DNA of 64,000 nucleotides from Paludibacteraceae bacterium. Lineage in GTDB: Bacteria; Bacteroidota; Bacteroidia; Bacteroidales; Paludibacteraceae. The stretch covers positions 47,792 through 111,791 of the forward strand of contig JAFSTO010000029.1 in assembly GCA_017450435.1 (NCBI GenBank), written 5' to 3'. The notes under the pieces were generated by a model, which made no database searches, was not told where the DNA came from, and saw nothing but the letters and a program-made list of their open reading frames with translations. Below, piece by piece: positions 1 through 64,000 of the stretch. The position numbers and the translations under genes are program-made. Position 1 is the stretch's first letter, and each line of letters starts with the position of its first letter.

Positions 1-1268
1 GACACACCGAAGTTGAACCAAGTGCACGGACGAACACTTGCGCCGAAGGTGAGTTCCTCATACAGTTTGGCATTGAAGAGCATGGTCTTCGAATACAGAC
101 CGAGACCGAGAATGTCGTTGCAGAAGTATGCGTCAACACCGGCGTTCAGTTTCATTGTCAGAGGCGCAAGAAATCCTTTCTTGCCGGCACCGTCTGCAGT
201 GAGAGCTTTTTGGCCTATCTCTTTCAGTGTACCTATCACTGTGTCAACTAACATTTGCGTTTGGAACTGTCCTTTCTCGTCCACAAAATCGCTGTATTTC
301 ATGTCACCCACGCCGTCATATACAGCATTTAGCGTGTAGTTGTATTTGTTACCTGTCCAGTAAACGGCACCGATATCGGTGAGTGAGAGTGATATCTTCA
401 CCATCTTATGCGGCTGGTATGTAGCGCCGAGGTCGAACCCCAAACCATAGCCGTTAGGTGTGGCAAAGGTCTTTATCATATCGCTGGTGGAGCCGTTGGT
501 AGGCAGTACGCCGCCGTCTATCCAGGCTTTGATGTCTTCGTATGAGGCAGAGCTGGGGAGGGAACGGAAAGGACCGGCTATACGCAACATACCGGTTCCG
601 TCAATGTTCCACTGTTCGGGAGAAGCATTGAGCTCCAGTCTGTTCTGCTTCATGCCTACGTATGCCAAACCGTCAATCAACTTTACCTTAAAGCCCCATG
701 ACCATTGGTCGTTTTGTTTTCTGGAGTAGCCTCCGCTTATGGCAAGGTAGGCCTGACCTGCGGCACCGAGGGCCTTGAGATTATACACATTGTTGCCCGT
801 AAGGTCCTTCATTCCGCCGCCTAAGGCAAAGCGGAAGAGGTCGCGCGGCATGCCAAGACCAAGGTCGGCGTTCAACTCTATGGCTGCGTGCCAATAGCCG
901 TCTTTCTTTGTGCGTGCACCAAAGGCAAGCAGAGGCATTGAGGTGTTCATGCGAACAAGAGTATTCGGACGAAAGGCTGATATGAGACTCTTTCTCGAAT
1001 CGGGGTGCAATGCCGTCATTGTTTTGCCGTCCTGCTTGAAGAGCAGGTCGCTCATCGTGAACGAGTTCTGTCCGCCGTAGAGGTTGAGGTGGCCCAAGAC
1101 GGGTAAGATGAAATATCCGTCGGTAAGCGGCTCGAAGGCGGGGTTGATATAGTGCCTGTACGGAGCTATCTCAAGCATGTTGGTGGTGCTTACCTCCTGA
1201 GCGGTGATACTCATGCTGCAGGCTATCAATAGCGTGAGCAGAAATGATATATGCTTTGTGCGTCTCAT
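1..1268 (-). CDS. DUF5723-type outer-membrane protein, 3' end outside the window
   Basis: An open frame starts at the ATG at 1268 and runs off the left edge, so about 422 residues are visible and the C-terminus is missing. It opens with a signal peptide (MRRTKHISFLLTLLIACS, ending SITAQ), followed by a segment with PYRHYINPAFEP. The rest is glycine- and aromatic-rich alternating strand sequence typical of an outer-membrane beta-barrel. The pattern fits the Bacteroidota DUF5723 family, related to PorV/PorP-like barrels of unknown role. It is the downstream partner of the lipoprotein at 1320-3170, 51 bases away on the same strand, so the two are probably co-transcribed. Family assignment is from memory of the N-terminal pattern; function is unknown. 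Confidence 0.72.
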   Translation of the reverse strand, partial: MRRTKHISFLLTLLIACSMSITAQEVSTTNMLEIAPYRHYINPAFEPLTDGYFILPVLGHLNLYGGQNSFTMSDLLFKQDGKTMTALHPDSRKSLISAFRPNTLVRMNTSMPLLAFGARTKKDGYWHAAIELNADLGLGMPRDLFRFALGGGMKDLTGNNVYNLKALGAAGQAYLAISGGYSRKQNDQWSWGFKVKLIDGLAYVGMKQNRLELNASPEQWNIDGTGMLRIAGPFRSLPSSASYEDIKAWIDGGVLPTNGSTSDMIKTFATPNGYGLGFDLGATYQPHKMVKISLSLTDIGAVYWTGNKYNYTLNAVYDGVGDMKYSDFVDEKGQFQTQMLVDTVIGTLKEIGQKALTADGAGKKGFLAPLTMKLNAGVDAYFCNDILGLGLYSKTMLFNAKLYEELTFGASVRPCTWFNFGV

Positions 1269-1319
1269 TGTAGTATGTTTTCTTTTAACGAAGCGTTCAA
1301 CATCGGGTTAACAGATGAT

Positions 1320-3170
1320 TTATTGTTTCTTGCCCCCTTGTTCACCAAAAGGCAGACGCAGGTAGGCATCAGCATCTGCGGATAGTGCCACTTTGATGGT
1401 TAACTTGGTCTCCGAGCCTAAAGAAACAGGGAACACTGCTCCTTTGTCCTTTAGTTTGCTTACATCCACATCGGTTATGTCAAGGTCGAAGGCTATCTCT
1501 TTGGCTTTTGCTATCTTGTCAAGGTCGTCTTGGTCAATGTCAACCACCAATTGTGAGTCATTTGGTTTGTTGACGTTTCCGCTTCCGTCATAGTCGGTCG
1601 GACCAAGAATCATCAGGTGATTGTCTTCGTTAATAGTCATTCCTACATCCTTGCCGTCTTTGTCAAGGAAGTGTACTTGTGCTTTCACGTCAAACGGGAT
1701 GTAACTCTGGGCGGTCATCACCAGTTTCAGGTTTTTGACGCCTATCGAGTCAATTGCATCTACGTTGCTAACCAGCGATTGCAGAGAGAGCGAGTCCATC
1801 GCTGCATGCACCGTGTCCTTGAAAGCAAGGTGAGTTCCTTCGTTTAGCTTGAAAGGAATGGTGACTATGGCGTTGATATCAACCTTCGTGTCTTTGGTCA
1901 TTCGGTGTTGGCTTACACCTGTTACCTCGTACGGACTGAAGTCGTAGCTATAGCGGACGATGTCAGGGCGTATCTCGAATATATATGACAAGTTGCCATT
2001 GTCGTTATTGAACAGGACCGTATTGGTTGAGCGTGTCTCAAGCGGCGAGTAAACGGTGTGGTAGTTAGGCAGGTCTTTGTCGTAGCTTGTCTTTGTCGGG
2101 TCGCCATAGAAGGTGGCACGATGCGTTGTATGGTCCTTCAGTGCCTCTACCTCAAGATAGGAGATATGCATGTGCATCGGCGCTGCTATGCCGGTCGTTA
2201 TGTCAAGTCGCAACTGAGGCTCGGCTATAGGAATGGTAATCTCGCGAAGGTTGTTCCAGAAGTCCCACATCTCGGAAATCTTCATCTCGTCAGAATCACG
2301 CATCTCTTTGGATGCTGCGAAATAACCATATATCGCGGAGTAGTCGATGAAGTCAACCGTAAACTTGTACGAGAATGATGAGCGGTCGTCTAATGTCAGT
2401 GTCTCACCGGGGTTGAGGTGTATGGTGAAGCGCATGACGAAGGTTACCGAGTCGGTGACGGTATTGGTTGTCTGGTCGTATGGTTTACTCGGGTCTTTCA
2501 GAAGGTTGATGTCGAAGTTGTCAACGATGATAGGAATGTCGGTGTTATACCCTTGGCCGGACAACGGAATGTTCACTGTCTGACCGGCGCTGCGGGGCAT
2601 GTTGTCGGGCAGAATAATGTCAAGCTGTTTGATGCGGGAGAAGTCCAAGCCGAAGTTCTGGCTGAAATTGGAACTGAAATTTGCAGACTCAATACTCATC
2701 TTGTCCAAACGCTCGTTGTTAAGCACTGTGTTCACACCGGAGAGCTTCAGACCAATCGGAAAATCCAAAATGATATCCGTGCCGGGGTCGGTGATATACG
2801 TCTTTCCGTCGGGCATAACAGGTATGCCCGGGTAGGTCTCGCTCACCTTTTGCTGCATCATCAGTTCGGATGTCGTACTTGAGAAATAATTGGAAAGGTT
2901 GATAGGGTGGAACTGTTTGTCGAAGGCAAAACTGTCTTCAAACTGATAGATACCCTCTGCATTGAGAGTGATTTTGTCGATGGTTGTGTCGGTCAGAAAA
3001 TCGGTCATCTTGGCGGTGATACTGCCAACGGGTAATGCCAGCCCCATCGATACTTTGGCAGAGTTGTCAATGTTCTGCATGTCAAGATCCGCCATACAGC
3101 TCGTCAGCATCACGGATGCAAGAAGAGTTGCGGCGAAAATCGATTTGAAACATGAAAAAGTAGGTTTCAT
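1320..3170 (-). CDS. Large putative surface/periplasmic lipoprotein, unknown function
   Basis: This is a 616-residue protein with a lipoprotein signal peptide: a basic N-terminus, a hydrophobic stretch and the lipobox LTSC, giving a lipidated Cys near residue 25. The mature part has no catalytic motif that I recognise. It is rich in beta-strand-like alternation, with repeated phrases such as LDITDVDVSKL and IDSIGVKNLKL that suggest repeated immunoglobulin-like or LEA-like modules. A promoter-like -7 box lies upstream (3228-3236). It precedes the DUF5723 barrel gene in a likely two-gene operon, so the two products may act together at the outer membrane. That is inference from adjacency only. 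Confidence 0.7.
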   Translation of the reverse strand: MKPTFSCFKSIFAATLLASVMLTSCMADLDMQNIDNSAKVSMGLALPVGSITAKMTDFLTDTTIDKITLNAEGIYQFEDSFAFDKQFHPINLSNYFSSTTSELMMQQKVSETYPGIPVMPDGKTYITDPGTDIILDFPIGLKLSGVNTVLNNERLDKMSIESANFSSNFSQNFGLDFSRIKQLDIILPDNMPRSAGQTVNIPLSGQGYNTDIPIIVDNFDINLLKDPSKPYDQTTNTVTDSVTFVMRFTIHLNPGETLTLDDRSSFSYKFTVDFIDYSAIYGYFAASKEMRDSDEMKISEMWDFWNNLREITIPIAEPQLRLDITTGIAAPMHMHISYLEVEALKDHTTHRATFYGDPTKTSYDKDLPNYHTVYSPLETRSTNTVLFNNDNGNLSYIFEIRPDIVRYSYDFSPYEVTGVSQHRMTKDTKVDINAIVTIPFKLNEGTHLAFKDTVHAAMDSLSLQSLVSNVDAIDSIGVKNLKLVMTAQSYIPFDVKAQVHFLDKDGKDVGMTINEDNHLMILGPTDYDGSGNVNKPNDSQLVVDIDQDDLDKIAKAKEIAFDLDITDVDVSKLKDKGAVFPVSLGSETKLTIKVALSADADAYLRLPFGEQGGKKQ

Positions 3171-3227
3171 TGTGTATGGTGTTTATGTTTTATTCTTTAC
3201 GGATTTCTATAGATGCCTATAAAACGT

Positions 3228-3258
3228 GCAAAGGTAGTGATTTTTTCTTACATAGACA
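3228..3258 (-). promoter_or_regulatory. Bacteroidota-type promoter for the lipoprotein gene
   Basis: Read on the minus strand, a -7 box TACCTTTGC (3236-3228) lies 19 bases from a TTG (3258-3256). This matches the TTG-N19/20-TAnnTTTGC pattern of the phylum. It lies about 60 bases upstream of the start at 3170. Confidence 0.6.
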
Positions 3259-3341
3259 AGCAAATAATGAAAATAACGAAAAAAAACTATCCTAACGTTA
3301 ATTTTTCAAAAGTGCTGCATTCATTTAGTCGGCAGGTACTG

Positions 3342-3374
3342 TTGTGGTATGGTTCTTGCTGTAGTTAACTTAGC
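3342..3374 (+). promoter_or_regulatory. Weak promoter candidate for the ketosynthase cassette
   Basis: TTG at 3342-3344 and TAACTTAGC at 3366-3374, one base away from the TAnnTTTGC consensus, with a 21-base spacer. It is the best match in the gap before the first gene of the cassette. Confidence 0.35.
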
Positions 3375-3412
3375 AATATCAGAATAATTGATAAAAGGAC
3401 AAAAGTCAAGTG

Positions 3413-4630
3413 ATGAGAAGAGTGGTAATAACGGGCATGGGTATCTGGTCATGCCTTGGTAAGTCGTTGGATGAGGTGCGCGATTCTCTATATACCGGCA
3501 GGTCCGGCATAGTGTTTGACCCCATACGCAAGGAGATGGGGTTTCGCTCGGCGCTGACGGCAAAGGTGGATATTCCTGAACTGAAAGGGATACTGAGCAG
3601 GTCGCAGCGTGCATACATGCCGGAACAGGCTAAATATGCATATTGTGCCACGGTTGAGGCTCTGCGTAATGCGGGTATTGACCAGGATTATTTGGACAAG
3701 CACGATGTCGGTTTGCTTTATGGTAACGACTCGGCAGTCGAACCGGCTGTGCGCGCCGTGGATACTATTCGAGAAAAACATGATACGGCACTTTGTGGCT
3801 CGGGTGCAATCTTTCAGTCGATGAACTCAACCGTAACGATGAATCTCGGCACTATATTTGGTCTGCGTGGTATCAACCTGACGGTGAGTGGCGCATGTGC
3901 CAGCGGGGCGCATGCTTTGGGTTTGGGTGCGCTGTTGATTCAATCGGGACTGCAGGATATGGTTGTATGTGGAGGGGCGCAAGAGGTCAATCCGTTCTCT
4001 GTCGGCTCGTTTGACGGCATAGCGGCTTTCTCCGTTCGCGAAGATGCTCCGACTGAAGCATCCCGTCCGTTTGACCGTGACCGCGACGGCTTGGTACCCG
4101 GTGGAGGAGCCGCTACAATCATAATTGAGGAATACGAACATGCTTTGAGGCGCGGAGCGCCTATATTGGCGGAAGTGCTTGGATATGGGTTCTCGGCTAA
4201 CGGGGAACATATATCTACGCCGAATGTGGAAGGACCACGCAAATCTCTTTGTATGGCTATAGAACGGGCGGGGGTGAAAACTGATGAGATAGGATACATC
4301 AACGCACACGCCACTTCCACGCGTGTCGGAGATACTAACGAGGCAAAAGCGATTTACAGTGTCTTTGGGGACAGGAGAATAGAGGTAACTTCAACCAAGT
4401 CGCAGACCGGACATGAGATGTGGATGGCCGGAGCAAGTGAGGTCATTTACTCAATGCTGATGATGAGAAATGACTTTATTGCAGCCAATCTCAATTTCGA
4501 AAACCCTGACGAGGACAGCGCTAAGCTGCTGATACCCGACCATCGTATTGAGAAGCATTTTAACACTTTCCTAAGCAATAGTTTCGGCTTCGGTGGCACA
4601 AATGCAACACTTATCGTAAGAAACATTTAA
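3413..4630 (+). CDS. Beta-ketoacyl-ACP synthase (FabB/FabF-like), polyene-type
   Basis: This 405-residue ketosynthase condenses an acyl starter with malonyl-ACP. The catalytic triad is complete: Cys162 in SGACASGAHALG, His299 in NAHATSTRVGD and His334 in KSQTGHEMWMAGASE. The wording around the last His, GHEMWMAGASE in place of the GHLLGAAG seen in housekeeping FabF, is one I associate with ketosynthases of Bacteroidota polyene/flexirubin-type clusters. A GTG at 3410 directly precedes the ATG at 3413; I chose the ATG. It is the first gene of a five-gene run with two dehydratases, a FAD oxidoreductase and a ketoreductase. It could instead be a second fatty-acid ketosynthase, but the dedicated cassette argues for a specialised product. 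Confidence 0.85.
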   Translation: MRRVVITGMGIWSCLGKSLDEVRDSLYTGRSGIVFDPIRKEMGFRSALTAKVDIPELKGILSRSQRAYMPEQAKYAYCATVEALRNAGIDQDYLDKHDVGLLYGNDSAVEPAVRAVDTIREKHDTALCGSGAIFQSMNSTVTMNLGTIFGLRGINLTVSGACASGAHALGLGALLIQSGLQDMVVCGGAQEVNPFSVGSFDGIAAFSVREDAPTEASRPFDRDRDGLVPGGGAATIIIEEYEHALRRGAPILAEVLGYGFSANGEHISTPNVEGPRKSLCMAIERAGVKTDEIGYINAHATSTRVGDTNEAKAIYSVFGDRRIEVTSTKSQTGHEMWMAGASEVIYSMLMMRNDFIAANLNFENPDEDSAKLLIPDHRIEKHFNTFLSNSFGFGGTNATLIVRNI

Positions 4631-4647
4631 GTCATTTTTCGAAAACC

Positions 4648-5070
4648 GTGATTTTTAAAGGTGAATATATCCATCAGCTTATTCCTCAACGTCCGCCTAT
4701 CGTGATGGTGGATGTCGTGTGGTCTGCCTCTGAGACTGAAGCTGAAGCCGGTTTGACAGTCAGGCAGGATAACATTTTTGTTGATGACGGCAAACTACGT
4801 GAAGCCGGATTGATTGAGCATATAGCTCAGTCGGCTGCTGCTTTTGCCGGTTGTAACAACATACTCAGTGGGGAAAAACCAAAGTTAGGCTTTATAGGCG
4901 AGATTAAGGATTGTTGTTTGTCTGTCTTGCCGGAGGTCGGAAGTGAATTGCGGACGCATGTCAGGTTGGTGACAGAGATTGGCGGCATTCGGCTGATAAG
5001 CGCTGAGGTGCGCATAGGTGAAACTATAGCGGCAACATGTTTAATGAAGATTTTTCTGAAGGATGATTGA
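4648..5070 (+). CDS. ApeP-like hotdog 3-hydroxyacyl-ACP dehydratase
   Basis: This is a 140-residue hotdog-fold protein. LIPQRPPIVMVD near the N-terminus and LIEHIAQSAAAFAG in the middle follow the pattern of ApeP-type dehydratases of aryl-polyene biosynthesis, which remove water from 3-hydroxyacyl-ACP. The only sensible start is GTG at 4648, because the in-frame sequence back to the previous stop holds no ATG. It sits 17 bases after the ketosynthase gene and overlaps the next gene by 8 bases, so translation is probably coupled. In the E. coli aryl-polyene system ApeP pairs with a second dehydratase, ApeI; the next gene here is a plausible partner. Confidence 0.75.
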   Translation: MIFKGEYIHQLIPQRPPIVMVDVVWSASETEAEAGLTVRQDNIFVDDGKLREAGLIEHIAQSAAAFAGCNNILSGEKPKLGFIGEIKDCCLSVLPEVGSELRTHVRLVTEIGGIRLISAEVRIGETIAATCLMKIFLKDD

Positions 5071-5431
5071 TGACTATTTTTCGATACTAAAAGTGTCTTC
5101 CGACAATATGTTGTCCGGCGTTGTGCGTATCTGCCTTAATCCCGACAGCTCTGTCTATAAAGGACATTTTCCCGGTGAACCTGTTTCTCCGGGAGTTTGT
5201 AATTTAGAAATGATACGCAGATGCGCTGCTGCTGTTCATCATCAACCGTTGCGTATTTTGCGAATCAAACAGTGTCGTATGACGTCTGTTATGACGCCTG
5301 ACACAACACCACAGGCAGATGTGAACATTACTCTGCAAGAAACAGTCCCGGGCGTGTATCGGATAACTGCTGCAATAGAGAACGGCAACGTCTCTTATCT
5401 AACAATGAAAGCCGAGGTCGCGGATGAATAA
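5063..5431 (+). CDS. FabZ/ApeI-like 3-hydroxyacyl-ACP dehydratase
   Basis: This 122-residue hotdog protein carries the FabA/FabZ active-site motif GHFPGEPVSPGVCNLEM, with the expected catalytic His35 and Glu49. It overlaps both neighbours by 8 bases (ATG inside the end of the upstream gene, stop inside the start of the downstream gene), a sign of coupled translation. Together with the ApeP-like protein it probably forms the dehydrating unit of the cassette. A role in ordinary fatty-acid synthesis is less likely given the context. Confidence 0.78.
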   Translation: MIDDYFSILKVSSDNMLSGVVRICLNPDSSVYKGHFPGEPVSPGVCNLEMIRRCAAAVHHQPLRILRIKQCRMTSVMTPDTTPQADVNITLQETVPGVYRITAAIENGNVSYLTMKAEVADE

Positions 5432-6881
5432 CGCGGTGGTCATAGGTGCAGGCTTGGGTGGGTTGCAATGTGCCTATATCCTCGCAAAGAACGGCTTGAG
5501 TGTCACTGTGCTGGAGCAGGATAGTCATATCGGTGGATGCCTGCAAACGTTCAGACGCGGCAATACGCTGTTTGACACAGGTTTTCATTATGTGGGCGGA
5601 CTGAGAGAAGGGGAATCATTATATCCGCTTTTCCGGTATTTTAATCTGTTAGACTTACCATGGCAAGCGCTTGATGAGGATTGTTTTGACGAAGTGGTTA
5701 TTGGTGATAAAAGGTTTGCTTTTGCCAACGGGCATGAGAGGTTTGCCGCAACACTGGCAGAAGCTTTTCCTGAAGAACATCTATCGTTGAAACGGTATGC
5801 GGACTTTCTGAAAAGTGTAGGGGAGCATGTTTATGATGTATTCCTTTCTCGTAATTCTACCGGGTCTTTTGCTACATCGCTCTTTGCACAGTCGGCCTAT
5901 GATTATCTGATTGATACTTTTCATAATCCGCTTCTTCGTCAGGTTATTTCCGGCACCTCGCTTAAGATGGAGCTTAGTCGCGATACTCTGCCTCTATACG
6001 TGTTTGCACAAATCAATAACTCTTTCATACAAAGTGCATGGCGGTTGAAGGGTGGGGGATCTCTGATAGCAGAACGCCTTGCAAGCGATATACGCTCAAT
6101 GGGAGGAGAGGTGCGCACTGATTGTCCGGTTGTAGCTATTGAAGAAAAAAGCGGATGCGCTGCAGGGGTGAGATTAAAAGATGGGGATTTTGTTTCGGCA
6201 GATGTGGTTATCGCTGACGTGCATCCGCAAGAAGCTATGAGGCTTATGGCGAACTGCGCATCCCTCCGCAAAGTCTATCGACAGAGAATTCAATCTCTTG
6301 AGGATACAATTGGGATGTTCACTGTGAATATCCGCCTCAAACCGGGAATGGTGCCATACGAAAACCGTAATATCTTTGTTCACAAACATGACGCAGACCT
6401 TTGGCTGCCTAACGACGGACGACGCGGTAGTGTGATGGTGAGCTTTTACCCGAACTTTGACGCCATTGACCTGCTTACACCGATGTGCTGGTCTGAGGTG
6501 GCGAGATGGGCGGATAAACCCGCAGGCAGGAGAGGGGAGGATTATGTTGCATTCAAAAATGAGACGGTGGAACAATGTCTGCAACTCGTTGAAAACCGCT
6601 TGCCTTACCTTCGTGACGCAATAGACGGCGTCTATACTTCTTCGCCGCTGACCTATAGGCGTTATACGCGTACTCATGAAGGCTCAGTTTACGGCATCCG
6701 TAAGGACTGGCACTCACCGATGACTACTGTTCTGACGCCTAAAACGACAATCCCGAACGTCATGCTGACGGGGCAGAACCTGAACCTGCACGGATTGCTC
6801 GGAGTGTCAATGACATCTGTCATCACTGCTGCAGAGATAATCGGATTGGACACTCTGCGCAGACAGATATTTAATTGCTGA
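5424..6881 (+). CDS. CrtI/retinol-saturase-like FAD-dependent oxidoreductase
   Basis: This 485-residue flavoprotein has an N-terminal dinucleotide-binding motif VIGAGLGGLQCAYILAKNG, then an acidic end of strand 2 (VLEQD) and IGGCLQTF. This is the arrangement of phytoene desaturases and all-trans-retinol 13,14-reductases. The C-terminal NVMLTGQNLNLHGLLG segment is the usual second FAD-contact region. It overlaps the dehydratase gene by 8 bases. Enzymes of this class act on conjugated polyenes, which supports a polyene-type product, but substrate and direction (saturation, desaturation or isomerisation) cannot be read from the sequence. Confidence 0.8.
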   Translation: MNNAVVIGAGLGGLQCAYILAKNGLSVTVLEQDSHIGGCLQTFRRGNTLFDTGFHYVGGLREGESLYPLFRYFNLLDLPWQALDEDCFDEVVIGDKRFAFANGHERFAATLAEAFPEEHLSLKRYADFLKSVGEHVYDVFLSRNSTGSFATSLFAQSAYDYLIDTFHNPLLRQVISGTSLKMELSRDTLPLYVFAQINNSFIQSAWRLKGGGSLIAERLASDIRSMGGEVRTDCPVVAIEEKSGCAAGVRLKDGDFVSADVVIADVHPQEAMRLMANCASLRKVYRQRIQSLEDTIGMFTVNIRLKPGMVPYENRNIFVHKHDADLWLPNDGRRGSVMVSFYPNFDAIDLLTPMCWSEVARWADKPAGRRGEDYVAFKNETVEQCLQLVENRLPYLRDAIDGVYTSSPLTYRRYTRTHEGSVYGIRKDWHSPMTTVLTPKTTIPNVMLTGQNLNLHGLLGVSMTSVITAAEIIGLDTLRRQIFNC

Positions 6882-6911
6882 TTTAACGATATTTAAACCA
6901 TATTTAACAAG

Positions 6912-7643
6912 ATGAACAAATACGCATTGGTTACGGGTGCCGGTCGTGGCATAGGTCGTGCTGTGGCACTTCGTTTGGCTCGGCAGGGTTATCCGGTACT
7001 TATCAATTACTTGTCTAACGATGCTGCGGCTGAAGAGACGCTGTCTCTCATTCGTCATGAGGGTGGTGAAGGCGAGTTGCTTAAGTTCGATGTCAGCAAC
7101 AGGGAAGCAACAGTCGCGGCTATTGAGCAGTGGCAGGCGCAACACCCGCAGGACTATATCGATGTGTTAGTTAATAACGCAGGTGTAAGGCGCGATAACC
7201 TGCTTGTATGGATGGAACCGGAGGAGTTCGACAATGTATTAGCCACTAATCTCTATTCGTTCTATAATGTCACCCGTCCGCTGCTGCAGCCGATGGTGGT
7301 GCATAAACACGGACGAATAATCAACATAGCTTCCCTGTCGGGGATAAAAGGTCTGCCGGGACAGTGCAACTACTCGGCAGCCAAGGGCGGACTGATAGCT
7401 GCTACAAAAGCTTTGGCGCAAGAAGTGGGACGAAAAAAAATAACTGTCAATGCCGTAGCTCCGGGGTTCGTCAGGACAGAGATGGTGGACGGCTTGGATG
7501 AGGCTGAATTGAAGAAACAGATACCTCTAAACCGTTTTGCGGAAGCAGATGAGGTGGCTGCCGTGGTGGCGTTTCTCGCCTCAGATGACGCGGCTTACAT
7601 CACAGGGGAGTGTATAAGTGTAAATGGCGGACTGTACACATAA
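6912..7643 (+). CDS. fabG: 3-oxoacyl-ACP reductase (FabG-like SDR)
   Basis: This 243-residue short-chain dehydrogenase/reductase reduces 3-ketoacyl-ACP with NADPH. It shows the cofactor motif TGAGRGIGRA, the NNAG motif, and the catalytic Ser141, Tyr154 and Lys158 in the SLSG...YSAAKGG arrangement. The C-terminal ITGECISVNGG is typical of FabG. It ends the ketosynthase/dehydratase cassette, 30 bases after the flavoprotein gene, and is followed by a strong terminator. It could serve general fatty-acid synthesis, but its position makes a cassette-specific ketoreductase more likely. Confidence 0.85.
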   Translation: MNKYALVTGAGRGIGRAVALRLARQGYPVLINYLSNDAAAEETLSLIRHEGGEGELLKFDVSNREATVAAIEQWQAQHPQDYIDVLVNNAGVRRDNLLVWMEPEEFDNVLATNLYSFYNVTRPLLQPMVVHKHGRIINIASLSGIKGLPGQCNYSAAKGGLIAATKALAQEVGRKKITVNAVAPGFVRTEMVDGLDEAELKKQIPLNRFAEADEVAAVVAFLASDDAAYITGECISVNGGLYT

Positions 7644-7663
7644 CTCTATGTGTTTATGGAAAC

Positions 7664-7702
7664 AAAAAAAAGACTCATTCATCGCGAATGTGTCTTTTTT
7701 TT
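7664..7702. terminator. Bidirectional intrinsic terminator between fabG and tRNA-Lys
   Basis: The stem GACtCATTC / GAATGtGTC (7672-7694, one T-T mismatch) is flanked by an A8 tract on the left and a T9 tract on the right. It can therefore stop transcription from fabG and from the convergent tRNA gene. Confidence 0.85.
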
Positions 7703-7777
7703 GGTGACCCGCCTGGGGCTCGAACCCAGGACCCCCACATTAAAAGTGTGATGCTCTACCAACTGAGCTAGCGAGTC
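7702..7777 (-). tRNA. tRNA-Lys (anticodon TTT), CCA encoded
   Basis: The minus strand folds as a complete tRNA. The acceptor stem is GACTCGC / GCGGGTC with discriminator A and an encoded CCA. The D-arm is GCTC...GAGC, the anticodon stem TCACA/TGTGG encloses the loop CTTTTAA (anticodon TTT, Lys), and the T-arm carries GGTTCGAG. A promoter -7 box TACCTTTGC lies upstream at 7825-7833 on the same strand. Confidence 0.96.
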
Positions 7778-7824
7778 TCCGCAATTTTATTGTTTATCTT
7801 TGTCACGTTTTCTCAAACGCGGCT

Positions 7825-7857
7825 GCAAAGGTACTGCTTTTTTCTGATATGACCAAA
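7825..7857 (-). promoter_or_regulatory. Promoter of tRNA-Lys
   Basis: On the minus strand, TACCTTTGC (7833-7825) with TTTG (7857-7854) and a 20-base spacer. It lies between the 3' end of mltG and the tRNA, so the tRNA has its own promoter. Confidence 0.6.
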
Positions 7858-7880
7858 TAAAATCGTAAAAAAAAGCAATT

Positions 7881-8948
7881 TTATTTGATGCCGCGTTTGT
7901 CAAGTGCCTGGTGATACTGTCGTGCATAGGCTGCATGTTCGCGGTAGGTGGCGCTGAAGTGATGAGTGCCGTCGAAGGCTGTGGAGGCGCACATAAAGAG
8001 GTAGTTAGACTTGACGGGATTGAGCACGTAATCCATTGTCTTTGCTGTAGGAATACGTATCGGTCCCGGGGGGAGACCGGCGTTGCGGTAGGTGTTATAG
8101 GGAGAGTCGGTCTCAAGATGTTTGTTGAGAATACGTCTTAGTGTGAAGTCCTGCAGTGCGAACTTCAGCGTCGGACAAGACTGCAACGGCATGCCTATGC
8201 GCAGGCGGTTGAGATACAAGCCGGCAATAACGGGTTTGTCTTCGTCGCGGTTGGTTTCTTCCTCAACAATGGACGCAATCGTTGCTACTTCCCAAGGTTT
8301 GAGGTGCAGTGCTGAGGCTTTAGCCTGACGCTCTTCCGTCCAGAATGTACTATACTCCTTGTACATGCGTTGAAATAGTCTGTCAGGTGTGATGTCCCAG
8401 TACATCTCGTAGGTGTCGGGGAGAAAGAGACACACTGCTGTGGGGATGGTGAGGTCAAACTGTTTCATATAGTCTTTGTCGCCCAACCGTGAAGCAATGT
8501 CTGCCGAGTCTAACATCAGTTGCGAAGCCAGACGGGCGGAGAGCTGTGCCTGAGTGCGGATATTGCGAAAAGAGACTTTGACCGGTGTCTGCCAGCCGTT
8601 ACGGAACATTTGTATCAGTTCCTTGTCGCCGCATTTGGCAGGTACTATATAACTACCCGTACGTGTATATTGTTGTCCCTTTGCAGGATAACTCATCATA
8701 CGGGCGTGCAGACGCAAGCACAAGGGGGAGGCAATTTGATAGTGGGCAGTCAGAGTGTCAAGCAGGGTGCTGATGGTTGTCTCGGGGTAGATGTAAATGC
8801 GGTGCGCTTCACCGTCACGAGATGTCAGATTGCTGAAATACAACCTGTACCCTTGCCATATACCGACGGCTGCCAACGAGATAAAGATTATTGTGAGCAC
8901 CGCTATGGTGCGGTTGTGGTGACGTTCTTGCTTTTGCTTACTTTTCAT
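7881..8948 (-). CDS. mltG: Endolytic murein transglycosylase MltG (YceG-like)
   Basis: This is a 355-residue inner-membrane protein with one N-terminal transmembrane segment (about residues 15-35) and a periplasmic YceG/MltG domain. The catalytic Glu lies in IASIVEEETNRDEDKP, followed by AGLYLNRLRIGMPLQSCPT and GLPPGPIRIPT, all hallmark MltG motifs. MltG cleaves nascent glycan strands and helps set glycan chain length. It is transcribed divergently from murD, with promoters for both genes in the 145-base gap, which groups peptidoglycan functions. The length fits the family. Confidence 0.93.
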   Translation of the reverse strand: MKSKQKQERHHNRTIAVLTIIFISLAAVGIWQGYRLYFSNLTSRDGEAHRIYIYPETTISTLLDTLTAHYQIASPLCLRLHARMMSYPAKGQQYTRTGSYIVPAKCGDKELIQMFRNGWQTPVKVSFRNIRTQAQLSARLASQLMLDSADIASRLGDKDYMKQFDLTIPTAVCLFLPDTYEMYWDITPDRLFQRMYKEYSTFWTEERQAKASALHLKPWEVATIASIVEEETNRDEDKPVIAGLYLNRLRIGMPLQSCPTLKFALQDFTLRRILNKHLETDSPYNTYRNAGLPPGPIRIPTAKTMDYVLNPVKSNYLFMCASTAFDGTHHFSATYREHAAYARQYHQALDKRGIK

Positions 8949-8971
8949 TGTTGTTTATGTGATTTGGCAGT

Positions 8972-9003
8972 GCAAAATTACTATTTTTTTTCAATGTGGG
9001 CAA
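8972..9003 (-). promoter_or_regulatory. mltG promoter
   Basis: On the minus strand, TAATTTTGC (8980-8972) with TTG at 9003-9001 and a 20-base spacer, 24 bases upstream of the mltG start. Confidence 0.6.
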
Positions 9004-9042
9004 CGCCGTGAAAAAAAAATCTGCAAATATCTGTGTATCTTC

Positions 9043-9074
9043 TTGCAAGAGTCGCAAAAAAGCAGTATCTTTGC
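9043..9074 (+). promoter_or_regulatory. murD promoter
   Basis: TTG at 9043-9045, a 20-base spacer, and TATCTTTGC at 9066-9074, an exact match to the phylum -7 consensus. It lies 20 bases before the murD ATG and implies a very short leader. Confidence 0.7.
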
Positions 9075-9093
9075 GCAAAAGAAATAAAAAAAC

Positions 9094-10410
9094 ATGGAAA
9101 AACGTTTGCTTGTTCTTGGTGCCGGTGAGAGTGGCGTGGGTTCGGCTGTTTTGGGTGTCCGTAAGGGCTATGATGTGCTGGTGTCGGATTCCGGTGTGAT
9201 AAAGCAGAAATACAAATCGGTTCTTGAGAGTCATGGTATCCGTTATGAGGAAGGCGGTCATGCAGATGCGTTGTCGTTCTTCCCGACAGAAGTGGTTAAG
9301 TCGCCGGGCATACCGGACAACGTGGATGTGCTGCAAAAACTAAGGAAACAAGCGGGGCAGATGGCGTTGCCAATCATCTCTGAAATAGAGTTTGCCGGAC
9401 GCTTCACTGACGCTAAGATGCTGTGTGTGACGGGCAGTAACGGTAAGACAACCACCACTTCGCTGCTTTACGATATTTGTCAGCGGGCAGGGCTGAATGT
9501 CGGCTTGGGCGGAAACATAGGATGCTCGCTGGCTATGCAGGTTGCGGAGGAGAAGTATGACTATTACGTGATTGAACTGTCGTCGTTCCAGCTTGATGGT
9601 ATGTATGACTTCAAGGCTGACGTTGCCGTGCTTCTCAATATAACGCCTGACCACCTTGACCGTTACGATTTCTGTTTCCAAAACTATGTGAATAGTAAGT
9701 TTCGAGTCATTCGAAACCAGGGTGAAAACGACGCTTTTGTTTATTGGGCAGAAGACCCTGTTATTAAGCGTGAGTTGCCTAAATACTCTCTGAAGTCGGT
9801 TGTTCTGCCGTTCTCTTTTGAGGCTTCAAATAAGATACTTCCTTTGCCTGTAGAGGAACTTTCGCTCAAAGGTAAGCACAATCTTCTTAACTCTATGGCT
9901 GCAACATTGGCTGCCCGCGCCGTGGGTATTAATGATGTGGTGATTGCTGATAGTTTGAGGACATTCAAGGGGGTGGAGCACCGTTTGCAGTTTGTTAAGA
10001 CAGTGAATGGTGTGAGGTTCGTCAACGACTCGAAGGCTACTAATGTGGACAGCTGCTTTTACGCTTTGGACAGCATAACAACGCCTACTGTGCTGATACT
10101 TGGAGGCAAAGATAAGGGCAATGACTATCGGCAGATTGACGACCTTGTGAAAGAAAAGTGTCATACGCTGGTCTATATGGGCCTGCACAATGAAAAACTG
10201 CATGAGCATTTTGACAATATGCACACTGTCAGTGGTAAACCGTTGGCGGTTATTGATACTGACAATATACACGATGCCGTCCGTCTCTCTTTTGAGGCAG
10301 CCTGCGAAGGCGACACTGTGTTACTCTCGCCTTGCTGCGCTTCGTTTGACTTGTTCAAGAGCTATGAGGACAGGGGCGAACAGTTTATGAATGAGGTGAA
10401 TAATCTGTGA
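9094..10410 (+). CDS. murD: UDP-N-acetylmuramoyl-L-alanine--D-glutamate ligase MurD
   Basis: This 438-residue cytoplasmic Mur ligase adds D-Glu to UDP-MurNAc-L-Ala using ATP. The N-terminal Rossmann-like domain begins VLGAGESGVGSAVLG. The ATP-binding loop is VTGSNGKTTTTSLL, the central domain contains ITPDHLDRY, and the C-terminal domain has NDSKATNVDS and LSPCCASFDLFKSYEDRG, which is diagnostic of MurD. Its stop overlaps the ftsW start (TGATG). It is first in a murD-ftsW-murG run with its own promoter; mraY does not precede it as in the usual dcw cluster. Confidence 0.96.
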   Translation: MEKRLLVLGAGESGVGSAVLGVRKGYDVLVSDSGVIKQKYKSVLESHGIRYEEGGHADALSFFPTEVVKSPGIPDNVDVLQKLRKQAGQMALPIISEIEFAGRFTDAKMLCVTGSNGKTTTTSLLYDICQRAGLNVGLGGNIGCSLAMQVAEEKYDYYVIELSSFQLDGMYDFKADVAVLLNITPDHLDRYDFCFQNYVNSKFRVIRNQGENDAFVYWAEDPVIKRELPKYSLKSVVLPFSFEASNKILPLPVEELSLKGKHNLLNSMAATLAARAVGINDVVIADSLRTFKGVEHRLQFVKTVNGVRFVNDSKATNVDSCFYALDSITTPTVLILGGKDKGNDYRQIDDLVKEKCHTLVYMGLHNEKLHEHFDNMHTVSGKPLAVIDTDNIHDAVRLSFEAACEGDTVLLSPCCASFDLFKSYEDRGEQFMNEVNNL

Positions 10411-11702
10411 TGTCAACTCTAAGGGAAAACATAGAGACGGAGCTTCGCTCCAACCCGAGATTCAGCTTCCGATACGTTGATAGAACGTTTTGGTTTTTGT
10501 TTTTTGCTCTTATCATTGCGGCAGCTATTGCGCTTTTTAGTGCTTCAAGTACGCTGGTGTATAAAAGCAACTCCAACATCGGACCGGTAGGGCATCAGAT
10601 GTTTTTTATATTTATCGGCGTTGTCTTTGCTTTTGTTATACAGTTCCTGCCTTCTTGGGTCATCCGGTCGGCAGGGTATGCGGGCTTGGCAATAACGGTT
10701 CTGATGCTGTATGTGATGCTTCTGCCGCATAATCCTTTTGTCGTTACGGTCAATGGTGCCAGCCGTTGGTTCAAGCTTTTCGGCGTGCCTTTCCAGCCGT
10801 CAGAGTTCGCGAAGATTGGCTTGATGATTGTTGTGGCGGACCAGTTGTCAAGAGCTACGGACGAGGAGTCGATGAAAAAGATGTTCCTTCGTACGCTGGG
10901 CATCACTCTTGTGACTGTTTTTCCTATCCTTGTGGGTAACTTTTCTACGGCTGTTCTGATGTCAGGCGTCGTGTTTCTGCTGTGGATAATAGCCGGTGTC
11001 AATTGGCGTTATTGGGCCAGTGCCGCCGGCATAGCGGCTGTGGTGTTGGTCTTAGGCTATTTCTTTGTAGAGGCTGCTTACGTGCGGCCAAATCAGGAGC
11101 CGCCACGGCTGTTTAAGAGAACAACGGTGTGGGTGAAGCGTGTTGACCAGTTTATAGCCGAGAAACAACCTGCCGCGCCGGATGGTAAACAGGCTGAAGA
11201 AAACGTGCTTGACGACTACCAGCAGACCTTAGCCAAGGTGGCTGTTGCCCGAGGCAGTGCTTCGCCTCTCGGTGTGCTGCCGGGTAACTCGAAAGAACGC
11301 GACTATCTGCCGCTTGCTTACGCGGACTATATTTTTGCTATCATTGTAGAGGAAACCGGTATTATAGGGGCCTTTGTGCTTATTTTTCTTTACCTTGCTA
11401 TTCTCTTCAGGGCGTGCTATGTGAGTGCAAGGTTCGATAACCCTCCGGCTATGTATATGACGATGGGACTGGCGCTGATGCTCACCTGTCAGGCACTTAT
11501 CAGTATGTTGGTGGCAGTAGGGGTAGGCCCTGTAACAGGTCAGCCGCTGCCGATGATTACGATGGGCGGCACGTCGTCGCTCGCCACGGCGCTTTATTTC
11601 GGCATAATGATGTCGGTCAGCCGCGAACAGAATCAACTGGTGGGCGAGCAGGAAGAGGTGGCGAGACAAAGTATGGAAGAGATGCCTACGGTCGAGGAGT
11701 AA
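10410..11702 (+). CDS. ftsW: Peptidoglycan glycosyltransferase/division protein FtsW
   Basis: This is a 430-residue polytopic SEDS-family membrane protein with about ten hydrophobic segments. Diagnostic motifs are NGASRWFKLFGVPFQPSEFAK, the loop LGVLPGNSKERDYLPLAYAD and the C-terminal GQPLPMITMGGTSSLA. FtsW polymerises lipid II at the septum with a class B penicillin-binding protein. The ATG at 10410 overlaps the murD stop by one base; a GTG at 10407 is an alternative. The C-terminus is a short acidic cytoplasmic tail. Confidence 0.95.
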   Translation: MSTLRENIETELRSNPRFSFRYVDRTFWFLFFALIIAAAIALFSASSTLVYKSNSNIGPVGHQMFFIFIGVVFAFVIQFLPSWVIRSAGYAGLAITVLMLYVMLLPHNPFVVTVNGASRWFKLFGVPFQPSEFAKIGLMIVVADQLSRATDEESMKKMFLRTLGITLVTVFPILVGNFSTAVLMSGVVFLLWIIAGVNWRYWASAAGIAAVVLVLGYFFVEAAYVRPNQEPPRLFKRTTVWVKRVDQFIAEKQPAAPDGKQAEENVLDDYQQTLAKVAVARGSASPLGVLPGNSKERDYLPLAYADYIFAIIVEETGIIGAFVLIFLYLAILFRACYVSARFDNPPAMYMTMGLALMLTCQALISMLVAVGVGPVTGQPLPMITMGGTSSLATALYFGIMMSVSREQNQLVGEQEEVARQSMEEMPTVEE

Positions 11703-11750
11703 GGAAGGCTATGTTAAGGTGTGTGATACAGTATAATACAAAATATTTCA

Positions 11751-12860
11751 ATGAATTACTTGATTTCAGGTGGCGGTACGGGCGGACATATTTTCCCTGC
11801 TGTCAGTATAGCTAATGCTCTTAAGGAGCTTGACCCTCAGTGTAAAATACTCTTTGTTGGAGCTCTCGGCAGAATGGAGATGGAGCGTGTGCCTGCTGCC
11901 GGATATGAGATAGTAGGCTTGCCCGTGAGAGGGTTCAACCGTGCTCAGCCTTGGAAAAACGTGTCGGTGGTGATAGACATGCTTCGCAGTATGCACCAAG
12001 TGAGGCGTATCATTCGTGACTTCAAGCCCGATGCCGGTGTGGGCGTAGGAGGCTATGCCTCAGGGGCTGCAATGAAAGTGGCAGCCAGAATGGGAGTACC
12101 TATACTCCTTCAGGAGCAGAATGGCTTTGCAGGCGTCACCAATAAACTGCTGCGTGGTGACGCGAAGAAGATTTGTGTGGCATACGAGGGAATGGAGCGA
12201 TTCTTCCCTGCCGACAAGATTATTCTCACCGGTAACCCTGTTCGCCAGAACCTTGAGGGAGGTAGCCGCAAGGAAGCTGCCGGGCATTTCGGACTCGACC
12301 CTGACAAAAAGACAATCCTAATCATAGGCGGATCGTTAGGCGCGCGTACTATCAATGAGAGTGTTATTAGGCATCTTGACGAACTTGGTAAGAGCGGTGT
12401 ACAACTCATTTGGCAGACGGGTAAGACTAACTACGATCGTTGCCGCGAGGCTTTCGATGCATATCAAGCAGCAAATGGCGGTAAGAGCAGTATCATTTGC
12501 ACCGCTTTCCTTGACCGTATGGACCTTGCCTATGCTATAGCAGACCTTGTTATATCACGTGCCGGCGCAAGCAGTATAAGCGAACTTTGCCTGCTCGGCA
12601 AACCTGCTATCCTCGTGCCGTCGCCTAACGTGGCTGAAGACCACCAGACGCACAACGCAATGGCGCTGGTACGTAAAGATGCCGCTATTCTCGTGAAAGA
12701 CGCTGAGGCTGCGGACAGACTTGTGACCGAAGCTCTTGCACTTATCGGCGATGAGAAACGTCTCGCCTCGCTGCGCAACAATATTCTCACACTTGCCCAA
12801 CGAGACTCTGCAAGACGAATAGCGGAAGAGGTGATGAAGCTCGCACGCGAGAAAAAATAA
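11751..12860 (+). CDS. murG: UDP-GlcNAc--lipid I GlcNAc transferase MurG
   Basis: This 369-residue GT28 glycosyltransferase makes lipid II from lipid I on the inner face of the membrane. It opens with the glycine-rich SGGGTGGHIFPA motif. It also has GVGGYASGAAMKVAARMGVP, LLQEQNGFAGVTNK, IIGGSLGARTIN and the UDP-GlcNAc-binding segment SRAGASSISELCLLGKPAILVPSP. It follows ftsW by 48 bases. In the usual Bacteroidota order murC, ftsQ, ftsA and ftsZ come next; here the following gene is an unrelated secreted protein. Confidence 0.96.
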   Translation: MNYLISGGGTGGHIFPAVSIANALKELDPQCKILFVGALGRMEMERVPAAGYEIVGLPVRGFNRAQPWKNVSVVIDMLRSMHQVRRIIRDFKPDAGVGVGGYASGAAMKVAARMGVPILLQEQNGFAGVTNKLLRGDAKKICVAYEGMERFFPADKIILTGNPVRQNLEGGSRKEAAGHFGLDPDKKTILIIGGSLGARTINESVIRHLDELGKSGVQLIWQTGKTNYDRCREAFDAYQAANGGKSSIICTAFLDRMDLAYAIADLVISRAGASSISELCLLGKPAILVPSPNVAEDHQTHNAMALVRKDAAILVKDAEAADRLVTEALALIGDEKRLASLRNNILTLAQRDSARRIAEEVMKLAREKK

Positions 12861-12881
12861 TTTTTCAATCCGGTAAACTAT

Positions 12882-13955
12882 ATGTGCCTCTCTATCCTAT
12901 GTTTTCTTCTGCAGGTGCTGTCTATATGTGAGTCGCCGTGCGGTGAGGTGAGCTTTGAAAACACCTCAAGCGTGGTTCAGACCGTTGCTGTCATTAGCTC
13001 CACAGGTAGCAGTGTCTCCTCATTTACAATGGCCGGTGGTGCTACCGAGGTGAAGACCTTGCAGAGCGGGAAATACGTTTTCAGCGTGTGGCCTGCCAAA
13101 GAAAACTATAGTCTCTTGGTAGGGGGGTGCGACTCTTCTGCACCCGATGAGCCGGCTTTACCTCAGTCGGATTTCCTTTTTTCGGTGTCGCCGAGTCAGA
13201 AAGTGCGTTTCTCTCCCGGTAATCTGCAGTATCAGGCATCAACCGGTACGTGGCGTTTTGCAGAGCATCAGTACGACTATGTAGGTGATGCAACGAGCGG
13301 CAACGTGAGCGAGGGCGGCAATCCGTGCGACAACTCACAAATGTCTGCCTCCTACAGCGGCTGGATTGACCTCTTTGCTTGGGGAACGAGCGGATACAAC
13401 GGTAAGCAGCCGTATATGAATAGTGAAAACTACAACGACTACGGCGATGGTAGCAACGACATTGCCGCAACCAACTACGACTGGGGAGTGTATGCCACTA
13501 TCAGTAACGGCAACGGTTATCAATGGCGCACGCTGACTACACAGGAGTGGGAGTATTTATTCAAAACCCGAAGTAAGTCGTTATATGGTCACGCAACAGT
13601 GTGCGGAGTAAAGGGGATTGTGCTACTGCCGGACAATTGGCAACTGCCTGACGGAATGACATTCATCTCATCCCCTGCTAATTACTATGAGAGAAATGTA
13701 TATGATGCCGGGCAATGGCTACAGATGGAAGAACATGGTGCAGTGTTTCTTCCTGCTGCCGGCATGCGTCGCACAGACAATGTAGTTCTCTCTCCTGATG
13801 AAATTGGCTATTATTGGACATCTTCATGCTACGGAGTATATGGGGCAATGAATATTTTTTTCACTTATTTCTCTGTAAATGTCGGTAATACAGGCTGGTT
13901 AGACAGCAACAAAACTTTTCGTTTTGAAGGTTCTTCCGTCCGTCTTGTTCGTTGA
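12882..13955 (+). CDS. Secreted protein of unknown function, FISUMP-like repeat type
   Basis: This 357-residue protein has a hydrophobic N-terminus (LSILCFLLQVLSI) that could be a signal sequence, although the start is uncertain. Residues from about 100 follow a pattern I have seen in many gut and rumen Bacteroidales proteins: FSVSPSQKVRFSPGNLQYQ, WRFAEHQYDYVGD, GWIDLFAWGTSGYNG, WRTLTTQEWEYLF and, near the end, YWTSSCYG. The W-R-x-L-T-x-x-E-W segment recalls the major paralogous domain of Fibrobacter and the sulfatase-modifying-factor fold, but no catalytic residues are evident. It lies 21 bases after murG and its stop lies 65 bases before the next ATG. The function is unknown. Confidence 0.65.
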   Translation: MCLSILCFLLQVLSICESPCGEVSFENTSSVVQTVAVISSTGSSVSSFTMAGGATEVKTLQSGKYVFSVWPAKENYSLLVGGCDSSAPDEPALPQSDFLFSVSPSQKVRFSPGNLQYQASTGTWRFAEHQYDYVGDATSGNVSEGGNPCDNSQMSASYSGWIDLFAWGTSGYNGKQPYMNSENYNDYGDGSNDIAATNYDWGVYATISNGNGYQWRTLTTQEWEYLFKTRSKSLYGHATVCGVKGIVLLPDNWQLPDGMTFISSPANYYERNVYDAGQWLQMEEHGAVFLPAAGMRRTDNVVLSPDEIGYYWTSSCYGVYGAMNIFFTYFSVNVGNTGWLDSNKTFRFEGSSVRLVR

Positions 13956-14020
13956 CTAAAATAGAATATATTTCGCTGCTTTTTCTGTCTTTGGCACGAT
14001 ATTTGCGCCGTAGATACGGT

Positions 14021-16996
14021 ATGAAAAAGTTATTGTCAATTCATTTTCTGCATATTTGTGCATTTCCTATTCTTCTGCTGTTTATAGTGTCGCTGCCCGC
14101 TCGTGCTCAGCAACGCATGGTGCAATACATTGTGCAAGGCCGAGTCGTTAATGAGAATAATGGCGAGCTGATAGAGATGGCGGCTGTGCGTCTGTTTACC
14201 TATTCAGGCAACGACTCAACGCTGGTGCATGGTGTGCAAACCGACCTTAACGGAGCGTTTTTTATGAAAGCTCCGACGGGTAACTATGCCGTGATAATTA
14301 GTTCTGTGGGCTATGTGCAGAAGAAAGTGGCAGTGAAGGTTGCAGGTGCTGATGTCAATCTCAAAAGTATCAAGCTGCGAGAAGATGTGCAGGTATTGGG
14401 CGAGGTGCAGGTGCGAGGTACAGCGGCAGAGATGGTGGTGCGTGGCGATACGTTAGAGTACAACGCTGCAGCATACAAAACGCAGGAGAATGCAATGGTG
14501 GAAGACCTGCTGAAGAAAATGTCGGGCGTGGAGGTGTCGTCAGACGGAACGGTGAAGGTCAACGGAGAAGAAGTGAAAGGTATCCGTATTGACGGAAAGA
14601 AATTTTTCGGAGACGACGTGCAGATGGCTACGAAGAACATCCCCGCCGAGATGATTGACAAGATTCAGGTGATTGACGAGAAGTCAGATATGGCAAAACT
14701 GACAGGTTTTGAAGACGACGATACCGAGCGAATTATAAACCTCAAGCTGAAGGAGAATCGCAAGAAAGGGCTTTTCGGCAATTTCAACGGTGCACTTGGT
14801 GCAGACGCTCTCGGCGACGACCAGACAAAGCTGTTTCACTATAACTACCGAGGTACGGCGGCAGACAAGGCAGGGCAGTTCTTCCGTGAAGATTTTCGCT
14901 ACAATGCCAATGCTTTCATGAATCTGATGCTCGGTGAGAGTCAGACTACGGTGATTGCAGGTGCAAACAATGTTAATGAGTTCCGCTCAGGCAGAGGGCG
15001 CAACTGGAGGGCGGGAAACAACTCGGGCATCACTTGGACGGAGAACCTCGGCGTCAATACAAACATAGCTGCAGGAGACAAGGTTATTTTTGGTGGAGAT
15101 GCCTCACTCAACCATAGTTACAACTACACTGCTACGCAGGCGGAGAAAGAGCAATATCTGACCTCTGATGAGGGAAACCTTACGTATATTAACAACGACT
15201 CTACGGCAAAAACATCCAAGTCATGGGATGCCTCATTGAGACTGGAGATAGAGTATAATATAGATACGCTGAACAAACTGGTTTTCCAGCCGCGCATCTC
15301 ATATACCAACACGTGGTACAACCAGCAGAACGACTATCTGTATCTCAGAAAAGACAGTGTTCTCGGCGTGGCAGACTCGATGTCGTATGGAGCGCAGAAA
15401 AACGTGTCACTTGCGGCTGAGACAGGTGCGCAACTGCGTGTTATCTACAACCATAAGTTCCTCAAGCAGGGCAGAACGCTTACCATCAACGCTTTCTCTC
15501 AGCTGACAAACACCGACCAGACCGGAGATAATGTGGCAACGGGAACCAAGACGCTTGACCAACGGCAACTGAAGAAATCGAATGTGGTAAACTCAAACGT
15601 GCGTGTGTCATACGTTGAACCTATTTACGGCAAGAACCATTTTCTTGAGACTGTTCTTTCTTTCCGTCATACTCTTACTTCTTCAGACAAGCGGCAGTAC
15701 AGTCCTCTGCTTGATGTCCTTGGAGACTACGTCTTGCAGGGTGCCGAACCGCAATACACCGTTATCGACTCGGCGTATAGTAACACTTTTTCCAACAATT
15801 TCTTCTCCGAGACCCTCGAACTCAACTATCGTTTTGTGAACAAAGACCTTGATGTATCTGCCGGAATGCGTGTCAACCCCTCGCAAACCATCAGCCGCAC
15901 ACGTTATTTCAACGGAGAGGAGGCTAATATCTTTCGTAACGTATGGAATTGGGCTCCGCAGGCCACCGTCAAGTATAAGCTTGCAAAGAAGAAGTTTGTT
16001 CGCTTGCGTTATCGCGGCCGTTCAGTACAACCTTCCGTTTCGCAGATGGAGCCTGTGCGCGATAACTCTAACGCTATGTCAGAGTCTGTGGGCAATCTAA
16101 ACCTGACGCCGGCTTTCCAACACTCGCTGCACTTCATGTTCTCCACTTTCAATCAGGAGACAATGGGTTCGATGTTCGGCGGCGTACACGCTAACCTTAC
16201 TAAAGACGCCCTTGTCAGTAACGCTGTCTATGACGAGACGGGTAAGGTGTACCGTCAGACAGTCAATGCTGCCGGACTGCCTTTCGATGTCAGTGCCGAC
16301 TTTATGCTGAATACCCCTGTTGTGAAGAACCTGCTGCACTTCAACACTCGCACGGCGCTCTCTTTTAATCAACGCCTTGCGTATATACTTCGTGAGCAGA
16401 AAGCCGCTGTTATTGAAGCGCTGCTTGCCGACAACACACCGCTGATGCTCGGTGACGAGAGCCGAACCGGCAACTTCCGCGCAAACGAGGAATTAGGACT
16501 CAGACTAACGCACGATGTGCTCGACTTCGGTGTGAGGGGTAACATCACCTACTCGCGAACCAAGAACTCGCTCTCTGCTGCTAACATCAACAACACCATT
16601 GACTGGGGCGTGACGGCGGACTTCGTCTTTCATCTGCCGTATAATTGGTCTATTTCCACCGATATAGGCTATAATGACAAGTGGGGATATAACCTGCAGG
16701 GCAGCCTGAGCGAGATTCTGTGGAACGCATCAGTCTCCAAGACATGGAGCAGTGCTACGCTTGCCTTAGAGATGAAGGATATACTCAACCAGCGAAAAAA
16801 TGTTGTGGAGACAATAGGTGACAACTACGTGCAGTATCAGCGATTCAATACTCTGCCAACGTATTTCATGCTTTCGTTCACATACAAGATTAATAAGATG
16901 GGGGGCCTGAAGGCAAAGGGCAGGGGAGCCTTTATGCAGGAGATGATAGAGCAGGGAAACAAACTGCCACAAGGACCGCCGCCGTTTATGAGATGA
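14021..16996 (+). CDS. Outer-membrane beta-barrel protein with CarboxypepD_reg-like domain
   Basis: From the ATG at 14021 the product is 991 residues. In order it has a signal peptide (LLLFIVSLPARAQ), a CarboxypepD_reg-like/CNA-B-like domain (about residues 35-120, IVQGRVVNENNGELIEMAAVRLF), a plug-like region (ENAMVEDLLKKMSGVEV, IRIDGKKFFGDD) and a long beta-barrel ending in FMLSFTYKINKMGG. This layout matches the TonB-receptor-related outer-membrane beta-barrel family of Bacteroidota, often transporters without a SusD partner. The frame stays open upstream to a TTG at 13952, but the signal peptide fixes the later ATG. A partial -7 box GATATTTGC (13998-14006) lies just upstream. No substrate can be named. 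Confidence 0.82.
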   Translation: MKKLLSIHFLHICAFPILLLFIVSLPARAQQRMVQYIVQGRVVNENNGELIEMAAVRLFTYSGNDSTLVHGVQTDLNGAFFMKAPTGNYAVIISSVGYVQKKVAVKVAGADVNLKSIKLREDVQVLGEVQVRGTAAEMVVRGDTLEYNAAAYKTQENAMVEDLLKKMSGVEVSSDGTVKVNGEEVKGIRIDGKKFFGDDVQMATKNIPAEMIDKIQVIDEKSDMAKLTGFEDDDTERIINLKLKENRKKGLFGNFNGALGADALGDDQTKLFHYNYRGTAADKAGQFFREDFRYNANAFMNLMLGESQTTVIAGANNVNEFRSGRGRNWRAGNNSGITWTENLGVNTNIAAGDKVIFGGDASLNHSYNYTATQAEKEQYLTSDEGNLTYINNDSTAKTSKSWDASLRLEIEYNIDTLNKLVFQPRISYTNTWYNQQNDYLYLRKDSVLGVADSMSYGAQKNVSLAAETGAQLRVIYNHKFLKQGRTLTINAFSQLTNTDQTGDNVATGTKTLDQRQLKKSNVVNSNVRVSYVEPIYGKNHFLETVLSFRHTLTSSDKRQYSPLLDVLGDYVLQGAEPQYTVIDSAYSNTFSNNFFSETLELNYRFVNKDLDVSAGMRVNPSQTISRTRYFNGEEANIFRNVWNWAPQATVKYKLAKKKFVRLRYRGRSVQPSVSQMEPVRDNSNAMSESVGNLNLTPAFQHSLHFMFSTFNQETMGSMFGGVHANLTKDALVSNAVYDETGKVYRQTVNAAGLPFDVSADFMLNTPVVKNLLHFNTRTALSFNQRLAYILREQKAAVIEALLADNTPLMLGDESRTGNFRANEELGLRLTHDVLDFGVRGNITYSRTKNSLSAANINNTIDWGVTADFVFHLPYNWSISTDIGYNDKWGYNLQGSLSEILWNASVSKTWSSATLALEMKDILNQRKNVVETIGDNYVQYQRFNTLPTYFMLSFTYKINKMGGLKAKGRGAFMQEMIEQGNKLPQGPPPFMR

Positions 16997-17062
16997 CGGG
17001 TAATACCGAAGATTGCCTTGGAAAATGGTCATCAAAAAACTCCGTTATCCTTAGTTTAAGCA

Positions 17063-17105
17063 ACGTCCCGTTTATGCTGCAACATAAACGGGGCGTGTTT
17101 TTTTG
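17063..17105 (+). terminator. Intrinsic terminator after the beta-barrel gene
   Basis: A 14-bp stem (17063-17076 with 17083-17096, containing CCCGTTTATG/CATAAACGGG) has the loop CTGCAA and is followed by GTTTTTTTT. It separates the beta-barrel gene from the secreted-enzyme region. Confidence 0.9.
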
Positions 17106-17115
17106 AATTTTTTGC

Positions 17116-17147
17116 TTGTACGTCTCGAAAAAAAGTAGTAATTTTGC
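17116..17147 (+). promoter_or_regulatory. Promoter of the first endonuclease gene
   Basis: TTG at 17116-17118, a 20-base spacer, and TAATTTTGC at 17139-17147, 56 bases before the ATG at 17204. The longer in-frame reading that starts at 17144 begins inside this -7 box, which rules it out. Confidence 0.7.
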
Positions 17148-17203
17148 AAATAATAAACTTAAAAGCAACTTTGCTTAACTATTATTTACCGCAATTTACT
17201 ACC

Positions 17204-18793
17204 ATGAAGAAAGTCTCCCTTTCTCTTTTGATTGTGCTTGTTTCGGCCGTTGTCGCGGCTCAACCTTCTGCGAATCACTACACTGAACTTAACAATAAGT
17301 CAGGTGCGACGCTTGTTACGGCTATCAGCACTTGTGCTGCTAAGGGCTATCATAGTTTGGGCTATGACGGACTGTATTCCGCCTATGAACAAACGGACGC
17401 ACGGGCCAACGGTAAGGTATGGGATATGTACAGCAACTGTACATTCTCCTTCTCCAACAAAGGCGGAAATAGCTCTGAATGTGCGGGTTGGAACAGAGAA
17501 CACACTGTGCCGCAGAGCTGGTGGGGCAAAGGTACGTCTAACCAAGGCTGCGATATCTTTCAGGTCATACCGACTGACGCCTATGTCAACAACCGCCGTA
17601 GTAACCACCCTTACGGAGAGGTGAATAATGCGACTTGGACGTCGCAGAACGGCAGCAAGGTGGGCTCGTCAAGCATTAGCGGCTACAGCGGCACGGTGTT
17701 CGAACCGATAGATGAATACAAGGGTGACCTGGCCAGAGGGATATTAGGCGCAATGATCAAATGGAAAGGCAATTGGACACAAAGCGAAGGAAACTCCACC
17801 TTCAGTGGCGTGTATGACGACTCGCACAACTATGGTCTGACGCAGTATGGCATAAATGTCTTCCTTAAATGGCATCGCCAGGATCCTGTCTCGCAAAAAG
17901 AGCTTGACCGCAACAACGCTATTGAGCGCACACAGGGCAATCGTAATCCGTTCATCGACTATCCTGAGTTGGTGGAATATTTGTGGGGAAACAAGAAGAA
18001 CCAATCGGTTTCGCTTGCTTCCCTTGTTAGTGCTTATGACGGCTACGCGCCTGATACAACGACCACTAACCCCGTTGACACTACTCACACTACGCCTGTT
18101 GATACCACCACTACGCCTGTCATCATCAGCGGAGACGGCGAATACGTGAAGGTAACGAGCAATCTTAATGACTGGAGCGGCGTTTATCTCATTGTCAGTG
18201 AGGCGGACAATGTGTGTCTTGACGGCTCTGATGCAAGCAAACTGTCAAGCAGCAACACCAAGTCAGTGACGATAGCCTCTGCCAAGATTGCTTCAGACAA
18301 CGTTGTTGATGCTGCGGCGTTCATCGTTTCGCCTGCTGAGAGCGGATATTATATAAAGAGCCGGAGCGGCTACTATATTGGCCACACGGGCAGCAAGAAC
18401 TCGCTTGACAGCAGTACTTCGCTGGACTTCGTGAACACTATCGCTGTTAACAACGGCGTGGCCGCTATCGGTTGCGACGGAAGAATGATGCGGTATAACA
18501 GCTCGGCTCACATGTTCCGCTATTATTCTACCGGACAAGGTGATATAGTGCTCTATCGTAAGACAGCTACTGCAACGTCGCTTGACAATAATGCGGATAA
18601 CGGTTATACGCTACTTACCTTCGGGCAGGATATTATCATGCAGAGTGAGCAACCGGCGCAGATTGCTGTGTATGACAGGCTCGGACGGATGATTATCTTA
18701 CGCGCGGATGTAACATCGTTCTCCTGTACTTTGCCGCAGGGATTGTATATTATCATTGTTAATGGTAATGCAGAGAAAGTGCTTGTCAGATAA
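17204..18793 (+). CDS. Secreted endonuclease I with type A T9SS sorting domain
   Basis: This 529-residue exported nuclease has a signal peptide (residues 1-20, VVSAVVAAQ-like end). The endonuclease I/NucM domain covers about residues 25-285, with the active-site motif NREHTVPQSWW (His100) and IPTDAYVNNRRSNHPYGEV. A Thr/Pro/Asp-rich linker (repeats of TTTPVDT type) leads to a beta-rich domain from about residue 310. The last 65 residues fit a type A C-terminal domain of the type IX secretion system: AVYDRLGRMI, LPQGLYIIIVNG and the basic end KVLVR. It probably degrades extracellular DNA or RNA at the surface. Its nuclease domain is similar to the one encoded at 31151-32686. Confidence 0.88.
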   Translation: MKKVSLSLLIVLVSAVVAAQPSANHYTELNNKSGATLVTAISTCAAKGYHSLGYDGLYSAYEQTDARANGKVWDMYSNCTFSFSNKGGNSSECAGWNREHTVPQSWWGKGTSNQGCDIFQVIPTDAYVNNRRSNHPYGEVNNATWTSQNGSKVGSSSISGYSGTVFEPIDEYKGDLARGILGAMIKWKGNWTQSEGNSTFSGVYDDSHNYGLTQYGINVFLKWHRQDPVSQKELDRNNAIERTQGNRNPFIDYPELVEYLWGNKKNQSVSLASLVSAYDGYAPDTTTTNPVDTTHTTPVDTTTTPVIISGDGEYVKVTSNLNDWSGVYLIVSEADNVCLDGSDASKLSSSNTKSVTIASAKIASDNVVDAAAFIVSPAESGYYIKSRSGYYIGHTGSKNSLDSSTSLDFVNTIAVNNGVAAIGCDGRMMRYNSSAHMFRYYSTGQGDIVLYRKTATATSLDNNADNGYTLLTFGQDIIMQSEQPAQIAVYDRLGRMIILRADVTSFSCTLPQGLYIIIVNGNAEKVLVR

Positions 18794-18817
18794 CCGAATA
18801 TAAATCCAATATAACTC

Positions 18818-20608
18818 ATGAAAAAACTCTTTCTATCACTTGGTTTGATTGTTCTGTGTGGTTTGGCAGCTATGGCTGACTGCACTGTTTTCTACACCGG
18901 CACCTATTCCAAGCCTTACGTCTATGCTTGGACTAACGGTGGTGAGATGACGTGGCCGGGCAAGGCGATGACGAAGACAAACTTCACTTACTCAGACGGG
19001 ACCAACACCTCGGATATTTGGTCATATACGTTGTCTGCCAATTACAGCTTTGCTATCTTCTCCAACAACGGCAGCCCGCAGACGAGCAACCTCTCTTGCG
19101 ATTGTGGTAAGCTGTATGTAGAGAGCAAGGACGAGTGGATTGATTATGCAGGCACGGGCAATGTGCTTGACACAGCGCAGGCTGTGATTGTGGACACGCA
19201 TGGAAAGGTTGTGCCGATTGAGTCGGAAGACATCATGCTGCAAGGGTTCTACTGGGATAGCGACAAGTCGGACGCTCCGTACGGGCGCACCAAGTGGATT
19301 GACCTGCTTGCTGATTCATCGTCGCTCGCGAACTTTGATATCATCTGGCTTCCGTCGCCTGTCAGGTCATCCGGTGGTCTGGGCTATCACCCTACGCAGT
19401 GGAGCAGTTTCGACAGCGGACTCGGTACGAATGTTAATCTTCTCAAACTCATTGCCGCTTTGCATCGTGCCGATACGAAAGTAGTGGCAGATATCGTGGT
19501 TAACCACCGTGCTAACAGCAACGACTGGTGCTCGTTCTTCCCTGATAACTTCGGCTCTGACTACGCCTCACCAAGCTCCCCGACAGGCAACTATCAGTTT
19601 ACTGCAGAGCATATAGTCAGCGACGATGAGGCTTTCTCCGACACCAAGAGCAGTTGCTACGGCAGTACTATTCATGGTGCGCCGGACTCAGGTACCGAGC
19701 CGTGGACAGGAGCACGAGACCTCGACCACACCAACCCTTATGTGCAGGACGCCGTGAAGTCGTATCTCGCCTTTTTGCAGAACGTGGCAGGCTTCGATGG
19801 CTGGCGATACGACCTCGTTAAGAGCTATGCTCCTAAGTATTTGGAGATGTATAACCTCGCTTCGATGCCCTATATCTCAGTCAGCGAGTATTGGGACGGG
19901 CTGGCAGCGGTTAAGTCGTACCTGCGCCGAACCAACTACCACACCATGGCGTTCGACTTCCCGATGAAATTCAAGGCATTCAACCAAGGTATTCAGACAG
20001 GTGCTTACGGCAACCTTAAGTCGTCAACCGGCGAGAAGCTCTCAAGGGCTGAAGGCTTGAGCAGATATGCCGTCACTTTTATTGACAACCATGACACTTT
20101 CAAACGCGGTGACAGAAACGAGTTCTGTGACGGCACCGGCGCCGGCAAGTCACTCAGCAATACCGCCAACCACGCTAAGGTGCTGGAGGCTAATGCTTAC
20201 CTGCTCTCTATGCCGGGACTGCCTTGTGTATTCTACCCGCACTGGGTTACTTTCCGCTCGCAGATAAAGAAACTGATGCAGGCGCGTCGTATAGCCGGCA
20301 TCCATTCGGAGAGCGAGGTGACGGACGAAACCTCCGCTACCAACAGTTACTCTGCCGTCGTACACGGCAAGCACGGAACACTCCTGCTGAGGCTTGGTAC
20401 AGCTCGCGACACTACCACCCCGCAGGGGTATGTGCTTTACACGAGCGGAGAACGTTATTCGGTTTATCTGAATATCACCGACGGCACGTGGAACGACCTC
20501 GAACAAGTGACCTCAGCACCCGCTGCTACCAAACTGATGGAGAACGGCACCGTTGTCATACTGCGCGACGGAAAACGCTATTCCGTTCTCGGGCAACCTA
20601 TTGAGTAG
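18818..20608 (+). CDS. Secreted alpha-amylase (GH13) with CBM26-like module
   Basis: This 596-residue protein has a signal peptide (LIVLCGLAAMA). It continues with a short starch-binding-type module (about residues 22-120; YVYAWTNGGEMTWPGKAM matches CBM26-type domains). The GH13 catalytic barrel has the nucleophile Asp332 in GFDGWRYDLVK, the acid/base Glu357 in ISVSEYWDG and Asp426 in FIDNHD. VVADIVVNH is conserved region I. It should hydrolyse internal alpha-1,4 bonds of starch outside the cell. The C-terminus ends ENGTVVILRDGKRYSVLGQ, the tail motif shared by six neighbours. It starts 24 bases after the endonuclease gene, so the two are likely co-transcribed, and it is clearly related to the next amylase. 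Confidence 0.92.
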   Translation: MKKLFLSLGLIVLCGLAAMADCTVFYTGTYSKPYVYAWTNGGEMTWPGKAMTKTNFTYSDGTNTSDIWSYTLSANYSFAIFSNNGSPQTSNLSCDCGKLYVESKDEWIDYAGTGNVLDTAQAVIVDTHGKVVPIESEDIMLQGFYWDSDKSDAPYGRTKWIDLLADSSSLANFDIIWLPSPVRSSGGLGYHPTQWSSFDSGLGTNVNLLKLIAALHRADTKVVADIVVNHRANSNDWCSFFPDNFGSDYASPSSPTGNYQFTAEHIVSDDEAFSDTKSSCYGSTIHGAPDSGTEPWTGARDLDHTNPYVQDAVKSYLAFLQNVAGFDGWRYDLVKSYAPKYLEMYNLASMPYISVSEYWDGLAAVKSYLRRTNYHTMAFDFPMKFKAFNQGIQTGAYGNLKSSTGEKLSRAEGLSRYAVTFIDNHDTFKRGDRNEFCDGTGAGKSLSNTANHAKVLEANAYLLSMPGLPCVFYPHWVTFRSQIKKLMQARRIAGIHSESEVTDETSATNSYSAVVHGKHGTLLLRLGTARDTTTPQGYVLYTSGERYSVYLNITDGTWNDLEQVTSAPAATKLMENGTVVILRDGKRYSVLGQPIE

Positions 20609-20669
20609 GGAACACCTAACTCTATAGTCTCTCTATATCCTATAGTCTCTAAAAAACACAATATAATCC

Positions 20670-22493
20670 ATGAAACGACATTTACCATTACTCTTAACTT
20701 TCCTTTTGTTCTGTACAGTAGCTGTAGCTGAGCCGTTTTACGTATGTGTTAACGGCACTGACAATTATCTTGCTACAGCCACCGGTGAGGCTGACTTTCA
20801 AGGCCGCACGCAGTATGCTGCCACATGTATTGCGCTCAAGGCAGGTGACGTCATTACATGCTACGATGCCGGTTCGGGTTCTAATTGGCATATCGGAGTG
20901 ATTGACCCATACGGCGCTTACCAGAAGTTCACCATGACTGCCTCGTCGCTTACCTGCAACACGGCTGGCAACTACGACCTATATATCAAACTAAAGTTCG
21001 AGGATGACATGTGGTATATAGGCGACGCTGCAGAGGGATGCACACCTGCAGGCAAGGACGACCCGTCCAACCCCGTCTATTCAAGCAGTGCTCCGGCGCA
21101 GTGCAAGGACGTGATGCTGCAGGGCTTCTATTGGGACTCGTATGCCGACCACGGCTACGGTCGTACCAAGTGGATTGACCTCAAGACGCAGACCACAGAG
21201 ATAGGGCAGTGGTTTGACCTCGTATGGCTACCGCCTTCAGCTAAGTCAACAGGCGGCACCGGATATGTTCCGCGCCAATATAGCATTCAGGACTCCGACT
21301 GGGGAACGAAGAAGAACCTTTTTGCCGTCATTGACGGACTGCATAACAACGGCTGCAGGGTAGTGGCGGATATTGTGGTAAACCACTATGGTAATTCCAC
21401 AGGCTGGTGCAGCTATTACCCGCTGAACTTCGGCGAGTACGGTCAGTTCCAACCGACCTCTGACTGGATTGTCAATATCGATGAGTGCTTCTACGACAAC
21501 GGTTCGGAATGTAAAGGCGGTTCTGGCGGCGGCAACGACGACGGCTACGGGGACACACAGAACTACGAAGCTGGACGCGACCTATGCCACAGCAAGGCAG
21601 AGGTGAGAGATATGATAAAGGCTTACCTCAAGTGGATGATTAACGTCATCGGGTATGACGGCTTCCGTTATGACTATTGCAAAGGCTTCCATACCTCACA
21701 CATCAACGACTATAACCGTGCTGCTGAGGCTTACTTCTCGGTGATGGAGTACTGGGACGGCGATGCCGGCGTGCTTGACCAGCGCCTCAACGAGGCAGGC
21801 TATAACACGCTTACCTTCGACTTCGGAACCAAGTACGCGGCTTTCAATAACGGTATAGCTGCCGACAACTACGCCGGCTGTAAAGGTTCTGGTCTGCTTG
21901 GCTATGGGAAGAGCCGCTACGCCTGCACCTTCGTCGATTCGCACGACTCGTTCCAACGCGATGATAACGAGTTCTGCGGCTATGGCAACTCGATGAAGTA
22001 CAAAGACAAACTGATGCAGTGCAACGCCTTTATCCTCTCTATGCCCGGTGTGCCCTGCGTGTTCTATCCGCACTGGGTGACATTTAAGGCAGACCTGAAG
22101 AAACTGATAAACGCGCGTTATAAGACCGGTGTACACTCCGAGTCTGCTGTCAGTGACGAGGCCGGTAACGGCTTCTACAAGGCTACTATCACCGGCACTA
22201 ACGGTACACTCATACTGCGTCTTGGACCTAACTCCGACTACGGCACTACGCCTGCCGGCTATACTTTAGCTGCTAAGGGTACCAATTGGGGTGTGTATTA
22301 CAAACTCAACAGCAACGTGGCAGACAAAGACAAGAGCCGCACTGCTATACGTACCGACTTAAGTGCTCGCACCGATGTAGAGGATGTGGAGGAAGCACCT
22401 GTAAGCAACGCACGCAAGGTGGTGGAGAACGGACAGATTTACATCTATGTCGGAAACGAGAAGTACACACTTACCGGACAACCGGTGAGATGA
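20670..22493 (+). CDS. Secreted alpha-amylase (GH13), paralogue of the upstream gene
   Basis: This 607-residue protein has a signal peptide and an N-terminal beta module of about 100 residues that also occurs in the product of the following gene (NGTD..., NYDLYIKLKF, YIGDAAEGC). The GH13 domain carries Asp335 in GYDGFRYDYCKG, Glu360 in FSVMEYWDGD and Asp426 in FVDSHD. It shares QGFYWDS, GRTKWIDL, VVADIVVNH and CVFYPHWVTF with the preceding amylase, so the pair arose by tandem duplication, but the N-terminal modules differ. The tail ends ENGQIYIYVGNEKYTLTGQ plus three residues. A hairpin follows at 22523-22549. Confidence 0.92.
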   Translation: MKRHLPLLLTFLLFCTVAVAEPFYVCVNGTDNYLATATGEADFQGRTQYAATCIALKAGDVITCYDAGSGSNWHIGVIDPYGAYQKFTMTASSLTCNTAGNYDLYIKLKFEDDMWYIGDAAEGCTPAGKDDPSNPVYSSSAPAQCKDVMLQGFYWDSYADHGYGRTKWIDLKTQTTEIGQWFDLVWLPPSAKSTGGTGYVPRQYSIQDSDWGTKKNLFAVIDGLHNNGCRVVADIVVNHYGNSTGWCSYYPLNFGEYGQFQPTSDWIVNIDECFYDNGSECKGGSGGGNDDGYGDTQNYEAGRDLCHSKAEVRDMIKAYLKWMINVIGYDGFRYDYCKGFHTSHINDYNRAAEAYFSVMEYWDGDAGVLDQRLNEAGYNTLTFDFGTKYAAFNNGIAADNYAGCKGSGLLGYGKSRYACTFVDSHDSFQRDDNEFCGYGNSMKYKDKLMQCNAFILSMPGVPCVFYPHWVTFKADLKKLINARYKTGVHSESAVSDEAGNGFYKATITGTNGTLILRLGPNSDYGTTPAGYTLAAKGTNWGVYYKLNSNVADKDKSRTAIRTDLSARTDVEDVEEAPVSNARKVVENGQIYIYVGNEKYTLTGQPVR

Positions 22494-22580
22494 TTGATAA
22501 TTGATGGTTGATGGATTGATGCCCCGCTCGTGTTGTATATACACGCGGGTAAATGGTATATGGTAAATGAACCAATGGTA
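22494..22580 (+). repeat. Degenerate 7-nt tandem repeats (TTGATRR, then AATGGTA)
   Basis: TTGATAA, TTGATGG, TTGATGG and a partial fourth unit run without gaps from 22494, directly after the amylase stop. A second set, AATGGTA/TATGGTA, starts at 22552 with another copy at 22574. The hairpin at 22523-22549 lies between the two sets. Confidence 0.7.
22523..22549 (+). terminator. Hairpin after the second amylase gene
   Basis: The stem CCCGC..GTGT / ACAC..GCGGG (two-base bulge, loop TGTATAT) has no clear T-tract. It may be a weak terminator or an mRNA-end structure. Confidence 0.4.
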
Positions 22581-22602
22581 CATAACTTAAACCTAATACA
22601 CA

Positions 22603-23496
22603 ATGAAAAAATCTTTACTTTTTTTAGCAAGTGTTCTGTGTTCACTGCTTGCTATTGGTGCTGATTATGGCATCATGATTAACGGCACTGATTTCCATGC
22701 CGGAACGGCCAACCCTACTCCGGGTGACCCGTCATTTCAAGAATACATGGTTCTTGGTGTGAGTGTGCAGAGTGGTGCTACCCTGCAGTTGTACGACAAC
22801 GAGAACAAAGCCGGTTGGGCGGTTGACCTTGACGGTGCCAGCGTTGCCGGCATAACACGTGACGGCGACCACTACAACTGCACTGAGACGGGCTGTTATG
22901 ACTTCTACATCAAGCTGAAGTTCAACGCTGACCAACTCTATATAGGTGCGAGCAATGGTTGCGGCAATCAGGGAGGTAATGGCGGCAATGGTGGAAACCA
23001 AGGTGGCAACCAAGGTGGCACTGTAGAAGGTAATCCGCGTTATTACTACAAGGGATTCATTGACGATGCTGATTTCGAGCCGCAGGATATATCGCTCTTC
23101 AATCAGGGTGTAGCCACTATCAGCTTCTCGCAGGCTGCGTACATCTTTGTGCTCTATCAGGTGGATAACTTCGACGGAGTGCAATATATGACTGAGTCGT
23201 ATGTTGACGGTCCTACACACGCCACTCTCTACGTTGACGGCAAGGGTAAGTATGAGAAGTGGAAAGTGCCGGTTGGTACTACCAAACTCTACCTCTATGA
23301 TAACGGTGACGGCTCATTGGAGATTTCCAGTGAACCAATGTCGGGCAAGACCCTTGTCAATCCTGCCGGTAAGTCGGCGGTGGAGAACGTCAGTGGCAAC
23401 ACCGACAAGACCGTTAAGTTCATTCGCAACGGGCAGATATTCATCCGTAAAGGCAACGCTGTCTATAACGCGCTTGGTGTGATAGTGAACGAGTAA
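22603..23496 (+). CDS. Secreted beta-module protein, probable starch-region accessory protein
   Basis: This is a 297-residue exported protein of unknown role. After a signal peptide (LASVLCSLLAIGA) comes a module of about 100 residues that aligns with the N-terminal module of the preceding amylase (INGTDF..., CYDFYIKLKF, LYIGASNGC). A Gly/Asn/Gln-rich linker follows (repeats of NGG and NQGG), then a second beta domain (RYYYKGFIDDADF, AAYIFVLYQVDNF). The tail is RNGQIFIRKGNAVYNALG plus four residues. No catalytic motif is seen. Sharing a module with the amylase suggests carbohydrate binding, which is inference. Confidence 0.75.
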   Translation: MKKSLLFLASVLCSLLAIGADYGIMINGTDFHAGTANPTPGDPSFQEYMVLGVSVQSGATLQLYDNENKAGWAVDLDGASVAGITRDGDHYNCTETGCYDFYIKLKFNADQLYIGASNGCGNQGGNGGNGGNQGGNQGGTVEGNPRYYYKGFIDDADFEPQDISLFNQGVATISFSQAAYIFVLYQVDNFDGVQYMTESYVDGPTHATLYVDGKGKYEKWKVPVGTTKLYLYDNGDGSLEISSEPMSGKTLVNPAGKSAVENVSGNTDKTVKFIRNGQIFIRKGNAVYNALGVIVNE

Positions 23497-23598
23497 AGAT
23501 ATGTATTCTCAAACACCAAAAATTTCTCAAAAGAAATAAGTATAACGAACTATACTTTTAAATCGAACAATATTATTAACAAATAAAATCAAAGTATC

Positions 23599-26500
23599 AT
23601 GAAGAAACTACTTTCTTTTCTGATGGCTGCGCTTTTTAGCGTAGGACTGTTTGCAACAAGCATTACGATGCCGGCGACAGTGTTAGATTTGCAAAATCCA
23701 ACCATGGTGACCGATGCCGGTTGGACAGGTGAATCGGCCTATTATCTTGACAAAGATGTGTTTGTAACATCGGGTCAGGAGTCCCGTCAATCTACAGCAA
23801 AGCAAACATGGATAACTTTTTTATCCACTGGCAGTAGCAACTCCACGTGGGATGCCCTTGCTCCTTTCAAAGGGTCTGATTACTACACCAACAAGGCCTA
23901 TGCAACCTTACAAGCAGGTCGTTACACCGCTTATTTGGTAACTGGTTGCGACTCTGTATGGGTGTATGGTTACAACAATGCCGCTACCAAGTATCTGGCA
24001 ATGAAGATCTATGATGTAACAGGATCTAATGCAACCTCTATTGATGATGCCACCGTTACTGCTACATACGCAGTAGATTTGTCAGCAGCAGGCGGCAAAG
24101 GCACCGGTGTGATGAAACAAGCACTTGATGCAACGAAGACATATTTGGTAGTAACAACGGGAACAGGTAACAGTAATAGTCGTGTATATGAAGTGGCATT
24201 CTTCCGTCACCCGTCAGCGGCTCCACAACCTTCTACCACCAAGACCGTTTATTGCAAGGTAGCTCAAGACTGGTGGAAAGCTGACGGCGCTGCTGTAGGC
24301 GTGTATGCTTTCAAGGGCGAGACACACAACGCTGAATGGCCGGGTGTACGCATGACCGCTGTAGAAGGTGAGACTGACCTTTGGAAAGCAGACATCGACA
24401 CTGCAGCTTATTCAGCAATCATCTTCACACGTGTAAACGCTTCCGGTGACATCGCAGACTGGGGCGCAAAGACTGCTGACCTCACTATCCCGGCTGACAA
24501 AGACCTCTACACCATTACTTCTACTTCTGCCGTTTGGGGCGACCCGGGCGTAACCGGCACTTGGTCAATTTATGGCGAAGAACCGGTTGTGGTAGAGCCT
24601 ACGCTGGCTAATGGTTTCTATCTTATTGGCAAAATCAATGGCGTAGAAGGATGGGCAGTTGCTAATCTGAGTGCTGACCGCAAGTTTGCGGGCAACCCGG
24701 ACAACAATGCTGAGTTTGTTCTGACCGCTACTCTCGCAGAGGGTGATGAGATAAAGGTTGTAAATGTTCTTAACGATGAAATAACCGCTTGGTATCCTGC
24801 CGAGGGAGGTAATTATACCGTTGACGCAGCGCACGCAGGCGAGAAAGACATCTACTTCCGTCCTGACCTGCAAGGTGGCGAGGGCTGGTTTGGCGCTTGC
24901 ATCTATATTGCTGCTAACGCAGAGCCGCAACCTGTAGCTGCTGTGGAACTGCCCGCTACATTGGATGTAACGAACGTAAGTTTCCGTTCCGAGGGTATGC
25001 CGGACTTCGTGATTGAAGAAGGTCAGGACTATGCCGGAACATACTTCGACATGGGTGCTCACGACAGCTCTAACGACACACTTCTCTATGCAGAGTGGAA
25101 TGTAACGATCCAACCGATTAAGTACAATGTAGCTGTGGATGTGTATAACGAAAATAGCTGGAGCGTACAACTCTATCTTCTCAACCAGGCAGGTGATACG
25201 GTTAAGGCATTGCGTCACAAGGGTTCGTCCGCTCAGAAGGGACAATTCGCTATCGGAGCTTTGGACTTGAGCGACTTGGAAGCCGGCGACTATAAGGTAC
25301 GCGCACGTGCAGCTACTGCATGGTCGCAAATGAAGCTCAAAGACGTTATCTTCGTGGCAGACTATAAAGGCGTGCTTGTCGAACTGCCGGGTACGCTGCA
25401 ACCTGCTTATGCAGAGCTCTCTTCCGGTGCTTCGGTGGCTAACAATGCTATTGCTTTCGCTCCGGGCACGGCAAACAGCGAATATGCTACATGGAACGTA
25501 AGTTTCGCTAAAGCCGGCATATACAACGTAACGATTGACATTACTGCTACTAATGGCCACACCTATGGTGTAGCGCTCCTCTCAGCAGACGGCGCAACGG
25601 AAATCGGTGCTGTAGCAGAAACTCAGGTTTGGGACACCGGTGTTAAAGCATTAGGTTCTATCGCTGTTGCTGAAGCCGGTAACTATAAGGTGAAACTGAC
25701 CAACGCTACACAATGGTCAGAGGCAGTGCTCAACAGTGTCACCTTTGACGCAGCCCCTGTTTATGCTATCTCCGGAGCTTGGCACGAGTTCGACAAAGAC
25801 CTCTTTGAGGTTGCAACAGACGGAAAGACTGCTTCCTTCTCTATCTTCCTCAATCATGGCGACTATGAGTTCAAGATTCGTAAAGACGACGCATGGCTAA
25901 CCAAGGCAAACAATGGTGTGGCATACGGACTCCACCGTAAGTGGGCAGGTGTGGCAGGCGTTGTAGATGATGCTTCAGAGAACCTCAAACTCACCGCTGA
26001 CGTTGCAGGTACATACAAGTTTGTGTGGACCTTTGCAAACGACTCTCTTGGAATAGTGTTCCCTGCAGAGCTGCAAGCTGTCAGCGAAGCTACTTCTTGG
26101 GACTTCTCTAAGATTGCGCGCAACACCGAAAATGCTCTCCAGTCAAGCAACGGAATCAAACTGACGGATACATCAACTCCGAACAAGAATGAAGAAGTGG
26201 TATATGCTAATTATTCCGCTGACTTTATGACTTTCAGCGAAGGATTTGACGCTGCTACTATGGCATTCAAAGGCGAGTATCCTACTCGTAACAATAAGTT
26301 TTGTCAGGCAGGAACCGTTCATTTCAAGACGACGGTTGCCGGCTCAATTACTGTTAAGTTCTCTGATACCGGTTCCAGCGCATCTGCAACTGCCGTTAAG
26401 CGCTATCTTGTTGTAAACGGCGAGCAGACTGAATATTGGACATCTCGTGAAAATAACGGTGATCAGCCGTATGCAGCTCAGTTGGAGGTCGTTACAGAGC

Positions 26501-28254
26501 AGATTAGCGTACCTGCAGGAGATGTTACTATCACCGGCTCATCTGCTATTTGTATTTATAATGTTACCTTTGCTCCGGCTCAGGAAGAGGTTGGCTACTA
26601 CCTAAAGAACAACTGGGACGCAGCTGAAACTTGGACTTGGAAAGCGATGACCAAGGACGGCGATACCTACAAACTGGAGAATGTAGTATTCGGCGGCACA
26701 GGCGTGAACTACAACACCGCAGAGTCTGATGAAGGTTCCGTTTGGGTAGCGCTGGAAGATATGGAAGGCGACGAAATCGAAGCAAAGGACACTGTTACCT
26801 TCGTTCTTAATCCTGCCGACGGTACCATTACCGCTACTCTCGTTGGCGCATTCTTTGAGCCTATTGATTTGCAGGATTGCGATTGGGAGAATATCGCTTT
26901 CGTTGGTGGCCCCGCTGAGTACGCTGAGCAGTTCAAGGTATGCAAACCTGAGAACATGAACGTGGTTAATATCCAAAATCCGGCATGGAGCACGAAGACA
27001 CAAATGGGTATATACATGACTTTCCCGGCTGCTTCATTCGGCAATATTACTTTGGATGAAGACTTGTATGAGATACAAGGTGCAGGTATTCTGTTCTTCC
27101 TCTCTGCATTCACCGCTCAGGAGACTGAATTTATTGTTAACTGCGAAGGCAACAACCTTGCGATAACCGTTTACAATGTTAAGGCCGACGGACCGGAATT
27201 AGAGCATGCTTATACCGTAGCAGGCAGCTCGGATGCTGTGTTCGGAACTGCTTGGGACCCGACAAATACCGACAACGACATGGTTAAACAAGAGGATGGT
27301 ACATACAAGTTCGTGAAGGCTAATGTTGTTCTGCCGGCAGGTGCAATCGGGTTCAAAGTGTGTGAGGATTATGCATGGGATGTTGCTTATCCTGCAAGCG
27401 ACTATCAGTTGAATATTGCTGAGGCAGGCGAATATACCATCACTATTACATTTGATCCTGAGACTAAGGCGGTTGCCGCTACTGCAGATAAGACTGCTGT
27501 GGTTGAGGTTGATCCTACTGTTTCTGCTAAAGGTTCTTGGGATGAATGGACAAATGAGATACCTTTCGTTCTCTCTGACGACAAGACTACAGCAACTCTG
27601 ACCATTGCTAATGTTGCTGCCGGAACGTATGAGTTCAAGGTCATTCTCAATGGCGGTGATTGGCGTTCGAATGCTCATGTCTTCACTCGTACAGATGCTG
27701 AAGCAGAGGGTATTAACGGCAATGATAATACCAATATGAAGCTGTTTGCCGACGTTGAGGGTGAGTATGTCTTTACATGGACATTTGCTACCAACTCGTT
27801 GTCTGTTGAATTCCCTGATGGTGAAGTAGTAGAGCCTACGCTCGAAAACGGATACTATCTTGTAGGGGACTTCAACGACTGGACACCGGCTGCTGAGTAT
27901 CTTTTTGCTGCAAACGAAGGTGCTGATGGCGAGTTTGTTCTCAATACCTCACTTGAGGGAGCTACTGAGTTGAAAGTGGTTTATGTTGTGAACGATCAGA
28001 ATGTGACTTGGTTTGGTGCAAATAACTATCAGATCCCTGAAGAACTCCGTCGTGAGGTGGTTATTTATTTCCGTCCGAATGCTAATACAGACTGGAGCGC
28101 TCTTGACGGTCATCTCTATATAATGGCTGATACAGCTGACGCTATAGATAACCTCGACGCGAGCGGGACTCCGGTTAAGATTATCCGCAACGGACAAATC
28201 TTTATTCTCCGCGGTGAGCAACTCTACAACGCTCAAGGACAATTAGTGAAGTAA
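23599..28254 (+). CDS. 1551-residue secreted multi-module protein, probable carbohydrate binder
   Basis: This very large exported protein has a signal peptide (FLMAALFSVGLFAT) and a string of beta modules with no enzyme motif. The module around residues 215-330 (WWKADGAAVGVYAFKG, AEWPGVRM) is CBM26-like. Two further module types each occur at least twice. One begins PTLANGFYLIGKINGVEGW (about residue 335) or PTLENGYYLVGDFNDWTP (about 1415). The other is written as SGAWHEFDKDLF...TYKFVWTFANDSLGIVFP and KGSWDEWTNEIPF...EYVFTWTFATNSLSVEFP. Such segments resemble starch-binding domains of SusE/SusF and E-set domains. The tail RNGQIFILRGEQLYNAQG plus three residues matches the neighbours. Codons are A/T-richer than in the amylases. 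Confidence 0.82.
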   Translation: MKKLLSFLMAALFSVGLFATSITMPATVLDLQNPTMVTDAGWTGESAYYLDKDVFVTSGQESRQSTAKQTWITFLSTGSSNSTWDALAPFKGSDYYTNKAYATLQAGRYTAYLVTGCDSVWVYGYNNAATKYLAMKIYDVTGSNATSIDDATVTATYAVDLSAAGGKGTGVMKQALDATKTYLVVTTGTGNSNSRVYEVAFFRHPSAAPQPSTTKTVYCKVAQDWWKADGAAVGVYAFKGETHNAEWPGVRMTAVEGETDLWKADIDTAAYSAIIFTRVNASGDIADWGAKTADLTIPADKDLYTITSTSAVWGDPGVTGTWSIYGEEPVVVEPTLANGFYLIGKINGVEGWAVANLSADRKFAGNPDNNAEFVLTATLAEGDEIKVVNVLNDEITAWYPAEGGNYTVDAAHAGEKDIYFRPDLQGGEGWFGACIYIAANAEPQPVAAVELPATLDVTNVSFRSEGMPDFVIEEGQDYAGTYFDMGAHDSSNDTLLYAEWNVTIQPIKYNVAVDVYNENSWSVQLYLLNQAGDTVKALRHKGSSAQKGQFAIGALDLSDLEAGDYKVRARAATAWSQMKLKDVIFVADYKGVLVELPGTLQPAYAELSSGASVANNAIAFAPGTANSEYATWNVSFAKAGIYNVTIDITATNGHTYGVALLSADGATEIGAVAETQVWDTGVKALGSIAVAEAGNYKVKLTNATQWSEAVLNSVTFDAAPVYAISGAWHEFDKDLFEVATDGKTASFSIFLNHGDYEFKIRKDDAWLTKANNGVAYGLHRKWAGVAGVVDDASENLKLTADVAGTYKFVWTFANDSLGIVFPAELQAVSEATSWDFSKIARNTENALQSSNGIKLTDTSTPNKNEEVVYANYSADFMTFSEGFDAATMAFKGEYPTRNNKFCQAGTVHFKTTVAGSITVKFSDTGSSASATAVKRYLVVNGEQTEYWTSRENNGDQPYAAQLEVVTEQISVPAGDVTITGSSAICIYNVTFAPAQEEVGYYLKNNWDAAETWTWKAMTKDGDTYKLENVVFGGTGVNYNTAESDEGSVWVALEDMEGDEIEAKDTVTFVLNPADGTITATLVGAFFEPIDLQDCDWENIAFVGGPAEYAEQFKVCKPENMNVVNIQNPAWSTKTQMGIYMTFPAASFGNITLDEDLYEIQGAGILFFLSAFTAQETEFIVNCEGNNLAITVYNVKADGPELEHAYTVAGSSDAVFGTAWDPTNTDNDMVKQEDGTYKFVKANVVLPAGAIGFKVCEDYAWDVAYPASDYQLNIAEAGEYTITITFDPETKAVAATADKTAVVEVDPTVSAKGSWDEWTNEIPFVLSDDKTTATLTIANVAAGTYEFKVILNGGDWRSNAHVFTRTDAEAEGINGNDNTNMKLFADVEGEYVFTWTFATNSLSVEFPDGEVVEPTLENGYYLVGDFNDWTPAAEYLFAANEGADGEFVLNTSLEGATELKVVYVVNDQNVTWFGANNYQIPEELRREVVIYFRPNANTDWSALDGHLYIMADTADAIDNLDASGTPVKIIRNGQIFILRGEQLYNAQGQLVK

Positions 28255-28293
28255 AGTACGAAGATTTTTTTGAAGTACAAAGTAATAAACCCA

Positions 28294-28325
28294 AGAGAGG
28301 TGGTCGAAAAGACCACCTCTCTTTG
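28294..28325 (+). terminator. Strong intrinsic terminator after the 1551-residue protein gene
   Basis: The 12-bp perfect stem AGAGAGGTGGTC / GACCACCTCTCT has the loop GAAAA and a short T-rich tail. Confidence 0.85.
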
Positions 28326-28440
28326 TTCGAGTGCTCGCCAACGTGTATAGACTGTAATTGGGGAGGTTTTTGGGGGTGGCTCTTACCGTCTCTCCCCTAT
28401 CAAATCTCTTTGTTGGGTGTTGCTCGCGTCAGGGAGCGAA

Positions 28441-28476
28441 AAAAAACGCTAAATACTTTTGTATTCGGCGTTTTTT
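28441..28476. terminator. A/T-flanked hairpin overlapping the next promoter
   Basis: AAAAAACGC pairs with GCGTTTTTT, continuing through AATAC/GTATT around a TTTT loop. It has an A-tract on one side and a T-tract on the other, so it can work in both directions. The -33 region of the promoter at 28459-28488 lies inside it. Confidence 0.7.
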
Positions 28477-28488
28477 TTGTAACTTTGC
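28459..28488 (+). promoter_or_regulatory. Promoter of the third amylase gene
   Basis: TTG at 28459-28461, an 18-base spacer and TAACTTTGC at 28480-28488 (exact -7 consensus). Transcription would begin about 60 bases before the ATG at 28548, giving a leader made largely of ACTTGGT repeats. Confidence 0.65.
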
Positions 28489-28495
28489 ATATTGT

Positions 28496-28531
28496 ACTTG
28501 GTCACTTGGTACTTGGTACTTGGTCACTTAA
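28496..28531 (+). repeat. Tandem ACTTGGT heptamers in the leader of the third amylase gene
   Basis: ACTTGGT occurs at 28496, 28504, 28511 and 28518, with a related ACTTAAT at 28526. The 7-nt phase is broken twice by a single extra C. The array lies between the -7 box and the start codon. Confidence 0.85.
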
Positions 28532-28547
28532 TCTAATACACAATACC

Positions 28548-31016
28548 ATGAAGAAGTTTATTTTACTCTTGTTTTCGTGTGCCGCGCTCTCGCTATTTGC
28601 GCAAGTCACCACTACTCCTGCTATTATCGACAAAGGTTACAGCGGTGAGGTAATCATTACTTATGACCCGACAGCCGGCAACGGCGGCATGGCGTCAGCT
28701 ACTAAGTGTTATGCCCACACCGGTCTTATCACCTCAGCCTCAGCTGATAACGGCGACTGGAAGAACGTCATCGGTAGTTGGCGTGGAGCCACACAACCGC
28801 AACTGACTAAGGTAGGAACGAAGTGGCAACTCACAATTCCAAACATCTACACTTTCTATGGAGTGCCCGAAACAACCGACATCATCGCGCTTGCTTTCGT
28901 CTTTCACGATGGCCCCGGCGGCACGAAGGAAGGGAAGACCACTGCCGGAGGAGATATTCTGCTCTTCCTTGGCGAGGATAATACCGGCTCCGATATATGG
29001 GCAGGCTTCACCCCTGCGGCCGCAACGCAGCAGTCTCGGCCGACAGGCATAGAGCAAGGTATCTACTATGACCCTAATGACCCTACAGCCGTCACGCTCT
29101 GCACCTACGCTGCCAGCAAGACAGCGCCTGCACAACACGTCTTTCTTATCGGCGATATGAACGACTGGAAGCTCGATAACAGCTATCAGTTAAAACGCGA
29201 CGGTAACTACTTCTGGATTCGCGTTACAGGTCTGACCCCGGGTGAGCCGTATCGTTTCCAATATGCTGTTGTCAGAGCCGATGGGGTAAAGAAGCAGATA
29301 AGTGACCTTTATTCGGAGATGGTGCTGCACCCCGATGACAAGTATGAGCCGCGTAGCGTCAACCCTGACCTGCTCGGATACCCGCTCAAGGGGGCCGACG
29401 GCGGATATGTTACCGTCATTCAAACCGACAAGCCTAAGTTCCAATGGAGCAACGAGACGCTTAACTTCCAACGTCCTGACAAGAATAATCTTCTGATTTA
29501 CGAACTATGGGTATATGACCACACGCCGATGCGCTCTTTGCAAGGATTGATGGAAAGACTGGATTATATTCAGAACCTCGGTGTCAATGCTGTTGAGCTG
29601 ATGCCCGTCAATGAGTTCGACGGCAACGTCAACTGGGGCTACTCGCCTAACCATTATTTTGCAGTGGACCGTGCATACGGCTCCGGCGATGACCTCAAAA
29701 CGTTTGTTGACGAGTGTCACAAGCGCGGACTTGCCGTTATTCTTGATATGGTCTTCAATCACGCTACAGGACTTAACCCGATGAACAAACTTTATCCATA
29801 CGGTTCGGACCTTGCGCAAAACCCGTGGTTCAACGTGTCAGCACCACATCCGGACAATGTGTATGAGGACTGGAACCACGACTTCGAGCCGGCACACAAG
29901 ATGTTTATTCGTGTATTGAAATATTGGATAGAAGAGTATCACATCGACGGCTATCGTATGGACCTTAGCCACGGACTTTGCGGTGCTTCATACAACGCTG
30001 TAGCTAATTTGAAAGACTACTATCAAAACGGTGTTCAGGCCGCTGCAAACGATGCGTATTTCATCCTTGAGCACTGGGGTACATCTATGGGCACTGACCG
30101 TCCGCAGCTTGTGAATGCCGGCATGCTCTGCTGGCAGAACACTTGCAACGCCTATCAGCAGACCGCTATGGGTTGGCTAAAGGACGGAGACTCCTTCAGC
30201 GACGCGAACAAAGACGGATACGTCAGCTATTGTAATAACCACGATGAGGAACGCCCGTTCTTCAAGGCTAAACAATGGGGCAACGGCGACCTGCAGACTA
30301 ACGACTCGGCACGAGTGGCACGTGTGCCGCTCAACATGGCGTTCCTATGCCTGCTCAACGGCTCGCACCTGTTCTACCATTTCGATGAACTCGGATTTGA
30401 CTTCTCTAAGTACCAGTTTGCTAACGGCAAATGGGGTAAGGACGGCGTTGATGCCTACGGTAAGACTGTAGCCGCTAACGCTAAGACAAGCGAGGCGAAG
30501 ATGACAGTCAAGTATCGCCCGGAAAGCTGGATGAGAGAAGCCGGTATTCGCATGCAGGCTTACGCCAGGACTGCGGAGATACTACAACTGCGTACGCGTC
30601 TGATGCCGCAGGTTTTTGAAGGTAATCCTACGTCGGTGTCTGTCGGCAGTGGAAAGGAATTGCGCACTATTCAGTGGGGAAACGATGTGTTTGTAGCCGG
30701 TAACTTCTCTGTTGCTGCCTCGCAGAGTGTCACTCTGCCTGACGGCACATGGTACGACTATCTGGCAGGTGGTGTGCAAGCGGGTGCGTCCTACACGCTG
30801 CAGCCCGGTGAGGTGATAGTCTTTACCGGCACGGCAATCACGCCGCCGGTTATACCGAATGCTTATCCGGATATCACTCTCGGCTTGGATGAAACACCGG
30901 TTTATGATTTCTTCTCCAATCGTGCTGACAAGGCAGTCAAGCGAATAATTGACGGACGACTTGTTCTCATCCTTGACGGTCGCTCATACGATGCCCTCGG
31001 TCGTCGCATACAGTGA
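28548..31016 (+). CDS. Secreted GH13 alpha-glucan hydrolase with CBM48-like domain
   Basis: From the ATG at 28548 the product is 822 residues. A signal peptide (LLLFSCAALSLFAQ) is followed by an N-terminal beta domain, a CBM48/E-set-like domain (HVFLIGDMNDWKLDNSYQLKRD) and a GH13 barrel. Its catalytic residues are Asp472 (DGYRMDLSHG), Glu508 (YFILEHWG) and Asp566 (NNHDEER). The domain order is closer to branching/debranching-type GH13 enzymes than to the two amylases upstream, so it may attack alpha-1,6 bonds or act as an amylase; the sequence does not settle this. The tail IDGRLVLILDGRSYDALG plus four residues shares the neighbourhood motif. An upstream in-frame extension to 28323 would cross the promoter and terminator and is rejected. 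Confidence 0.88.
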   Translation: MKKFILLLFSCAALSLFAQVTTTPAIIDKGYSGEVIITYDPTAGNGGMASATKCYAHTGLITSASADNGDWKNVIGSWRGATQPQLTKVGTKWQLTIPNIYTFYGVPETTDIIALAFVFHDGPGGTKEGKTTAGGDILLFLGEDNTGSDIWAGFTPAAATQQSRPTGIEQGIYYDPNDPTAVTLCTYAASKTAPAQHVFLIGDMNDWKLDNSYQLKRDGNYFWIRVTGLTPGEPYRFQYAVVRADGVKKQISDLYSEMVLHPDDKYEPRSVNPDLLGYPLKGADGGYVTVIQTDKPKFQWSNETLNFQRPDKNNLLIYELWVYDHTPMRSLQGLMERLDYIQNLGVNAVELMPVNEFDGNVNWGYSPNHYFAVDRAYGSGDDLKTFVDECHKRGLAVILDMVFNHATGLNPMNKLYPYGSDLAQNPWFNVSAPHPDNVYEDWNHDFEPAHKMFIRVLKYWIEEYHIDGYRMDLSHGLCGASYNAVANLKDYYQNGVQAAANDAYFILEHWGTSMGTDRPQLVNAGMLCWQNTCNAYQQTAMGWLKDGDSFSDANKDGYVSYCNNHDEERPFFKAKQWGNGDLQTNDSARVARVPLNMAFLCLLNGSHLFYHFDELGFDFSKYQFANGKWGKDGVDAYGKTVAANAKTSEAKMTVKYRPESWMREAGIRMQAYARTAEILQLRTRLMPQVFEGNPTSVSVGSGKELRTIQWGNDVFVAGNFSVAASQSVTLPDGTWYDYLAGGVQAGASYTLQPGEVIVFTGTAITPPVIPNAYPDITLGLDETPVYDFFSNRADKAVKRIIDGRLVLILDGRSYDALGRRIQ

Positions 31017-31048
31017 AACAGACAAGACTTACGCCACAATTACAATCA

Positions 31049-31096
31049 CCGTCTCTACACGTTGTCCGACCTTGTTTTGCCAGCGTGTAGAGACGG
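31049..31096. terminator. Long inverted repeat between convergent genes
   Basis: CCGTCTCTACACG (31049-31061) and CGTGTAGAGACGG (31084-31096) are perfect complements with a 22-base loop. It lies between the converging third amylase and second endonuclease genes and probably ends transcription from both sides. Confidence 0.6.
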
Positions 31097-31118
31097 TATT
31101 TTATACTGTCTCGCAAAA

Positions 31119-31154
31119 GTACGAAAGATAGAAGTACGATGTACGAAGTATCAT
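31119..31154 (-). repeat. ACTTCGT-type heptamers at the 3' end of the second endonuclease gene
   Basis: On the plus strand, GTACGAA (31119), GTACGAT (31134), GTACGAA (31141) and GTATCAT (31148). On the minus strand these read as ACTTCGT-type units, matching the ACTTGGT repeats at 28.5 kb except for one base. The last copy runs into the stop codon of the endonuclease gene. Confidence 0.65.
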
Positions 31155-32686
31155 CTGATTCGTCTGCCGAAGGCATCGTAGGTGCCGGTGGTGTGACGGA
31201 TGAAGAGACTGCCGTTTTGGAGGTATTTCACTGCCTGCGGTGCTTGCGTCCGGGCGTCATTTTTTGACTTCTGACTGCTGATTTCTGATTGCTGACTGTT
31301 CACGTCGTCTATTGCTGTCTCCGTGTTCTTACGCGCCGTAAGAAGGTATAACTCCTGCATGCAGGCACGCTTGGCTGTACTACCGCCTATGGATACGAGA
31401 CGCAGTGTGTTTGTGCCTGCCGGGATGCTGATTGTGTAACGCACCTCGTTGCGAGTGTTTTTTACGACAGTCTCTTGTATAGATTGTAGCAGGCAGTCGT
31501 CGGCATACACATCAAGCTGCATGCTTGTAGCGCTGTTGTATGGCGAAGCGCGGAAGACAAGCAAGGCGCTGTCGCTAAGCGCAAGTGAGGTGAAGCGTAG
31601 TTCACCATCGTCGCTTGATGTCCCCATTGTGATAGAGGCAGAGCCGTTGGACTGAATGCGGTTCAGTGCTGAGCCGCCGGGAACGGCATTAACGAGTGCT
31701 GACGTAAGGGCAGGAAGGTTGATAATGGTGTCGTAGAGGTGAAGACTGTCAACAGGAGAAATGTAGTCATGACAAACAGCCGTTCCGGCCGTGCAACTGA
31801 GCGAAGCAAGAGAAACGGTGTTGCCACGCATGTTTCCCCAGATATATTCAACTAACTCCGGATAGTCAATGAACGGGTTACGGTTGTGCTGTATGTCTGA
31901 GATGCTGTTGGCTCGACAAATCTCTTTTTCGCTGACAGGGTCCGAGCGATGCCAGTCAAGCAACACTTTTTTAACACTATCCGAGAACATCAGATACGAT
32001 GTTTTGCTGATATACTGCGCATACTTGCTGTCCCAATTGATATCCTCGTATGCTGTGGCGATATAGAAATACGCACGTGCAAAGTCGCCTCGGTATTCCG
32101 CTGCCGGTTCGAAGCATATATACCCGTATCCGGAGCTTGCGGCATTATCCATTCGGAATGAGCCATTGTCAAACTTATCGCCTTTTTTTACGTGCCCCGG
32201 AGCGTAGTTGCTCTTCTGCTGATTGGCAGCTTGATCGGATGGATTGAGGTGGTACAGGTCTTTGTATGCATCGTTAACCGTGCCACCCCACCATGACTTT
32301 GGCAGGCAGTGTTCTATATTCAACGAGCAGCCGGAGTCGCCGCGTTTATTGGGGTAGTAGCGTCGGCTGTCGGAGTACATATCCCAGACGCTGCCGTCCT
32401 CGCGTATGTCGGTCAGAGGAAAAGCCTGCCAAGTGCCATATTCCTTCAGGTCGCCTTTAACCCACTGTGGCGGGTTGTTGCTGCTGTGGTACGTAGTGGT
32501 ACCGTATGCGTACCTTACCCCACCGCGACATATACGGCTCAAGGTGCTCTTAAGCAGCGAGTCGCTCTTTCCCTCAATGGAATCGTAGTAGGACAGAGGA
32601 ATGTCTTCTGCCTTGACAGACTGATAGCAGGTTGCTACAAGCAGCATAATAAAGGTTACTGCGGTGAGGTGAGAATTAAGTTGCAT
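31151..32686 (-). CDS. Secreted endonuclease I, second copy, with the short shared tail
   Basis: This 511-residue exported nuclease has a signal peptide (FIMLLVATCYQSVKA) and an endonuclease I domain (about residues 45-310) with the active-site motif NIEHCLPKSWW (His126) and the substrate-loop equivalent LNPSDQAANQQKSNYAPGHV. The segment NRNPFIDYPELVEYIWGN is almost identical in the endonuclease at 17204-18793. A beta domain of about 120 residues follows, then a Ser/Gln-rich linker encoded by five 7-nt repeats, then the tail QNGSLFIRHTTGTYDAFG plus four residues. Unlike the first copy it lacks a full type A sorting domain. Confidence 0.87.
   Translation of the reverse strand: MQLNSHLTAVTFIMLLVATCYQSVKAEDIPLSYYDSIEGKSDSLLKSTLSRICRGGVRYAYGTTTYHSSNNPPQWVKGDLKEYGTWQAFPLTDIREDGSVWDMYSDSRRYYPNKRGDSGCSLNIEHCLPKSWWGGTVNDAYKDLYHLNPSDQAANQQKSNYAPGHVKKGDKFDNGSFRMDNAASSGYGYICFEPAAEYRGDFARAYFYIATAYEDINWDSKYAQYISKTSYLMFSDSVKKVLLDWHRSDPVSEKEICRANSISDIQHNRNPFIDYPELVEYIWGNMRGNTVSLASLSCTAGTAVCHDYISPVDSLHLYDTIINLPALTSALVNAVPGGSALNRIQSNGSASITMGTSSDDGELRFTSLALSDSALLVFRASPYNSATSMQLDVYADDCLLQSIQETVVKNTRNEVRYTISIPAGTNTLRLVSIGGSTAKRACMQELYLLTARKNTETAIDDVNSQQSEISSQKSKNDARTQAPQAVKYLQNGSLFIRHTTGTYDAFGRRIR
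31265..31299 (-). repeat. Five consecutive 7-nt repeats inside the endonuclease coding sequence
   Basis: The plus strand reads TGACTTC, TGACTGC, TGATTTC, TGATTGC, TGACTGT (consensus TGAYTKY) without interruption. On the coding strand they encode the Ser/Gln-rich linker just before the C-terminal tail. Because 7 is not a multiple of 3, gain or loss of a unit would shift the frame of the tail. Confidence 0.88.
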
Positions 32687-32748
32687 ATAGTGTGGTGGAG
32701 TTAAACAGACTTACACAATGCTTGTTGTCGGAAGGTGTTTCTCGGGAA

Positions 32749-33456
32749 TCATTTGTTCTTTGCAAGCAGCATAAGGTTGGCAACGATGTACCATACGATT
32801 ATCAGTGCACCACTTGCAATGAAATGTCCGAGTGCCGTACATAATGCTACTATTGCAACGCATCCGATGATGAACATATATTGCGTCTTGTTGTCGGTCC
32901 AAGAGAGGTTGTGGAACTTCAGCGAGAACATCGGTAGTTCAGCCACAAGCAGATAGCAGCTGATGAGGCATGCTGCCAGCATCGCCCACGGCATCCACAT
33001 TGCCCACGAGGCCATGTCGGGGTAGGTGGTTATAAGCGATGCCCAGAAAAGGGCGTTTGCCGGTGTGGCGAGACCGATGAAGCTATCGGTTTGGCGTTCG
33101 TCGCAGTTGAAGCGTGCGAGACGCACAGCAGAAAACGCTGCCATGATAAAAAATACCATACTCCACCAGCCCCACTCGTAGTTGCTGTTCTCTGTGGCTT
33201 GGCGGACGGACTGCACCAGCATTGCTGACGGTGCCAGACCAAAAGTGATGACATCGGCAAGAGAGTCAAGCTCCTTGCCTATAGGACCGCTGACACCCAA
33301 TATGCGGGCAGTCATGCCGTCAAAGAAATCAAAACAAGCACCTATCATGATGCAACCGAATGCACATATATAAAGCCCTTCAAAGGCGAGCATCACTGCC
33401 ATCGCACCGGATAGCAGGTTGCAACAGGTGATGATGTTGGGAATGTGTCGTTTCAT
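32749..33456 (-). CDS. pssA: CDP-diacylglycerol--serine O-phosphatidyltransferase
   Basis: This 235-residue integral membrane enzyme makes phosphatidylserine, the precursor of phosphatidylethanolamine. The CDP-alcohol phosphatidyltransferase signature is intact (DFFDGMTARILGVSG, then GKELDSLAD), and the N-terminus MKRHIPNIITCCNLLSG is typical of PssA. About six to eight hydrophobic segments are visible. It follows the AmpG-like gene with a 31-base gap made of a 14-nt repeat, so the two are probably co-transcribed. Confidence 0.92.
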   Translation of the reverse strand: MKRHIPNIITCCNLLSGAMAVMLAFEGLYICAFGCIMIGACFDFFDGMTARILGVSGPIGKELDSLADVITFGLAPSAMLVQSVRQATENSNYEWGWWSMVFFIMAAFSAVRLARFNCDERQTDSFIGLATPANALFWASLITTYPDMASWAMWMPWAMLAACLISCYLLVAELPMFSLKFHNLSWTDNKTQYMFIIGCVAIVALCTALGHFIASGALIIVWYIVANLMLLAKNK

Positions 33457-33493
33457 ATGTCACTTATTATATGTTACTTATTATATGTCACTT
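33455..33493 (-). repeat. 14-nt tandem repeat across the pssA start and the preceding stop
   Basis: On the plus strand, ATATGTCACTTATT, ATATGTTACTTATT and a partial third ATATGTCACTT run from 33455 to 33493. The array covers the pssA start codon, the whole gap and the stop codon of the transporter gene. The 14-nt unit is two heptads. Confidence 0.85.
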
Positions 33494-34831
33494 CTTTCCA
33501 TAGTCTTCGTTTACCTGTCGGCGTACGAAGATAGTAACAATTACTGTAGCCACACAGCAGGCAATCACCATCCAGAAGAAGTTTTGATACCCGAGAGCTT
33601 CTTGCAGGTATCCGGCGAACATTCCCGGAATCATCATTGACAGCGCCATGAATGCTGTGCAGATAGCGTAGTGCGATGTCTTGAACTCGCCCTCTGAGAA
33701 ATACATCATATACAGCATATATGCGGTGAAGCCGAATCCGTAGCCGAACTGTTCTATGGCTATAGCTATAGATATAAAGATGAGGTTATCAGGTTGGCAC
33801 ATCGCCAGATACACGAAGCTGAAACAAGGTAGCGTCATACATGCTGCCATCCACCACATCGATTTTTTCAGGCCGACGCGTGAGGCAAATATTCCGCCCA
33901 ATATGCCACCAACCATAAGGAATGCTACTCCTATAGTACCATACACCAATCCTACGGTCTCTGTGGTCAACCCTAAGCCGCCAAGCTCTACTTTGGCAAC
34001 AAGGAACGGGTTAATCATCTTGATAAGAAACGCCTCAGGCAAACGATAGACAAGCATAAAAATCATAGCCAGCAAGAAACCCGGTTTCTTAAAGAATGTG
34101 GCGAATGTTCTGCCGAACTCCTTAATGATTGCTACTGCGTTGCTCTCTTTTCCTTCCATGCTTGATTTGTCGCTATCCGGCTTGGGCAGCATGAACACGT
34201 GCCACAAGCTGATAAGGGCGAAGATGACTGATGTGACGAGCAGGGTCAGTTGCCAGGCAAGAGGGATATTTTGTGTTTTCGTTTCCAGCAATCCGGCAAT
34301 CACAAGCAAGACTCCCTGTCCGAATATGCTTGACAGACGGTAGAACACCGAGCGGGCACCGACAAAAGCGGCTTGCCGGTGTTGCGTCAGCGCAAGCATA
34401 TAGAAGCCGTCGGCTGCTATGTCGTGAGTAGCGGAGGCAAAGGCGGTGATGATAAACAGCAGGAGCATCACCGTGAACAAAGAGACAGGTGTTGTGCCGG
34501 ACGCTATCATCTCCGGTGTCGGATGAGGGATAGTAACCGTGAGCAGAACAAAGGCTGCGGTCATCAACAGCTGCATAGATACTATCCACCAGCGTTTGGT
34601 CTTTATAATATCAATAAACGGACTCCAGAACGGTTTGATGGTCCAAGGCAGATAAAGCAATGAGGTGAAAAGCGCCATCTCGCCATTAGGTACACCCATG
34701 CGTGTGAACATCATCACGGAGATGTTATTAACAAGGAAATATGGAATACCCTCTGCAAAATATAGTGTGGGAATCCATAACCATGGGTTGCGGGTTGTTT
34801 TTTCCGGCTGTGAATGAGTGGTGTTTGACAT
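33488..34831 (-). CDS. AmpG-like MFS permease
   Basis: This is a 447-residue major facilitator protein with about twelve hydrophobic segments. The N-terminal region FAEGIPYFLVNNISVMMF, FTSLLYLPWTIKPFWSP and DIIKTKRWWIV matches the AmpG/PAT family, which imports muropeptides or acetyl-CoA. In Bacteroidota such proteins are usually described only as MFS transporters, and the substrate is not certain. Other peptidoglycan-related genes occur in the window (mltG, murD, murG, uppP), but none is adjacent. It is followed by pssA on the same strand. Confidence 0.8.
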   Translation of the reverse strand: MSNTTHSQPEKTTRNPWLWIPTLYFAEGIPYFLVNNISVMMFTRMGVPNGEMALFTSLLYLPWTIKPFWSPFIDIIKTKRWWIVSMQLLMTAAFVLLTVTIPHPTPEMIASGTTPVSLFTVMLLLFIITAFASATHDIAADGFYMLALTQHRQAAFVGARSVFYRLSSIFGQGVLLVIAGLLETKTQNIPLAWQLTLLVTSVIFALISLWHVFMLPKPDSDKSSMEGKESNAVAIIKEFGRTFATFFKKPGFLLAMIFMLVYRLPEAFLIKMINPFLVAKVELGGLGLTTETVGLVYGTIGVAFLMVGGILGGIFASRVGLKKSMWWMAACMTLPCFSFVYLAMCQPDNLIFISIAIAIEQFGYGFGFTAYMLYMMYFSEGEFKTSHYAICTAFMALSMMIPGMFAGYLQEALGYQNFFWMVIACCVATVIVTIFVRRQVNEDYGKK

Positions 34832-34860
34832 TTGTTCGGGTAAGAGTTTTTGTTATTACA

Positions 34861-34897
34861 AAAGAAGCATTGCCGCTACCGCTGCAATGCTTCTTTT
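34861..34897 (-). terminator. Terminator of the PpiD-like gene
   Basis: The 13-bp perfect stem AAAGAAGCATTGC / GCAATGCTTCTTT has a 10-base loop and runs of T on both strands. It lies directly after the stop of the gene at 34912-36924. Confidence 0.85.
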
Positions 34898-34911
34898 CTT
34901 TTGACCGTTTA

Positions 34912-36924
34912 TTACTGGAAATTAGCGCGGTTGTCAATTACCTTAGCATTCTTCTCAATGAGTGATATTGCTTGATAAGGTACTGAATAAGATGTGCGCA
35001 TATTCAGTTGTTGTATTTGGCTTTCTTTGTTGAACTCTCCGTCGGCAGTTCTCTTTTCGCCGCCTTTGATTACATAAATGCCGGCGACACCCTCCACGAC
35101 AGCCAGTTTGCCGCTTTCAAGTCGCAGAGCTTCGCCTATTACAGCAGGCTCCATACCTGCCGAACCAAATCGGTAGGAGGCAAGGGTGACATCTTCGGCT
35201 GTTTGAATCTCGGCGTCTAACTTACCGGCAGCGTCTTCAAGTGTAGCAATGCCTGCAAGGTCTTTCTTCAGTTTGTCGGCTTTCTTCTTGTTAAGAGCCT
35301 CGTAGCGCAGTTCGCTGCTCACAGCCTCCAGCGGACGATAATTACCGTCTTGTATATCAGTAACGCATGCTACGATAAACTGGTCGCCGCACTCAAACAC
35401 GTCGCTCACGTCGCCCTCTTTGGCCTCAAACACCCACCGAACGATGGGGCGTGAAGACTTCAGGTCTTGTACCTTGTCGGTGTTTTTCTGCAGTGCTGCT
35501 GCGTTCTTGATGTCTTTGTCAGCTTCTTTAGCTCCGTTGCGGAACGACTCCTCGTCAGGGTTGGCAACGATGAACTGCTTTGCGCTGTTATAAATCTGTG
35601 CATAGGTCTTTGAGGAAGCGCTAACCTCGCGGGCAAGGATAGCTATGCGTACCTTTGGTGTCGGTTTGGCAATGTCAAGCACCTCGAAGGTCTGCTCCTG
35701 CATGCCGAGTGTGACGGTGATGCGTTCGCCTTTCTTTGCCTTCAAAGCCTGTTCTGCTAACTCTTTTGGCAGTTGAGATGCCGGTACCCAACCAAGCTCC
35801 TGATCCTCAGCACCCTCTTGCTTGGGGTCTGCTATCGCCTTCAGCTCTACTGAGTCGGGCAGCGAATAGCCTACTTTCATCAGACGTGCCATCGAATAGG
35901 TGTTGTCGGCAAAGCTGATTTCGGTGACATTGCCTTCCTTGGCATCTTTGCCGAAAGCAAATTCACGATATTGTTCCGGTACCTCGCTTTCTGACAGGTC
36001 GCGAGCGTTGTAGGTGATGTCAGAGTTGATGTTGACAACTGTCATTACATCATCGGTTGTGTAGAACTCGTTTTGCAGTTTTTTAAGCAACGCTTCAGTG
36101 TCTGCAAAATCCTGCTCTGACGGTACTACAGGGAACGACACGTAAATGATAGAGCGATTGGGCTCTTGACGATATTGCTCCTTATGTTTGTTGTAGAGCG
36201 ACTTTATCTCAGAGTTGCTCACCGTAACGAGCGAGTCGGCAACTGCGAAATAAGGTTTGGTTACGTACTCGATGTTTACACTTGTCTGTGCGGCATCAAA
36301 AGCATATTTGGCATCAAGTGAGTTGGCAGTGATACAGTTTTGTAGCAGAGCGTTATACTTCTGCTGCATGCGGTTGATACGAACCACATTCTCCCAATAT
36401 AGCCAATATGTCTTAGCTTGGTTGATATATGCCTGTTGCTCAGCGTTCTCGGGCTCATTTTCAAGCGAAGCAAGGAACTGTACGAGGTTCTGGCGGCTAA
36501 ACTGACCGTTCTCGTCCATGAAAGCGCGACGCGAACTGATAATCTGGTCAACATGCTCACCGAAACAGAGGTCTGCCAGCTCTTCCTTGGTCACTGTCAT
36601 GCCTATTTTTTTACCTTCTGATTGAAGTGTATAATCGGTGAGGTACATCTGCCATACTTGATTGCGGATGTTGGCAGAAAGGTCTTCGTCAAAGTCGTTG
36701 CGACCGGTTTCGATTTTATACACCTCTGTTAGACGCTCTTTTGCAGCCTCATATTCAGTGTAGTGAATTTTTTGTCCTTCAATTTCGCCAACATACTCGC
36801 GACGACGATTGAAATACGAGGTTCCGGATGAAAGGAAGTCACCGATGATAAAAGCAAACATAGCTAAACCTACAATTACTATAAGTGCCACACCATGTTT
36901 GCGGATATTTCCAATTGCAGCCAT
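34912..36924 (-). CDS. PpiD-like periplasmic peptidyl-prolyl isomerase/chaperone
   Basis: This 670-residue protein is anchored by one transmembrane helix (about residues 12-30, VALIVIVGLAMFAFIIGDFL), with the rest in the periplasm. The N-terminal SurA_N-like region contains VGEIEGQKIHYTEYEAA. A parvulin-like domain follows near residues 350-410 (ELGWVPASQLPKELAEQAL). A second domain with VSDVFECGDQFIVACVTDIQDG lies further on. Such proteins fold exported and outer-membrane proteins. Length and order fit Bacteroidota PpiD/SurA-type proteins of 650-710 residues. It is followed by a terminator. Confidence 0.87.
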   Translation of the reverse strand: MAAIGNIRKHGVALIVIVGLAMFAFIIGDFLSSGTSYFNRRREYVGEIEGQKIHYTEYEAAKERLTEVYKIETGRNDFDEDLSANIRNQVWQMYLTDYTLQSEGKKIGMTVTKEELADLCFGEHVDQIISSRRAFMDENGQFSRQNLVQFLASLENEPENAEQQAYINQAKTYWLYWENVVRINRMQQKYNALLQNCITANSLDAKYAFDAAQTSVNIEYVTKPYFAVADSLVTVSNSEIKSLYNKHKEQYRQEPNRSIIYVSFPVVPSEQDFADTEALLKKLQNEFYTTDDVMTVVNINSDITYNARDLSESEVPEQYREFAFGKDAKEGNVTEISFADNTYSMARLMKVGYSLPDSVELKAIADPKQEGAEDQELGWVPASQLPKELAEQALKAKKGERITVTLGMQEQTFEVLDIAKPTPKVRIAILAREVSASSKTYAQIYNSAKQFIVANPDEESFRNGAKEADKDIKNAAALQKNTDKVQDLKSSRPIVRWVFEAKEGDVSDVFECGDQFIVACVTDIQDGNYRPLEAVSSELRYEALNKKKADKLKKDLAGIATLEDAAGKLDAEIQTAEDVTLASYRFGSAGMEPAVIGEALRLESGKLAVVEGVAGIYVIKGGEKRTADGEFNKESQIQQLNMRTSYSVPYQAISLIEKNAKVIDNRANFQ

Positions 36925-37009
36925 TTTATAATGTTGTTACTTAGTGTCTTGTTCAAAAAAATGTCGGCTTTATAAGCCGCTGAATGTTTTGTTTCAGGTA
37001 AAAGAGTAA

Positions 37010-37046
37010 CTCCAACAGCCTGTCTTGGTAAGGCGGGCTGCTGGAG
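37010..37046 (-). terminator. Terminator after rplT
   Basis: CTCCA-CAGCC pairs with GGCTG-TGGAG around a 15-base loop with one mismatch. On the minus strand it is followed by TTACTCTTTT. It ends the infC-rpmI-rplT operon 12 bases past the rplT stop. Confidence 0.65.
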
Positions 37047-37057
37047 ATACTATTTGT

Positions 37058-37402
37058 TTATTTTACCTTGTCAACGATAGCCTTAAATGCTTGCGGCTGG
37101 TTCATTGCGAGGTCGGCAAGTACTTTGCGGTTAATCTCGATACCGGCTTTGTGCAGCAAGCCCATGAGTTGGCTGTAGCTCAGTCCCTCAAGACGTGCAG
37201 CTGCGTTGATACGCTGAATCCACAATGCGCGGAAGTTGCGTTTCTTGTTCTTTCTGTCGCGGTAGGCATAGGTAAGACCTTTCTCCCATGTGTTCTTGGC
37301 TACGGTCCATACGTTTGCGCGACCTCCAAAGTTGCCTCGTGTGAGGCTCATGATTTTTTTACGACGGTTGCGGGATGCAACGTGATTTACTGATCTTGGC
37401 AT
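37058..37402 (-). CDS. rplT: 50S ribosomal protein L20
   Basis: This 114-residue basic protein has the L20 signature: [17 protein letters not shown] at the start, [17 protein letters not shown] in the middle, and a C-terminal domain with GLSYSQLM. L20 binds 23S rRNA early in large-subunit assembly and often represses its own operon. It is the last gene of infC-rpmI-rplT. The gap to rpmI is 173 bases, long for this operon, and contains two ACTTTGT heptamers. Confidence 0.97.
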
Positions 37403-37468
37403 AATTGTTTGTTTTTGATTGCCGGCGCCAAAGGATGAATAATGTACGTGTTATAATCTTCTTTCAGT

Positions 37469-37483
37469 ACTTTGTCACTTTGT
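37469..37483 (+). repeat. Two ACTTTGT heptamers between rpmI and rplT
   Basis: ACTTTGT at 37469 and 37477, separated by one C. The unit differs from the ACTTGGT repeats at 28.5 kb by one base and has the same C interruption. Confidence 0.5.
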
Positions 37484-37575
37484 TCTTGTTCTGCCGGACA
37501 TTCGTTAATAATTAGGGTTTGATTTGTCGCTTTGCTGAAATCGTTGTTCTTCGATGTGCGAATTACTTGATTCTC

Positions 37576-37773
37576 TTAGCGCAACAGAAGCATTTCTTTT
37601 ACTGACTTAAGGTTGTTGTTGTCAACAATTGCGAAGTGAGTAAGGTTGCGTTTCTGTTTTTTTGTTTTCTTAGTCAGAATGTGACTTTTGTACGCGTGTT
37701 TGCGACGAATCTTGCCGCTACCGGTAAGCACAAAACGTTTTTTGGCACCGGAGTTAGTTTTAACTTTTGGCAT
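37576..37773 (-). CDS. rpmI: 50S ribosomal protein L35
   Basis: This 65-residue highly basic protein begins [20 protein letters not shown], and the segment [22 protein letters not shown] is typical of L35. It sits 102 bases after infC in the conserved infC-rpmI-rplT order. Confidence 0.97.
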
Positions 37774-37875
37774 TTTTTCTAAAATTTAATTGTTGTTATT
37801 AAAAGCGTCTCTCAGGCAGCCTGAGCCTGGAAACAAAATGATGTGCTGTTTGCTGATATGTGGTCCGCGCAGGAG

Positions 37876-38430
37876 TTATTTCTTCTGCTTTGGAGAGAGG
37901 AAAACAATCATTCTCTTGCCTTCTAATGTCGGCACCCGATCCGGCTTACCATACTCTTCGAGGTCTTGACAGAAACGTGCGAGAAGCAGTTCGCCTTGTT
38001 CTTTGTAAACGATTGACCTGCCGCGGAAGAACACGTATGCCTTCACTTTTGAGCCTTCTTTCAAGAACTCTTGTGCATGCTTGAGTTTGAAGTTATAGTC
38101 GTGGTCGTCGGTTTGAGGTCCGAAACGAATCTCTTTGATTACCACTTTGGCAGAGTTCTGCTTTTGTTCCTTCTGCTTTTTCTTTTGTTGGTACAAGTAT
38201 TTCTGGTAGTCCAGAATTCTGCACACAGGAGGATTAGCAGAGGCACTTATCTCTACCAAATCAAGGTTCTGTTCGTCAGCGAGGTGCATTGCCTCGCGGT
38301 AGCTGTAGATGCCTTGCTCCACGTTGTCGCCTACAAGGCGTACTTCATTCACGCCGCGTATCTTATCGTTGATACGGTTGGGCATCTCTTTTTCGCGCGG
38401 ACGGCGAGTGTCTCGCCCTTTTCCGCCCAA
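37876..38430 (-). CDS. infC: Translation initiation factor IF-3
   Basis: IF-3 binds the 30S subunit and controls start-codon selection. The N-domain has [16 protein letters not shown] and [25 protein letters not shown]. After a Lys/Gln-rich helix the C-domain has [25 protein letters not shown] and [10 protein letters not shown]. The start is unsettled: the longest reading begins with TTG at 38430, an in-frame ATG lies at 38385 ([11 protein letters not shown]), and an ATC codon lies upstream at 38445. infC genes often use rare starts as part of autoregulation, so a non-AUG start is plausible. It heads the operon, with a promoter at 38567-38599. Confidence 0.95.
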
Positions 38431-38776
38431 TGGTAGTGTTGCGATAGTCGTAAAAGGTTGTTATTGTAATTATTATTTGGAATTACCTTCGCTCGCATGA
38501 CGAGGGTACATTCACTTTATTCTTTCGATGAGGGCATAATTCACCCTTTTTTACCCGAAAAGACTTGCAAAGGTACTGCTTTTTTTTTATACGGCAAAAC
38601 TTTTCTTGAAAAAAAACGCAAATTATCTATTTTTATTAAATATGTTTGCGCGTGTGAGAAAATAGGAGTATCTTTGCAATTGCCTTTGTGGGGAGTGCTT
38701 TGTGTCAAGGGAAGCACGATTGATTTTGTAGTACTGAGAAATACAAACAAATCAATATTTTAATCTTTTTATCTTT
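38431..38776. promoter_or_regulatory. Divergent intergenic region with promoters for infC and the lipoprotein gene
   Basis: This 346-base gap holds two clear promoters. On the minus strand, TTTTG (38599-38595), a 19-base spacer and TACCTTTGC (38575-38567) for infC. On the plus strand, TTTG (38645-38648), a 20-base spacer and TATCTTTGC (38669-38677) for the lipoprotein at 38777. The infC leader is about 130 bases long, enough for structure. I see no other gene here. Confidence 0.7.
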
Positions 38777-40231
38777 ATGAAACTCAACAAATTGTTTTTC
38801 GCCTCGCTCATGATTGGTGCGTTGGCTTTCGTTTCGTGTGAGACTGTCAATCCTGTTGATGGTCCGGGTAACAATCAGCCGGTTGACACTGGTAAGGTTA
38901 CTCCGGGTAAGACGGATACCGCAACTACTATTGACTACTCTCCGCTTGGTGAGTTGCCTGCCGGCTGCCTGACAGTGGCTGAGGCTGTTGCAATGGGAGA
39001 AAAACTCTCAGCAACTGACACTACGGAATATGTGTATGTACGTGGCTACGTGAAGAAGATTGCCAGCAAGCATGAGGATGGAGTCAAGAACTACGGAAAC
39101 GGCAGTTTCTATATGGTTGATGCGCCGGCCGATGCAAAAGACTTCTACGCTTTCCAGGTTTATCATCTCGATGGCAAAAAATTCTCTGCTCCTGAGCAGG
39201 TGGCAGTCGGTGACCTTGTTGTGCTCTACTGCCGCATAGTTAACTTCAATGGCACTATTGAGTCAGCCGGTAAGGGAAGCGGATATATCTACAAGACAAC
39301 CAATGCCTATACAGTTCCTGTTGTTGAGGTGGAGAATGATGGTTCGGAGGACAAGCCCTTCACAGCCGGCGAGGTGCTTGCGTTGAATAATGCTCAGGCC
39401 GGTCCGTTCTATGTTAAAGGTTATATCGTCGGACAAATCAACGGCAAGAGCATGAGCAATATCGAGCAAGCTTCGCCGTTCACAGGTAATGACAGCCACC
39501 AGGGTACGAATATCGTTATCGCAGCTTCTGCAGATGAGACCAACACCGCCAACATGGTGGCTGTGCAGCTGCCTGCCGGTCTGCGCGATTTCTCGTTACC
39601 GGCTGCTCCTGACAACCTTGGCAAAGAGATTCTCGTGTATGGTACGTTGGAGGCATATTTTGGTCAGCCGGGTGTAAAGAACATCTCCTACGCTGTTGTT
39701 GACGGCACCGAGTATGGTTCTAAGCCTGCTAATACAGAGGGTGCACTGCTTAACGAGACACTGCTGACGCAAACAAGCTTCGACAAGTTCCTTGTTGTCA
39801 ATGTGTCAGGTGACCTTACTTGGACGTTTGATGCCAAGTACGGAGCTAAGATGACCGGTTATGATACTAAGACACATGCAAACGAGGATTGGTTTATCTC
39901 CCCTGCTCTTGATCTTACCGGTAAGGATGTGAAACTTTCTTTCGAACATGCAAGAGGTCCTAAGGGCAGTATGGCTGTAGCGACTGCCGGTCATTATACT
40001 CTCTGGGTTAGCAATGACCTCGCCGGAACTGATGCTGCTGCCGTTGCTGCTGCTACTTGGACGGAACTCACTATTCCTAATCATGGCACCACAGCTTGGG
40101 CCTATGTTAATTCAGGCGAGATAAGTGTTCCTGAGACTATCCGTGGCGCCAACTGCCGTTTCGCATGGAAGTACGTGTGCGACGATGTTGAGTCGGCTAC
40201 ATGGGAGATTAAGAACGTCGTAGTTAAATAA
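38777..40231 (+). CDS. DUF6359-type surface lipoprotein
   Basis: This 484-residue lipoprotein has the lipobox AFVSC (Cys near residue 21). A Pro/Asp/Thr linker leads to an OB-fold-like domain (about residues 60-180; VYVRGYVKKIASK, GDLVVLYCRIVNFNGTIES), then a DUF6359-like domain (about 195-320; FTAGEVLALNNAQAGPFYVKGYIVGQING). The C-terminal domain resembles choice-of-anchor J (WFISPALDLTGKDVKLSFEHARG, ANCRFAWKYVCDD). No enzyme motif is evident. It probably sits on the cell surface and binds an unknown ligand. It stands alone with its own promoter and a strong hairpin behind it. Confidence 0.78.
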   Translation: MKLNKLFFASLMIGALAFVSCETVNPVDGPGNNQPVDTGKVTPGKTDTATTIDYSPLGELPAGCLTVAEAVAMGEKLSATDTTEYVYVRGYVKKIASKHEDGVKNYGNGSFYMVDAPADAKDFYAFQVYHLDGKKFSAPEQVAVGDLVVLYCRIVNFNGTIESAGKGSGYIYKTTNAYTVPVVEVENDGSEDKPFTAGEVLALNNAQAGPFYVKGYIVGQINGKSMSNIEQASPFTGNDSHQGTNIVIAASADETNTANMVAVQLPAGLRDFSLPAAPDNLGKEILVYGTLEAYFGQPGVKNISYAVVDGTEYGSKPANTEGALLNETLLTQTSFDKFLVVNVSGDLTWTFDAKYGAKMTGYDTKTHANEDWFISPALDLTGKDVKLSFEHARGPKGSMAVATAGHYTLWVSNDLAGTDAAAVAAATWTELTIPNHGTTAWAYVNSGEISVPETIRGANCRFAWKYVCDDVESATWEIKNVVVK

Positions 40232-40260
40232 ATACAAACAAGGCGATTCAAAAGCTATAA

Positions 40261-40299
40261 TACAACAAGGACGTGCCACGATGGCACGTCCTTGTTGTA
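40261..40299. terminator. Perfect 18-bp hairpin between convergent genes
   Basis: The stem TACAACAAGGACGTGCCA pairs exactly with its complement around the loop CGA. It lies between the DUF6359 gene and the converging dgt gene, and is likely a bidirectional terminator even though its flanks are not simple T-tracts. Confidence 0.75.
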
Positions 40300-40354
40300 C
40301 TATTGTTGTAACCGTTGCAATAACCTCCCGCCTCTTTACACGCAGATAACTCTG

Positions 40355-41680
40355 TTACAGTTTCGGAATATCTATACCTTGTATCATTCGGTATAAATCA
40401 AGTGCATAGACGTCGGTCATGCCTGAGATAAAGTCAAGGACGGCAAGAATCCGGCTGTAGGTGTCTTCTGCTCGAACGTCGTACTGCGACGGCACGCGGT
40501 CTAAGAGTCGTGCAGAGTAGGCGTGGCCGGGGTGCATCACGGCATCAACGTAGTGTTCCAGTAAGGCGGAGATAACTTTATATCCGGCTAATTCAATATC
40601 CAGAACAATACGTGAGCGGTATATTTTCTCCACAGCAGTCTTGGCGCATGCCTGGTAAGGTGCGTTGAGCGGTTCGGGCAGTTGCTTAATGAGCGTCTTG
40701 ACTGATTCGCCGCGCAGCATAGTCTCCTCGCTTGAGAGAAAGGCTTCGGTGCAACCGTCAACCAATGCTCCAATGGCGCAGGTGCGAAGATATGCCAGTT
40801 GTTCGTTGGTGTCAGCAAGTTGGGCACAATGTTGCATGCATCGGTCGCGACGTTCCGCACTGATGAAACCCAAATAAAGATGTTGTGCTTCCTCAAAAGA
40901 GACAATATGCAGTTTGCAAGCGTCCTCAAGGTCCATCATCTGATAGCATATATCATCTGCCGCTTCGACAAGATAAACGAGCGGGTGACGTGCGTAGAAG
41001 TCGCTATATGAAGGGTCGCGACTTATGCCAAGATAATCAGAGATGCGTTCGTATAGCTCTTTGTCTTGCTGGAAGAACCCGAATTTCTGTTTACCCTTTG
41101 GGCAGTAGCGGGCTTCGTACGGGTATTTGACGATGGATGCGAGTGTGGGGTAGGTGAGTGCAAAACCGCCGTCGCGTCTGCCGACGAATTTATGTGTGAG
41201 CATACGAAAGGCGTTGGCGTTGCCGTCGAAGTGCGTAAGGTCTGCCCATTCAGCTGCACTCATCTGCTGACGCAGAGGCATGCCTTTGCCTTCAGAGAAA
41301 TATGTGGCTATAGCCAGTTCGCCGGAATGTCCGAATGGCGGGTTGCCAAGGTCGTGGGCAAGGCAGGCTGCTTGCACAATCTCCGGCACTGCGGAAAACA
41401 TCAATGCATCATCCTTGTGCCGTTGGCGCAGAGCGTGGGCTACCTTGCAGCCGAGTGAACGGCCCACAGTGGATACCTCCAATGAGTGTGTCAAACGGTT
41501 GTGGACAAAGATACTGCCGGGAAGGGGAAATACCTGCGTCTTGTTCTGAAGGCGACGAAAGGGGGCGGAGAAAATAAGACGATCGTAGTCACGCTCAAAT
41601 TCAGAGCGCACATCTTCGTGAGAGGAATTATAGTTTTCCAAACCAAGACGGCGGGTGGTTATAAGTTTGTTCCAATCCAT
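40355..41680 (-). CDS. dgt: Deoxyguanosinetriphosphate triphosphohydrolase (HD domain)
   Basis: This 441-residue HD-domain enzyme cleaves dGTP to deoxyguanosine and triphosphate. The metal-binding residues lie in HNRLTHSLEVSTVGRSLG, AACLAHDLGNPPFGHSGE (the HD pair) and VEAADDICYQMMDLEDA. The N-terminal FSAPFRRLQNKTQVFPLP is typical of the family. It is transcribed divergently from rfbC, with interleaved promoters. Enzymes of this type regulate dNTP pools and can limit phage DNA synthesis, but nothing nearby suggests a defence role here. Confidence 0.93.
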   Translation of the reverse strand: MDWNKLITTRRLGLENYNSSHEDVRSEFERDYDRLIFSAPFRRLQNKTQVFPLPGSIFVHNRLTHSLEVSTVGRSLGCKVAHALRQRHKDDALMFSAVPEIVQAACLAHDLGNPPFGHSGELAIATYFSEGKGMPLRQQMSAAEWADLTHFDGNANAFRMLTHKFVGRRDGGFALTYPTLASIVKYPYEARYCPKGKQKFGFFQQDKELYERISDYLGISRDPSYSDFYARHPLVYLVEAADDICYQMMDLEDACKLHIVSFEEAQHLYLGFISAERRDRCMQHCAQLADTNEQLAYLRTCAIGALVDGCTEAFLSSEETMLRGESVKTLIKQLPEPLNAPYQACAKTAVEKIYRSRIVLDIELAGYKVISALLEHYVDAVMHPGHAYSARLLDRVPSQYDVRAEDTYSRILAVLDFISGMTDVYALDLYRMIQGIDIPKL

Positions 41681-41754
41681 GTTGTGAAATGTTAAGTAAC
41701 AGGCAGTTCTTTACAAACGGCGGGCATTTGCCGACTGCCTGAATAAAATTGTTT

Positions 41755-41804
41755 GCAAAGTTACTGAAAAGTTTGCGAGTGTGCAAATAAATTAGTAATT
41801 TTGC
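41755..41804. promoter_or_regulatory. Interleaved divergent promoters for dgt and rfbC
   Basis: Minus strand (dgt): TAACTTTGC at 41763-41755 with TTTG at 41787-41784, 20-base spacer. Plus strand (rfbC): TTTG at 41772-41775, 20-base spacer, TAATTTTGC at 41796-41804. The two -33 regions cross over each other, so polymerase binding should be mutually exclusive. Confidence 0.75.
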
Positions 41805-41839
41805 AATTGAAACAAAATTACTATAATCAAATATACACA

Positions 41840-42403
41840 ATGAATATAATCAAGACAGACATAGAGGGGGTGCTCATTATAGAGCCGCAGGTGTTCGGTG
41901 ATTCGCGTGGTTGGTTTTGCGAGATGTATAACGAGGAGCGCTACAATGCGGCAGGTATTCCGGTTCGGTTCGTTCAGGACAATCAGTCGTTCTCGAGTTA
42001 CGGGGTGGTGCGCGGGCTGCATTTTCAGAAACCGCCTTACACGCAGGCAAAGTTGGTTTCGTGCCTTATCGGCGAGGTGCTGGATGTGGCATTGGATCTC
42101 AGGTACGGTTCACCAACCTTCGGACAGCATGTTGCTGTAAGACTGTCAGCGGATAATAAGCGGCAACTATACATCCCAAAAGGCTTTGCGCACGGTTTTT
42201 CCGTTTTATCCGAGAGGGCTTTGTTCTCATATAAGTGTGATGAGCTGTATCATCCGGAAGCTGATGGCGGGATACTGCTCACGGATAAAGCGCTCAATAT
42301 TGACTGGCTTATCCCGCAGGAAAAGATGATTCTGTCGGAGAAAGACAAACGCCACCCGAGACTCGCGGACCTGGAAATTGGAGCGCTACGCTGTGAGAAG
42401 TGA
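41840..42403 (+). CDS. rfbC: dTDP-4-dehydrorhamnose 3,5-epimerase
   Basis: This 187-residue RmlC-type cupin performs the third step of dTDP-L-rhamnose synthesis. It shows EPQVFGDSRGWFCEMYNEERY, the active-site segment VRGLHFQKPPYTQAKLVSC, the general-acid Tyr region and FAHGFSVLSERALFSYKC. The ATG at 41840 is preferred over an upstream in-frame start because the conserved protein begins MNIIKTDIEGVLIIEP. It is followed by rfbD after 74 bases. The first two pathway genes (rfbA, rfbB) are not in the window. Confidence 0.95.
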   Translation: MNIIKTDIEGVLIIEPQVFGDSRGWFCEMYNEERYNAAGIPVRFVQDNQSFSSYGVVRGLHFQKPPYTQAKLVSCLIGEVLDVALDLRYGSPTFGQHVAVRLSADNKRQLYIPKGFAHGFSVLSERALFSYKCDELYHPEADGGILLTDKALNIDWLIPQEKMILSEKDKRHPRLADLEIGALRCEK

Positions 42404-42477
42404 ACTTCGGCTTTGTTACGTGCTCGTCGCGACAACGGCGGGATTATAAATCAATTATCCATTATAAAGCATCAATC

Positions 42478-43425
42478 ATGAATATTCTTATCACAGGCGC
42501 CATGGGGCAGCTCGGTAACGAGATGAGGCTTGGCACAACCTTGCACGACAAACACAAGTATTTCTTTACGGATATTATTGCCGCAGAGGGTGTTGAAATC
42601 TTAAACATTACCGATAAGCAGGCTGTTGCTGACTTTGTTGGGGCGAATGCTATTGACCTTATTGTCAATTGTGCGGCATACACTAATGTAGATAAGGCAG
42701 AGGTTGACGAGGCAGCAGCTGAACGCTTAAACGCAGAGGCTGTACGTAATCTGGCGGAGGCTGCAAAGCTGGTCGGCGCTCACATGATTCACGTTTCTAC
42801 CGACTACGTCTTCAGTGGAGAATGCTGTGTGCCTTACAAGGAGGATGATGCTCCGGCGCCGGCAACATCATACGGCAGAACCAAGTTGCATGGTGAGCAA
42901 CTGTTGGCTGAGGTGCTTCCGGATGCTGTGGTAATAAGAACAGCATGGCTCTATTCGTCGTTCGGTAATAATTTTGTTAAGACTATGATTCGTCTTGGTC
43001 TTGAGCGTGACACACTTGGTGTTGTTTTCGACCAAGTCGGCTCTCCTACCTACGCAGCCGACCTTGCAGCCGCTATATACGTGATTATTGAGGCGGACGA
43101 ATGGCATCAGGGCATATATCACTTTACTGATGAAGGTGTGTGCTCTTGGTTCGATTTTACGAAAGAGATACACTCTTTGTACAACTCGCAAATGATGCTT
43201 ATCGGATATCAGAAACAGGGTGGTGCAGATATCAGTTCATTGACGGATAAACTGATTAAAACCGATATCCGCGCTATCAGGTCGGAGGAATATGGTTATC
43301 AGACGCCTCGTCCGCATTACTCAGTGCTTGACAAAGCCAAGATTAAGCGCGTTTACGGCGTTAATGTGCCTTATTGGCGCGACTCGCTTGCGCGTTGTAT
43401 TGCATCACTTACAACTGACTTTTGA
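42478..43425 (+). CDS. rfbD: dTDP-4-dehydrorhamnose reductase
   Basis: This 315-residue SDR-fold enzyme performs the last step of dTDP-L-rhamnose synthesis. It opens MNILITGAMGQLGNEMR, with VNCAAYTNVDKAE, HVSTDYVFSG and the active-site YGRTKLHGEQL. Its start lies downstream of an in-frame extension to 42400 that overlaps rfbC; the conserved N-terminus supports 42478. The product feeds rhamnose into surface polysaccharide or glycosylated proteins. Confidence 0.95.
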   Translation: MNILITGAMGQLGNEMRLGTTLHDKHKYFFTDIIAAEGVEILNITDKQAVADFVGANAIDLIVNCAAYTNVDKAEVDEAAAERLNAEAVRNLAEAAKLVGAHMIHVSTDYVFSGECCVPYKEDDAPAPATSYGRTKLHGEQLLAEVLPDAVVIRTAWLYSSFGNNFVKTMIRLGLERDTLGVVFDQVGSPTYAADLAAAIYVIIEADEWHQGIYHFTDEGVCSWFDFTKEIHSLYNSQMMLIGYQKQGGADISSLTDKLIKTDIRAIRSEEYGYQTPRPHYSVLDKAKIKRVYGVNVPYWRDSLARCIASLTTDF

Positions 43426-43452
43426 TATCAGGCTATTAAAACACTACATATC

Positions 43453-44181
43453 ATGATTTACACGATTATCTTTGCAGCTATTTTACCTGCATTTCTGCTT
43501 GTTTTGTATATTTGGCTTCGTGACAAGTGGCAACGTGAGCCCTTGTCGCAGATAGTCAAGGGCGTGTTGTATGGCGTGTTCTCTGCCGGCATAGCTATGC
43601 TGTTGGAGGGGGTGATTAGTGGTTTGGGTTTTACACCTGAGACTCATTCTATAATTGGCGGTTTCTGGAAAGCGTTTGTCGGAGCTGCTATGCCTGAAGA
43701 GGCTGCTAAGTTGCTGATGCTTTGGTTGCTTTTGAGAAATAACCCCTATTTTGATGAGCGATTCGACGGGATAGTGTATGCTTGCTGCGTGGGAATGGGA
43801 TTTGCCGGAACGGAGAATATATTATACTTGATAAGTAATATCAACGAATGGGAATCAGTGGCGGTAAGCAGAGCAATATTTGCTGTTCCGGGGCACTTTA
43901 TGTTTGCAGTAGTGATGGGTTACTATTATTCTCAAGTGGCTTTCCGAGACCTGTCGTTCACCAAGCGTTCACGTATATTCTGGATGCCGGTTATTCTGCA
44001 TGGCATATACGATGGTCTCCTATTTGCCGCTCAAGCTATTGGTACGGAAGAGTACGCATCTGTAACCGGTGTGCTGATTCTCTGCTTTTATATATTCGTT
44101 TTATGGATGTTCCGCCATGGAAGAAAGCGTATCAAGGAGCAGTCAGAGGCCGATGACCCGAATAAAATACAATTCTTTTGA
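43453..44181 (+). CDS. PrsW-family intramembrane metalloprotease
   Basis: This is a 242-residue polytopic membrane protein. The proposed catalytic and metal-binding motifs of PrsW are present: EEAAK (with MPEEAAKLLMLW), FAGTENILYL, GHFMFAVVMGYYY and LHGIYDGLLF. In Bacillus PrsW cuts an anti-sigma factor, but the target here is unknown. The gene follows rfbD by 27 bases and precedes two unknown envelope proteins that could be functional partners. Confidence 0.87.
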   Translation: MIYTIIFAAILPAFLLVLYIWLRDKWQREPLSQIVKGVLYGVFSAGIAMLLEGVISGLGFTPETHSIIGGFWKAFVGAAMPEEAAKLLMLWLLLRNNPYFDERFDGIVYACCVGMGFAGTENILYLISNINEWESVAVSRAIFAVPGHFMFAVVMGYYYSQVAFRDLSFTKRSRIFWMPVILHGIYDGLLFAAQAIGTEEYASVTGVLILCFYIFVLWMFRHGRKRIKEQSEADDPNKIQFF

Positions 44182-44211
44182 AAATACTATAAACCACATA
44201 ATTTTTTTTCT

Positions 44212-45009
44212 ATGAAATCTTTTCCTTCTGTGACGGCTGTCGCATTGTTATCGCTGCTGTCGATGATGCTCACTTCTTGTTATGAGGATAATGAGATGAA
44301 AGGTGGCTCACTGCTCAATGTCTCCAATGAAATTCTCGGAATGACACATGAGGCGGCAGAAAGTTGCTTAAAAAAGAACAATTTCTATACTGTCTCCGAT
44401 GCGAATTACCGAGACTATTATGTGAGAGGTGAGGCTATAACCTTGTCCGGTGGTGTTGTCGTGTATGCCGAAGCGATTGAATTGAGCTTTGATAAGACAG
44501 AAGAGTCTGTTCTTGTTGCTGTGGATGGTGAGAAAGTGTGTACTGACCTTCCCTCCGGCGCTACTGCTTTTCGTCGGATGAGTAGCGATGGTTGGGAATG
44601 TATGAGTTCGACAGGAATGTGGAATGCGATTATTAGCCGTGACACCACCAGTGAGGAGTACTGCTATTTGAGTAAGGATTTGCAGGAGCAATACGGCAGT
44701 TATTTGGATGACGGGTATCAGTCACTACAAAAGAGCCGTGAGGATTATGAAAAAGCGCTGAGAGGAGACTTGAAGGATGTACTCTATATTGACGAGTCTT
44801 ATCCCTCTTATCTGGCGGATAATACGCACGCTAAAAGTGTTCTGTACCTGTCCTTTTATAACGATGAACAAGTTAAGGCCGAGGGCGTAGTTGCGATGCA
44901 TTTTATGATAGGGAAAGAAATGATGCCTTTGCCTTGTTCGCCGCTACGTCGCGCCCTCAATCGTATGCCGTCTTCCGTTAACTGCGACCCGATAGAGCCG
45001 GAGGAGTGA
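44212..45009 (+). CDS. Putative lipoprotein of unknown function
   Basis: This 265-residue protein has a lipoprotein signal peptide (SLLSMMLTSCYEDNEM; Cys near residue 23). The remainder is acidic and soluble, with no motif I recognise. It lies 30 bases after the PrsW-type protease gene and 31 bases before a small membrane-anchored protein gene on the same strand, suggesting an operon. Function is unknown. Confidence 0.68.
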   Translation: MKSFPSVTAVALLSLLSMMLTSCYEDNEMKGGSLLNVSNEILGMTHEAAESCLKKNNFYTVSDANYRDYYVRGEAITLSGGVVVYAEAIELSFDKTEESVLVAVDGEKVCTDLPSGATAFRRMSSDGWECMSSTGMWNAIISRDTTSEEYCYLSKDLQEQYGSYLDDGYQSLQKSREDYEKALRGDLKDVLYIDESYPSYLADNTHAKSVLYLSFYNDEQVKAEGVVAMHFMIGKEMMPLPCSPLRRALNRMPSSVNCDPIEPEE

Positions 45010-45040
45010 TAGACGGTTCTTCATGTAATGTTTTCCTGCG

Positions 45041-45472
45041 ATGATGTCCGGTCCATTTAAAATCGGTGCTGTTCTTGCTTTTTCTTCTTTAGCAATCCTA
45101 ATTATTTGGGCATGTTTACTTGCGGACCGTGATAGTCAGGTGCCGATAAAAGAGGATGTGCATCAAGACGTTTCTTTGCCGCCGATTGACAGTGTTGAGA
45201 AAGCGGAAGTACTGCCGAATAGAGAGGAGACGATTGCAAGAGATGAAGCTCTGAAAACGCAAACAAACCATACTTCCTCAAAAAAGTTGTCAGCCGCACA
45301 TTCAACAGGTAACAGGTCATCTTATGCTTCGTCGAATCATTCGGCCATAGAGGAAGATGACGATTATTGGGAAGAGAAGCGCAAACATTCTCCGAACGAC
45401 AACTATCTCTTGGGCTTTGATGAGGATGTGGACGATGTACATGATATGGAAATCTACATGGAAGACTATTAA
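45041..45472 (+). CDS. Small membrane-anchored acidic protein, unknown function
   Basis: This 143-residue protein has one hydrophobic segment (about residues 8-27, IGAVLAFSSLAILIIWACLL). A Cys at its end might be lipidated, but the lipobox is poor. A low-complexity Ser/Asn/His region and a very acidic C-terminus (EEDDDYWEE, GFDEDVDDVHD) follow. It resembles no family I can name. Composition and position suggest a fast-evolving envelope protein co-transcribed with the upstream lipoprotein gene. Confidence 0.55.
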   Translation: MMSGPFKIGAVLAFSSLAILIIWACLLADRDSQVPIKEDVHQDVSLPPIDSVEKAEVLPNREETIARDEALKTQTNHTSSKKLSAAHSTGNRSSYASSNHSAIEEDDDYWEEKRKHSPNDNYLLGFDEDVDDVHDMEIYMEDY

Positions 45473-45779
45473 TTGTAACCATTGTATTAGTAAGAAACGT
45501 GCAACAATAGTCGTCATAACTCCGGTTGTGATTATATAGTTTGCGACCCTGCAGATATTGGTGCTCATGTGGGTAAGGCTATGTCTTTTATGGAGAATAG
45601 TGATGTTTCAGTTATTGAACTTCAGGATTATTCGCATTGACTGAATATTTCGAGATATGAGTTGTGTCGTATATATATAAGAGACAAATAATAGGATTGA
45701 CAATAATAAAAGAGACGGTCATCATGACCGTCTCTTTTATTATTGTTGTTTGGCAAGTAGGGATACTTGCAACCTGCAA
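45473..45779 (+). other. Gap with possible coding remnant and a terminator
   Basis: The 307 bases between the small acidic protein and gapA contain an open stretch, 45494-45640, in the same frame as the upstream gene but separated from it by several stops. It encodes 48 residues that look protein-like (CDYIVCDPADIGAHVGKAMS) and ends at TGA. It has no good start; internal ATGs would give at most about 19 residues. It may be a decayed end of the upstream gene or a chance open frame. A strong hairpin lies at 45701-45745. Confidence 0.35.
45701..45745. terminator. Perfect 21-bp bidirectional terminator before gapA
   Basis: The arm CAATAATAAAAGAGACGGTCA pairs exactly with its complement around a TCA loop, with A-rich left and T-rich right flanks. 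It serves the upstream operon and the convergent gapA gene. Confidence 0.9.
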
Positions 45780-46847
45780 TTACTTGAGTTCAGCAAGGTA
45801 TTTGATGGTACGAACCATCTGGCTGGTGTAGCTGTTCTCATTGTCGTACCAGCTGACAACCTGTACCTGATAGGTGTCGTCGTCAATCTTCGAAACCATA
45901 GTCTGTGTTGCATCGAAGAGTGAGCCGAAGCGCATGCCGATAACGTCAGAAGAAACGATTTCGTCCTCGTTGTATCCGAAGCTCTCGTTAGCAGCAGCTT
46001 TCATTGCAGCGTTGATGCCCTCTTTGGTAACGTCTTTGCCCTTAACAACAGCGATAAGAATGGTGGTAGAACCTGTAGGAGTCGGAACACGCTGTGCGCT
46101 ACCAATCAGTTTGCCGTTGAGCTCAGGTATAACAAGACCGATAGCCTTGGCAGCACCTGTAGAGTTGGGCACGATGTTCTGCGCACCTGCACGGCTACGA
46201 CGAAGGTCACCTTTACGCTGAGGACCGTCAAGAATCATCTGGTCACCGGTGTAGGCGTGAATGGTTGACATGATACCGCTCTGGATAGCGGCGTACTTGT
46301 TGAGTGCGTCAGCCATAGGAGCAAGGCAGTTGGTGGTGCAGGAAGCTGCAGAGATAACCGTGTCAGCCGGAGTAAGAGTCTTGTGGTTGACGTTGTAAAC
46401 GATAGTCGGCAGATCGTTGCCTGCAGGAGCAGATATAACAACTTTCTTAGCGCCGGCCTGCAGGTGGGCCGAAGCTTTAGCCTTGCTGGTATAGAAGCCG
46501 GTGCACTCGAGCACTACATCAACACCGAGTTTGCCCCATGGCAGCTCAGCTGCGTTAGGCATAGCATAGATGGTAATCTCCTTACCGTCAACGATGATAG
46601 AACCCGGGGTAACGACGGTTTTGCCATCCTCGGCAAGAACTGCGTCTTTGTAAGCAACAGTGTGCTTGCCTTCACCATATTTGCCGGCGAAACCACCTTG
46701 TGCAGTGTCGTACTTGAGAAGGTGTGCCAACATTTTCGGGCTGGTCAAGTCGTTGATAGCGACTACCTCATAGCCCTCTGCTTCGAACATCTGACGGAAT
46801 GCCAGACGACCAATACGGCCAAAGCCGTTAATAGCTACTTTTGTCAT
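45780..46847 (-). CDS. gapA: Glyceraldehyde-3-phosphate dehydrogenase
   Basis: This 355-residue glycolytic enzyme has the NAD-binding start [16 protein letters not shown], the catalytic Cys in [12 protein letters not shown], the phosphate-site segment [32 protein letters not shown] and the C-terminal [16 protein letters not shown]. It is about 20 residues longer than the E. coli protein because of insertions in the N-terminal half ([18 protein letters not shown]), which is common in Bacteroidota. A -7 box TAACTTTGC lies upstream on the minus strand (46938-46930). Confidence 0.97.
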
Positions 46848-46929
46848 AATTTTAAAATGTTTGTTTATTTTAGTTGTTTTTTTATCTGCTTAGGAGCACT
46901 TACATAACGCTTGCGCTTTTCTTTGCTCT

Positions 46930-46938
46930 GCAAAGTTA
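46930..46938 (-). promoter_or_regulatory. gapA -7 box
   Basis: TAACTTTGC on the minus strand, 83 bases upstream of the gapA start. No clear TTG at the expected -33 distance; the region is A/T-rich. Confidence 0.5.
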
Positions 46939-47021
46939 ATAAAAATTATTGAAAAACGATATAGGAATAATTAAAAAAAATCGTTTTGTAAACTTAATGT
47001 TACAAAAATATAATAATTCTC

Positions 47022-47053
47022 TTGACTTTTTTTAGAAAAAGTATTATCTTTGC
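47022..47053 (+). promoter_or_regulatory. Promoter of the O-methyltransferase gene
   Basis: TTG 47022-47024, a 20-base spacer and TATCTTTGC 47045-47053, eight bases before the ATG at 47061. The TTG is the -33 box rather than a start codon. The transcript would have an extremely short leader. Confidence 0.6.
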
Positions 47054-47060
47054 AGTTGGA

Positions 47061-47855
47061 ATGAGTAAAGATATAAGAACATATTTCTATCGTTTGTTTT
47101 CATGGCTCAGCCATCGTTTATCAGCCGGCAATACAGGAGGCTATGGAGTTCATTCGCCGATGTTATTCGAGCTGACACGAAATGTGATGACGGATAGAAA
47201 CGTATATTATTGTTTTTCAAGTATAGAGCAGCAGCGTCGGTTTCTTCTGTCATCAAGCGAGTCGGTGTATGTTGATGATTATGGTACAGGCGTGTCCGGC
47301 GTCAGGAGAGTGGCTGATATAGCCGTTAGTTCGCTCAAGTCACCGAAGGAAGCTCAGCTGCTTATGAGAATAGCGGTGATGAAACACGCTAAAGAGATAG
47401 TGGAACTCGGAACATCGTTAGGAATAACGACAGCTTATCTGGCGTCGGTAGGAAGTGATGTAAGGGTTACTACGTATGAGGCGGCAAAGGAGGTGATAAG
47501 GCAGGCTGAGAAAGTGTGGAGCAGGCTGAAACTGGAAAATATCTCAGTGGTGCAGGGAAATATCACAGAGTCTCTTGTGTCATACGAACCCAAAGGACAG
47601 TTTGTGGATATGGCATTTATTGATGCCAATCATACAGGAGATGCCACGCTGAACTATTTCAACACTCTTGCGCATTTTGCCGGAGCAGACAGTGTTTATG
47701 TCATAGATGATATACACTCTTCGCCGGATATGGAGAGCGCTTGGCACACCATTCAAGAGAGAAATGACGTGACAGCCACTATTGATGTGTATTCCATGGG
47801 ATTGGTCTTTTTTGATAAGAACCTCGAGAAGCGTGGGTACAAAGTAAGGTTATAG
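47061..47855 (+). CDS. Class I SAM-dependent O-methyltransferase-like protein
   Basis: This 264-residue protein has a SAM-binding motif in the second half (AKEIVELGTSLGITTAYLAS), then VTTYEA, and the acidic VDMAFIDANHTGDATLNYF and DSVYVIDDIHSS segments. This is the layout of the Methyltransf_24/catechol-O-methyltransferase-like family. The N-terminal 100 residues (SHRLSAGNTGGYGVHSPMLFELTRNVM) are typical of a Bacteroidota branch of the family whose substrate is unknown. It sits upstream of a cobalamin adenosyltransferase gene with a 34-base gap. Confidence 0.85.
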   Translation: MSKDIRTYFYRLFSWLSHRLSAGNTGGYGVHSPMLFELTRNVMTDRNVYYCFSSIEQQRRFLLSSSESVYVDDYGTGVSGVRRVADIAVSSLKSPKEAQLLMRIAVMKHAKEIVELGTSLGITTAYLASVGSDVRVTTYEAAKEVIRQAEKVWSRLKLENISVVQGNITESLVSYEPKGQFVDMAFIDANHTGDATLNYFNTLAHFAGADSVYVIDDIHSSPDMESAWHTIQERNDVTATIDVYSMGLVFFDKNLEKRGYKVRL

Positions 47856-47889
47856 CCGGTGTTACTAATGAAATTACAATAGCATAATT

Positions 47890-48447
47890 ATGAGAGTCAG
47901 TACCAAGACAGGAGACAAAGGAACGACATCGTTGATAGGCGGCACTCGCGTGAGTAAGGCAGATGTTCGTTTGGAGGCGTACGGCACAGCGGATGAACTT
48001 AACAGTTTTATCGGTTGGCTTCGTGCTGCCGTAGATGTGGCGGAAATAGACGAATGGCTTGCAAGGATACAAAATGCCATGTTTTGCTTGGGCGGATATT
48101 TAGCTCTTGACCAAAGCAAGTGTGCTCCTGCTAAAGGGACCAGTGTGGAGAGAGTGGAAGTGATGTGGTTGGAGACACTGATTGACAAAATGGAAGCAGA
48201 ATTGCCTGTTGTGCGTGCTTTCATTATCCCGGGAGGTAGCGAGGCTATCAGCAGGTGCCATATTTGCAGGACTGTATGCCGGCGTTTAGAAAGGTGTATA
48301 ACGCAACTATTTGGCGAGGAAGAAAAGTGGTCAGAAAACGACGAGATTGTATTGCAATATGTCAACAGGTTAAGCGATTTTCTATTCATTTTGTCAAAAA
48401 AAATAGCTCAAATCGAAAAAAATGAACTTTTTTTGTGGAAAATTTAA
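47890..48447 (+). CDS. Cob(I)yrinic acid a,c-diamide adenosyltransferase (PduO type)
   Basis: This 185-residue ATP:cobalamin adenosyltransferase attaches the adenosyl group that makes coenzyme B12. It opens with the ATP-binding TKTGDKGTTSLIGG. VRLEAYGTADELNSFIG and FIIPGGSEAISRCHICRTVCRRLER are PduO-type signatures. The trailing part is a typical helical bundle. No other B12 gene is close by, so it probably serves a B12 enzyme encoded elsewhere. Confidence 0.92.
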   Translation: MRVSTKTGDKGTTSLIGGTRVSKADVRLEAYGTADELNSFIGWLRAAVDVAEIDEWLARIQNAMFCLGGYLALDQSKCAPAKGTSVERVEVMWLETLIDKMEAELPVVRAFIIPGGSEAISRCHICRTVCRRLERCITQLFGEEEKWSENDEIVLQYVNRLSDFLFILSKKIAQIEKNELFLWKI

Positions 48448-48454
48448 GTTTTTC

Positions 48455-48486
48455 TTGCATGTATAAAAAGTTTTTACTACTTTTGC
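48455..48486 (+). promoter_or_regulatory. Probable promoter of the type IX secretion operon
   Basis: TTG 48455-48457, a 20-base spacer and TACTTTTGC 48478-48486. It lies after the adenosyltransferase stop and about 80 bases before the DUF2795 ATG. No comparable -7 box is evident in the gaps between the following genes, so this may drive DUF2795-porP-gldK-gldL-gldM-gldN. Confidence 0.65.
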
Positions 48487-48564
48487 ACGATATTTTAGAA
48501 AAGTAGTACTCTGTTGGCTCGAAAGGTTAGCACTTTTCGTCAACACTTAACTTGTGGAAACTAT

Positions 48565-48786
48565 ATGTATTGGACATTGGAATTGGCATCAAAACTTGAG
48601 GACGCTCCATGGCCTGCCACCAAGGATGAGTTGCTGGATTATGCAATGCGTGTTGGAGCTCCGATGGAGGTGATAGAAAACCTTCGTGAACTTGAGGATG
48701 AAGAAGAAGAATATGAGACTATTGAGGATATATGGCCGGATTACCCTCAAAAAGAAGACTTTTTCTTCGACGAAGAGGAATATTAA
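48565..48786 (+). CDS. DUF2795-family small acidic protein
   Basis: This is a 73-residue cytoplasmic protein. The start MYWTLELASKLEDAPWPATKDEL and the end ETIEDIWPDYPQKEDFFF match the short DUF2795 proteins found throughout Bacteroidota. The in-frame extension to TTG 48514 is not supported by that family start. Its stop ends one base before the TTG start of porP, so translation is likely coupled to the type IX secretion genes. Its function is unknown; the high Asp/Glu content suggests a protein-binding role. Confidence 0.85.
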   Translation: MYWTLELASKLEDAPWPATKDELLDYAMRVGAPMEVIENLRELEDEEEEYETIEDIWPDYPQKEDFFFDEEEY

Positions 48787-48787
48787 T

Positions 48788-49759
48788 TTGAAAAGAATAC
48801 GTATTATTGCGTTGCTGTTGCTTCTTTGTGGAGGTGTTTCGCGTGCGCAATTTGACCCGCAAATAGGTCATTATATGTATCTTGCAACGGCCTATAATCC
48901 TGCGGCGGCGGGAGAGGGAGACTTGATGAAAGTGAGCGGAATGCACAGGATGCAGTTCACCGGAATCAAAGGTGCACCGATGAGTACGTATTTTACTTTT
49001 TCGTCACCATTCCTGATAGGCAAGACCAAGCACGCGGCCGGTGTGAGGTTTTTGAATGACAGTTACGGACTATGGTCTAACCAGACATTCCACGTACAAT
49101 ATGCTTATAGACATAAGATAGGCAAGGGATATTTAAGTGCGGGGATAGAATTGGGCTTTCTGAATGTTAAGTTCAGTGGCGACAGCGTCAATCTCAGTCA
49201 GCTGGGTGAATCGGAGTATCATTCTGAGAGTGACCCTGTTATACCGGCGGGAGAAGCGTCGGGAATGACGTTTGACATGGGGTTAGGCGTGTACTACAGC
49301 ACCTCACGCTGGTGGGCCGGAATCAGTTACACGCATCTGACTCAACCAAAGGCAGAACTGACAACACAATCGGCTGCGGAAGGCTCGGAGCTTAAGATGA
49401 GAGGGGTTCTGTATGCGCACGGAGGATATAAGTTTGTGATTAGAAACAACAAGGATTTTGCATTGATTCCTTCTGCATTCCTTATGTCGGATTTTCGTTC
49501 TTGGGATTTGAACCTGAGTCTGATGACTGAATTTAAGGAGCGTTATCGTTGGGGGTTAAGTTATAGAGTAGCGGCGAATGTAGCGGTACTTTTGGGTGTG
49601 GAGATTGTATCGGGTTTGAATTTAGGTTATACATACGAGTTGCCAACCTCGAAGCTTCTGCTTGAGAGTTATGGTTCGCACGAGGTTTATCTCTCATACG
49701 GTTTTGATATATTAAGACCGAGACGAACCAACAGATATAAGAGTATCAGATATTTGTAG
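48788..49759 (+). CDS. porP: Type IX secretion system PorP/SprF-family outer-membrane protein
   Basis: This 323-residue protein is read from a TTG start just after the DUF2795 stop. A signal peptide (RIIALLLLLCGGVSRAQ) is followed by the PorP/SprF N-terminal signature FDPQIGHYMYLATAYNPAAAG and a beta-barrel rich in Gly/Tyr ending YLSYGFDI. PorP proteins help link the type IX machinery and its cargo to the outer membrane. The order porP-gldK-gldL-gldM-gldN is the conserved core. The TTG start is inferred because no ATG lies between the upstream overlap and the signal peptide. Confidence 0.9.
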   Translation: MKRIRIIALLLLLCGGVSRAQFDPQIGHYMYLATAYNPAAAGEGDLMKVSGMHRMQFTGIKGAPMSTYFTFSSPFLIGKTKHAAGVRFLNDSYGLWSNQTFHVQYAYRHKIGKGYLSAGIELGFLNVKFSGDSVNLSQLGESEYHSESDPVIPAGEASGMTFDMGLGVYYSTSRWWAGISYTHLTQPKAELTTQSAAEGSELKMRGVLYAHGGYKFVIRNNKDFALIPSAFLMSDFRSWDLNLSLMTEFKERYRWGLSYRVAANVAVLLGVEIVSGLNLGYTYELPTSKLLLESYGSHEVYLSYGFDILRPRRTNRYKSIRYL

Positions 49760-49863
49760 TAATACGAAATACAAAAAGACCAACATCGTGTTTGTGTAAA
49801 GATAATTAAGTCTTAAAATCTTATAATTCAATTTAGACTAACTGACATAACAATATATATATT

Positions 49864-51249
49864 ATGAAAGTCAGAAAAATATCATTGATAATCGCTTTGG
49901 CGGCAGTGGTTGCGAGCTGCAACAAACCCGCAGGCGAACTTGTCGGAACAGGTCAGAACGGAAACTTCAAGGAAGCTAATCCTTACGGAATGGTGTTTGT
50001 AAAGAAGGGAAGTTTCATGATGGGTGCAAACACCCAAAGTGCATTGTTTGAGCAGAACGATAACCAGTTGATGGTTACCGTAGAGGCTTTTTGGATGGAC
50101 GAGACCGAAATTACCAATGACGAGTACAGGCAGTTTGTGCAGTGGGTTAGAGACTCTATAGCCCTGCGTATGGCAGTGATGGGGGGATTGGAAGATGAAT
50201 ATGCCGTGAATATCGACTATGATGATTTCGAGCCGGAGACAGGACCGCTTAATTGGAAACGTATCTCAAACCTGTGGGATAGGTTTCGTCGTGAGTTTGC
50301 CGGCAGAAACAATGGAGGTGAGACAGAGCTTTATGAGGCTTTGGAGCCGTTGTTTTATTCGGATGGCAGTTTGAAGACAACAGCTCTGCACTATCGTTAT
50401 ACGTGGATGAACTACGACCAAGCCGTTCTGCCTGAGAACAAGTACGATGTGGCTCGCGGTTGCTATCCTCCGAATGCCTCATCCCGTGTTGACACGGCGT
50501 GGACAGATGAGCAGAATGCTATTCATGACTCAACTATTATTCGTCCTCTTCGTGAACCTAAAGACTTGTTGTCGCACAAGATTATCAGCATCTATCCTGA
50601 CACCATGGTTTGGGTGCGTGATTTCCAGTATTCATACAACGACCCGATGCTTTTGAAATATTTCTCGCATCGTGGTTTCTCGGAGTATCCTGTTGTCGGT
50701 GTGACATGGGAACAGGCTCATGCATTCTGCCGTTGGCGTACTGACTTCCTGGAGGAAGCCACTCGCTTGAACGCTCAGGTATATCGTCTGCCGACGGAGG
50801 CGGAGTGGGAATATGCCGCTCGTGGTGGAAGGAAGATGGCAGCCTATCCGTGGGGTAGTAATTACGCACGTGACTCCAAGGGCTGTTTCCTTGCCAACTT
50901 CAAGCCCTATCGTGGCGCGTATAACGATGATACCGGCTCCACGACGATGCGTGTGGCTCAGTTCCGTCCTAATGACTTCGGTCTATTTGACATGGCCGGT
51001 AATGTGGCAGAGTGGACATCTACAGCATACACCTCTACTAACAACGTATACACACACGACCTCAACCCGGACTACCAGTATATGGCTCGTAAGGATGATC
51101 CGGATGTGTTGAAGAGGAAGATTGTAAAGGGTGGTTCGTGGAAAGACGTGTCGGCTTATCTTCAGTGTGGTGCTCGTACGTATGAATATCAGTATGAGGA
51201 TCGTTCATACATAGGTTTCCGTTGCGTTCGTTCGCACATTGGTGAGTAA
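49864..51249 (+). CDS. gldK: Type IX secretion ring lipoprotein GldK/PorK
   Basis: This is a 461-residue lipoprotein (lipobox VVASC, Cys near residue 19). The body is the formylglycine-generating-enzyme-like fold characteristic of GldK/PorK (NPYGMVFVKKGSFMMGAN, FWMDETEITNDEYRQF, RLPTEAEWEYAARGG, GLFDMAGNVAEWTS and the end YIGFRCVRS). The catalytic cysteines of true formylglycine enzymes are not apparent, as expected for a structural subunit. PorK and PorN form the periplasmic ring attached to the outer membrane. Confidence 0.95.
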   Translation: MKVRKISLIIALAAVVASCNKPAGELVGTGQNGNFKEANPYGMVFVKKGSFMMGANTQSALFEQNDNQLMVTVEAFWMDETEITNDEYRQFVQWVRDSIALRMAVMGGLEDEYAVNIDYDDFEPETGPLNWKRISNLWDRFRREFAGRNNGGETELYEALEPLFYSDGSLKTTALHYRYTWMNYDQAVLPENKYDVARGCYPPNASSRVDTAWTDEQNAIHDSTIIRPLREPKDLLSHKIISIYPDTMVWVRDFQYSYNDPMLLKYFSHRGFSEYPVVGVTWEQAHAFCRWRTDFLEEATRLNAQVYRLPTEAEWEYAARGGRKMAAYPWGSNYARDSKGCFLANFKPYRGAYNDDTGSTTMRVAQFRPNDFGLFDMAGNVAEWTSTAYTSTNNVYTHDLNPDYQYMARKDDPDVLKRKIVKGGSWKDVSAYLQCGARTYEYQYEDRSYIGFRCVRSHIGE

Positions 51250-51294
51250 TTCAAATTAACAACAAATAAATAACCTAAAAATCAGTCTGTAATT

Positions 51295-52137
51295 ATGGCT
51301 AAAAATGAAGTAAAAGGCGTCAAGAAGATGTCAGGATGGGACAAAGTCTGTGCGTGGTATGCAAGTCACGGAGTTGCCGTAGGTATGATTTACTCTATCG
51401 GTGCTTCTGTCGTTATCATCGGTGCGTTGTTCAAGATTTTGCACTGGCCGGGTGCTTCCTATGTGCTAATGGCCGGTATGTTTACCGAGGCATTCCTGTT
51501 TATCATCGGTATCTTCGAGAAACCGCATCCAACATATCATTGGGAGAATGTGTATCCAGAGCTTATTCACGAGGAGGCTTCTGAGGAGGAAGCGCATCCG
51601 GCTATTGAGGCAAAGAAAGCGCCTGCTATCGGTGAGAGTGCTTCTGCTCATGTTGAAACCCCTTCATTTGCAGGTTTGGAAGATAAAGATGTGAAGGCTC
51701 TGAAAGAGAGTATAGCTAAGATGGCTTCTACAGCCGGTAGTTTGGCTGACCTGGGCAAGTTGGCAGAAGGAAGCAATAAGCTTTCTGACAAGCTTGCAGC
51801 AGCAGCTGACGCAACTGACAAGTTTGCAGGTGCTCAAGCCGGAATAGCAGATGCAGCCGGCAAGCTTGGTGCTAACTATCAGGAGGCAGCCAAGTACTCG
51901 GAGTCTCTCCGTGCCGATACCGAGGCTGCGGCTAAACATCTGTCGGCTTTGAATGCAGCCTATGAGCTGAATTTGAAGGCTGTTCAGGGTACAGTGGCTG
52001 AGGCAGAGAAGATGGCTGCCGCTAATGCGGCTGCCGCTAAGGCTGGTGAGGCTTTTGCTGCTGCTCAGGATAAGCTGGCTCAGCAACTGGCTGACCTTAA
52101 CAAGGTTTATGGCAATATGCTCAATGCTCTTGCTTAA
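51295..52137 (+). CDS. gldL: Type IX secretion motor protein GldL/PorL
   Basis: This 280-residue inner-membrane protein has two transmembrane segments near residues 25-70: SIGASVVIIGALFKILHWPG, then MAGMFTEAFLFIIGIFEKP. The second helix contains a buried Glu, as in the proton-powered GldL-GldM motor. The cytoplasmic part from about residue 110 is very alanine-rich and predicted helical/coiled (SNKLSDKLAAAADATDKF and similar), longer than in some homologues. It precedes gldM by 79 bases. Confidence 0.95.
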   Translation: MAKNEVKGVKKMSGWDKVCAWYASHGVAVGMIYSIGASVVIIGALFKILHWPGASYVLMAGMFTEAFLFIIGIFEKPHPTYHWENVYPELIHEEASEEEAHPAIEAKKAPAIGESASAHVETPSFAGLEDKDVKALKESIAKMASTAGSLADLGKLAEGSNKLSDKLAAAADATDKFAGAQAGIADAAGKLGANYQEAAKYSESLRADTEAAAKHLSALNAAYELNLKAVQGTVAEAEKMAAANAAAAKAGEAFAAAQDKLAQQLADLNKVYGNMLNALA

Positions 52138-52216
52138 CACGAAGTGGTGTAGGTGAGAACATTTACCAATAGTTGTTTTAGTAATTTATCTTTTAATTTT
52201 AAAAAGTTAGTTAACT

Positions 52217-53833
52217 ATGGGTGGAGCTAAAAACTGTCCGGAAACCCCGAGACAAAAAATGATTGGTATGATGTACTTGGTGTTGACCGCCATGCTCGCG
52301 CTGAACGTATCAGCCGACATCTTGAACGGTTTTACCAAGTTGCGTCACTCCATGGAAGAGACGATGAAGTCCACCGACTCCCGTACAGAGGAGTTGATGC
52401 AGACGTTTAAAGCAGCTTATGAGGAGACTCCTGCTAAGTATGAGGATTGGTGGGTTATTGCTCAGGCTGTTCGTAATAAGTCAAATGAGTTCTATAATTA
52501 TATTGACCAATTCAAGTTGGATATCATCAATATGGTTGATGGAACACATTATCAGACGGCAGCAGAGGTAGAGGCTGCAGGTGACGTTAAGAACAATGGT
52601 GATACCAACAAGCCTCAGGAGTATTCAGAGAAGATAGGTGAGGGCGGTAAGATGAACGAAGATATCTTCAAAGATAAGATGGATGAGTTCCGTACTTACG
52701 TCACCGTTGTTGACTCTCGTTGTCTTCTTGATAAGATTGCTATGGATAAGCAGTTTGCTCATGAATGGGACTTGAAGGTGCAGATGATGTCGGCATTGTT
52801 CTCCACGGATGATGTGGTAGACGAAGAAGGTCAGATGATTTCTTTTCAGCGTTCTACTTTCCATGAGATGCCTGCCGGTGCGGTGCTTGCACTTTTGACC
52901 AAATATCAGAATGACGTGCGTGTAGCAGAGAACGACCTTATTAACTTCATGATGTCTGCCGCCGGTAAGTCGAAAGTAACAGTAAACCAGATTACTCCTA
53001 TTGTACTGCCTACCAATGGTGAGTATATCATGAAGGGTCAGCGTTTCCGTGCAAAGATTGCTTCTGCGATGATTGATACCAACGATGTTCCTCGTGTGTT
53101 CATTAACGGTCAGGAGATAGAGAACGGTGTTTATGACGTGCCTTGTGGTTCATCCGGTCCTCAGAAATTCAGCGGTTATATGCTTGTAACGGGTGATACG
53201 ACACACTATGCATTTACCGGTCAGTATATGGTTGGTGAGCCGTCTGCAACTGTTTCGCACACTGAGCTTAACGTTATGTACCGTGCATATGAGAACGTGT
53301 TCTCTGTGTCTGTTCCGGGTACAAGCGGTGACAAGATTAAGGTTACTTGCCCTGCTGCCACTCCTGTAAGAAAAGGTGACAAGTGGGTTATTACTCCTCC
53401 TATCAAGTCCGCTGACGAGACATATATAGAGGTGTTTGCCGAGATTGATGGTAAGCAGATTTCAATGGGTAAGCAGCCGTATCGCTTGAAGAACCTGCAG
53501 ACTCCTGATGCATACTTCCAAGTAAATGACAACACGTTGCTTGACGGTGAGTCGCCTGTTTCTTCAACACAGCTTGCAAGTTCAACGGGTAAGGTGGTTG
53601 CCAGCTATGGTGCGGATGCTGTTATTCAAGCTAAGTTTAGGGTTACCGGCTTTACCGTTCGTCTGCCGAGTGGTAAGATGATAAACGTTAAGGGTGACAA
53701 GCTTGATGGTGCAGCTATCAAGGAGATAAAGGGTTTGAAATCAAAAGCTCAATTCCGTATTCAAGATATTCAGGCAGTTAGTGCTGCCGGTGAGCAGAAA
53801 CGTCTTCGTTCGCTGAACTTCGTGTTGAAATAA
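52217..53833 (+). CDS. gldM: Type IX secretion motor protein GldM/PorM
   Basis: This 538-residue protein has one N-terminal transmembrane helix (residues about 16-35; PRQKMIGMMYLVLTAMLALN) and a large periplasmic part with the stacked domains of GldM. The N-terminal MGGAKNCPETPRQKM is a family hallmark. With GldL it forms the motor that powers secretion and contacts the GldK/GldN ring. The length is slightly above the usual 510-530 residues. Confidence 0.95.
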   Translation: MGGAKNCPETPRQKMIGMMYLVLTAMLALNVSADILNGFTKLRHSMEETMKSTDSRTEELMQTFKAAYEETPAKYEDWWVIAQAVRNKSNEFYNYIDQFKLDIINMVDGTHYQTAAEVEAAGDVKNNGDTNKPQEYSEKIGEGGKMNEDIFKDKMDEFRTYVTVVDSRCLLDKIAMDKQFAHEWDLKVQMMSALFSTDDVVDEEGQMISFQRSTFHEMPAGAVLALLTKYQNDVRVAENDLINFMMSAAGKSKVTVNQITPIVLPTNGEYIMKGQRFRAKIASAMIDTNDVPRVFINGQEIENGVYDVPCGSSGPQKFSGYMLVTGDTTHYAFTGQYMVGEPSATVSHTELNVMYRAYENVFSVSVPGTSGDKIKVTCPAATPVRKGDKWVITPPIKSADETYIEVFAEIDGKQISMGKQPYRLKNLQTPDAYFQVNDNTLLDGESPVSSTQLASSTGKVVASYGADAVIQAKFRVTGFTVRLPSGKMINVKGDKLDGAAIKEIKGLKSKAQFRIQDIQAVSAAGEQKRLRSLNFVLK

Positions 53834-53907
53834 CATTGTGTTGTTCAGTTGTCGGGTTGGATAATAATCTTTGAAGGCTCAGAACTAATAAATAATCTTA
53901 GTTGAGT

Positions 53908-55050
53908 ATGAAAAAGTTAAATGTGATAATAGTCTTATTGATGCTGTCAAGTGTTTCGCTTATGGCGCAACACCAGATAAATTCTTTCTTCAACAAGAAT
54001 GGAACAGTAAGACTTGAGACGCAAGAGTTGATTGATTCGTCGGACTCACTTGCCTCTGTATTTCACCGCGCTGACGATGTGATATGGTCGCGTGTCGTAT
54101 ATCGTATTATTGATATGCGCTATAAACAGAATTTGCAGTTGTATTTTCCGACGAATGCGGATGATCCTCAGTATAATAACCTGCTGAAGGTTATATGTTT
54201 GGCCATCATTGACGGCATGCCTGTCTATGCAAAGCCCAACTATGTTGACATCACTCCTCACTTTGAGTTTGACCCGATGGATAAGCCGTCAATGGTTGGT
54301 ATGCTGAATAATGACCTCAACGGTGAAATTCCGCAGGAGGAGGGTGGTCTGGCCGGATATGACCAGTTGCTCATCAACTATGACTCTATTGAGGATGTGA
54401 TGACTTTTCAGACTCACTCTTTCGAGCCGTACGTAAGGAATCAGTATAAGTATCTTCTTCAGGAGATTGTATTCTTTGATAAGCACTATTCGCGGCTTTA
54501 TACAAAGATTATCGGTATTGCTCCTTTGTTCATGAACTCATACGAGGTGAGTGAGGATACTCCTATTCATGAGGCGCTGTACTTGAGCATTCGTTTCTGG
54601 ATATTGTATGACGACTTGCGTCCGTATTTGGCTCGCCAATACGTCATTCCTCAGGCCAACGACACCAAGCGCGTTACCTTTGAGCAGTTCTTTGCTCAGA
54701 AATTGTACTCTTCTTATCTCATTGGTGACAGCAATATGTATAGTCGTATGTTTGCGCAATACGCAACGAAGGCTGCATCCGGCGCGTTGATTGACAAGCG
54801 TCGTGAGTTGTTGACCGGTTCCGGCGGTGAGGAAGAAGAGGAAGGAGGAGAAGAAACGGAAGAAGGCGGTGAAGAAGAAGGAGCAGAGGAAGGAGCAGAG
54901 GAAGGCGGTGAAGAAGGTGAGGCTGAAGTAACACCTGAAGACACTTATAACAAGGCCCTTAAGGCTCGTATCGAGAAAGAGCTGAAGAGAGAGCAGGCTC
55001 GTGTTCAGAAGGAGTTGATGGACTTTGAGCAAGACCTTTGGGAGTATTAA
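53908..55050 (+). CDS. gldN: Type IX secretion ring protein GldN/PorN with acidic insert
   Basis: This is a 380-residue periplasmic protein with signal peptide (IIVLLMLSSVSLMAQ). The GldN core covers about residues 25-300: SVFHRADDVIWSRVVYRIIDMRYKQN, VYAKPNYVDITPHFEFDP and FWILYDDLRPYLARQYVIPQ. Next comes a stretch of about 40 residues almost entirely Glu and Gly with a few Thr/Ala, and then a charged helix ending ELMDFEQDLWEY. The acidic low-complexity stretch is unusual for this family as I know it. An ATG at 53908 is preferred to the TTG at 53902. It is followed by a hairpin. Confidence 0.94.
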   Translation: MKKLNVIIVLLMLSSVSLMAQHQINSFFNKNGTVRLETQELIDSSDSLASVFHRADDVIWSRVVYRIIDMRYKQNLQLYFPTNADDPQYNNLLKVICLAIIDGMPVYAKPNYVDITPHFEFDPMDKPSMVGMLNNDLNGEIPQEEGGLAGYDQLLINYDSIEDVMTFQTHSFEPYVRNQYKYLLQEIVFFDKHYSRLYTKIIGIAPLFMNSYEVSEDTPIHEALYLSIRFWILYDDLRPYLARQYVIPQANDTKRVTFEQFFAQKLYSSYLIGDSNMYSRMFAQYATKAASGALIDKRRELLTGSGGEEEEEGGEETEEGGEEEGAEEGAEEGGEEGEAEVTPEDTYNKALKARIEKELKREQARVQKELMDFEQDLWEY

Positions 55051-55087
55051 TTTTTACCTTCCTATAGTTGCCTTGAGGCAAAGTACT

Positions 55088-55122
55088 TTGAGGAACGCGG
55101 TATTTGGTTCCGCGTTCCTCAA
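55088..55122 (+). terminator. Hairpin ending the type IX secretion operon
   Basis: TTGAGGAACGCGG pairs with CCGCGTTCCTCAA around the loop TATTTGGTT. A short mixed T-rich tail follows. Confidence 0.75.
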
Positions 55123-55143
55123 TTTGTAAAAGAATACTTAAGT

Positions 55144-55169
55144 TGCACAATAGGTGTTGTTATTGTGCA
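55144..55169. promoter_or_regulatory. 9-bp inverted repeat upstream of ftsX
   Basis: TGCACAATA and its exact complement TATTGTGCA are separated by 8 bases and lie 35 bases before the ftsX ATG. The symmetry and spacing resemble an operator for a dimeric regulator. A small RNA hairpin is the alternative. Confidence 0.4.
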
Positions 55170-55203
55170 GAATAATATTTAATGAGCAATTATAATATCT
55201 GAT

Positions 55204-56070
55204 ATGTCAAGACGCAGGCATCGTTTTTTCAATACCTACCTTACGGCAACTATCTCTGTTGCCCTTGTTCTTACTCTGGTAGGGATGGAGAGTGTGATAG
55301 GTTTGGGTGCATCTCATTTGCTCAAACAGTTAAAGGAGACAACAATGGTGACGATGGTGTTGTCAGACGAAACGACGTCGGCTGACTCGTTACGTGTTGT
55401 AAGGATGCTGGAAGCTTCGCCGTTCTGCCGCTCGTATGAATATATATCCAAAGAGAGGGCATTGGCAGAGCATGTGGCAGACCTCGGTGAGGATCCGACA
55501 GAGTTCCTCGGATATAACCCCATTCGTGCTTCGTTCGAGGTGAAGTTGGCATCTGACTATGTGCAACAAGACAGCATAGAGCAGGTGGAGAAGCTCTTGT
55601 CCAAGTATGAATTTGTTGAGAGCGTCAACTATCCTCGTATGGTGGTTAGTTTTTTTAGCCGTAATATAGGAACAGTGACGCTCATTCTGCTGGGTATTGC
55701 CGTTATTCTGCTTGTTATTTCTATCGCTTTGGTTGTGAATACTATTCGTTTGACTGTTTATGCGCGTCGTTTTAGTATTCAGACGATGAAGCTGGTTGGT
55801 GCAACCCCTTGGATTATAAAGGGACCTATAGTCGGCAAGAGCGTTAGAATGGGACTATGGGCAGGCATTATTGCGTTGGTTTTTCTTTCGGGAGTACTGT
55901 ATTATGTGCATTACTCACTTGGTTTTTGGGCGCTACCTCTTACTTGGGTGAATATTGCTGTAGTATGTGGCGTTGTTATTTTGTCAGGAATTATACTAAC
56001 GTTCTTTGCATCCGTATTTGCCGTAAACAGATATATCCGAATGAAAACAGATGATTTGTATTTTGTATAA
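55204..56070 (+). CDS. ftsX: Cell-division ABC-type protein FtsX
   Basis: This 288-residue membrane protein has an N-terminal helix, a periplasmic domain (about residues 45-160) and three C-terminal transmembrane helices. YARRFSIQTMKLVGATPWIIKGP is the conserved FtsX cytoplasmic segment. With the ATPase FtsE it controls peptidoglycan hydrolases at the septum; ftsE is not adjacent. It leads ftsX-DUF3098-uppP-truB-queA, a gene order I recognise from Bacteroidota. Confidence 0.92.
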   Translation: MSRRRHRFFNTYLTATISVALVLTLVGMESVIGLGASHLLKQLKETTMVTMVLSDETTSADSLRVVRMLEASPFCRSYEYISKERALAEHVADLGEDPTEFLGYNPIRASFEVKLASDYVQQDSIEQVEKLLSKYEFVESVNYPRMVVSFFSRNIGTVTLILLGIAVILLVISIALVVNTIRLTVYARRFSIQTMKLVGATPWIIKGPIVGKSVRMGLWAGIIALVFLSGVLYYVHYSLGFWALPLTWVNIAVVCGVVILSGIILTFFASVFAVNRYIRMKTDDLYFV

Positions 56071-56119
56071 AGAAGATACAATTTTCGGTTTAAGATAATA
56101 TAGAAAGAAATAGTTTGTT

Positions 56120-56371
56120 ATGAGATATACATTACCTAAGTTGAATTTAATTCTGATAGCAGTGTCGTTTGCTATCATAGTACTTGGCTTTTGTCTAATG
56201 GTAGGTGAGCCGAGTGGTGCTACAGAGTATAACCCTGATATTTTTTCCGTTCGTCGTATCACTGTCGGACCTATGATTTCTCTCGGCGGCTTTATTCTGA
56301 TGATTGTGGCAATATTATTGAAGGGTAAAAAGCGCAACGACTCATTTGACGGCAGAGGTGATAATCAGTAG
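56120..56371 (+). CDS. DUF3098 small membrane protein
   Basis: This 83-residue protein has two hydrophobic helices (about residues 8-28 and 52-68) around a short loop, VRRITVGPMISLGGF. It matches DUF3098, a Bacteroidota family usually found between ftsX and uppP. It is probably an inner-membrane protein; function unknown. Confidence 0.88.
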   Translation: MRYTLPKLNLILIAVSFAIIVLGFCLMVGEPSGATEYNPDIFSVRRITVGPMISLGGFILMIVAILLKGKKRNDSFDGRGDNQ

Positions 56372-56398
56372 GCGCGAGACATAAAGCAGCAGTACATT

Positions 56399-57211
56399 AT
56401 GAGTTGGTATGAAGCGTTGATATTAGGTGTTGTGCAGGGACTGACAGAGTTCTTGCCGGTTAGCAGTAGCGGTCATTTAGAGATAGGTCAGGCCATATTG
56501 GGAACGACAAGTGAGGACAATCTGATGTTTACTGTCATACTTCATGTTGCGACCGTTCTTTCTACAATCGTTATTCTTTGGAATGAGGTTTGGAAGTTGC
56601 TGCGTGGCACATTCGGCACGACGCAGTGGAACGAGGACAAGGACTATGTTGCAAAGATTCTGGTGTCGATGATACCGGTGTTTATTGTCGGCGTTTTCTT
56701 TAAGGACGCGGTAGAGGGTTTCTTTGGTTCCGGATTGTTGTTGGTTGGCTGTTGTCTGCTTGTGACAGCATTGCTATTGTCTTTGTCTGAATACATCAGC
56801 CGTCATCGTGAGGGAGCAGGACACGAGGTTACTTATAAGGATGCGATTATCATCGGTTGTGCTCAGGCAGTGGCAGTGCTTCCCGGTTTGAGTCGTTCAG
56901 GTACAACGATTGCCACCGGTCTGTTATGCGGCGTTAAAAAAGAATCGGTGGCGCAGTTCTCGTTTCTTATGGTTCTTATACCTATTCTTGGTGAAGCATT
57001 CCTCAATCTTCTTGACGTCCTGCAAGGAGAAGTGGTCTTTCAGTCTATAGGTTGGTTGCCGGCGTGTGTCGGTTTTGTGGCAGCATTCCTTACGGGCTGT
57101 GCAGCATGCAAGTGGATGATTGCTATTGTCAGACGGCAGAGGCTGACGTGGTTCGCCTTGTACTGCGCCTGTGCCGGAGTGTTGGCTATCGCGTATGAAC
57201 TGTTGAAGTAA
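56399..57211 (+). CDS. uppP: Undecaprenyl-diphosphate phosphatase (UppP/BacA)
   Basis: This 270-residue polytopic membrane enzyme recycles the lipid carrier for cell-wall and surface-glycan synthesis. The two active-site repeats are present: [18 protein letters not shown] near residue 15 and [18 protein letters not shown] near residue 160. Length fits the family. It lies 27 bases after DUF3098 and 12 bases before truB. Confidence 0.95.
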
Positions 57212-57226
57212 GCTGTTGTAGAGGTG

Positions 57227-57934
57227 ATGCCTACTATAGAGAAGGACTATATATCAGGTGAGTTGATTCCAATAGACAAGCCGCTTCACTGGACATCGTT
57301 TGATGTGGTGGGTAAGCTACGTTGGCTGCTTTGCAGACGATTGGGAGTAAAAAAACTCAAGGTTGGTCATACCGGCACTCTTGACCCTTTGGCTACCGGT
57401 GTCGTGGTGGTTTGCACGGGAAAGAAAACGAAGGAGATAGACACGCTTCAGCAGCATGTCAAGGAGTATGTAGCCACTCTGCAGCTTGGGGCGACAACGC
57501 CATCGTTCGACTTGGAAAAACCGATAGACAAAACCTATCCGACAGAACATATCACCCAGGAGCTGATTGACGATGTCTTGCCTCGTTTCAAAGGTGAGAT
57601 TTGGCAGGTGCCTCCGGTGTTCTCCGCCGTGAAGATTGATGGTAAGCGTGCATATGAGTATGCGCGTAAGGGGGAAGAGGTGGATATAAAGCCGAAGTTG
57701 CTTGTCATTGACGAGATAGAACAACTCGGTTTTGATGTTGCGTCAATGCAGCTCACGCTTAGGATTGTATGCTCTAAGGGTACATATATCAGGGCATTGG
57801 CCCGTGATATAGGTGAGGCTCTCGGCTCGGGAGCACATCTCATCGCTCTCAGACGCACACGTGTGGGGGATATACGAGTGGATGACTGCGTGACAATTGA
57901 GCAGATAGAAAAAGAATTACGTTTGACAAGTTAA
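57227..57934 (+). CDS. truB: tRNA pseudouridine(55) synthase TruB
   Basis: This enzyme of about 235 residues forms pseudouridine 55 in the tRNA T-loop. The catalytic Asp lies in KVGHTGTLDPLATGVVVV. The N-terminal LIPIDKPLHWTSFDVV, QVPPVFSAVKIDGKRAYEYARKG and CSKGTYIRALARDIG are standard. GTG at 57224 directly precedes the ATG. It is followed by queA after 16 bases. Confidence 0.95.
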   Translation: MPTIEKDYISGELIPIDKPLHWTSFDVVGKLRWLLCRRLGVKKLKVGHTGTLDPLATGVVVVCTGKKTKEIDTLQQHVKEYVATLQLGATTPSFDLEKPIDKTYPTEHITQELIDDVLPRFKGEIWQVPPVFSAVKIDGKRAYEYARKGEEVDIKPKLLVIDEIEQLGFDVASMQLTLRIVCSKGTYIRALARDIGEALGSGAHLIALRRTRVGDIRVDDCVTIEQIEKELRLTS

Positions 57935-57950
57935 ATAAAAATCATTTTAA

Positions 57951-59063
57951 ATGAAGTTATCACAATTTAAGTATAATCTTCCGAGTGAACAGATAGCCCA
58001 GCGTCCTTTGCGTTATCGCGATGACTCCCGTCTGTTGGTCCTTCATCGCAAGACGGGGCAGGTGGAGCATAAGACGATGCCGGACCTTGTTAATTACTTT
58101 GACGATGGTGACCTGTTTATCTTCAACGATACGAAGGTCTTTCCTGCCCGTTTGTTCGCCACTAAAGAGAAGACCAATGCCCGCATCGAGGTGTTCCTGC
58201 TTCGTGAGCTTAATCATGAGAGTCGCTATTGGGACGTGTTGGTTGACCCTGCCAGAAAGATACGTATAGGCAACAAGTTGTTCTTTGGTAACGACAGCTC
58301 CATCGTTGCTGAGGTGATAGACAATACCACTTCGCGTGGTCGTACATTACGTTTCTTGACGGACTATGATAATGACGAGTTTGTGGAGCGTCTGTACGCT
58401 TTAGGAGAGATGCCTCTGCCTAAATACATCAAACGTGTTTATGAGAATACGGAGACTGACGAAGAGGCACGGCAGCGTCTTGATGAGGAGATTCGTGAAC
58501 AACGCAAGGAGGATAGGGAGCGTTATCAGGCTATTTTTGCCAAGCATATAGGCGCTGTAGCTGCTCCGGCTGCTTGTTTGCATTTTTCCAAAACTATTCT
58601 CAAACGACTGGAGATAAGAGGGGTGGATATGCAGTTCATGACATCACACATGAGTCTGGGCAACTTCAAGTCTGTGGACGTGGAGGACCTTACTAAGCAT
58701 AAGGTGGATTCGGAGCAGATTATCATCCCCCAGTCGGTCTCTACTGCCGTAGATAAGGCTCACGCCGGCGGGCATCGTGTGTGTGCTGTCGGTACGGAGA
58801 TTATGCGTGCATTGGAGACTGTTGCCGGAACGCAGGGGCAGGTGCCGGCATTCAGTGGATGGACGAATAAGTTCATCTTCCCGCCTTACGAGTTTAGCGT
58901 CGCTTCGGCGTTCTTCGTTAATCTGTATATGCCGCAGTCGTCGCAACTAATGCAGGTGGCAGCTTTCGCAGGTTATGAAAACACGATGGCGGCATATAAG
59001 GAAGCTGTGAAGGAAGGATATCGTTTTGGCGATTATGGAGATGCAATGCTGGTGGTGGACTAA
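57951..59063 (+). CDS. queA: S-adenosylmethionine:tRNA ribosyltransferase-isomerase QueA
   Basis: This 370-residue enzyme makes epoxyqueuosine in tRNA from the 7-aminomethyl-7-deazaguanine base. Diagnostic segments are LPSEQIAQRPLRYRDDSRLLVLH, FNDTKVFPARL, MPLPKYIKR, ERYQAIFAKHIGAVAAPAACLHFS, SGWTNKFIFPPYEF and the C-terminal YRFGDYGDAMLV. A central acidic helix (TETDEEARQRLDEEIREQR) is a small insertion. It ends the ftsX-to-queA run. Confidence 0.95.
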   Translation: MKLSQFKYNLPSEQIAQRPLRYRDDSRLLVLHRKTGQVEHKTMPDLVNYFDDGDLFIFNDTKVFPARLFATKEKTNARIEVFLLRELNHESRYWDVLVDPARKIRIGNKLFFGNDSSIVAEVIDNTTSRGRTLRFLTDYDNDEFVERLYALGEMPLPKYIKRVYENTETDEEARQRLDEEIREQRKEDRERYQAIFAKHIGAVAAPAACLHFSKTILKRLEIRGVDMQFMTSHMSLGNFKSVDVEDLTKHKVDSEQIIIPQSVSTAVDKAHAGGHRVCAVGTEIMRALETVAGTQGQVPAFSGWTNKFIFPPYEFSVASAFFVNLYMPQSSQLMQVAAFAGYENTMAAYKEAVKEGYRFGDYGDAMLVVD

Positions 59064-59079
59064 ATAATGCAGATTTTTC

Positions 59080-59229
59080 TTGCGTATTTAGGAAAAAAGC
59101 AGTAACTTTGCAACCGATTTCGCGTACGTCTCTCGCCGAGCAGGTGAAATGTTATTTGAATTTCGCTTTGCGTTTGAGGTGCATACGTACTGCATTAACA
59201 TCCCGTGAGGGAAACAAATTGTTATAACA
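59080..59229 (+). promoter_or_regulatory. rplS promoter and structured leader
   Basis: TTG 59080-59082, a 20-base spacer and TAACTTTGC 59103-59111 form an excellent promoter. The leader of about 115 bases can fold: GTACGT (59124-59129) pairs with ACGTAC (59185-59190), GAAAT pairs with ATTTC inside that arm, and CCCgtgaGGG (59202-59211) sits just before the start region. This suggests an autoregulatory ribosomal-protein leader. Confidence 0.5.
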
Positions 59230-59586
59230 ATGGATTTAATTAAGATTGCTGAAGCAGCATTCGCCGGTGAGAAAAAAGAGTTTCCGGCATTTAAGGCAGG
59301 TGACACCGTAACGGTGGCTTACCGCATCAAAGAAGGTAACAAAGAGCGTATTCAGGAGTTCCGCGGTGACGTCATCAAGGTCAGCGGCGGTGAAGGTCAG
59401 AAGCGCTTTACCGTTCGCAAGATGTCCGGCAACGTGGGCGTTGAAAGAATTTTCCCGTTGGATTCGCCTTTCATCAGTTCTATCACTGTCAACAAGTATG
59501 GCAAGGTACGCAGAGCAAAATTGTATTATCTGCGCAATCTCACCGGTAAGAAGGCTCGTATTCCCGAGCGTATTATTAAGAAGTAA
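59230..59586 (+). CDS. rplS: 50S ribosomal protein L19
   Basis: This 118-residue protein has the L19 signature: [50 protein letters not shown] and [20 protein letters not shown]. It sits at the subunit interface. It is monocistronic, with its own promoter, a likely regulatory leader and a terminator. Confidence 0.97.
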
Positions 59587-59595
59587 TCCAATTAG

Positions 59596-59620
59596 AAGGA
59601 GCATCGAAAGGTGCTCCTTT
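59596..59620 (+). terminator. rplS terminator
   Basis: AAGGAGCA pairs with TGCTCCTT around an 8-base loop and is followed by TTTATT. It lies 10 bases after the rplS stop. Apart from this and the glnN -7 box, the 296-base gap to glnN shows nothing else. Confidence 0.85.
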
Positions 59621-59771
59621 TATTGTATATGTGACAGTTCCAAACCATCAGTCAATGGCTTGTCACTGTCTTTTTTGTCATTGGTATATTATCCATAGTG
59701 TTCATAGCAGCAATCGGTACCATATTCGCAAAAAAATGCACCAAATGTTTTTATATATAAAATAAATGTAT

Positions 59772-59780
59772 TACCTTTGC
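59772..59780 (+). promoter_or_regulatory. glnN -7 box
   Basis: TACCTTTGC, an exact match to the -7 consensus, 102 bases before the glnN ATG. The -33 region is A/T-rich without a clear TTG. Confidence 0.5.
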
Positions 59781-59882
59781 AACGGTTTTGGTATTTTGAT
59801 GCTATTTTTATTGTTTAATCCGATTGAAATTAAAAAATAGCGTCGAAATGATGTTAAAATCCTTAAATAATCTGATTGGAGT

Positions 59883-62087
59883 ATGAGTAATATTCGATTT
59901 GAGGCTATAAAAATGGCTATGGAACATCGGGCACCTATTTCAAAGGGTGGTAGCTCAAAGAGTGATGGGAACGAGAAGGCAAAAGATTATTTTGCGTTGG
60001 ATGTGTTCACTCGTGAGCGTATGAAAGAATATATCGCTGATGATGTGCTGGTGCAGTTGTTCGATGCTGTTGATAATGGTCGTACTATTCATCGTGAGAT
60101 AGCCGGCAGTGTCGCTATTGGTATGCGTAAGTGGGCAGTTGATAATGGTGCCACTCATTTCACCCATTGGTTTCAGCCGCTGACAGGCGGAACGGCGGAG
60201 AAGCATGATGCGTTTTTTACACTCAAAGACGGTGCTCTGATGGAAGAGTTCAGTGGTGATGCCCTGTACCAGCAGGAGCCGGATGCTTCGTCTTTTCCTT
60301 CCGGTGGCATCCGTAACACATTTGAAGCTCGCGGCTATTCGGCGTGGGACCCGTCAAGTCCGGTTTTTCTTATAGGTGACACACTCTGTATTCCTACCGT
60401 TTTTGTGGCCTATACAGGCGAGGCGTTGGATTACAAGACGCCACTTATACGTTCGACAGCGGCGCTCTGTCATGCAGCGCGTGAGGTGTGTCAGTATTTC
60501 GATAAGACAGTGAAACATGTGCATACTAATCTCGGGTGGGAGCAGGAGTATTTTCTGGTGGATGAGGCGTTGTTCAATGCTCGTCCTGACCTTGTGATGA
60601 CCGGACGTACGCTCATGGGGCACGAAAGTGCGAAGAACCAACAATTGGAAGACCATTATTTTGGAGCCATTCCTGCGCGTGTGCTTGCGTTCATGCGTGA
60701 GTTAGAATATGAGGCGCTGCGAGCCGGCATACCTGTTCGAACACGCCATAACGAGGTGGCCCCTAACCAGTTTGAAATGGCTCCGATGTTTGAGGACGTT
60801 AATCTGGCAAATGACCATAACCTGCTGGTGATGAGTATTATGGAACGTGTGGCGCAGCGGCATCATTTCCGTGTGCTGCTACATGAGAAACCGTACGCGG
60901 GCGTCAACGGCAGCGGCAAGCACTGCAACTGGAGCCTGCAGACTAACACCGGCATCAACCTCTTGGCACCCGGCAAGAACCCCTACCAGAACCTGCAGTT
61001 CATCACCTTCCTTGTGAATGTGCTGATGGCGGTATATAAATACAACGGTCTGCTGAAAGCCTCCATCGCCTCCGCCACCAACGAGCACCGTCTTGGAGCC
61101 AACGAGGCTCCTCCTGCTATCATTTCCGTCTTCCTCGGCAAGCAGATAACCGCAGTACTTGACAAGTTGGAACATGCCAAGGCGGAAGAAGCCATCATCA
61201 TCAATGCGAAGAAAGAGATGAAACTCGGCGTGGCAAACATCCCGGAAATTCTGCTGGACAACACGGACCGCAACCGCACCTCGCCCTTTGCCTTCACGGG
61301 CAACCGTTTCGAATTCCGCGCAGTGGGTTCAAGCGCCAACTGCGGAGCTGCTATGTTAGCACTCAACGCCGCCGTGGCGGAACAGCTCCGGTTCTTCAAA
61401 CAGGAGGTGGACGAGCGCATCCGGCAAGGCGAACCCAAAGAGAAAGCGCTGTTCGAGGTCATCCGTAGAGACATCATTGCCTGCAAAGCTATCCGTTTTG
61501 ACGGCAACGGCTATTCCGAAGAATGGAAAAAAGAGGCAGCCCGACGCGGGCTGGACTGCGAGACAAGCGTACCCCTCATCATCGACCGGTATCTGTCCGC
61601 CGATACTGTGAAGATGTTCCATACCACAGGCGTACTGAGCGAGGCGGAGCTGCATAGCCGCTGCGAGGTCAAATGGGAGACATATTCCAAGAAGATACAG
61701 ATTGAGTCCCGTGTGCTCGGCGACCTTGTGCTGAACCATGTCCTGCCTGCCGCCAAGCGCTATCAGACGATGCTTCTGCAGAACGTGCTTGCCGTCAAGC
61801 AGGTATTCTCCGCCGACGAGACAGCTTCGCTCAACGAACGCGACTACGACATCATCCGCCGCATAGAGAACCACTCCGGTGCCATCCTCAAAGGCGTGGA
61901 GGAGATGACGGAGGCACGGCACAAAGCCAACCGCCAGCCCGACGAACGGTCCAAAGCTATCGCGTATCATGATACGATTCTGCCGCTGATGGCAGAGATC
62001 CGTACGCATGCCGACGAACTGGAGATGATAGTGGATGACGAGATGTGGACGCTCGTCAAATACAGAGAGTTGCTGTTTGTACATTGA
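59883..62087 (+). CDS. glnN: Glutamine synthetase type III
   Basis: This 734-residue GSIII enzyme makes glutamine from glutamate, ammonia and ATP. The family-specific HFTHWFQPLTGGTAEKHDAF, NEVAPNQFEMAPMFE, GKHCNWSLQTNTGINL and NRTSPFAFTGNRFEFRAVG segments are present, and the length is right for the Bacteroidota form (about 730). The coding sequence changes character near base 60,890: the first kilobase uses many T- and A-ending codons (GGT, CGT, GAT), while the rest is GC-rich with AAC, ATC, GGC, CTC and CGC. The protein reads continuously across this point, so the gene is intact but may be a recombinant. Confidence 0.96.
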   Translation: MSNIRFEAIKMAMEHRAPISKGGSSKSDGNEKAKDYFALDVFTRERMKEYIADDVLVQLFDAVDNGRTIHREIAGSVAIGMRKWAVDNGATHFTHWFQPLTGGTAEKHDAFFTLKDGALMEEFSGDALYQQEPDASSFPSGGIRNTFEARGYSAWDPSSPVFLIGDTLCIPTVFVAYTGEALDYKTPLIRSTAALCHAAREVCQYFDKTVKHVHTNLGWEQEYFLVDEALFNARPDLVMTGRTLMGHESAKNQQLEDHYFGAIPARVLAFMRELEYEALRAGIPVRTRHNEVAPNQFEMAPMFEDVNLANDHNLLVMSIMERVAQRHHFRVLLHEKPYAGVNGSGKHCNWSLQTNTGINLLAPGKNPYQNLQFITFLVNVLMAVYKYNGLLKASIASATNEHRLGANEAPPAIISVFLGKQITAVLDKLEHAKAEEAIIINAKKEMKLGVANIPEILLDNTDRNRTSPFAFTGNRFEFRAVGSSANCGAAMLALNAAVAEQLRFFKQEVDERIRQGEPKEKALFEVIRRDIIACKAIRFDGNGYSEEWKKEAARRGLDCETSVPLIIDRYLSADTVKMFHTTGVLSEAELHSRCEVKWETYSKKIQIESRVLGDLVLNHVLPAAKRYQTMLLQNVLAVKQVFSADETASLNERDYDIIRRIENHSGAILKGVEEMTEARHKANRQPDERSKAIAYHDTILPLMAEIRTHADELEMIVDDEMWTLVKYRELLFVH

Positions 62088-62187
62088 CGGTATAAGGTTG
62101 GTATGCCGACGGCTCCCTTTTAGTCATGTAACACTCTCTTGAATTACTAAAAATCACTAAGAATATACAAGAACAACTAACGTTGAA

Positions 62188-62210
62188 TTTTCGAACACGG
62201 CGTTCGAAAA
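62188..62210. terminator. Hairpin between glnN and dapF
   Basis: TTTTCGAAC pairs with GTTCGAAAA around the loop ACGGC. It lies in the 180-base gap after glnN. The following bases are As, so termination would be better for transcripts from the right. Confidence 0.45.
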
Positions 62211-62267
62211 AAATCCGGCAAACGGGTCGCACGATGAACGGTCACCCGGGAGAGAAAAAGCGCGAAA

Positions 62268-63101
62268 ATGAGAAAAGAGCTGAAATTTGTCAAGATGCAC
62301 GGCTTAGGGAATGACTATGTGTATATAGACTGTTTCCCTGCAACCTCAGCCGCCATAATAGCAAGTACGGATTTATCCGCCTTGGCGCGTGCTGTCAGCG
62401 ACCGCCATTTCGGAATAGGTTCAGACGGGTTAGTGCTGATTCTTCCGTGCAAAGAAGCCGAAGCGTCGATGCGTATCTTCAATGCCGATGGTTCGGAGGC
62501 GGAGATGTGCGGCAATGCCATCCGTTGCGTAGGCAAATATCTGTATGAAAGCGGTTTATGTACACAGCTAAAGATGAGAATCAAGACGATGGCGGGTATC
62601 CGGGAGCTATGTCTTCACGTCCAAAACGGTTTGGTACACGAAGTGACAGTAGATATGGGAACCCCGAAGACAGCCACTGATTCGCTTGCCTTGAAAGGTC
62701 GTGACCTCTTGGGTTTCACCTCCGTCAATATGGGTAATCCGCACGCCGTGTTTTTCCGCAGCTGGGTAATCTCCGATGCGGAAATGGCGGACTTGGGCGA
62801 ACGAATAGGTACGCACCCGCATTTCCCTGAAGACACCAATGTGGAGTTCGTTCATGTGCGCAATGCGCGTGAATTAGATGTACGCGTGTGGGAACGCGGC
62901 AGCGGCGAGACTATGGCATGCGGCACAGGAGCCTGCGCAGCAGCCGTGGCGGCGTACCGGATGGGTGAGACAGAAGAGGAAATCATCGTGCACCTCAAGG
63001 GAGGTGAGTTATTGATTCATTATGACCCGTTGGAAAACAGAATTACCATGACAGGTCCGGCAACAGAAGTGTTCCGGGGTACCTATAGTTGGGAGGAATA
63101 A
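62268..63101 (+). CDS. dapF: Diaminopimelate epimerase
   Basis: This 277-residue enzyme interconverts LL- and meso-diaminopimelate. The two catalytic cysteines lie in EAEMCGNAIRCVGKYLYE (Cys81) and ETMACGTGACAAAVAAY (Cys218), and the N-terminal KFVKMHGLGNDYVYIDCF is typical. It is followed by dapL after two bases, so the pair forms a direct route from tetrahydrodipicolinate to meso-diaminopimelate for peptidoglycan and lysine. Base composition is that of the GC-richer right end. Confidence 0.96.
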   Translation: MRKELKFVKMHGLGNDYVYIDCFPATSAAIIASTDLSALARAVSDRHFGIGSDGLVLILPCKEAEASMRIFNADGSEAEMCGNAIRCVGKYLYESGLCTQLKMRIKTMAGIRELCLHVQNGLVHEVTVDMGTPKTATDSLALKGRDLLGFTSVNMGNPHAVFFRSWVISDAEMADLGERIGTHPHFPEDTNVEFVHVRNARELDVRVWERGSGETMACGTGACAAAVAAYRMGETEEEIIVHLKGGELLIHYDPLENRITMTGPATEVFRGTYSWEE

Positions 63102-63103
63102 TC

Positions 63104-64000
63104 ATGCAAATCAATCCCTATTATGCCGAATTACCGGCTAATTATCTGTTTCGTGACATCGAACTGCGGGTGAACGCTTATCTGGCACATCATCCGAATG
63201 AGAGGCTGCTGCGTATGGGCGTGGGCGATGTGACGCGTCCGCTGCCCCGTGTCATCGTGGATGCCATGCACACCGCAGCAGAAGAGTTGGCTCACGCCGA
63301 AACATTCCGTGGTTATTGTCCCGAAAACGGTTACCAATGGTTGCAGCAGCGTATCATCGACTCTTTTTACAGCCCTCGCGGGATTTGTTTTGAACCCGAC
63401 GAGGTGTTTATCGGCGAGGGCGCAGGCAGCGATTTAGGCAATCTCAGCGAACTATTTGACCAAAAGAACACAGTGGCGATTCTTGACCCTACCTATCCTG
63501 CCTACGTGGATACGAATATCATGGCAGGCAGGGAGATAGTTTTTATACCGTGTATGAAAGAAAATGCTTTTGTTCCGGAACTGCCCAAGAAGCAGGTGGA
63601 CATCATTTACCTCTGCTTTCCCAACAACCCCACAGGAGCCATACTTACGCATGACCAGCTGCGCTTGTGGGTGGAGTATGCCCGTGAACACAAGAGTATT
63701 ATTATTTTCGACGCCGCCTACGAAGCCTTTATCTCTGAACCGGGCATTCCGCATAGTATCTATGAGATAGAAGGCGCCAAGGAGGTGGCAATAGAAGTGC
63801 ACAGTTTCAGCAAGAGTGCCGGTTTCACGGCAGTGCGCTGCGGCTATACCGTAGTACCATACGAGACAGGATTGCAGGCGATGTGGATGCGGCGGCAATG
63901 CACCAAGTACAACGGCACAGCATACATAGCCCAGCGTGCAGCAGAAGCCACTTTTACACCGGAAGGGCAAAAAGGTATAGCGGACAATCTGAACTATTAC
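63104..64000 (+). CDS. dapL: LL-diaminopimelate aminotransferase, 3' end outside the window
   Basis: The frame runs from the ATG at 63104 to the window edge, giving 299 residues; the C-terminus is cut off. It is a PLP fold-type I aminotransferase, with PLP-binding Lys237 in HSFSKSAGF, VAILDPTYPAYVDTN and CFPNNPTGAILTHDQL. The start INPYYAELPANYLFRDI is characteristic of DapL. DapL converts tetrahydrodipicolinate directly to LL-diaminopimelate, the substrate of DapF encoded next to it. Confidence 0.94.
   Translation, partial: MQINPYYAELPANYLFRDIELRVNAYLAHHPNERLLRMGVGDVTRPLPRVIVDAMHTAAEELAHAETFRGYCPENGYQWLQQRIIDSFYSPRGICFEPDEVFIGEGAGSDLGNLSELFDQKNTVAILDPTYPAYVDTNIMAGREIVFIPCMKENAFVPELPKKQVDIIYLCFPNNPTGAILTHDQLRLWVEYAREHKSIIIFDAAYEAFISEPGIPHSIYEIEGAKEVAIEVHSFSKSAGFTAVRCGYTVVPYETGLQAMWMRRQCTKYNGTAYIAQRAAEATFTPEGQKGIADNLNYY

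Follow-up and report, generated by a model that had tools for sequence, protein, structure and literature searches.

The window analysed here, a 64,000-nucleotide stretch, comes from a genome that is probably that of a member of the Paludibacteraceae, within an uncultured genus that probably lives in herbivore guts. Six genes of the window encode proteins that share one short tail, some 28 residues long and lying at the very C terminus. Five lie on the forward strand: a 596-aa GH13 alpha-amylase (ORF 18818-20608; last 28 residues plus stop codon, 20522-20608), a 607-aa GH13 alpha-amylase (ORF 20670-22493; tail 22407-22493), a 297-aa accessory protein (ORF 22603-23496; tail 23407-23496), a 1551-aa modular protein (ORF 23599-28254; tail 28168-28254) and an 897-aa GH13 protein (ORF 28323-31016; tail 30930-31016), for which translation probably begins at an internal ATG close to 28548. 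The sixth, a 511-aa endonuclease I, is encoded on the reverse strand (ORF 31151-32686; tail 31151-31237). Pfam matches agree with the domains named in an earlier note on this DNA, with GH13 in the 596-, 607- and 897-aa proteins and Endonuclease_1 in the 511-aa protein, and add X25 and AMPK1_CBM in the 1551-aa protein. No Pfam domain was found in the 297-aa protein, the first 122 residues of which show a 48% match to the start of an L111 amylase. Another endonuclease I gene (17144-18793, forward strand) lacks the new tail; it had been credited with a full type A sorting domain, and its end is indeed type A-like, but at 21.6 bits it stays below the TIGR04183 cut-off of 23.

A six-frame scan of the window with the pattern [ND]G-x10-[YF]-x3-G-x(1,6)-stop picked out the six ORFs for which a common C-terminal pattern had been claimed and no others; each ends in [ND]G-x10-Y-x3-G, four or five residues and a stop. 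The ten-residue gap and the Tyr-x3-Gly showed no deviation in any of them, as the earlier note had stated, whereas the residues after the last Gly, given there as three or four, number four except in the 297-aa protein, which has five. Six of the 40 ORFs tested (drawn from 43 window ORFs of at least 180 aa, three being omitted) fit the pattern, compared with a mean of 0.0068 and a maximum of 2 matches in 5000 rounds of shuffling their last 40 residues. The description of the six proteins as unrelated is too strong within the window, where three are GH13 enzymes and the 297-aa protein has an amylase-like start; the tailed proteins encoded in the rest of the genome show more variety and include an M6 peptidase, a GDSL lipase, an acetyl xylan esterase, CotH, LRR and GHL10 proteins and others, spread over many contigs. 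Chance, or nothing beyond shared descent of neighbouring paralogues, might be suggested by the three GH13 enzymes; given a shuffled yield of 0.007 and tails on so many kinds of protein and contigs, we consider it barely credible.

In the whole 2.65 Mb genome, 76 candidate places yielded 73 tailed proteins, including one truncated where its contig ends. Using a custom hydropathy rule, we found signal-peptide-like starts in 65 of the 68 with readable N termini, in a genome that has both Sov and PorU, as would be expected of cargo of the type IX secretion system (T9SS). The comparison with TIGRFAM and Pfam type IX domains that the earlier note had proposed was run: no tail coincides with any of the genome's 17 PF18962 places or 26 TIGR04183 places (one of the latter being PorU itself). 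Among the matches listed for the six window proteins, there was no TIGR04183 or PF18962 match over the tail and no T9SS type B or type C model (the NCBIfam listing of the 897-aa protein giving 25 matches out of 40); likewise, among the matches listed for 26 tailed proteins scanned with Pfam, none lay over the tail. All 41 genomes of the genus contain the tail, with 9-99 matches each, and few matches were found in the order outside the genus.

The type IX machinery that had been placed nearby was located at 48686-55050 on the forward strand, comprising a PorP/SprF-family membrane protein (48686-49759; TIGR03519, 8e-62), the ring lipoprotein PorK/GldK (49864-51249; TIGR03525), the motor proteins PorL/GldL (51295-52137; TIGR03513) and PorM/GldM (52217-53833; TIGR03517) and the ring protein PorN/GldN (53902-55050; TIGR03523). 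In the window's genome, PorV adjoins PorU. Within the genus, Sov is present in 39 and PorU in 40 of the 41 genomes, one or both in all 41, and both in all 17 good genomes. Since Sov occurs in 278 of 295 genomes across the order, its co-occurrence with the tail at that level says little, and one of the tests proposed in the earlier note has low power. One tail-positive genome, G583, lacks Sov, although the hit there spans 16 positions of the model, within a frame of 33 aa. The tail count in the 41 genomes is inversely related to the type A count (rho -0.46, p 0.0024, with species of a genus that are not independent), and the two tail-poorest species (9 and 11 tails) are the richest in type A domains (41 and 39). 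Genome G700, with 67 tails and five type A matches, has both Sov and PorU.

The exchange of endings could be followed on one amylase family. Among the best 120 of 3056 homologues, 117 end in the tail (two with GG replacing NG), two have a complete type A domain as their ending, preceded by the same TAVEN motif, and one is cut. The L111 homologues carry a short ending with motifs laid out as B, D, E, lacking the Tyr/Asn of motif D; in layout it is like the short C-terminal domains (CTDs) of Prevotella intermedia, as these are described. The enzyme tree needs three changes of ending, two of them forced by well-supported branches, and endings cluster on it no more than shuffled labels do.

We found a motif resembling a PorU cleavage site in the linkers ahead of the tail. 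Its strict form occurs in 19 of 70 linkers versus 0.7 in shuffles and is absent from the other 51, and a loose form occurs in 37 of 70 versus 13.1; in 17 of the 19 it lies 12-14 residues before a near-invariant Lys of the tail. In an AlphaFold model of the last 46 residues of the 607-aa protein, pLDDT was 93-95 over residues 21-46, with strands assigned at 20-25, 28-33 and 36-38. The model of the whole 297-aa protein gave pLDDT below 50 for the linker (255-268) and strands at 270-275, 278-283 and 286-288. By these strand assignments, a small sheet of three strands is predicted for the tail; fold searches found nothing useful.

Taken together, the C-terminal position, the signal-peptide-like starts, the machinery, the cleavage-like motif, the inverse relation to type A and the endings swapped among homologues uphold the suggestion of a T9SS-linked sorting or anchoring signal. 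On this sequence evidence, we judge with a probability of roughly 0.8 that the tail is a type IX sorting signal, a three-stranded sheet in which the motifs of known sorting domains are apparently permuted. It could instead be a surface-retention or processing module outside the type IX system, read by some other factor of the genus and merely CTD-like, which would suit a tail so much shorter than type A; however, tail and type A domain replace each other within one family of enzymes, the tail counts run inverse to those of type A, the two have the cleavage-like motif in common, and Sov and PorU are kept where type A is scarce, as in G700, so that we consider such a module improbable.

The permutation concerns motif B (Y-x3-G), which comes last in the tail, with nothing after it. 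The likely layout is an E-like strand K-[VIF]-[IL], an NG turn, a D-like strand [LVI]-Y-I-x-R, a DG turn and motif B, [YF]-[NDT]-x2-G-x2-[VI], at the end, whereas known CTDs run B, D, E. With segment patterns that were written after the tails had been seen, and that found all three segments in 34 of 47 type A ends, the best position for the E segment was that of the near-invariant Lys (p 0.0025), and for the B segment that of the Y-x3-G (p 0.006); motif D alone was not significant (p 0.65). When all six motif orders were scored against the tail, E-D-B reached 23.4 (E-value 5.8e-7, 25 columns) and the other five 18.1-19.2. Shuffling the E and D columns together gave scores as high as E-D-B in three (global) or six (local) of 150 rounds, and we therefore regard the permutation as moderately supported; shuffled singly, E reached that score in 0 of 80 rounds and D in 1 of 80.

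The earlier note had likened the last part of the tail to the N-terminal half of a type A domain, the usual 40 residues after it being missing. A truncation of that kind, in which the chain would stop directly behind motif B and D and E would be gone, would leave a signal of the same secretion system that lacks motifs considered essential in P. gingivalis. The first profile comparison did give a collinear alignment of the tail with that half of type A (E-value 0.0015), and the likeness holds for the final Y-x3-G. It fails for the PNP and LxI stretches expected before motif B, neither of which matched (p 0.50 and 0.76). A counterpart to the near-invariant Lys is missing from that part of type A, and the type A profile in native order, compared with the tail alignment after refinement, scored 20.9 over 10 columns, those of motif B only. 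Moreover, as described for HBP35 in PMC10202324, the last 22 residues, containing D and E, are sufficient and the motif E lysines are required. Truncation is thus unlikely in our view, and a CTD with permuted motif order fits the sequences better, because the hairpin before motif B resembles the D/E end of known CTDs.

A special case of permutation would be a circularly permuted short CTD, with a D-NG-E hairpin ahead of motif B (D-E-B), possibly reached by tandem duplication and trimming. Three L111 hairpins fit the tail hairpin in register in this order (p 0.009, 0.008 and <0.0005), and the unpermuted layout is carried by the L111 homologues themselves. Yet the three L111 endings are related to one another, a fourth short ending (C47) does not fit the hairpin (p 0.8), type A segments put in D-E-B order match the tail over motif B only, and the tandem intermediate was not found among the tails examined. 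We hold this circular permutation to be a tentative possibility.

If the tail is a permuted sorting signal, a tailed protein would be exported by Sec, and its tail would then engage the Sov/PorV translocon, the near-invariant Lys perhaps taking over from the lysine that type A CTDs have close to their end. PorU would cut the linker at [TSDN]|[AG][IV][DE][DEN] and join the protein to surface polysaccharide. It is tempting to speculate, at roughly even odds, that the T9SS address code has been rewritten in one genus of gut Bacteroidales, where most of the cargo would carry a very small permuted sorting domain and the machine would read the shape of a three-stranded sheet and one lysine, whatever the strand order. 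As a T9SS signal, the tail would let the type IX machine bring varied proteins to the cell surface. Most surface degraders of starch, xylan and protein in the genus would then be missed by TIGR04183, on which counts of T9SS cargo in uncultured rumen bacteria have relied (PMC5831590); in the window's genome, no TIGR04183 place falls among the 73 tailed proteins. If the permutation is real, the tail is a natural test of whether Sov/PorV responds to the order of the sequence or to the geometry of the sheet, and such a short tag may be useful for surface display.

Among known sorting domains, type B (TIGR04131, PF13585) and type C (PMC10202324, PMC12618676) would be, with the tail, alternative C-terminal signals of one system; type B domains, of 150-235 residues and using PorP/SprF shuttles, are longer than the tail, which also falls below the >100 residues expected of type B. 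Like type A domains (TIGR04183, PF18962), the tail stands at the C terminus, preceded by a cleavage linker and, at the start of the protein, by a signal peptide; both have motif B and a near-invariant Lys, and the two are alternative endings on one amylase family. In contrast, type A has about 70-100 residues in a seven-stranded beta-sandwich and a different motif order, B-D-E, and the tail, with its three predicted strands, is not covered by any of the listed matches of the curated models. The short CTDs of P. intermedia, as described by Ye et al. 2025 (PMC11969387), measure 43-55 residues from the cleavage site; the tail measures mostly 36-40 from the cleavage-like motif. They run B, D, E, whereas the tail has motif B last, and their cleavage and glycosylation have been measured, whereas for the tailed proteins such processing is proposed. 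In both, one three-stranded sheet is predicted, from strand assignments in the case of the tail, and both have the Tyr and Gly of motif B and a conserved basic residue. The P. intermedia type of cleavage motif, a small residue followed by Ile/Val, is enriched in the linkers without occurring before every tail, position +2 being Ile in P. intermedia and Ile or Val here. Finally, both the P. intermedia short CTDs and the tail stand beside long CTDs within one genome.

A scan of the whole window in six-frame translation with [ND]G-x10-[YF]-x3-G-x(1,6)-stop matched exactly six ORFs, the same six to which the earlier note had assigned a common C-terminal ending (the tail); shuffling the last 40 residues of 40 window ORFs (drawn from 43 that are 180 aa or longer) left 0.007 such ends on average. 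The note's "three or four" residues behind the last Gly proved to be four in five of the proteins and three in none, the 297-aa protein having five. According to Pfam, three of the six contain GH13, one contains endonuclease I and the 1551-aa protein contains X25/AMPK1_CBM, whereas the 297-aa protein has no match. Among the matches listed, the tail was covered neither by Pfam (E 0.05) nor by NCBIfam (E 1; 25 of 40 listed for the 897-aa protein); it has no model in the libraries searched. The 1551-aa protein (23599-28254) also has a weak PF18962 match at residues 506-574, far from its C-terminus, which is probably a beta-sandwich look-alike. A 484-aa protein (38777-40231) carries DUF6359 and a choice-of-anchor J domain reaching residue 483, with no tail by regex and no type A sorting domain among the matches listed.

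We then searched the 2.65 Mb genome with a profile of the six tails at E 10, which gave 76 places; three were discarded and 73 were read out as tailed proteins, including one cut by a contig end. Ten residues separate [ND]G from Tyr in 63 of the 73 tails, and eleven or twelve in the others. Lys4 is invariant in a 71-row tail alignment; the conservation of its Gly and Tyr/Phe columns is in part a product of the pattern by which rows were selected. From this genome, other genera and the amylase homologues we pooled 216 tails, of which 196 fit the x10 frame; in the 92 left after thinning, Lys, which the selection pattern does not demand, reaches 99% and Ile14 88%. The cargo is varied: 13 of 20 further tailed proteins contain a Pfam family at E 0.0001 (M6 peptidase, GDSL lipase, acetyl xylan esterase, flavodoxin/cyclophilin, CotH, LRR, GHL10, F5/8 C, fn3 and others), seven contain none, and no match at this threshold covers the tail. 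A signal-peptide-like start was found in 65 of the 68 readable N-termini (five lay outside the fetched stretches) and a lipobox-like string in two, by a hydropathy rule that is crude because it also accepts 14 of 32 other window ORFs, some of which encode membrane proteins. The tail is a real, recurrent C-terminal signal.

Tails in other genomes were counted at E 0.001, large counts being lower bounds because not every search scored all of its candidates. Matches were confined to the genome itself in a phylum sample of 296, which held only two other genomes of the same order. They occurred in 11 of 295 order genomes (nine with one to three places), in 31 of 101 family genomes (five of the genus with 50-75, the remainder with 1-13) and in all 41 genus genomes, with 9-99 each. 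All 23 tails read from other genera and families sit at the C-terminus. Related amylases lie at 13 named loci, whose records are assigned to Paludibacteraceae or Bacteroidales and come mostly from the guts of sheep, goat, deer, cattle or horse; the family is therefore probably Paludibacteraceae.

Type IX machinery is encoded in the window, as previously claimed, namely GldK, L, M, N and PorP/SprF, and PorV adjoins the sortase PorU in the same genome. Within the genus, the translocon protein Sov was found in 39 and PorU in 40 of 41 genomes, both together in 17 of 17 good genomes and at least one in all 41. Across the order Sov is present in 10 of the 11 tail-positive genomes; the exception, G583, counts as tail-positive through a partial tail match in a 33-aa frame. 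This says little, as Sov occurs in 278 of all 295. Type A domains were detected in 101 of 101 family genomes (3 to at least 51) and number 2 to 41 in the genus. The genus counts include the sortase, since PorU (L172:4463-7825) itself ends in a type A-like domain, which accounts for one of the type A hits in this genome. Genus genomes with more tails have fewer type A domains (Spearman -0.46, p 0.0024, n=41; -0.64 among the 19 with a completeness of 90% or more), with p values that are optimistic because species are not independent. Two species assigned to the genus, G711 and G694, carry just 9 and 11 tails next to 41 and 39 type A domains and may represent the base of a switch between the two. 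The C-terminus of the first endonuclease I in the window (17144-18793) has a weak match to Pfam DUF6383 (E 0.009, short of the family's cut-off) that covers the stretch matched by type A, and DUF6383 may be a sorting-domain family.

To follow the endings on one enzyme, we took the best 120 of 3056 homologues of the 607-aa amylase. The tail was present by regex in 115, and two more have GG for NG; P0100 is a cut or frameshifted homologue. P0099 and P0106 (56-60% identical) instead carry a full type A domain behind TAVEN. Three proteins at the MAG locus L111, one homologous to the amylase (43%), one to the 297-aa protein (48%) and a third that is longer and amylase-like, share the ending [YF]N-x2-GQ-x-V, five residues, G-x2-[LI]-QNGHKY-x(1,2)-R. 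Tail, type A and L111 endings at one place make three endings on one enzyme family, of which one is a recognised type IX signal and another has the layout of a proven kind. On a tree built from the catalytic region (26 rows, 23 with tail), three changes of ending are needed, two of them forced by well-supported branches; shuffled labels do equally well, so the tree shows exchange without direction. A short ending in the B, D, E arrangement also terminates a 652-aa protein on contig 47 (L062/L174), so at least three kinds coexist in this genome. The type IX system very probably reads the tail as a sorting signal, and the tail would be a previously unmodelled variant of type IX sorting domains.

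The most interesting part of the finding is a proposed permutation of motifs. The earlier note had likened the last part of the tail to the first half of type A, and a first profile comparison with the genome's own type A ends aligned the tail to that half (E 0.0015). When type A was divided into segments, each represented by 29-44 of 47 ends, and these were slid one by one along the tail profile, the best fit of motif E was to the near-invariant Lys (p 0.0025) and that of motif B to Y-x3-G (p 0.006), while motif D, PNP and LxI had no significant placement. Segments of 34 ends containing all three motifs were then joined in the six possible orders: E-D-B scored 23.4 over 25 columns and the other five 18.1-19.2 (motif B alone aligned in four, D and B in D-B-E), against 20.9 over 10 columns for the native full-length profile. 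When the E and D columns were both shuffled, 3 of 150 rounds (global) or 6 of 150 (local) scored as high as the unshuffled profile; with one set shuffled, the number was 0 of 80 for E and 1 of 80 for D. Hairpins of the L111 endings match that of the tail as D-E-B. We conclude from these alignments that a D/E-like hairpin probably precedes motif B; type A favours E-D-B and L111 favours D-E-B, and both permutations seem preferable to truncation. Strands in an antiparallel meander would keep their directions and neighbours in B-D-E and E-D-B alike, so the surface could be the same, which is a matter of geometry and not a result. The near-invariant Lys may, by analogy, be the counterpart of the almost invariant Lys near the type A C-terminus, which in Flavobacterium johnsoniae touches PorV in all structures; those authors suspect its main role elsewhere, with other conserved residues setting the fold (PMC10994853), and in the models of PMC11969387 it is motifs B, D and E that lie at PorV.

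The linker ahead of the tail contains a candidate cleavage motif, [AG][IVL][DE][DEN][VIT], in 19 of 70 cases (0.7 in shuffles). It starts 12-14 residues before the core Lys in 17 of the 19, follows T, S, D or N in 16, and lies mostly 36-40 residues from the C-terminus; the same motif precedes type A in 6 of 45 stretches (0.5 in shuffles). PorU of Porphyromonas gingivalis cleaves at T/E/D/N|G/A/S (PMC10202324), and in Prevotella intermedia the preferred site is PT/GI, its Ile being the most conserved residue (PMC11969387). AlphaFold, given 48 homologous tails, predicted strands at 20-25, 28-33 and 36-38 (pLDDT 84 overall, 93-95 over residues 21-46, pTM 0.51). In its model of the whole 297-aa protein, residues 255-268 fall below pLDDT 50; behind them come the same three strands, predicted less confidently, in blocks of 69-79. 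The short sorting domains of P. intermedia are also predicted as a single three-stranded sheet (PMC11969387), and the L111 endings share their B, D, E layout, differing in a motif D that lacks the Tyr/Asn.
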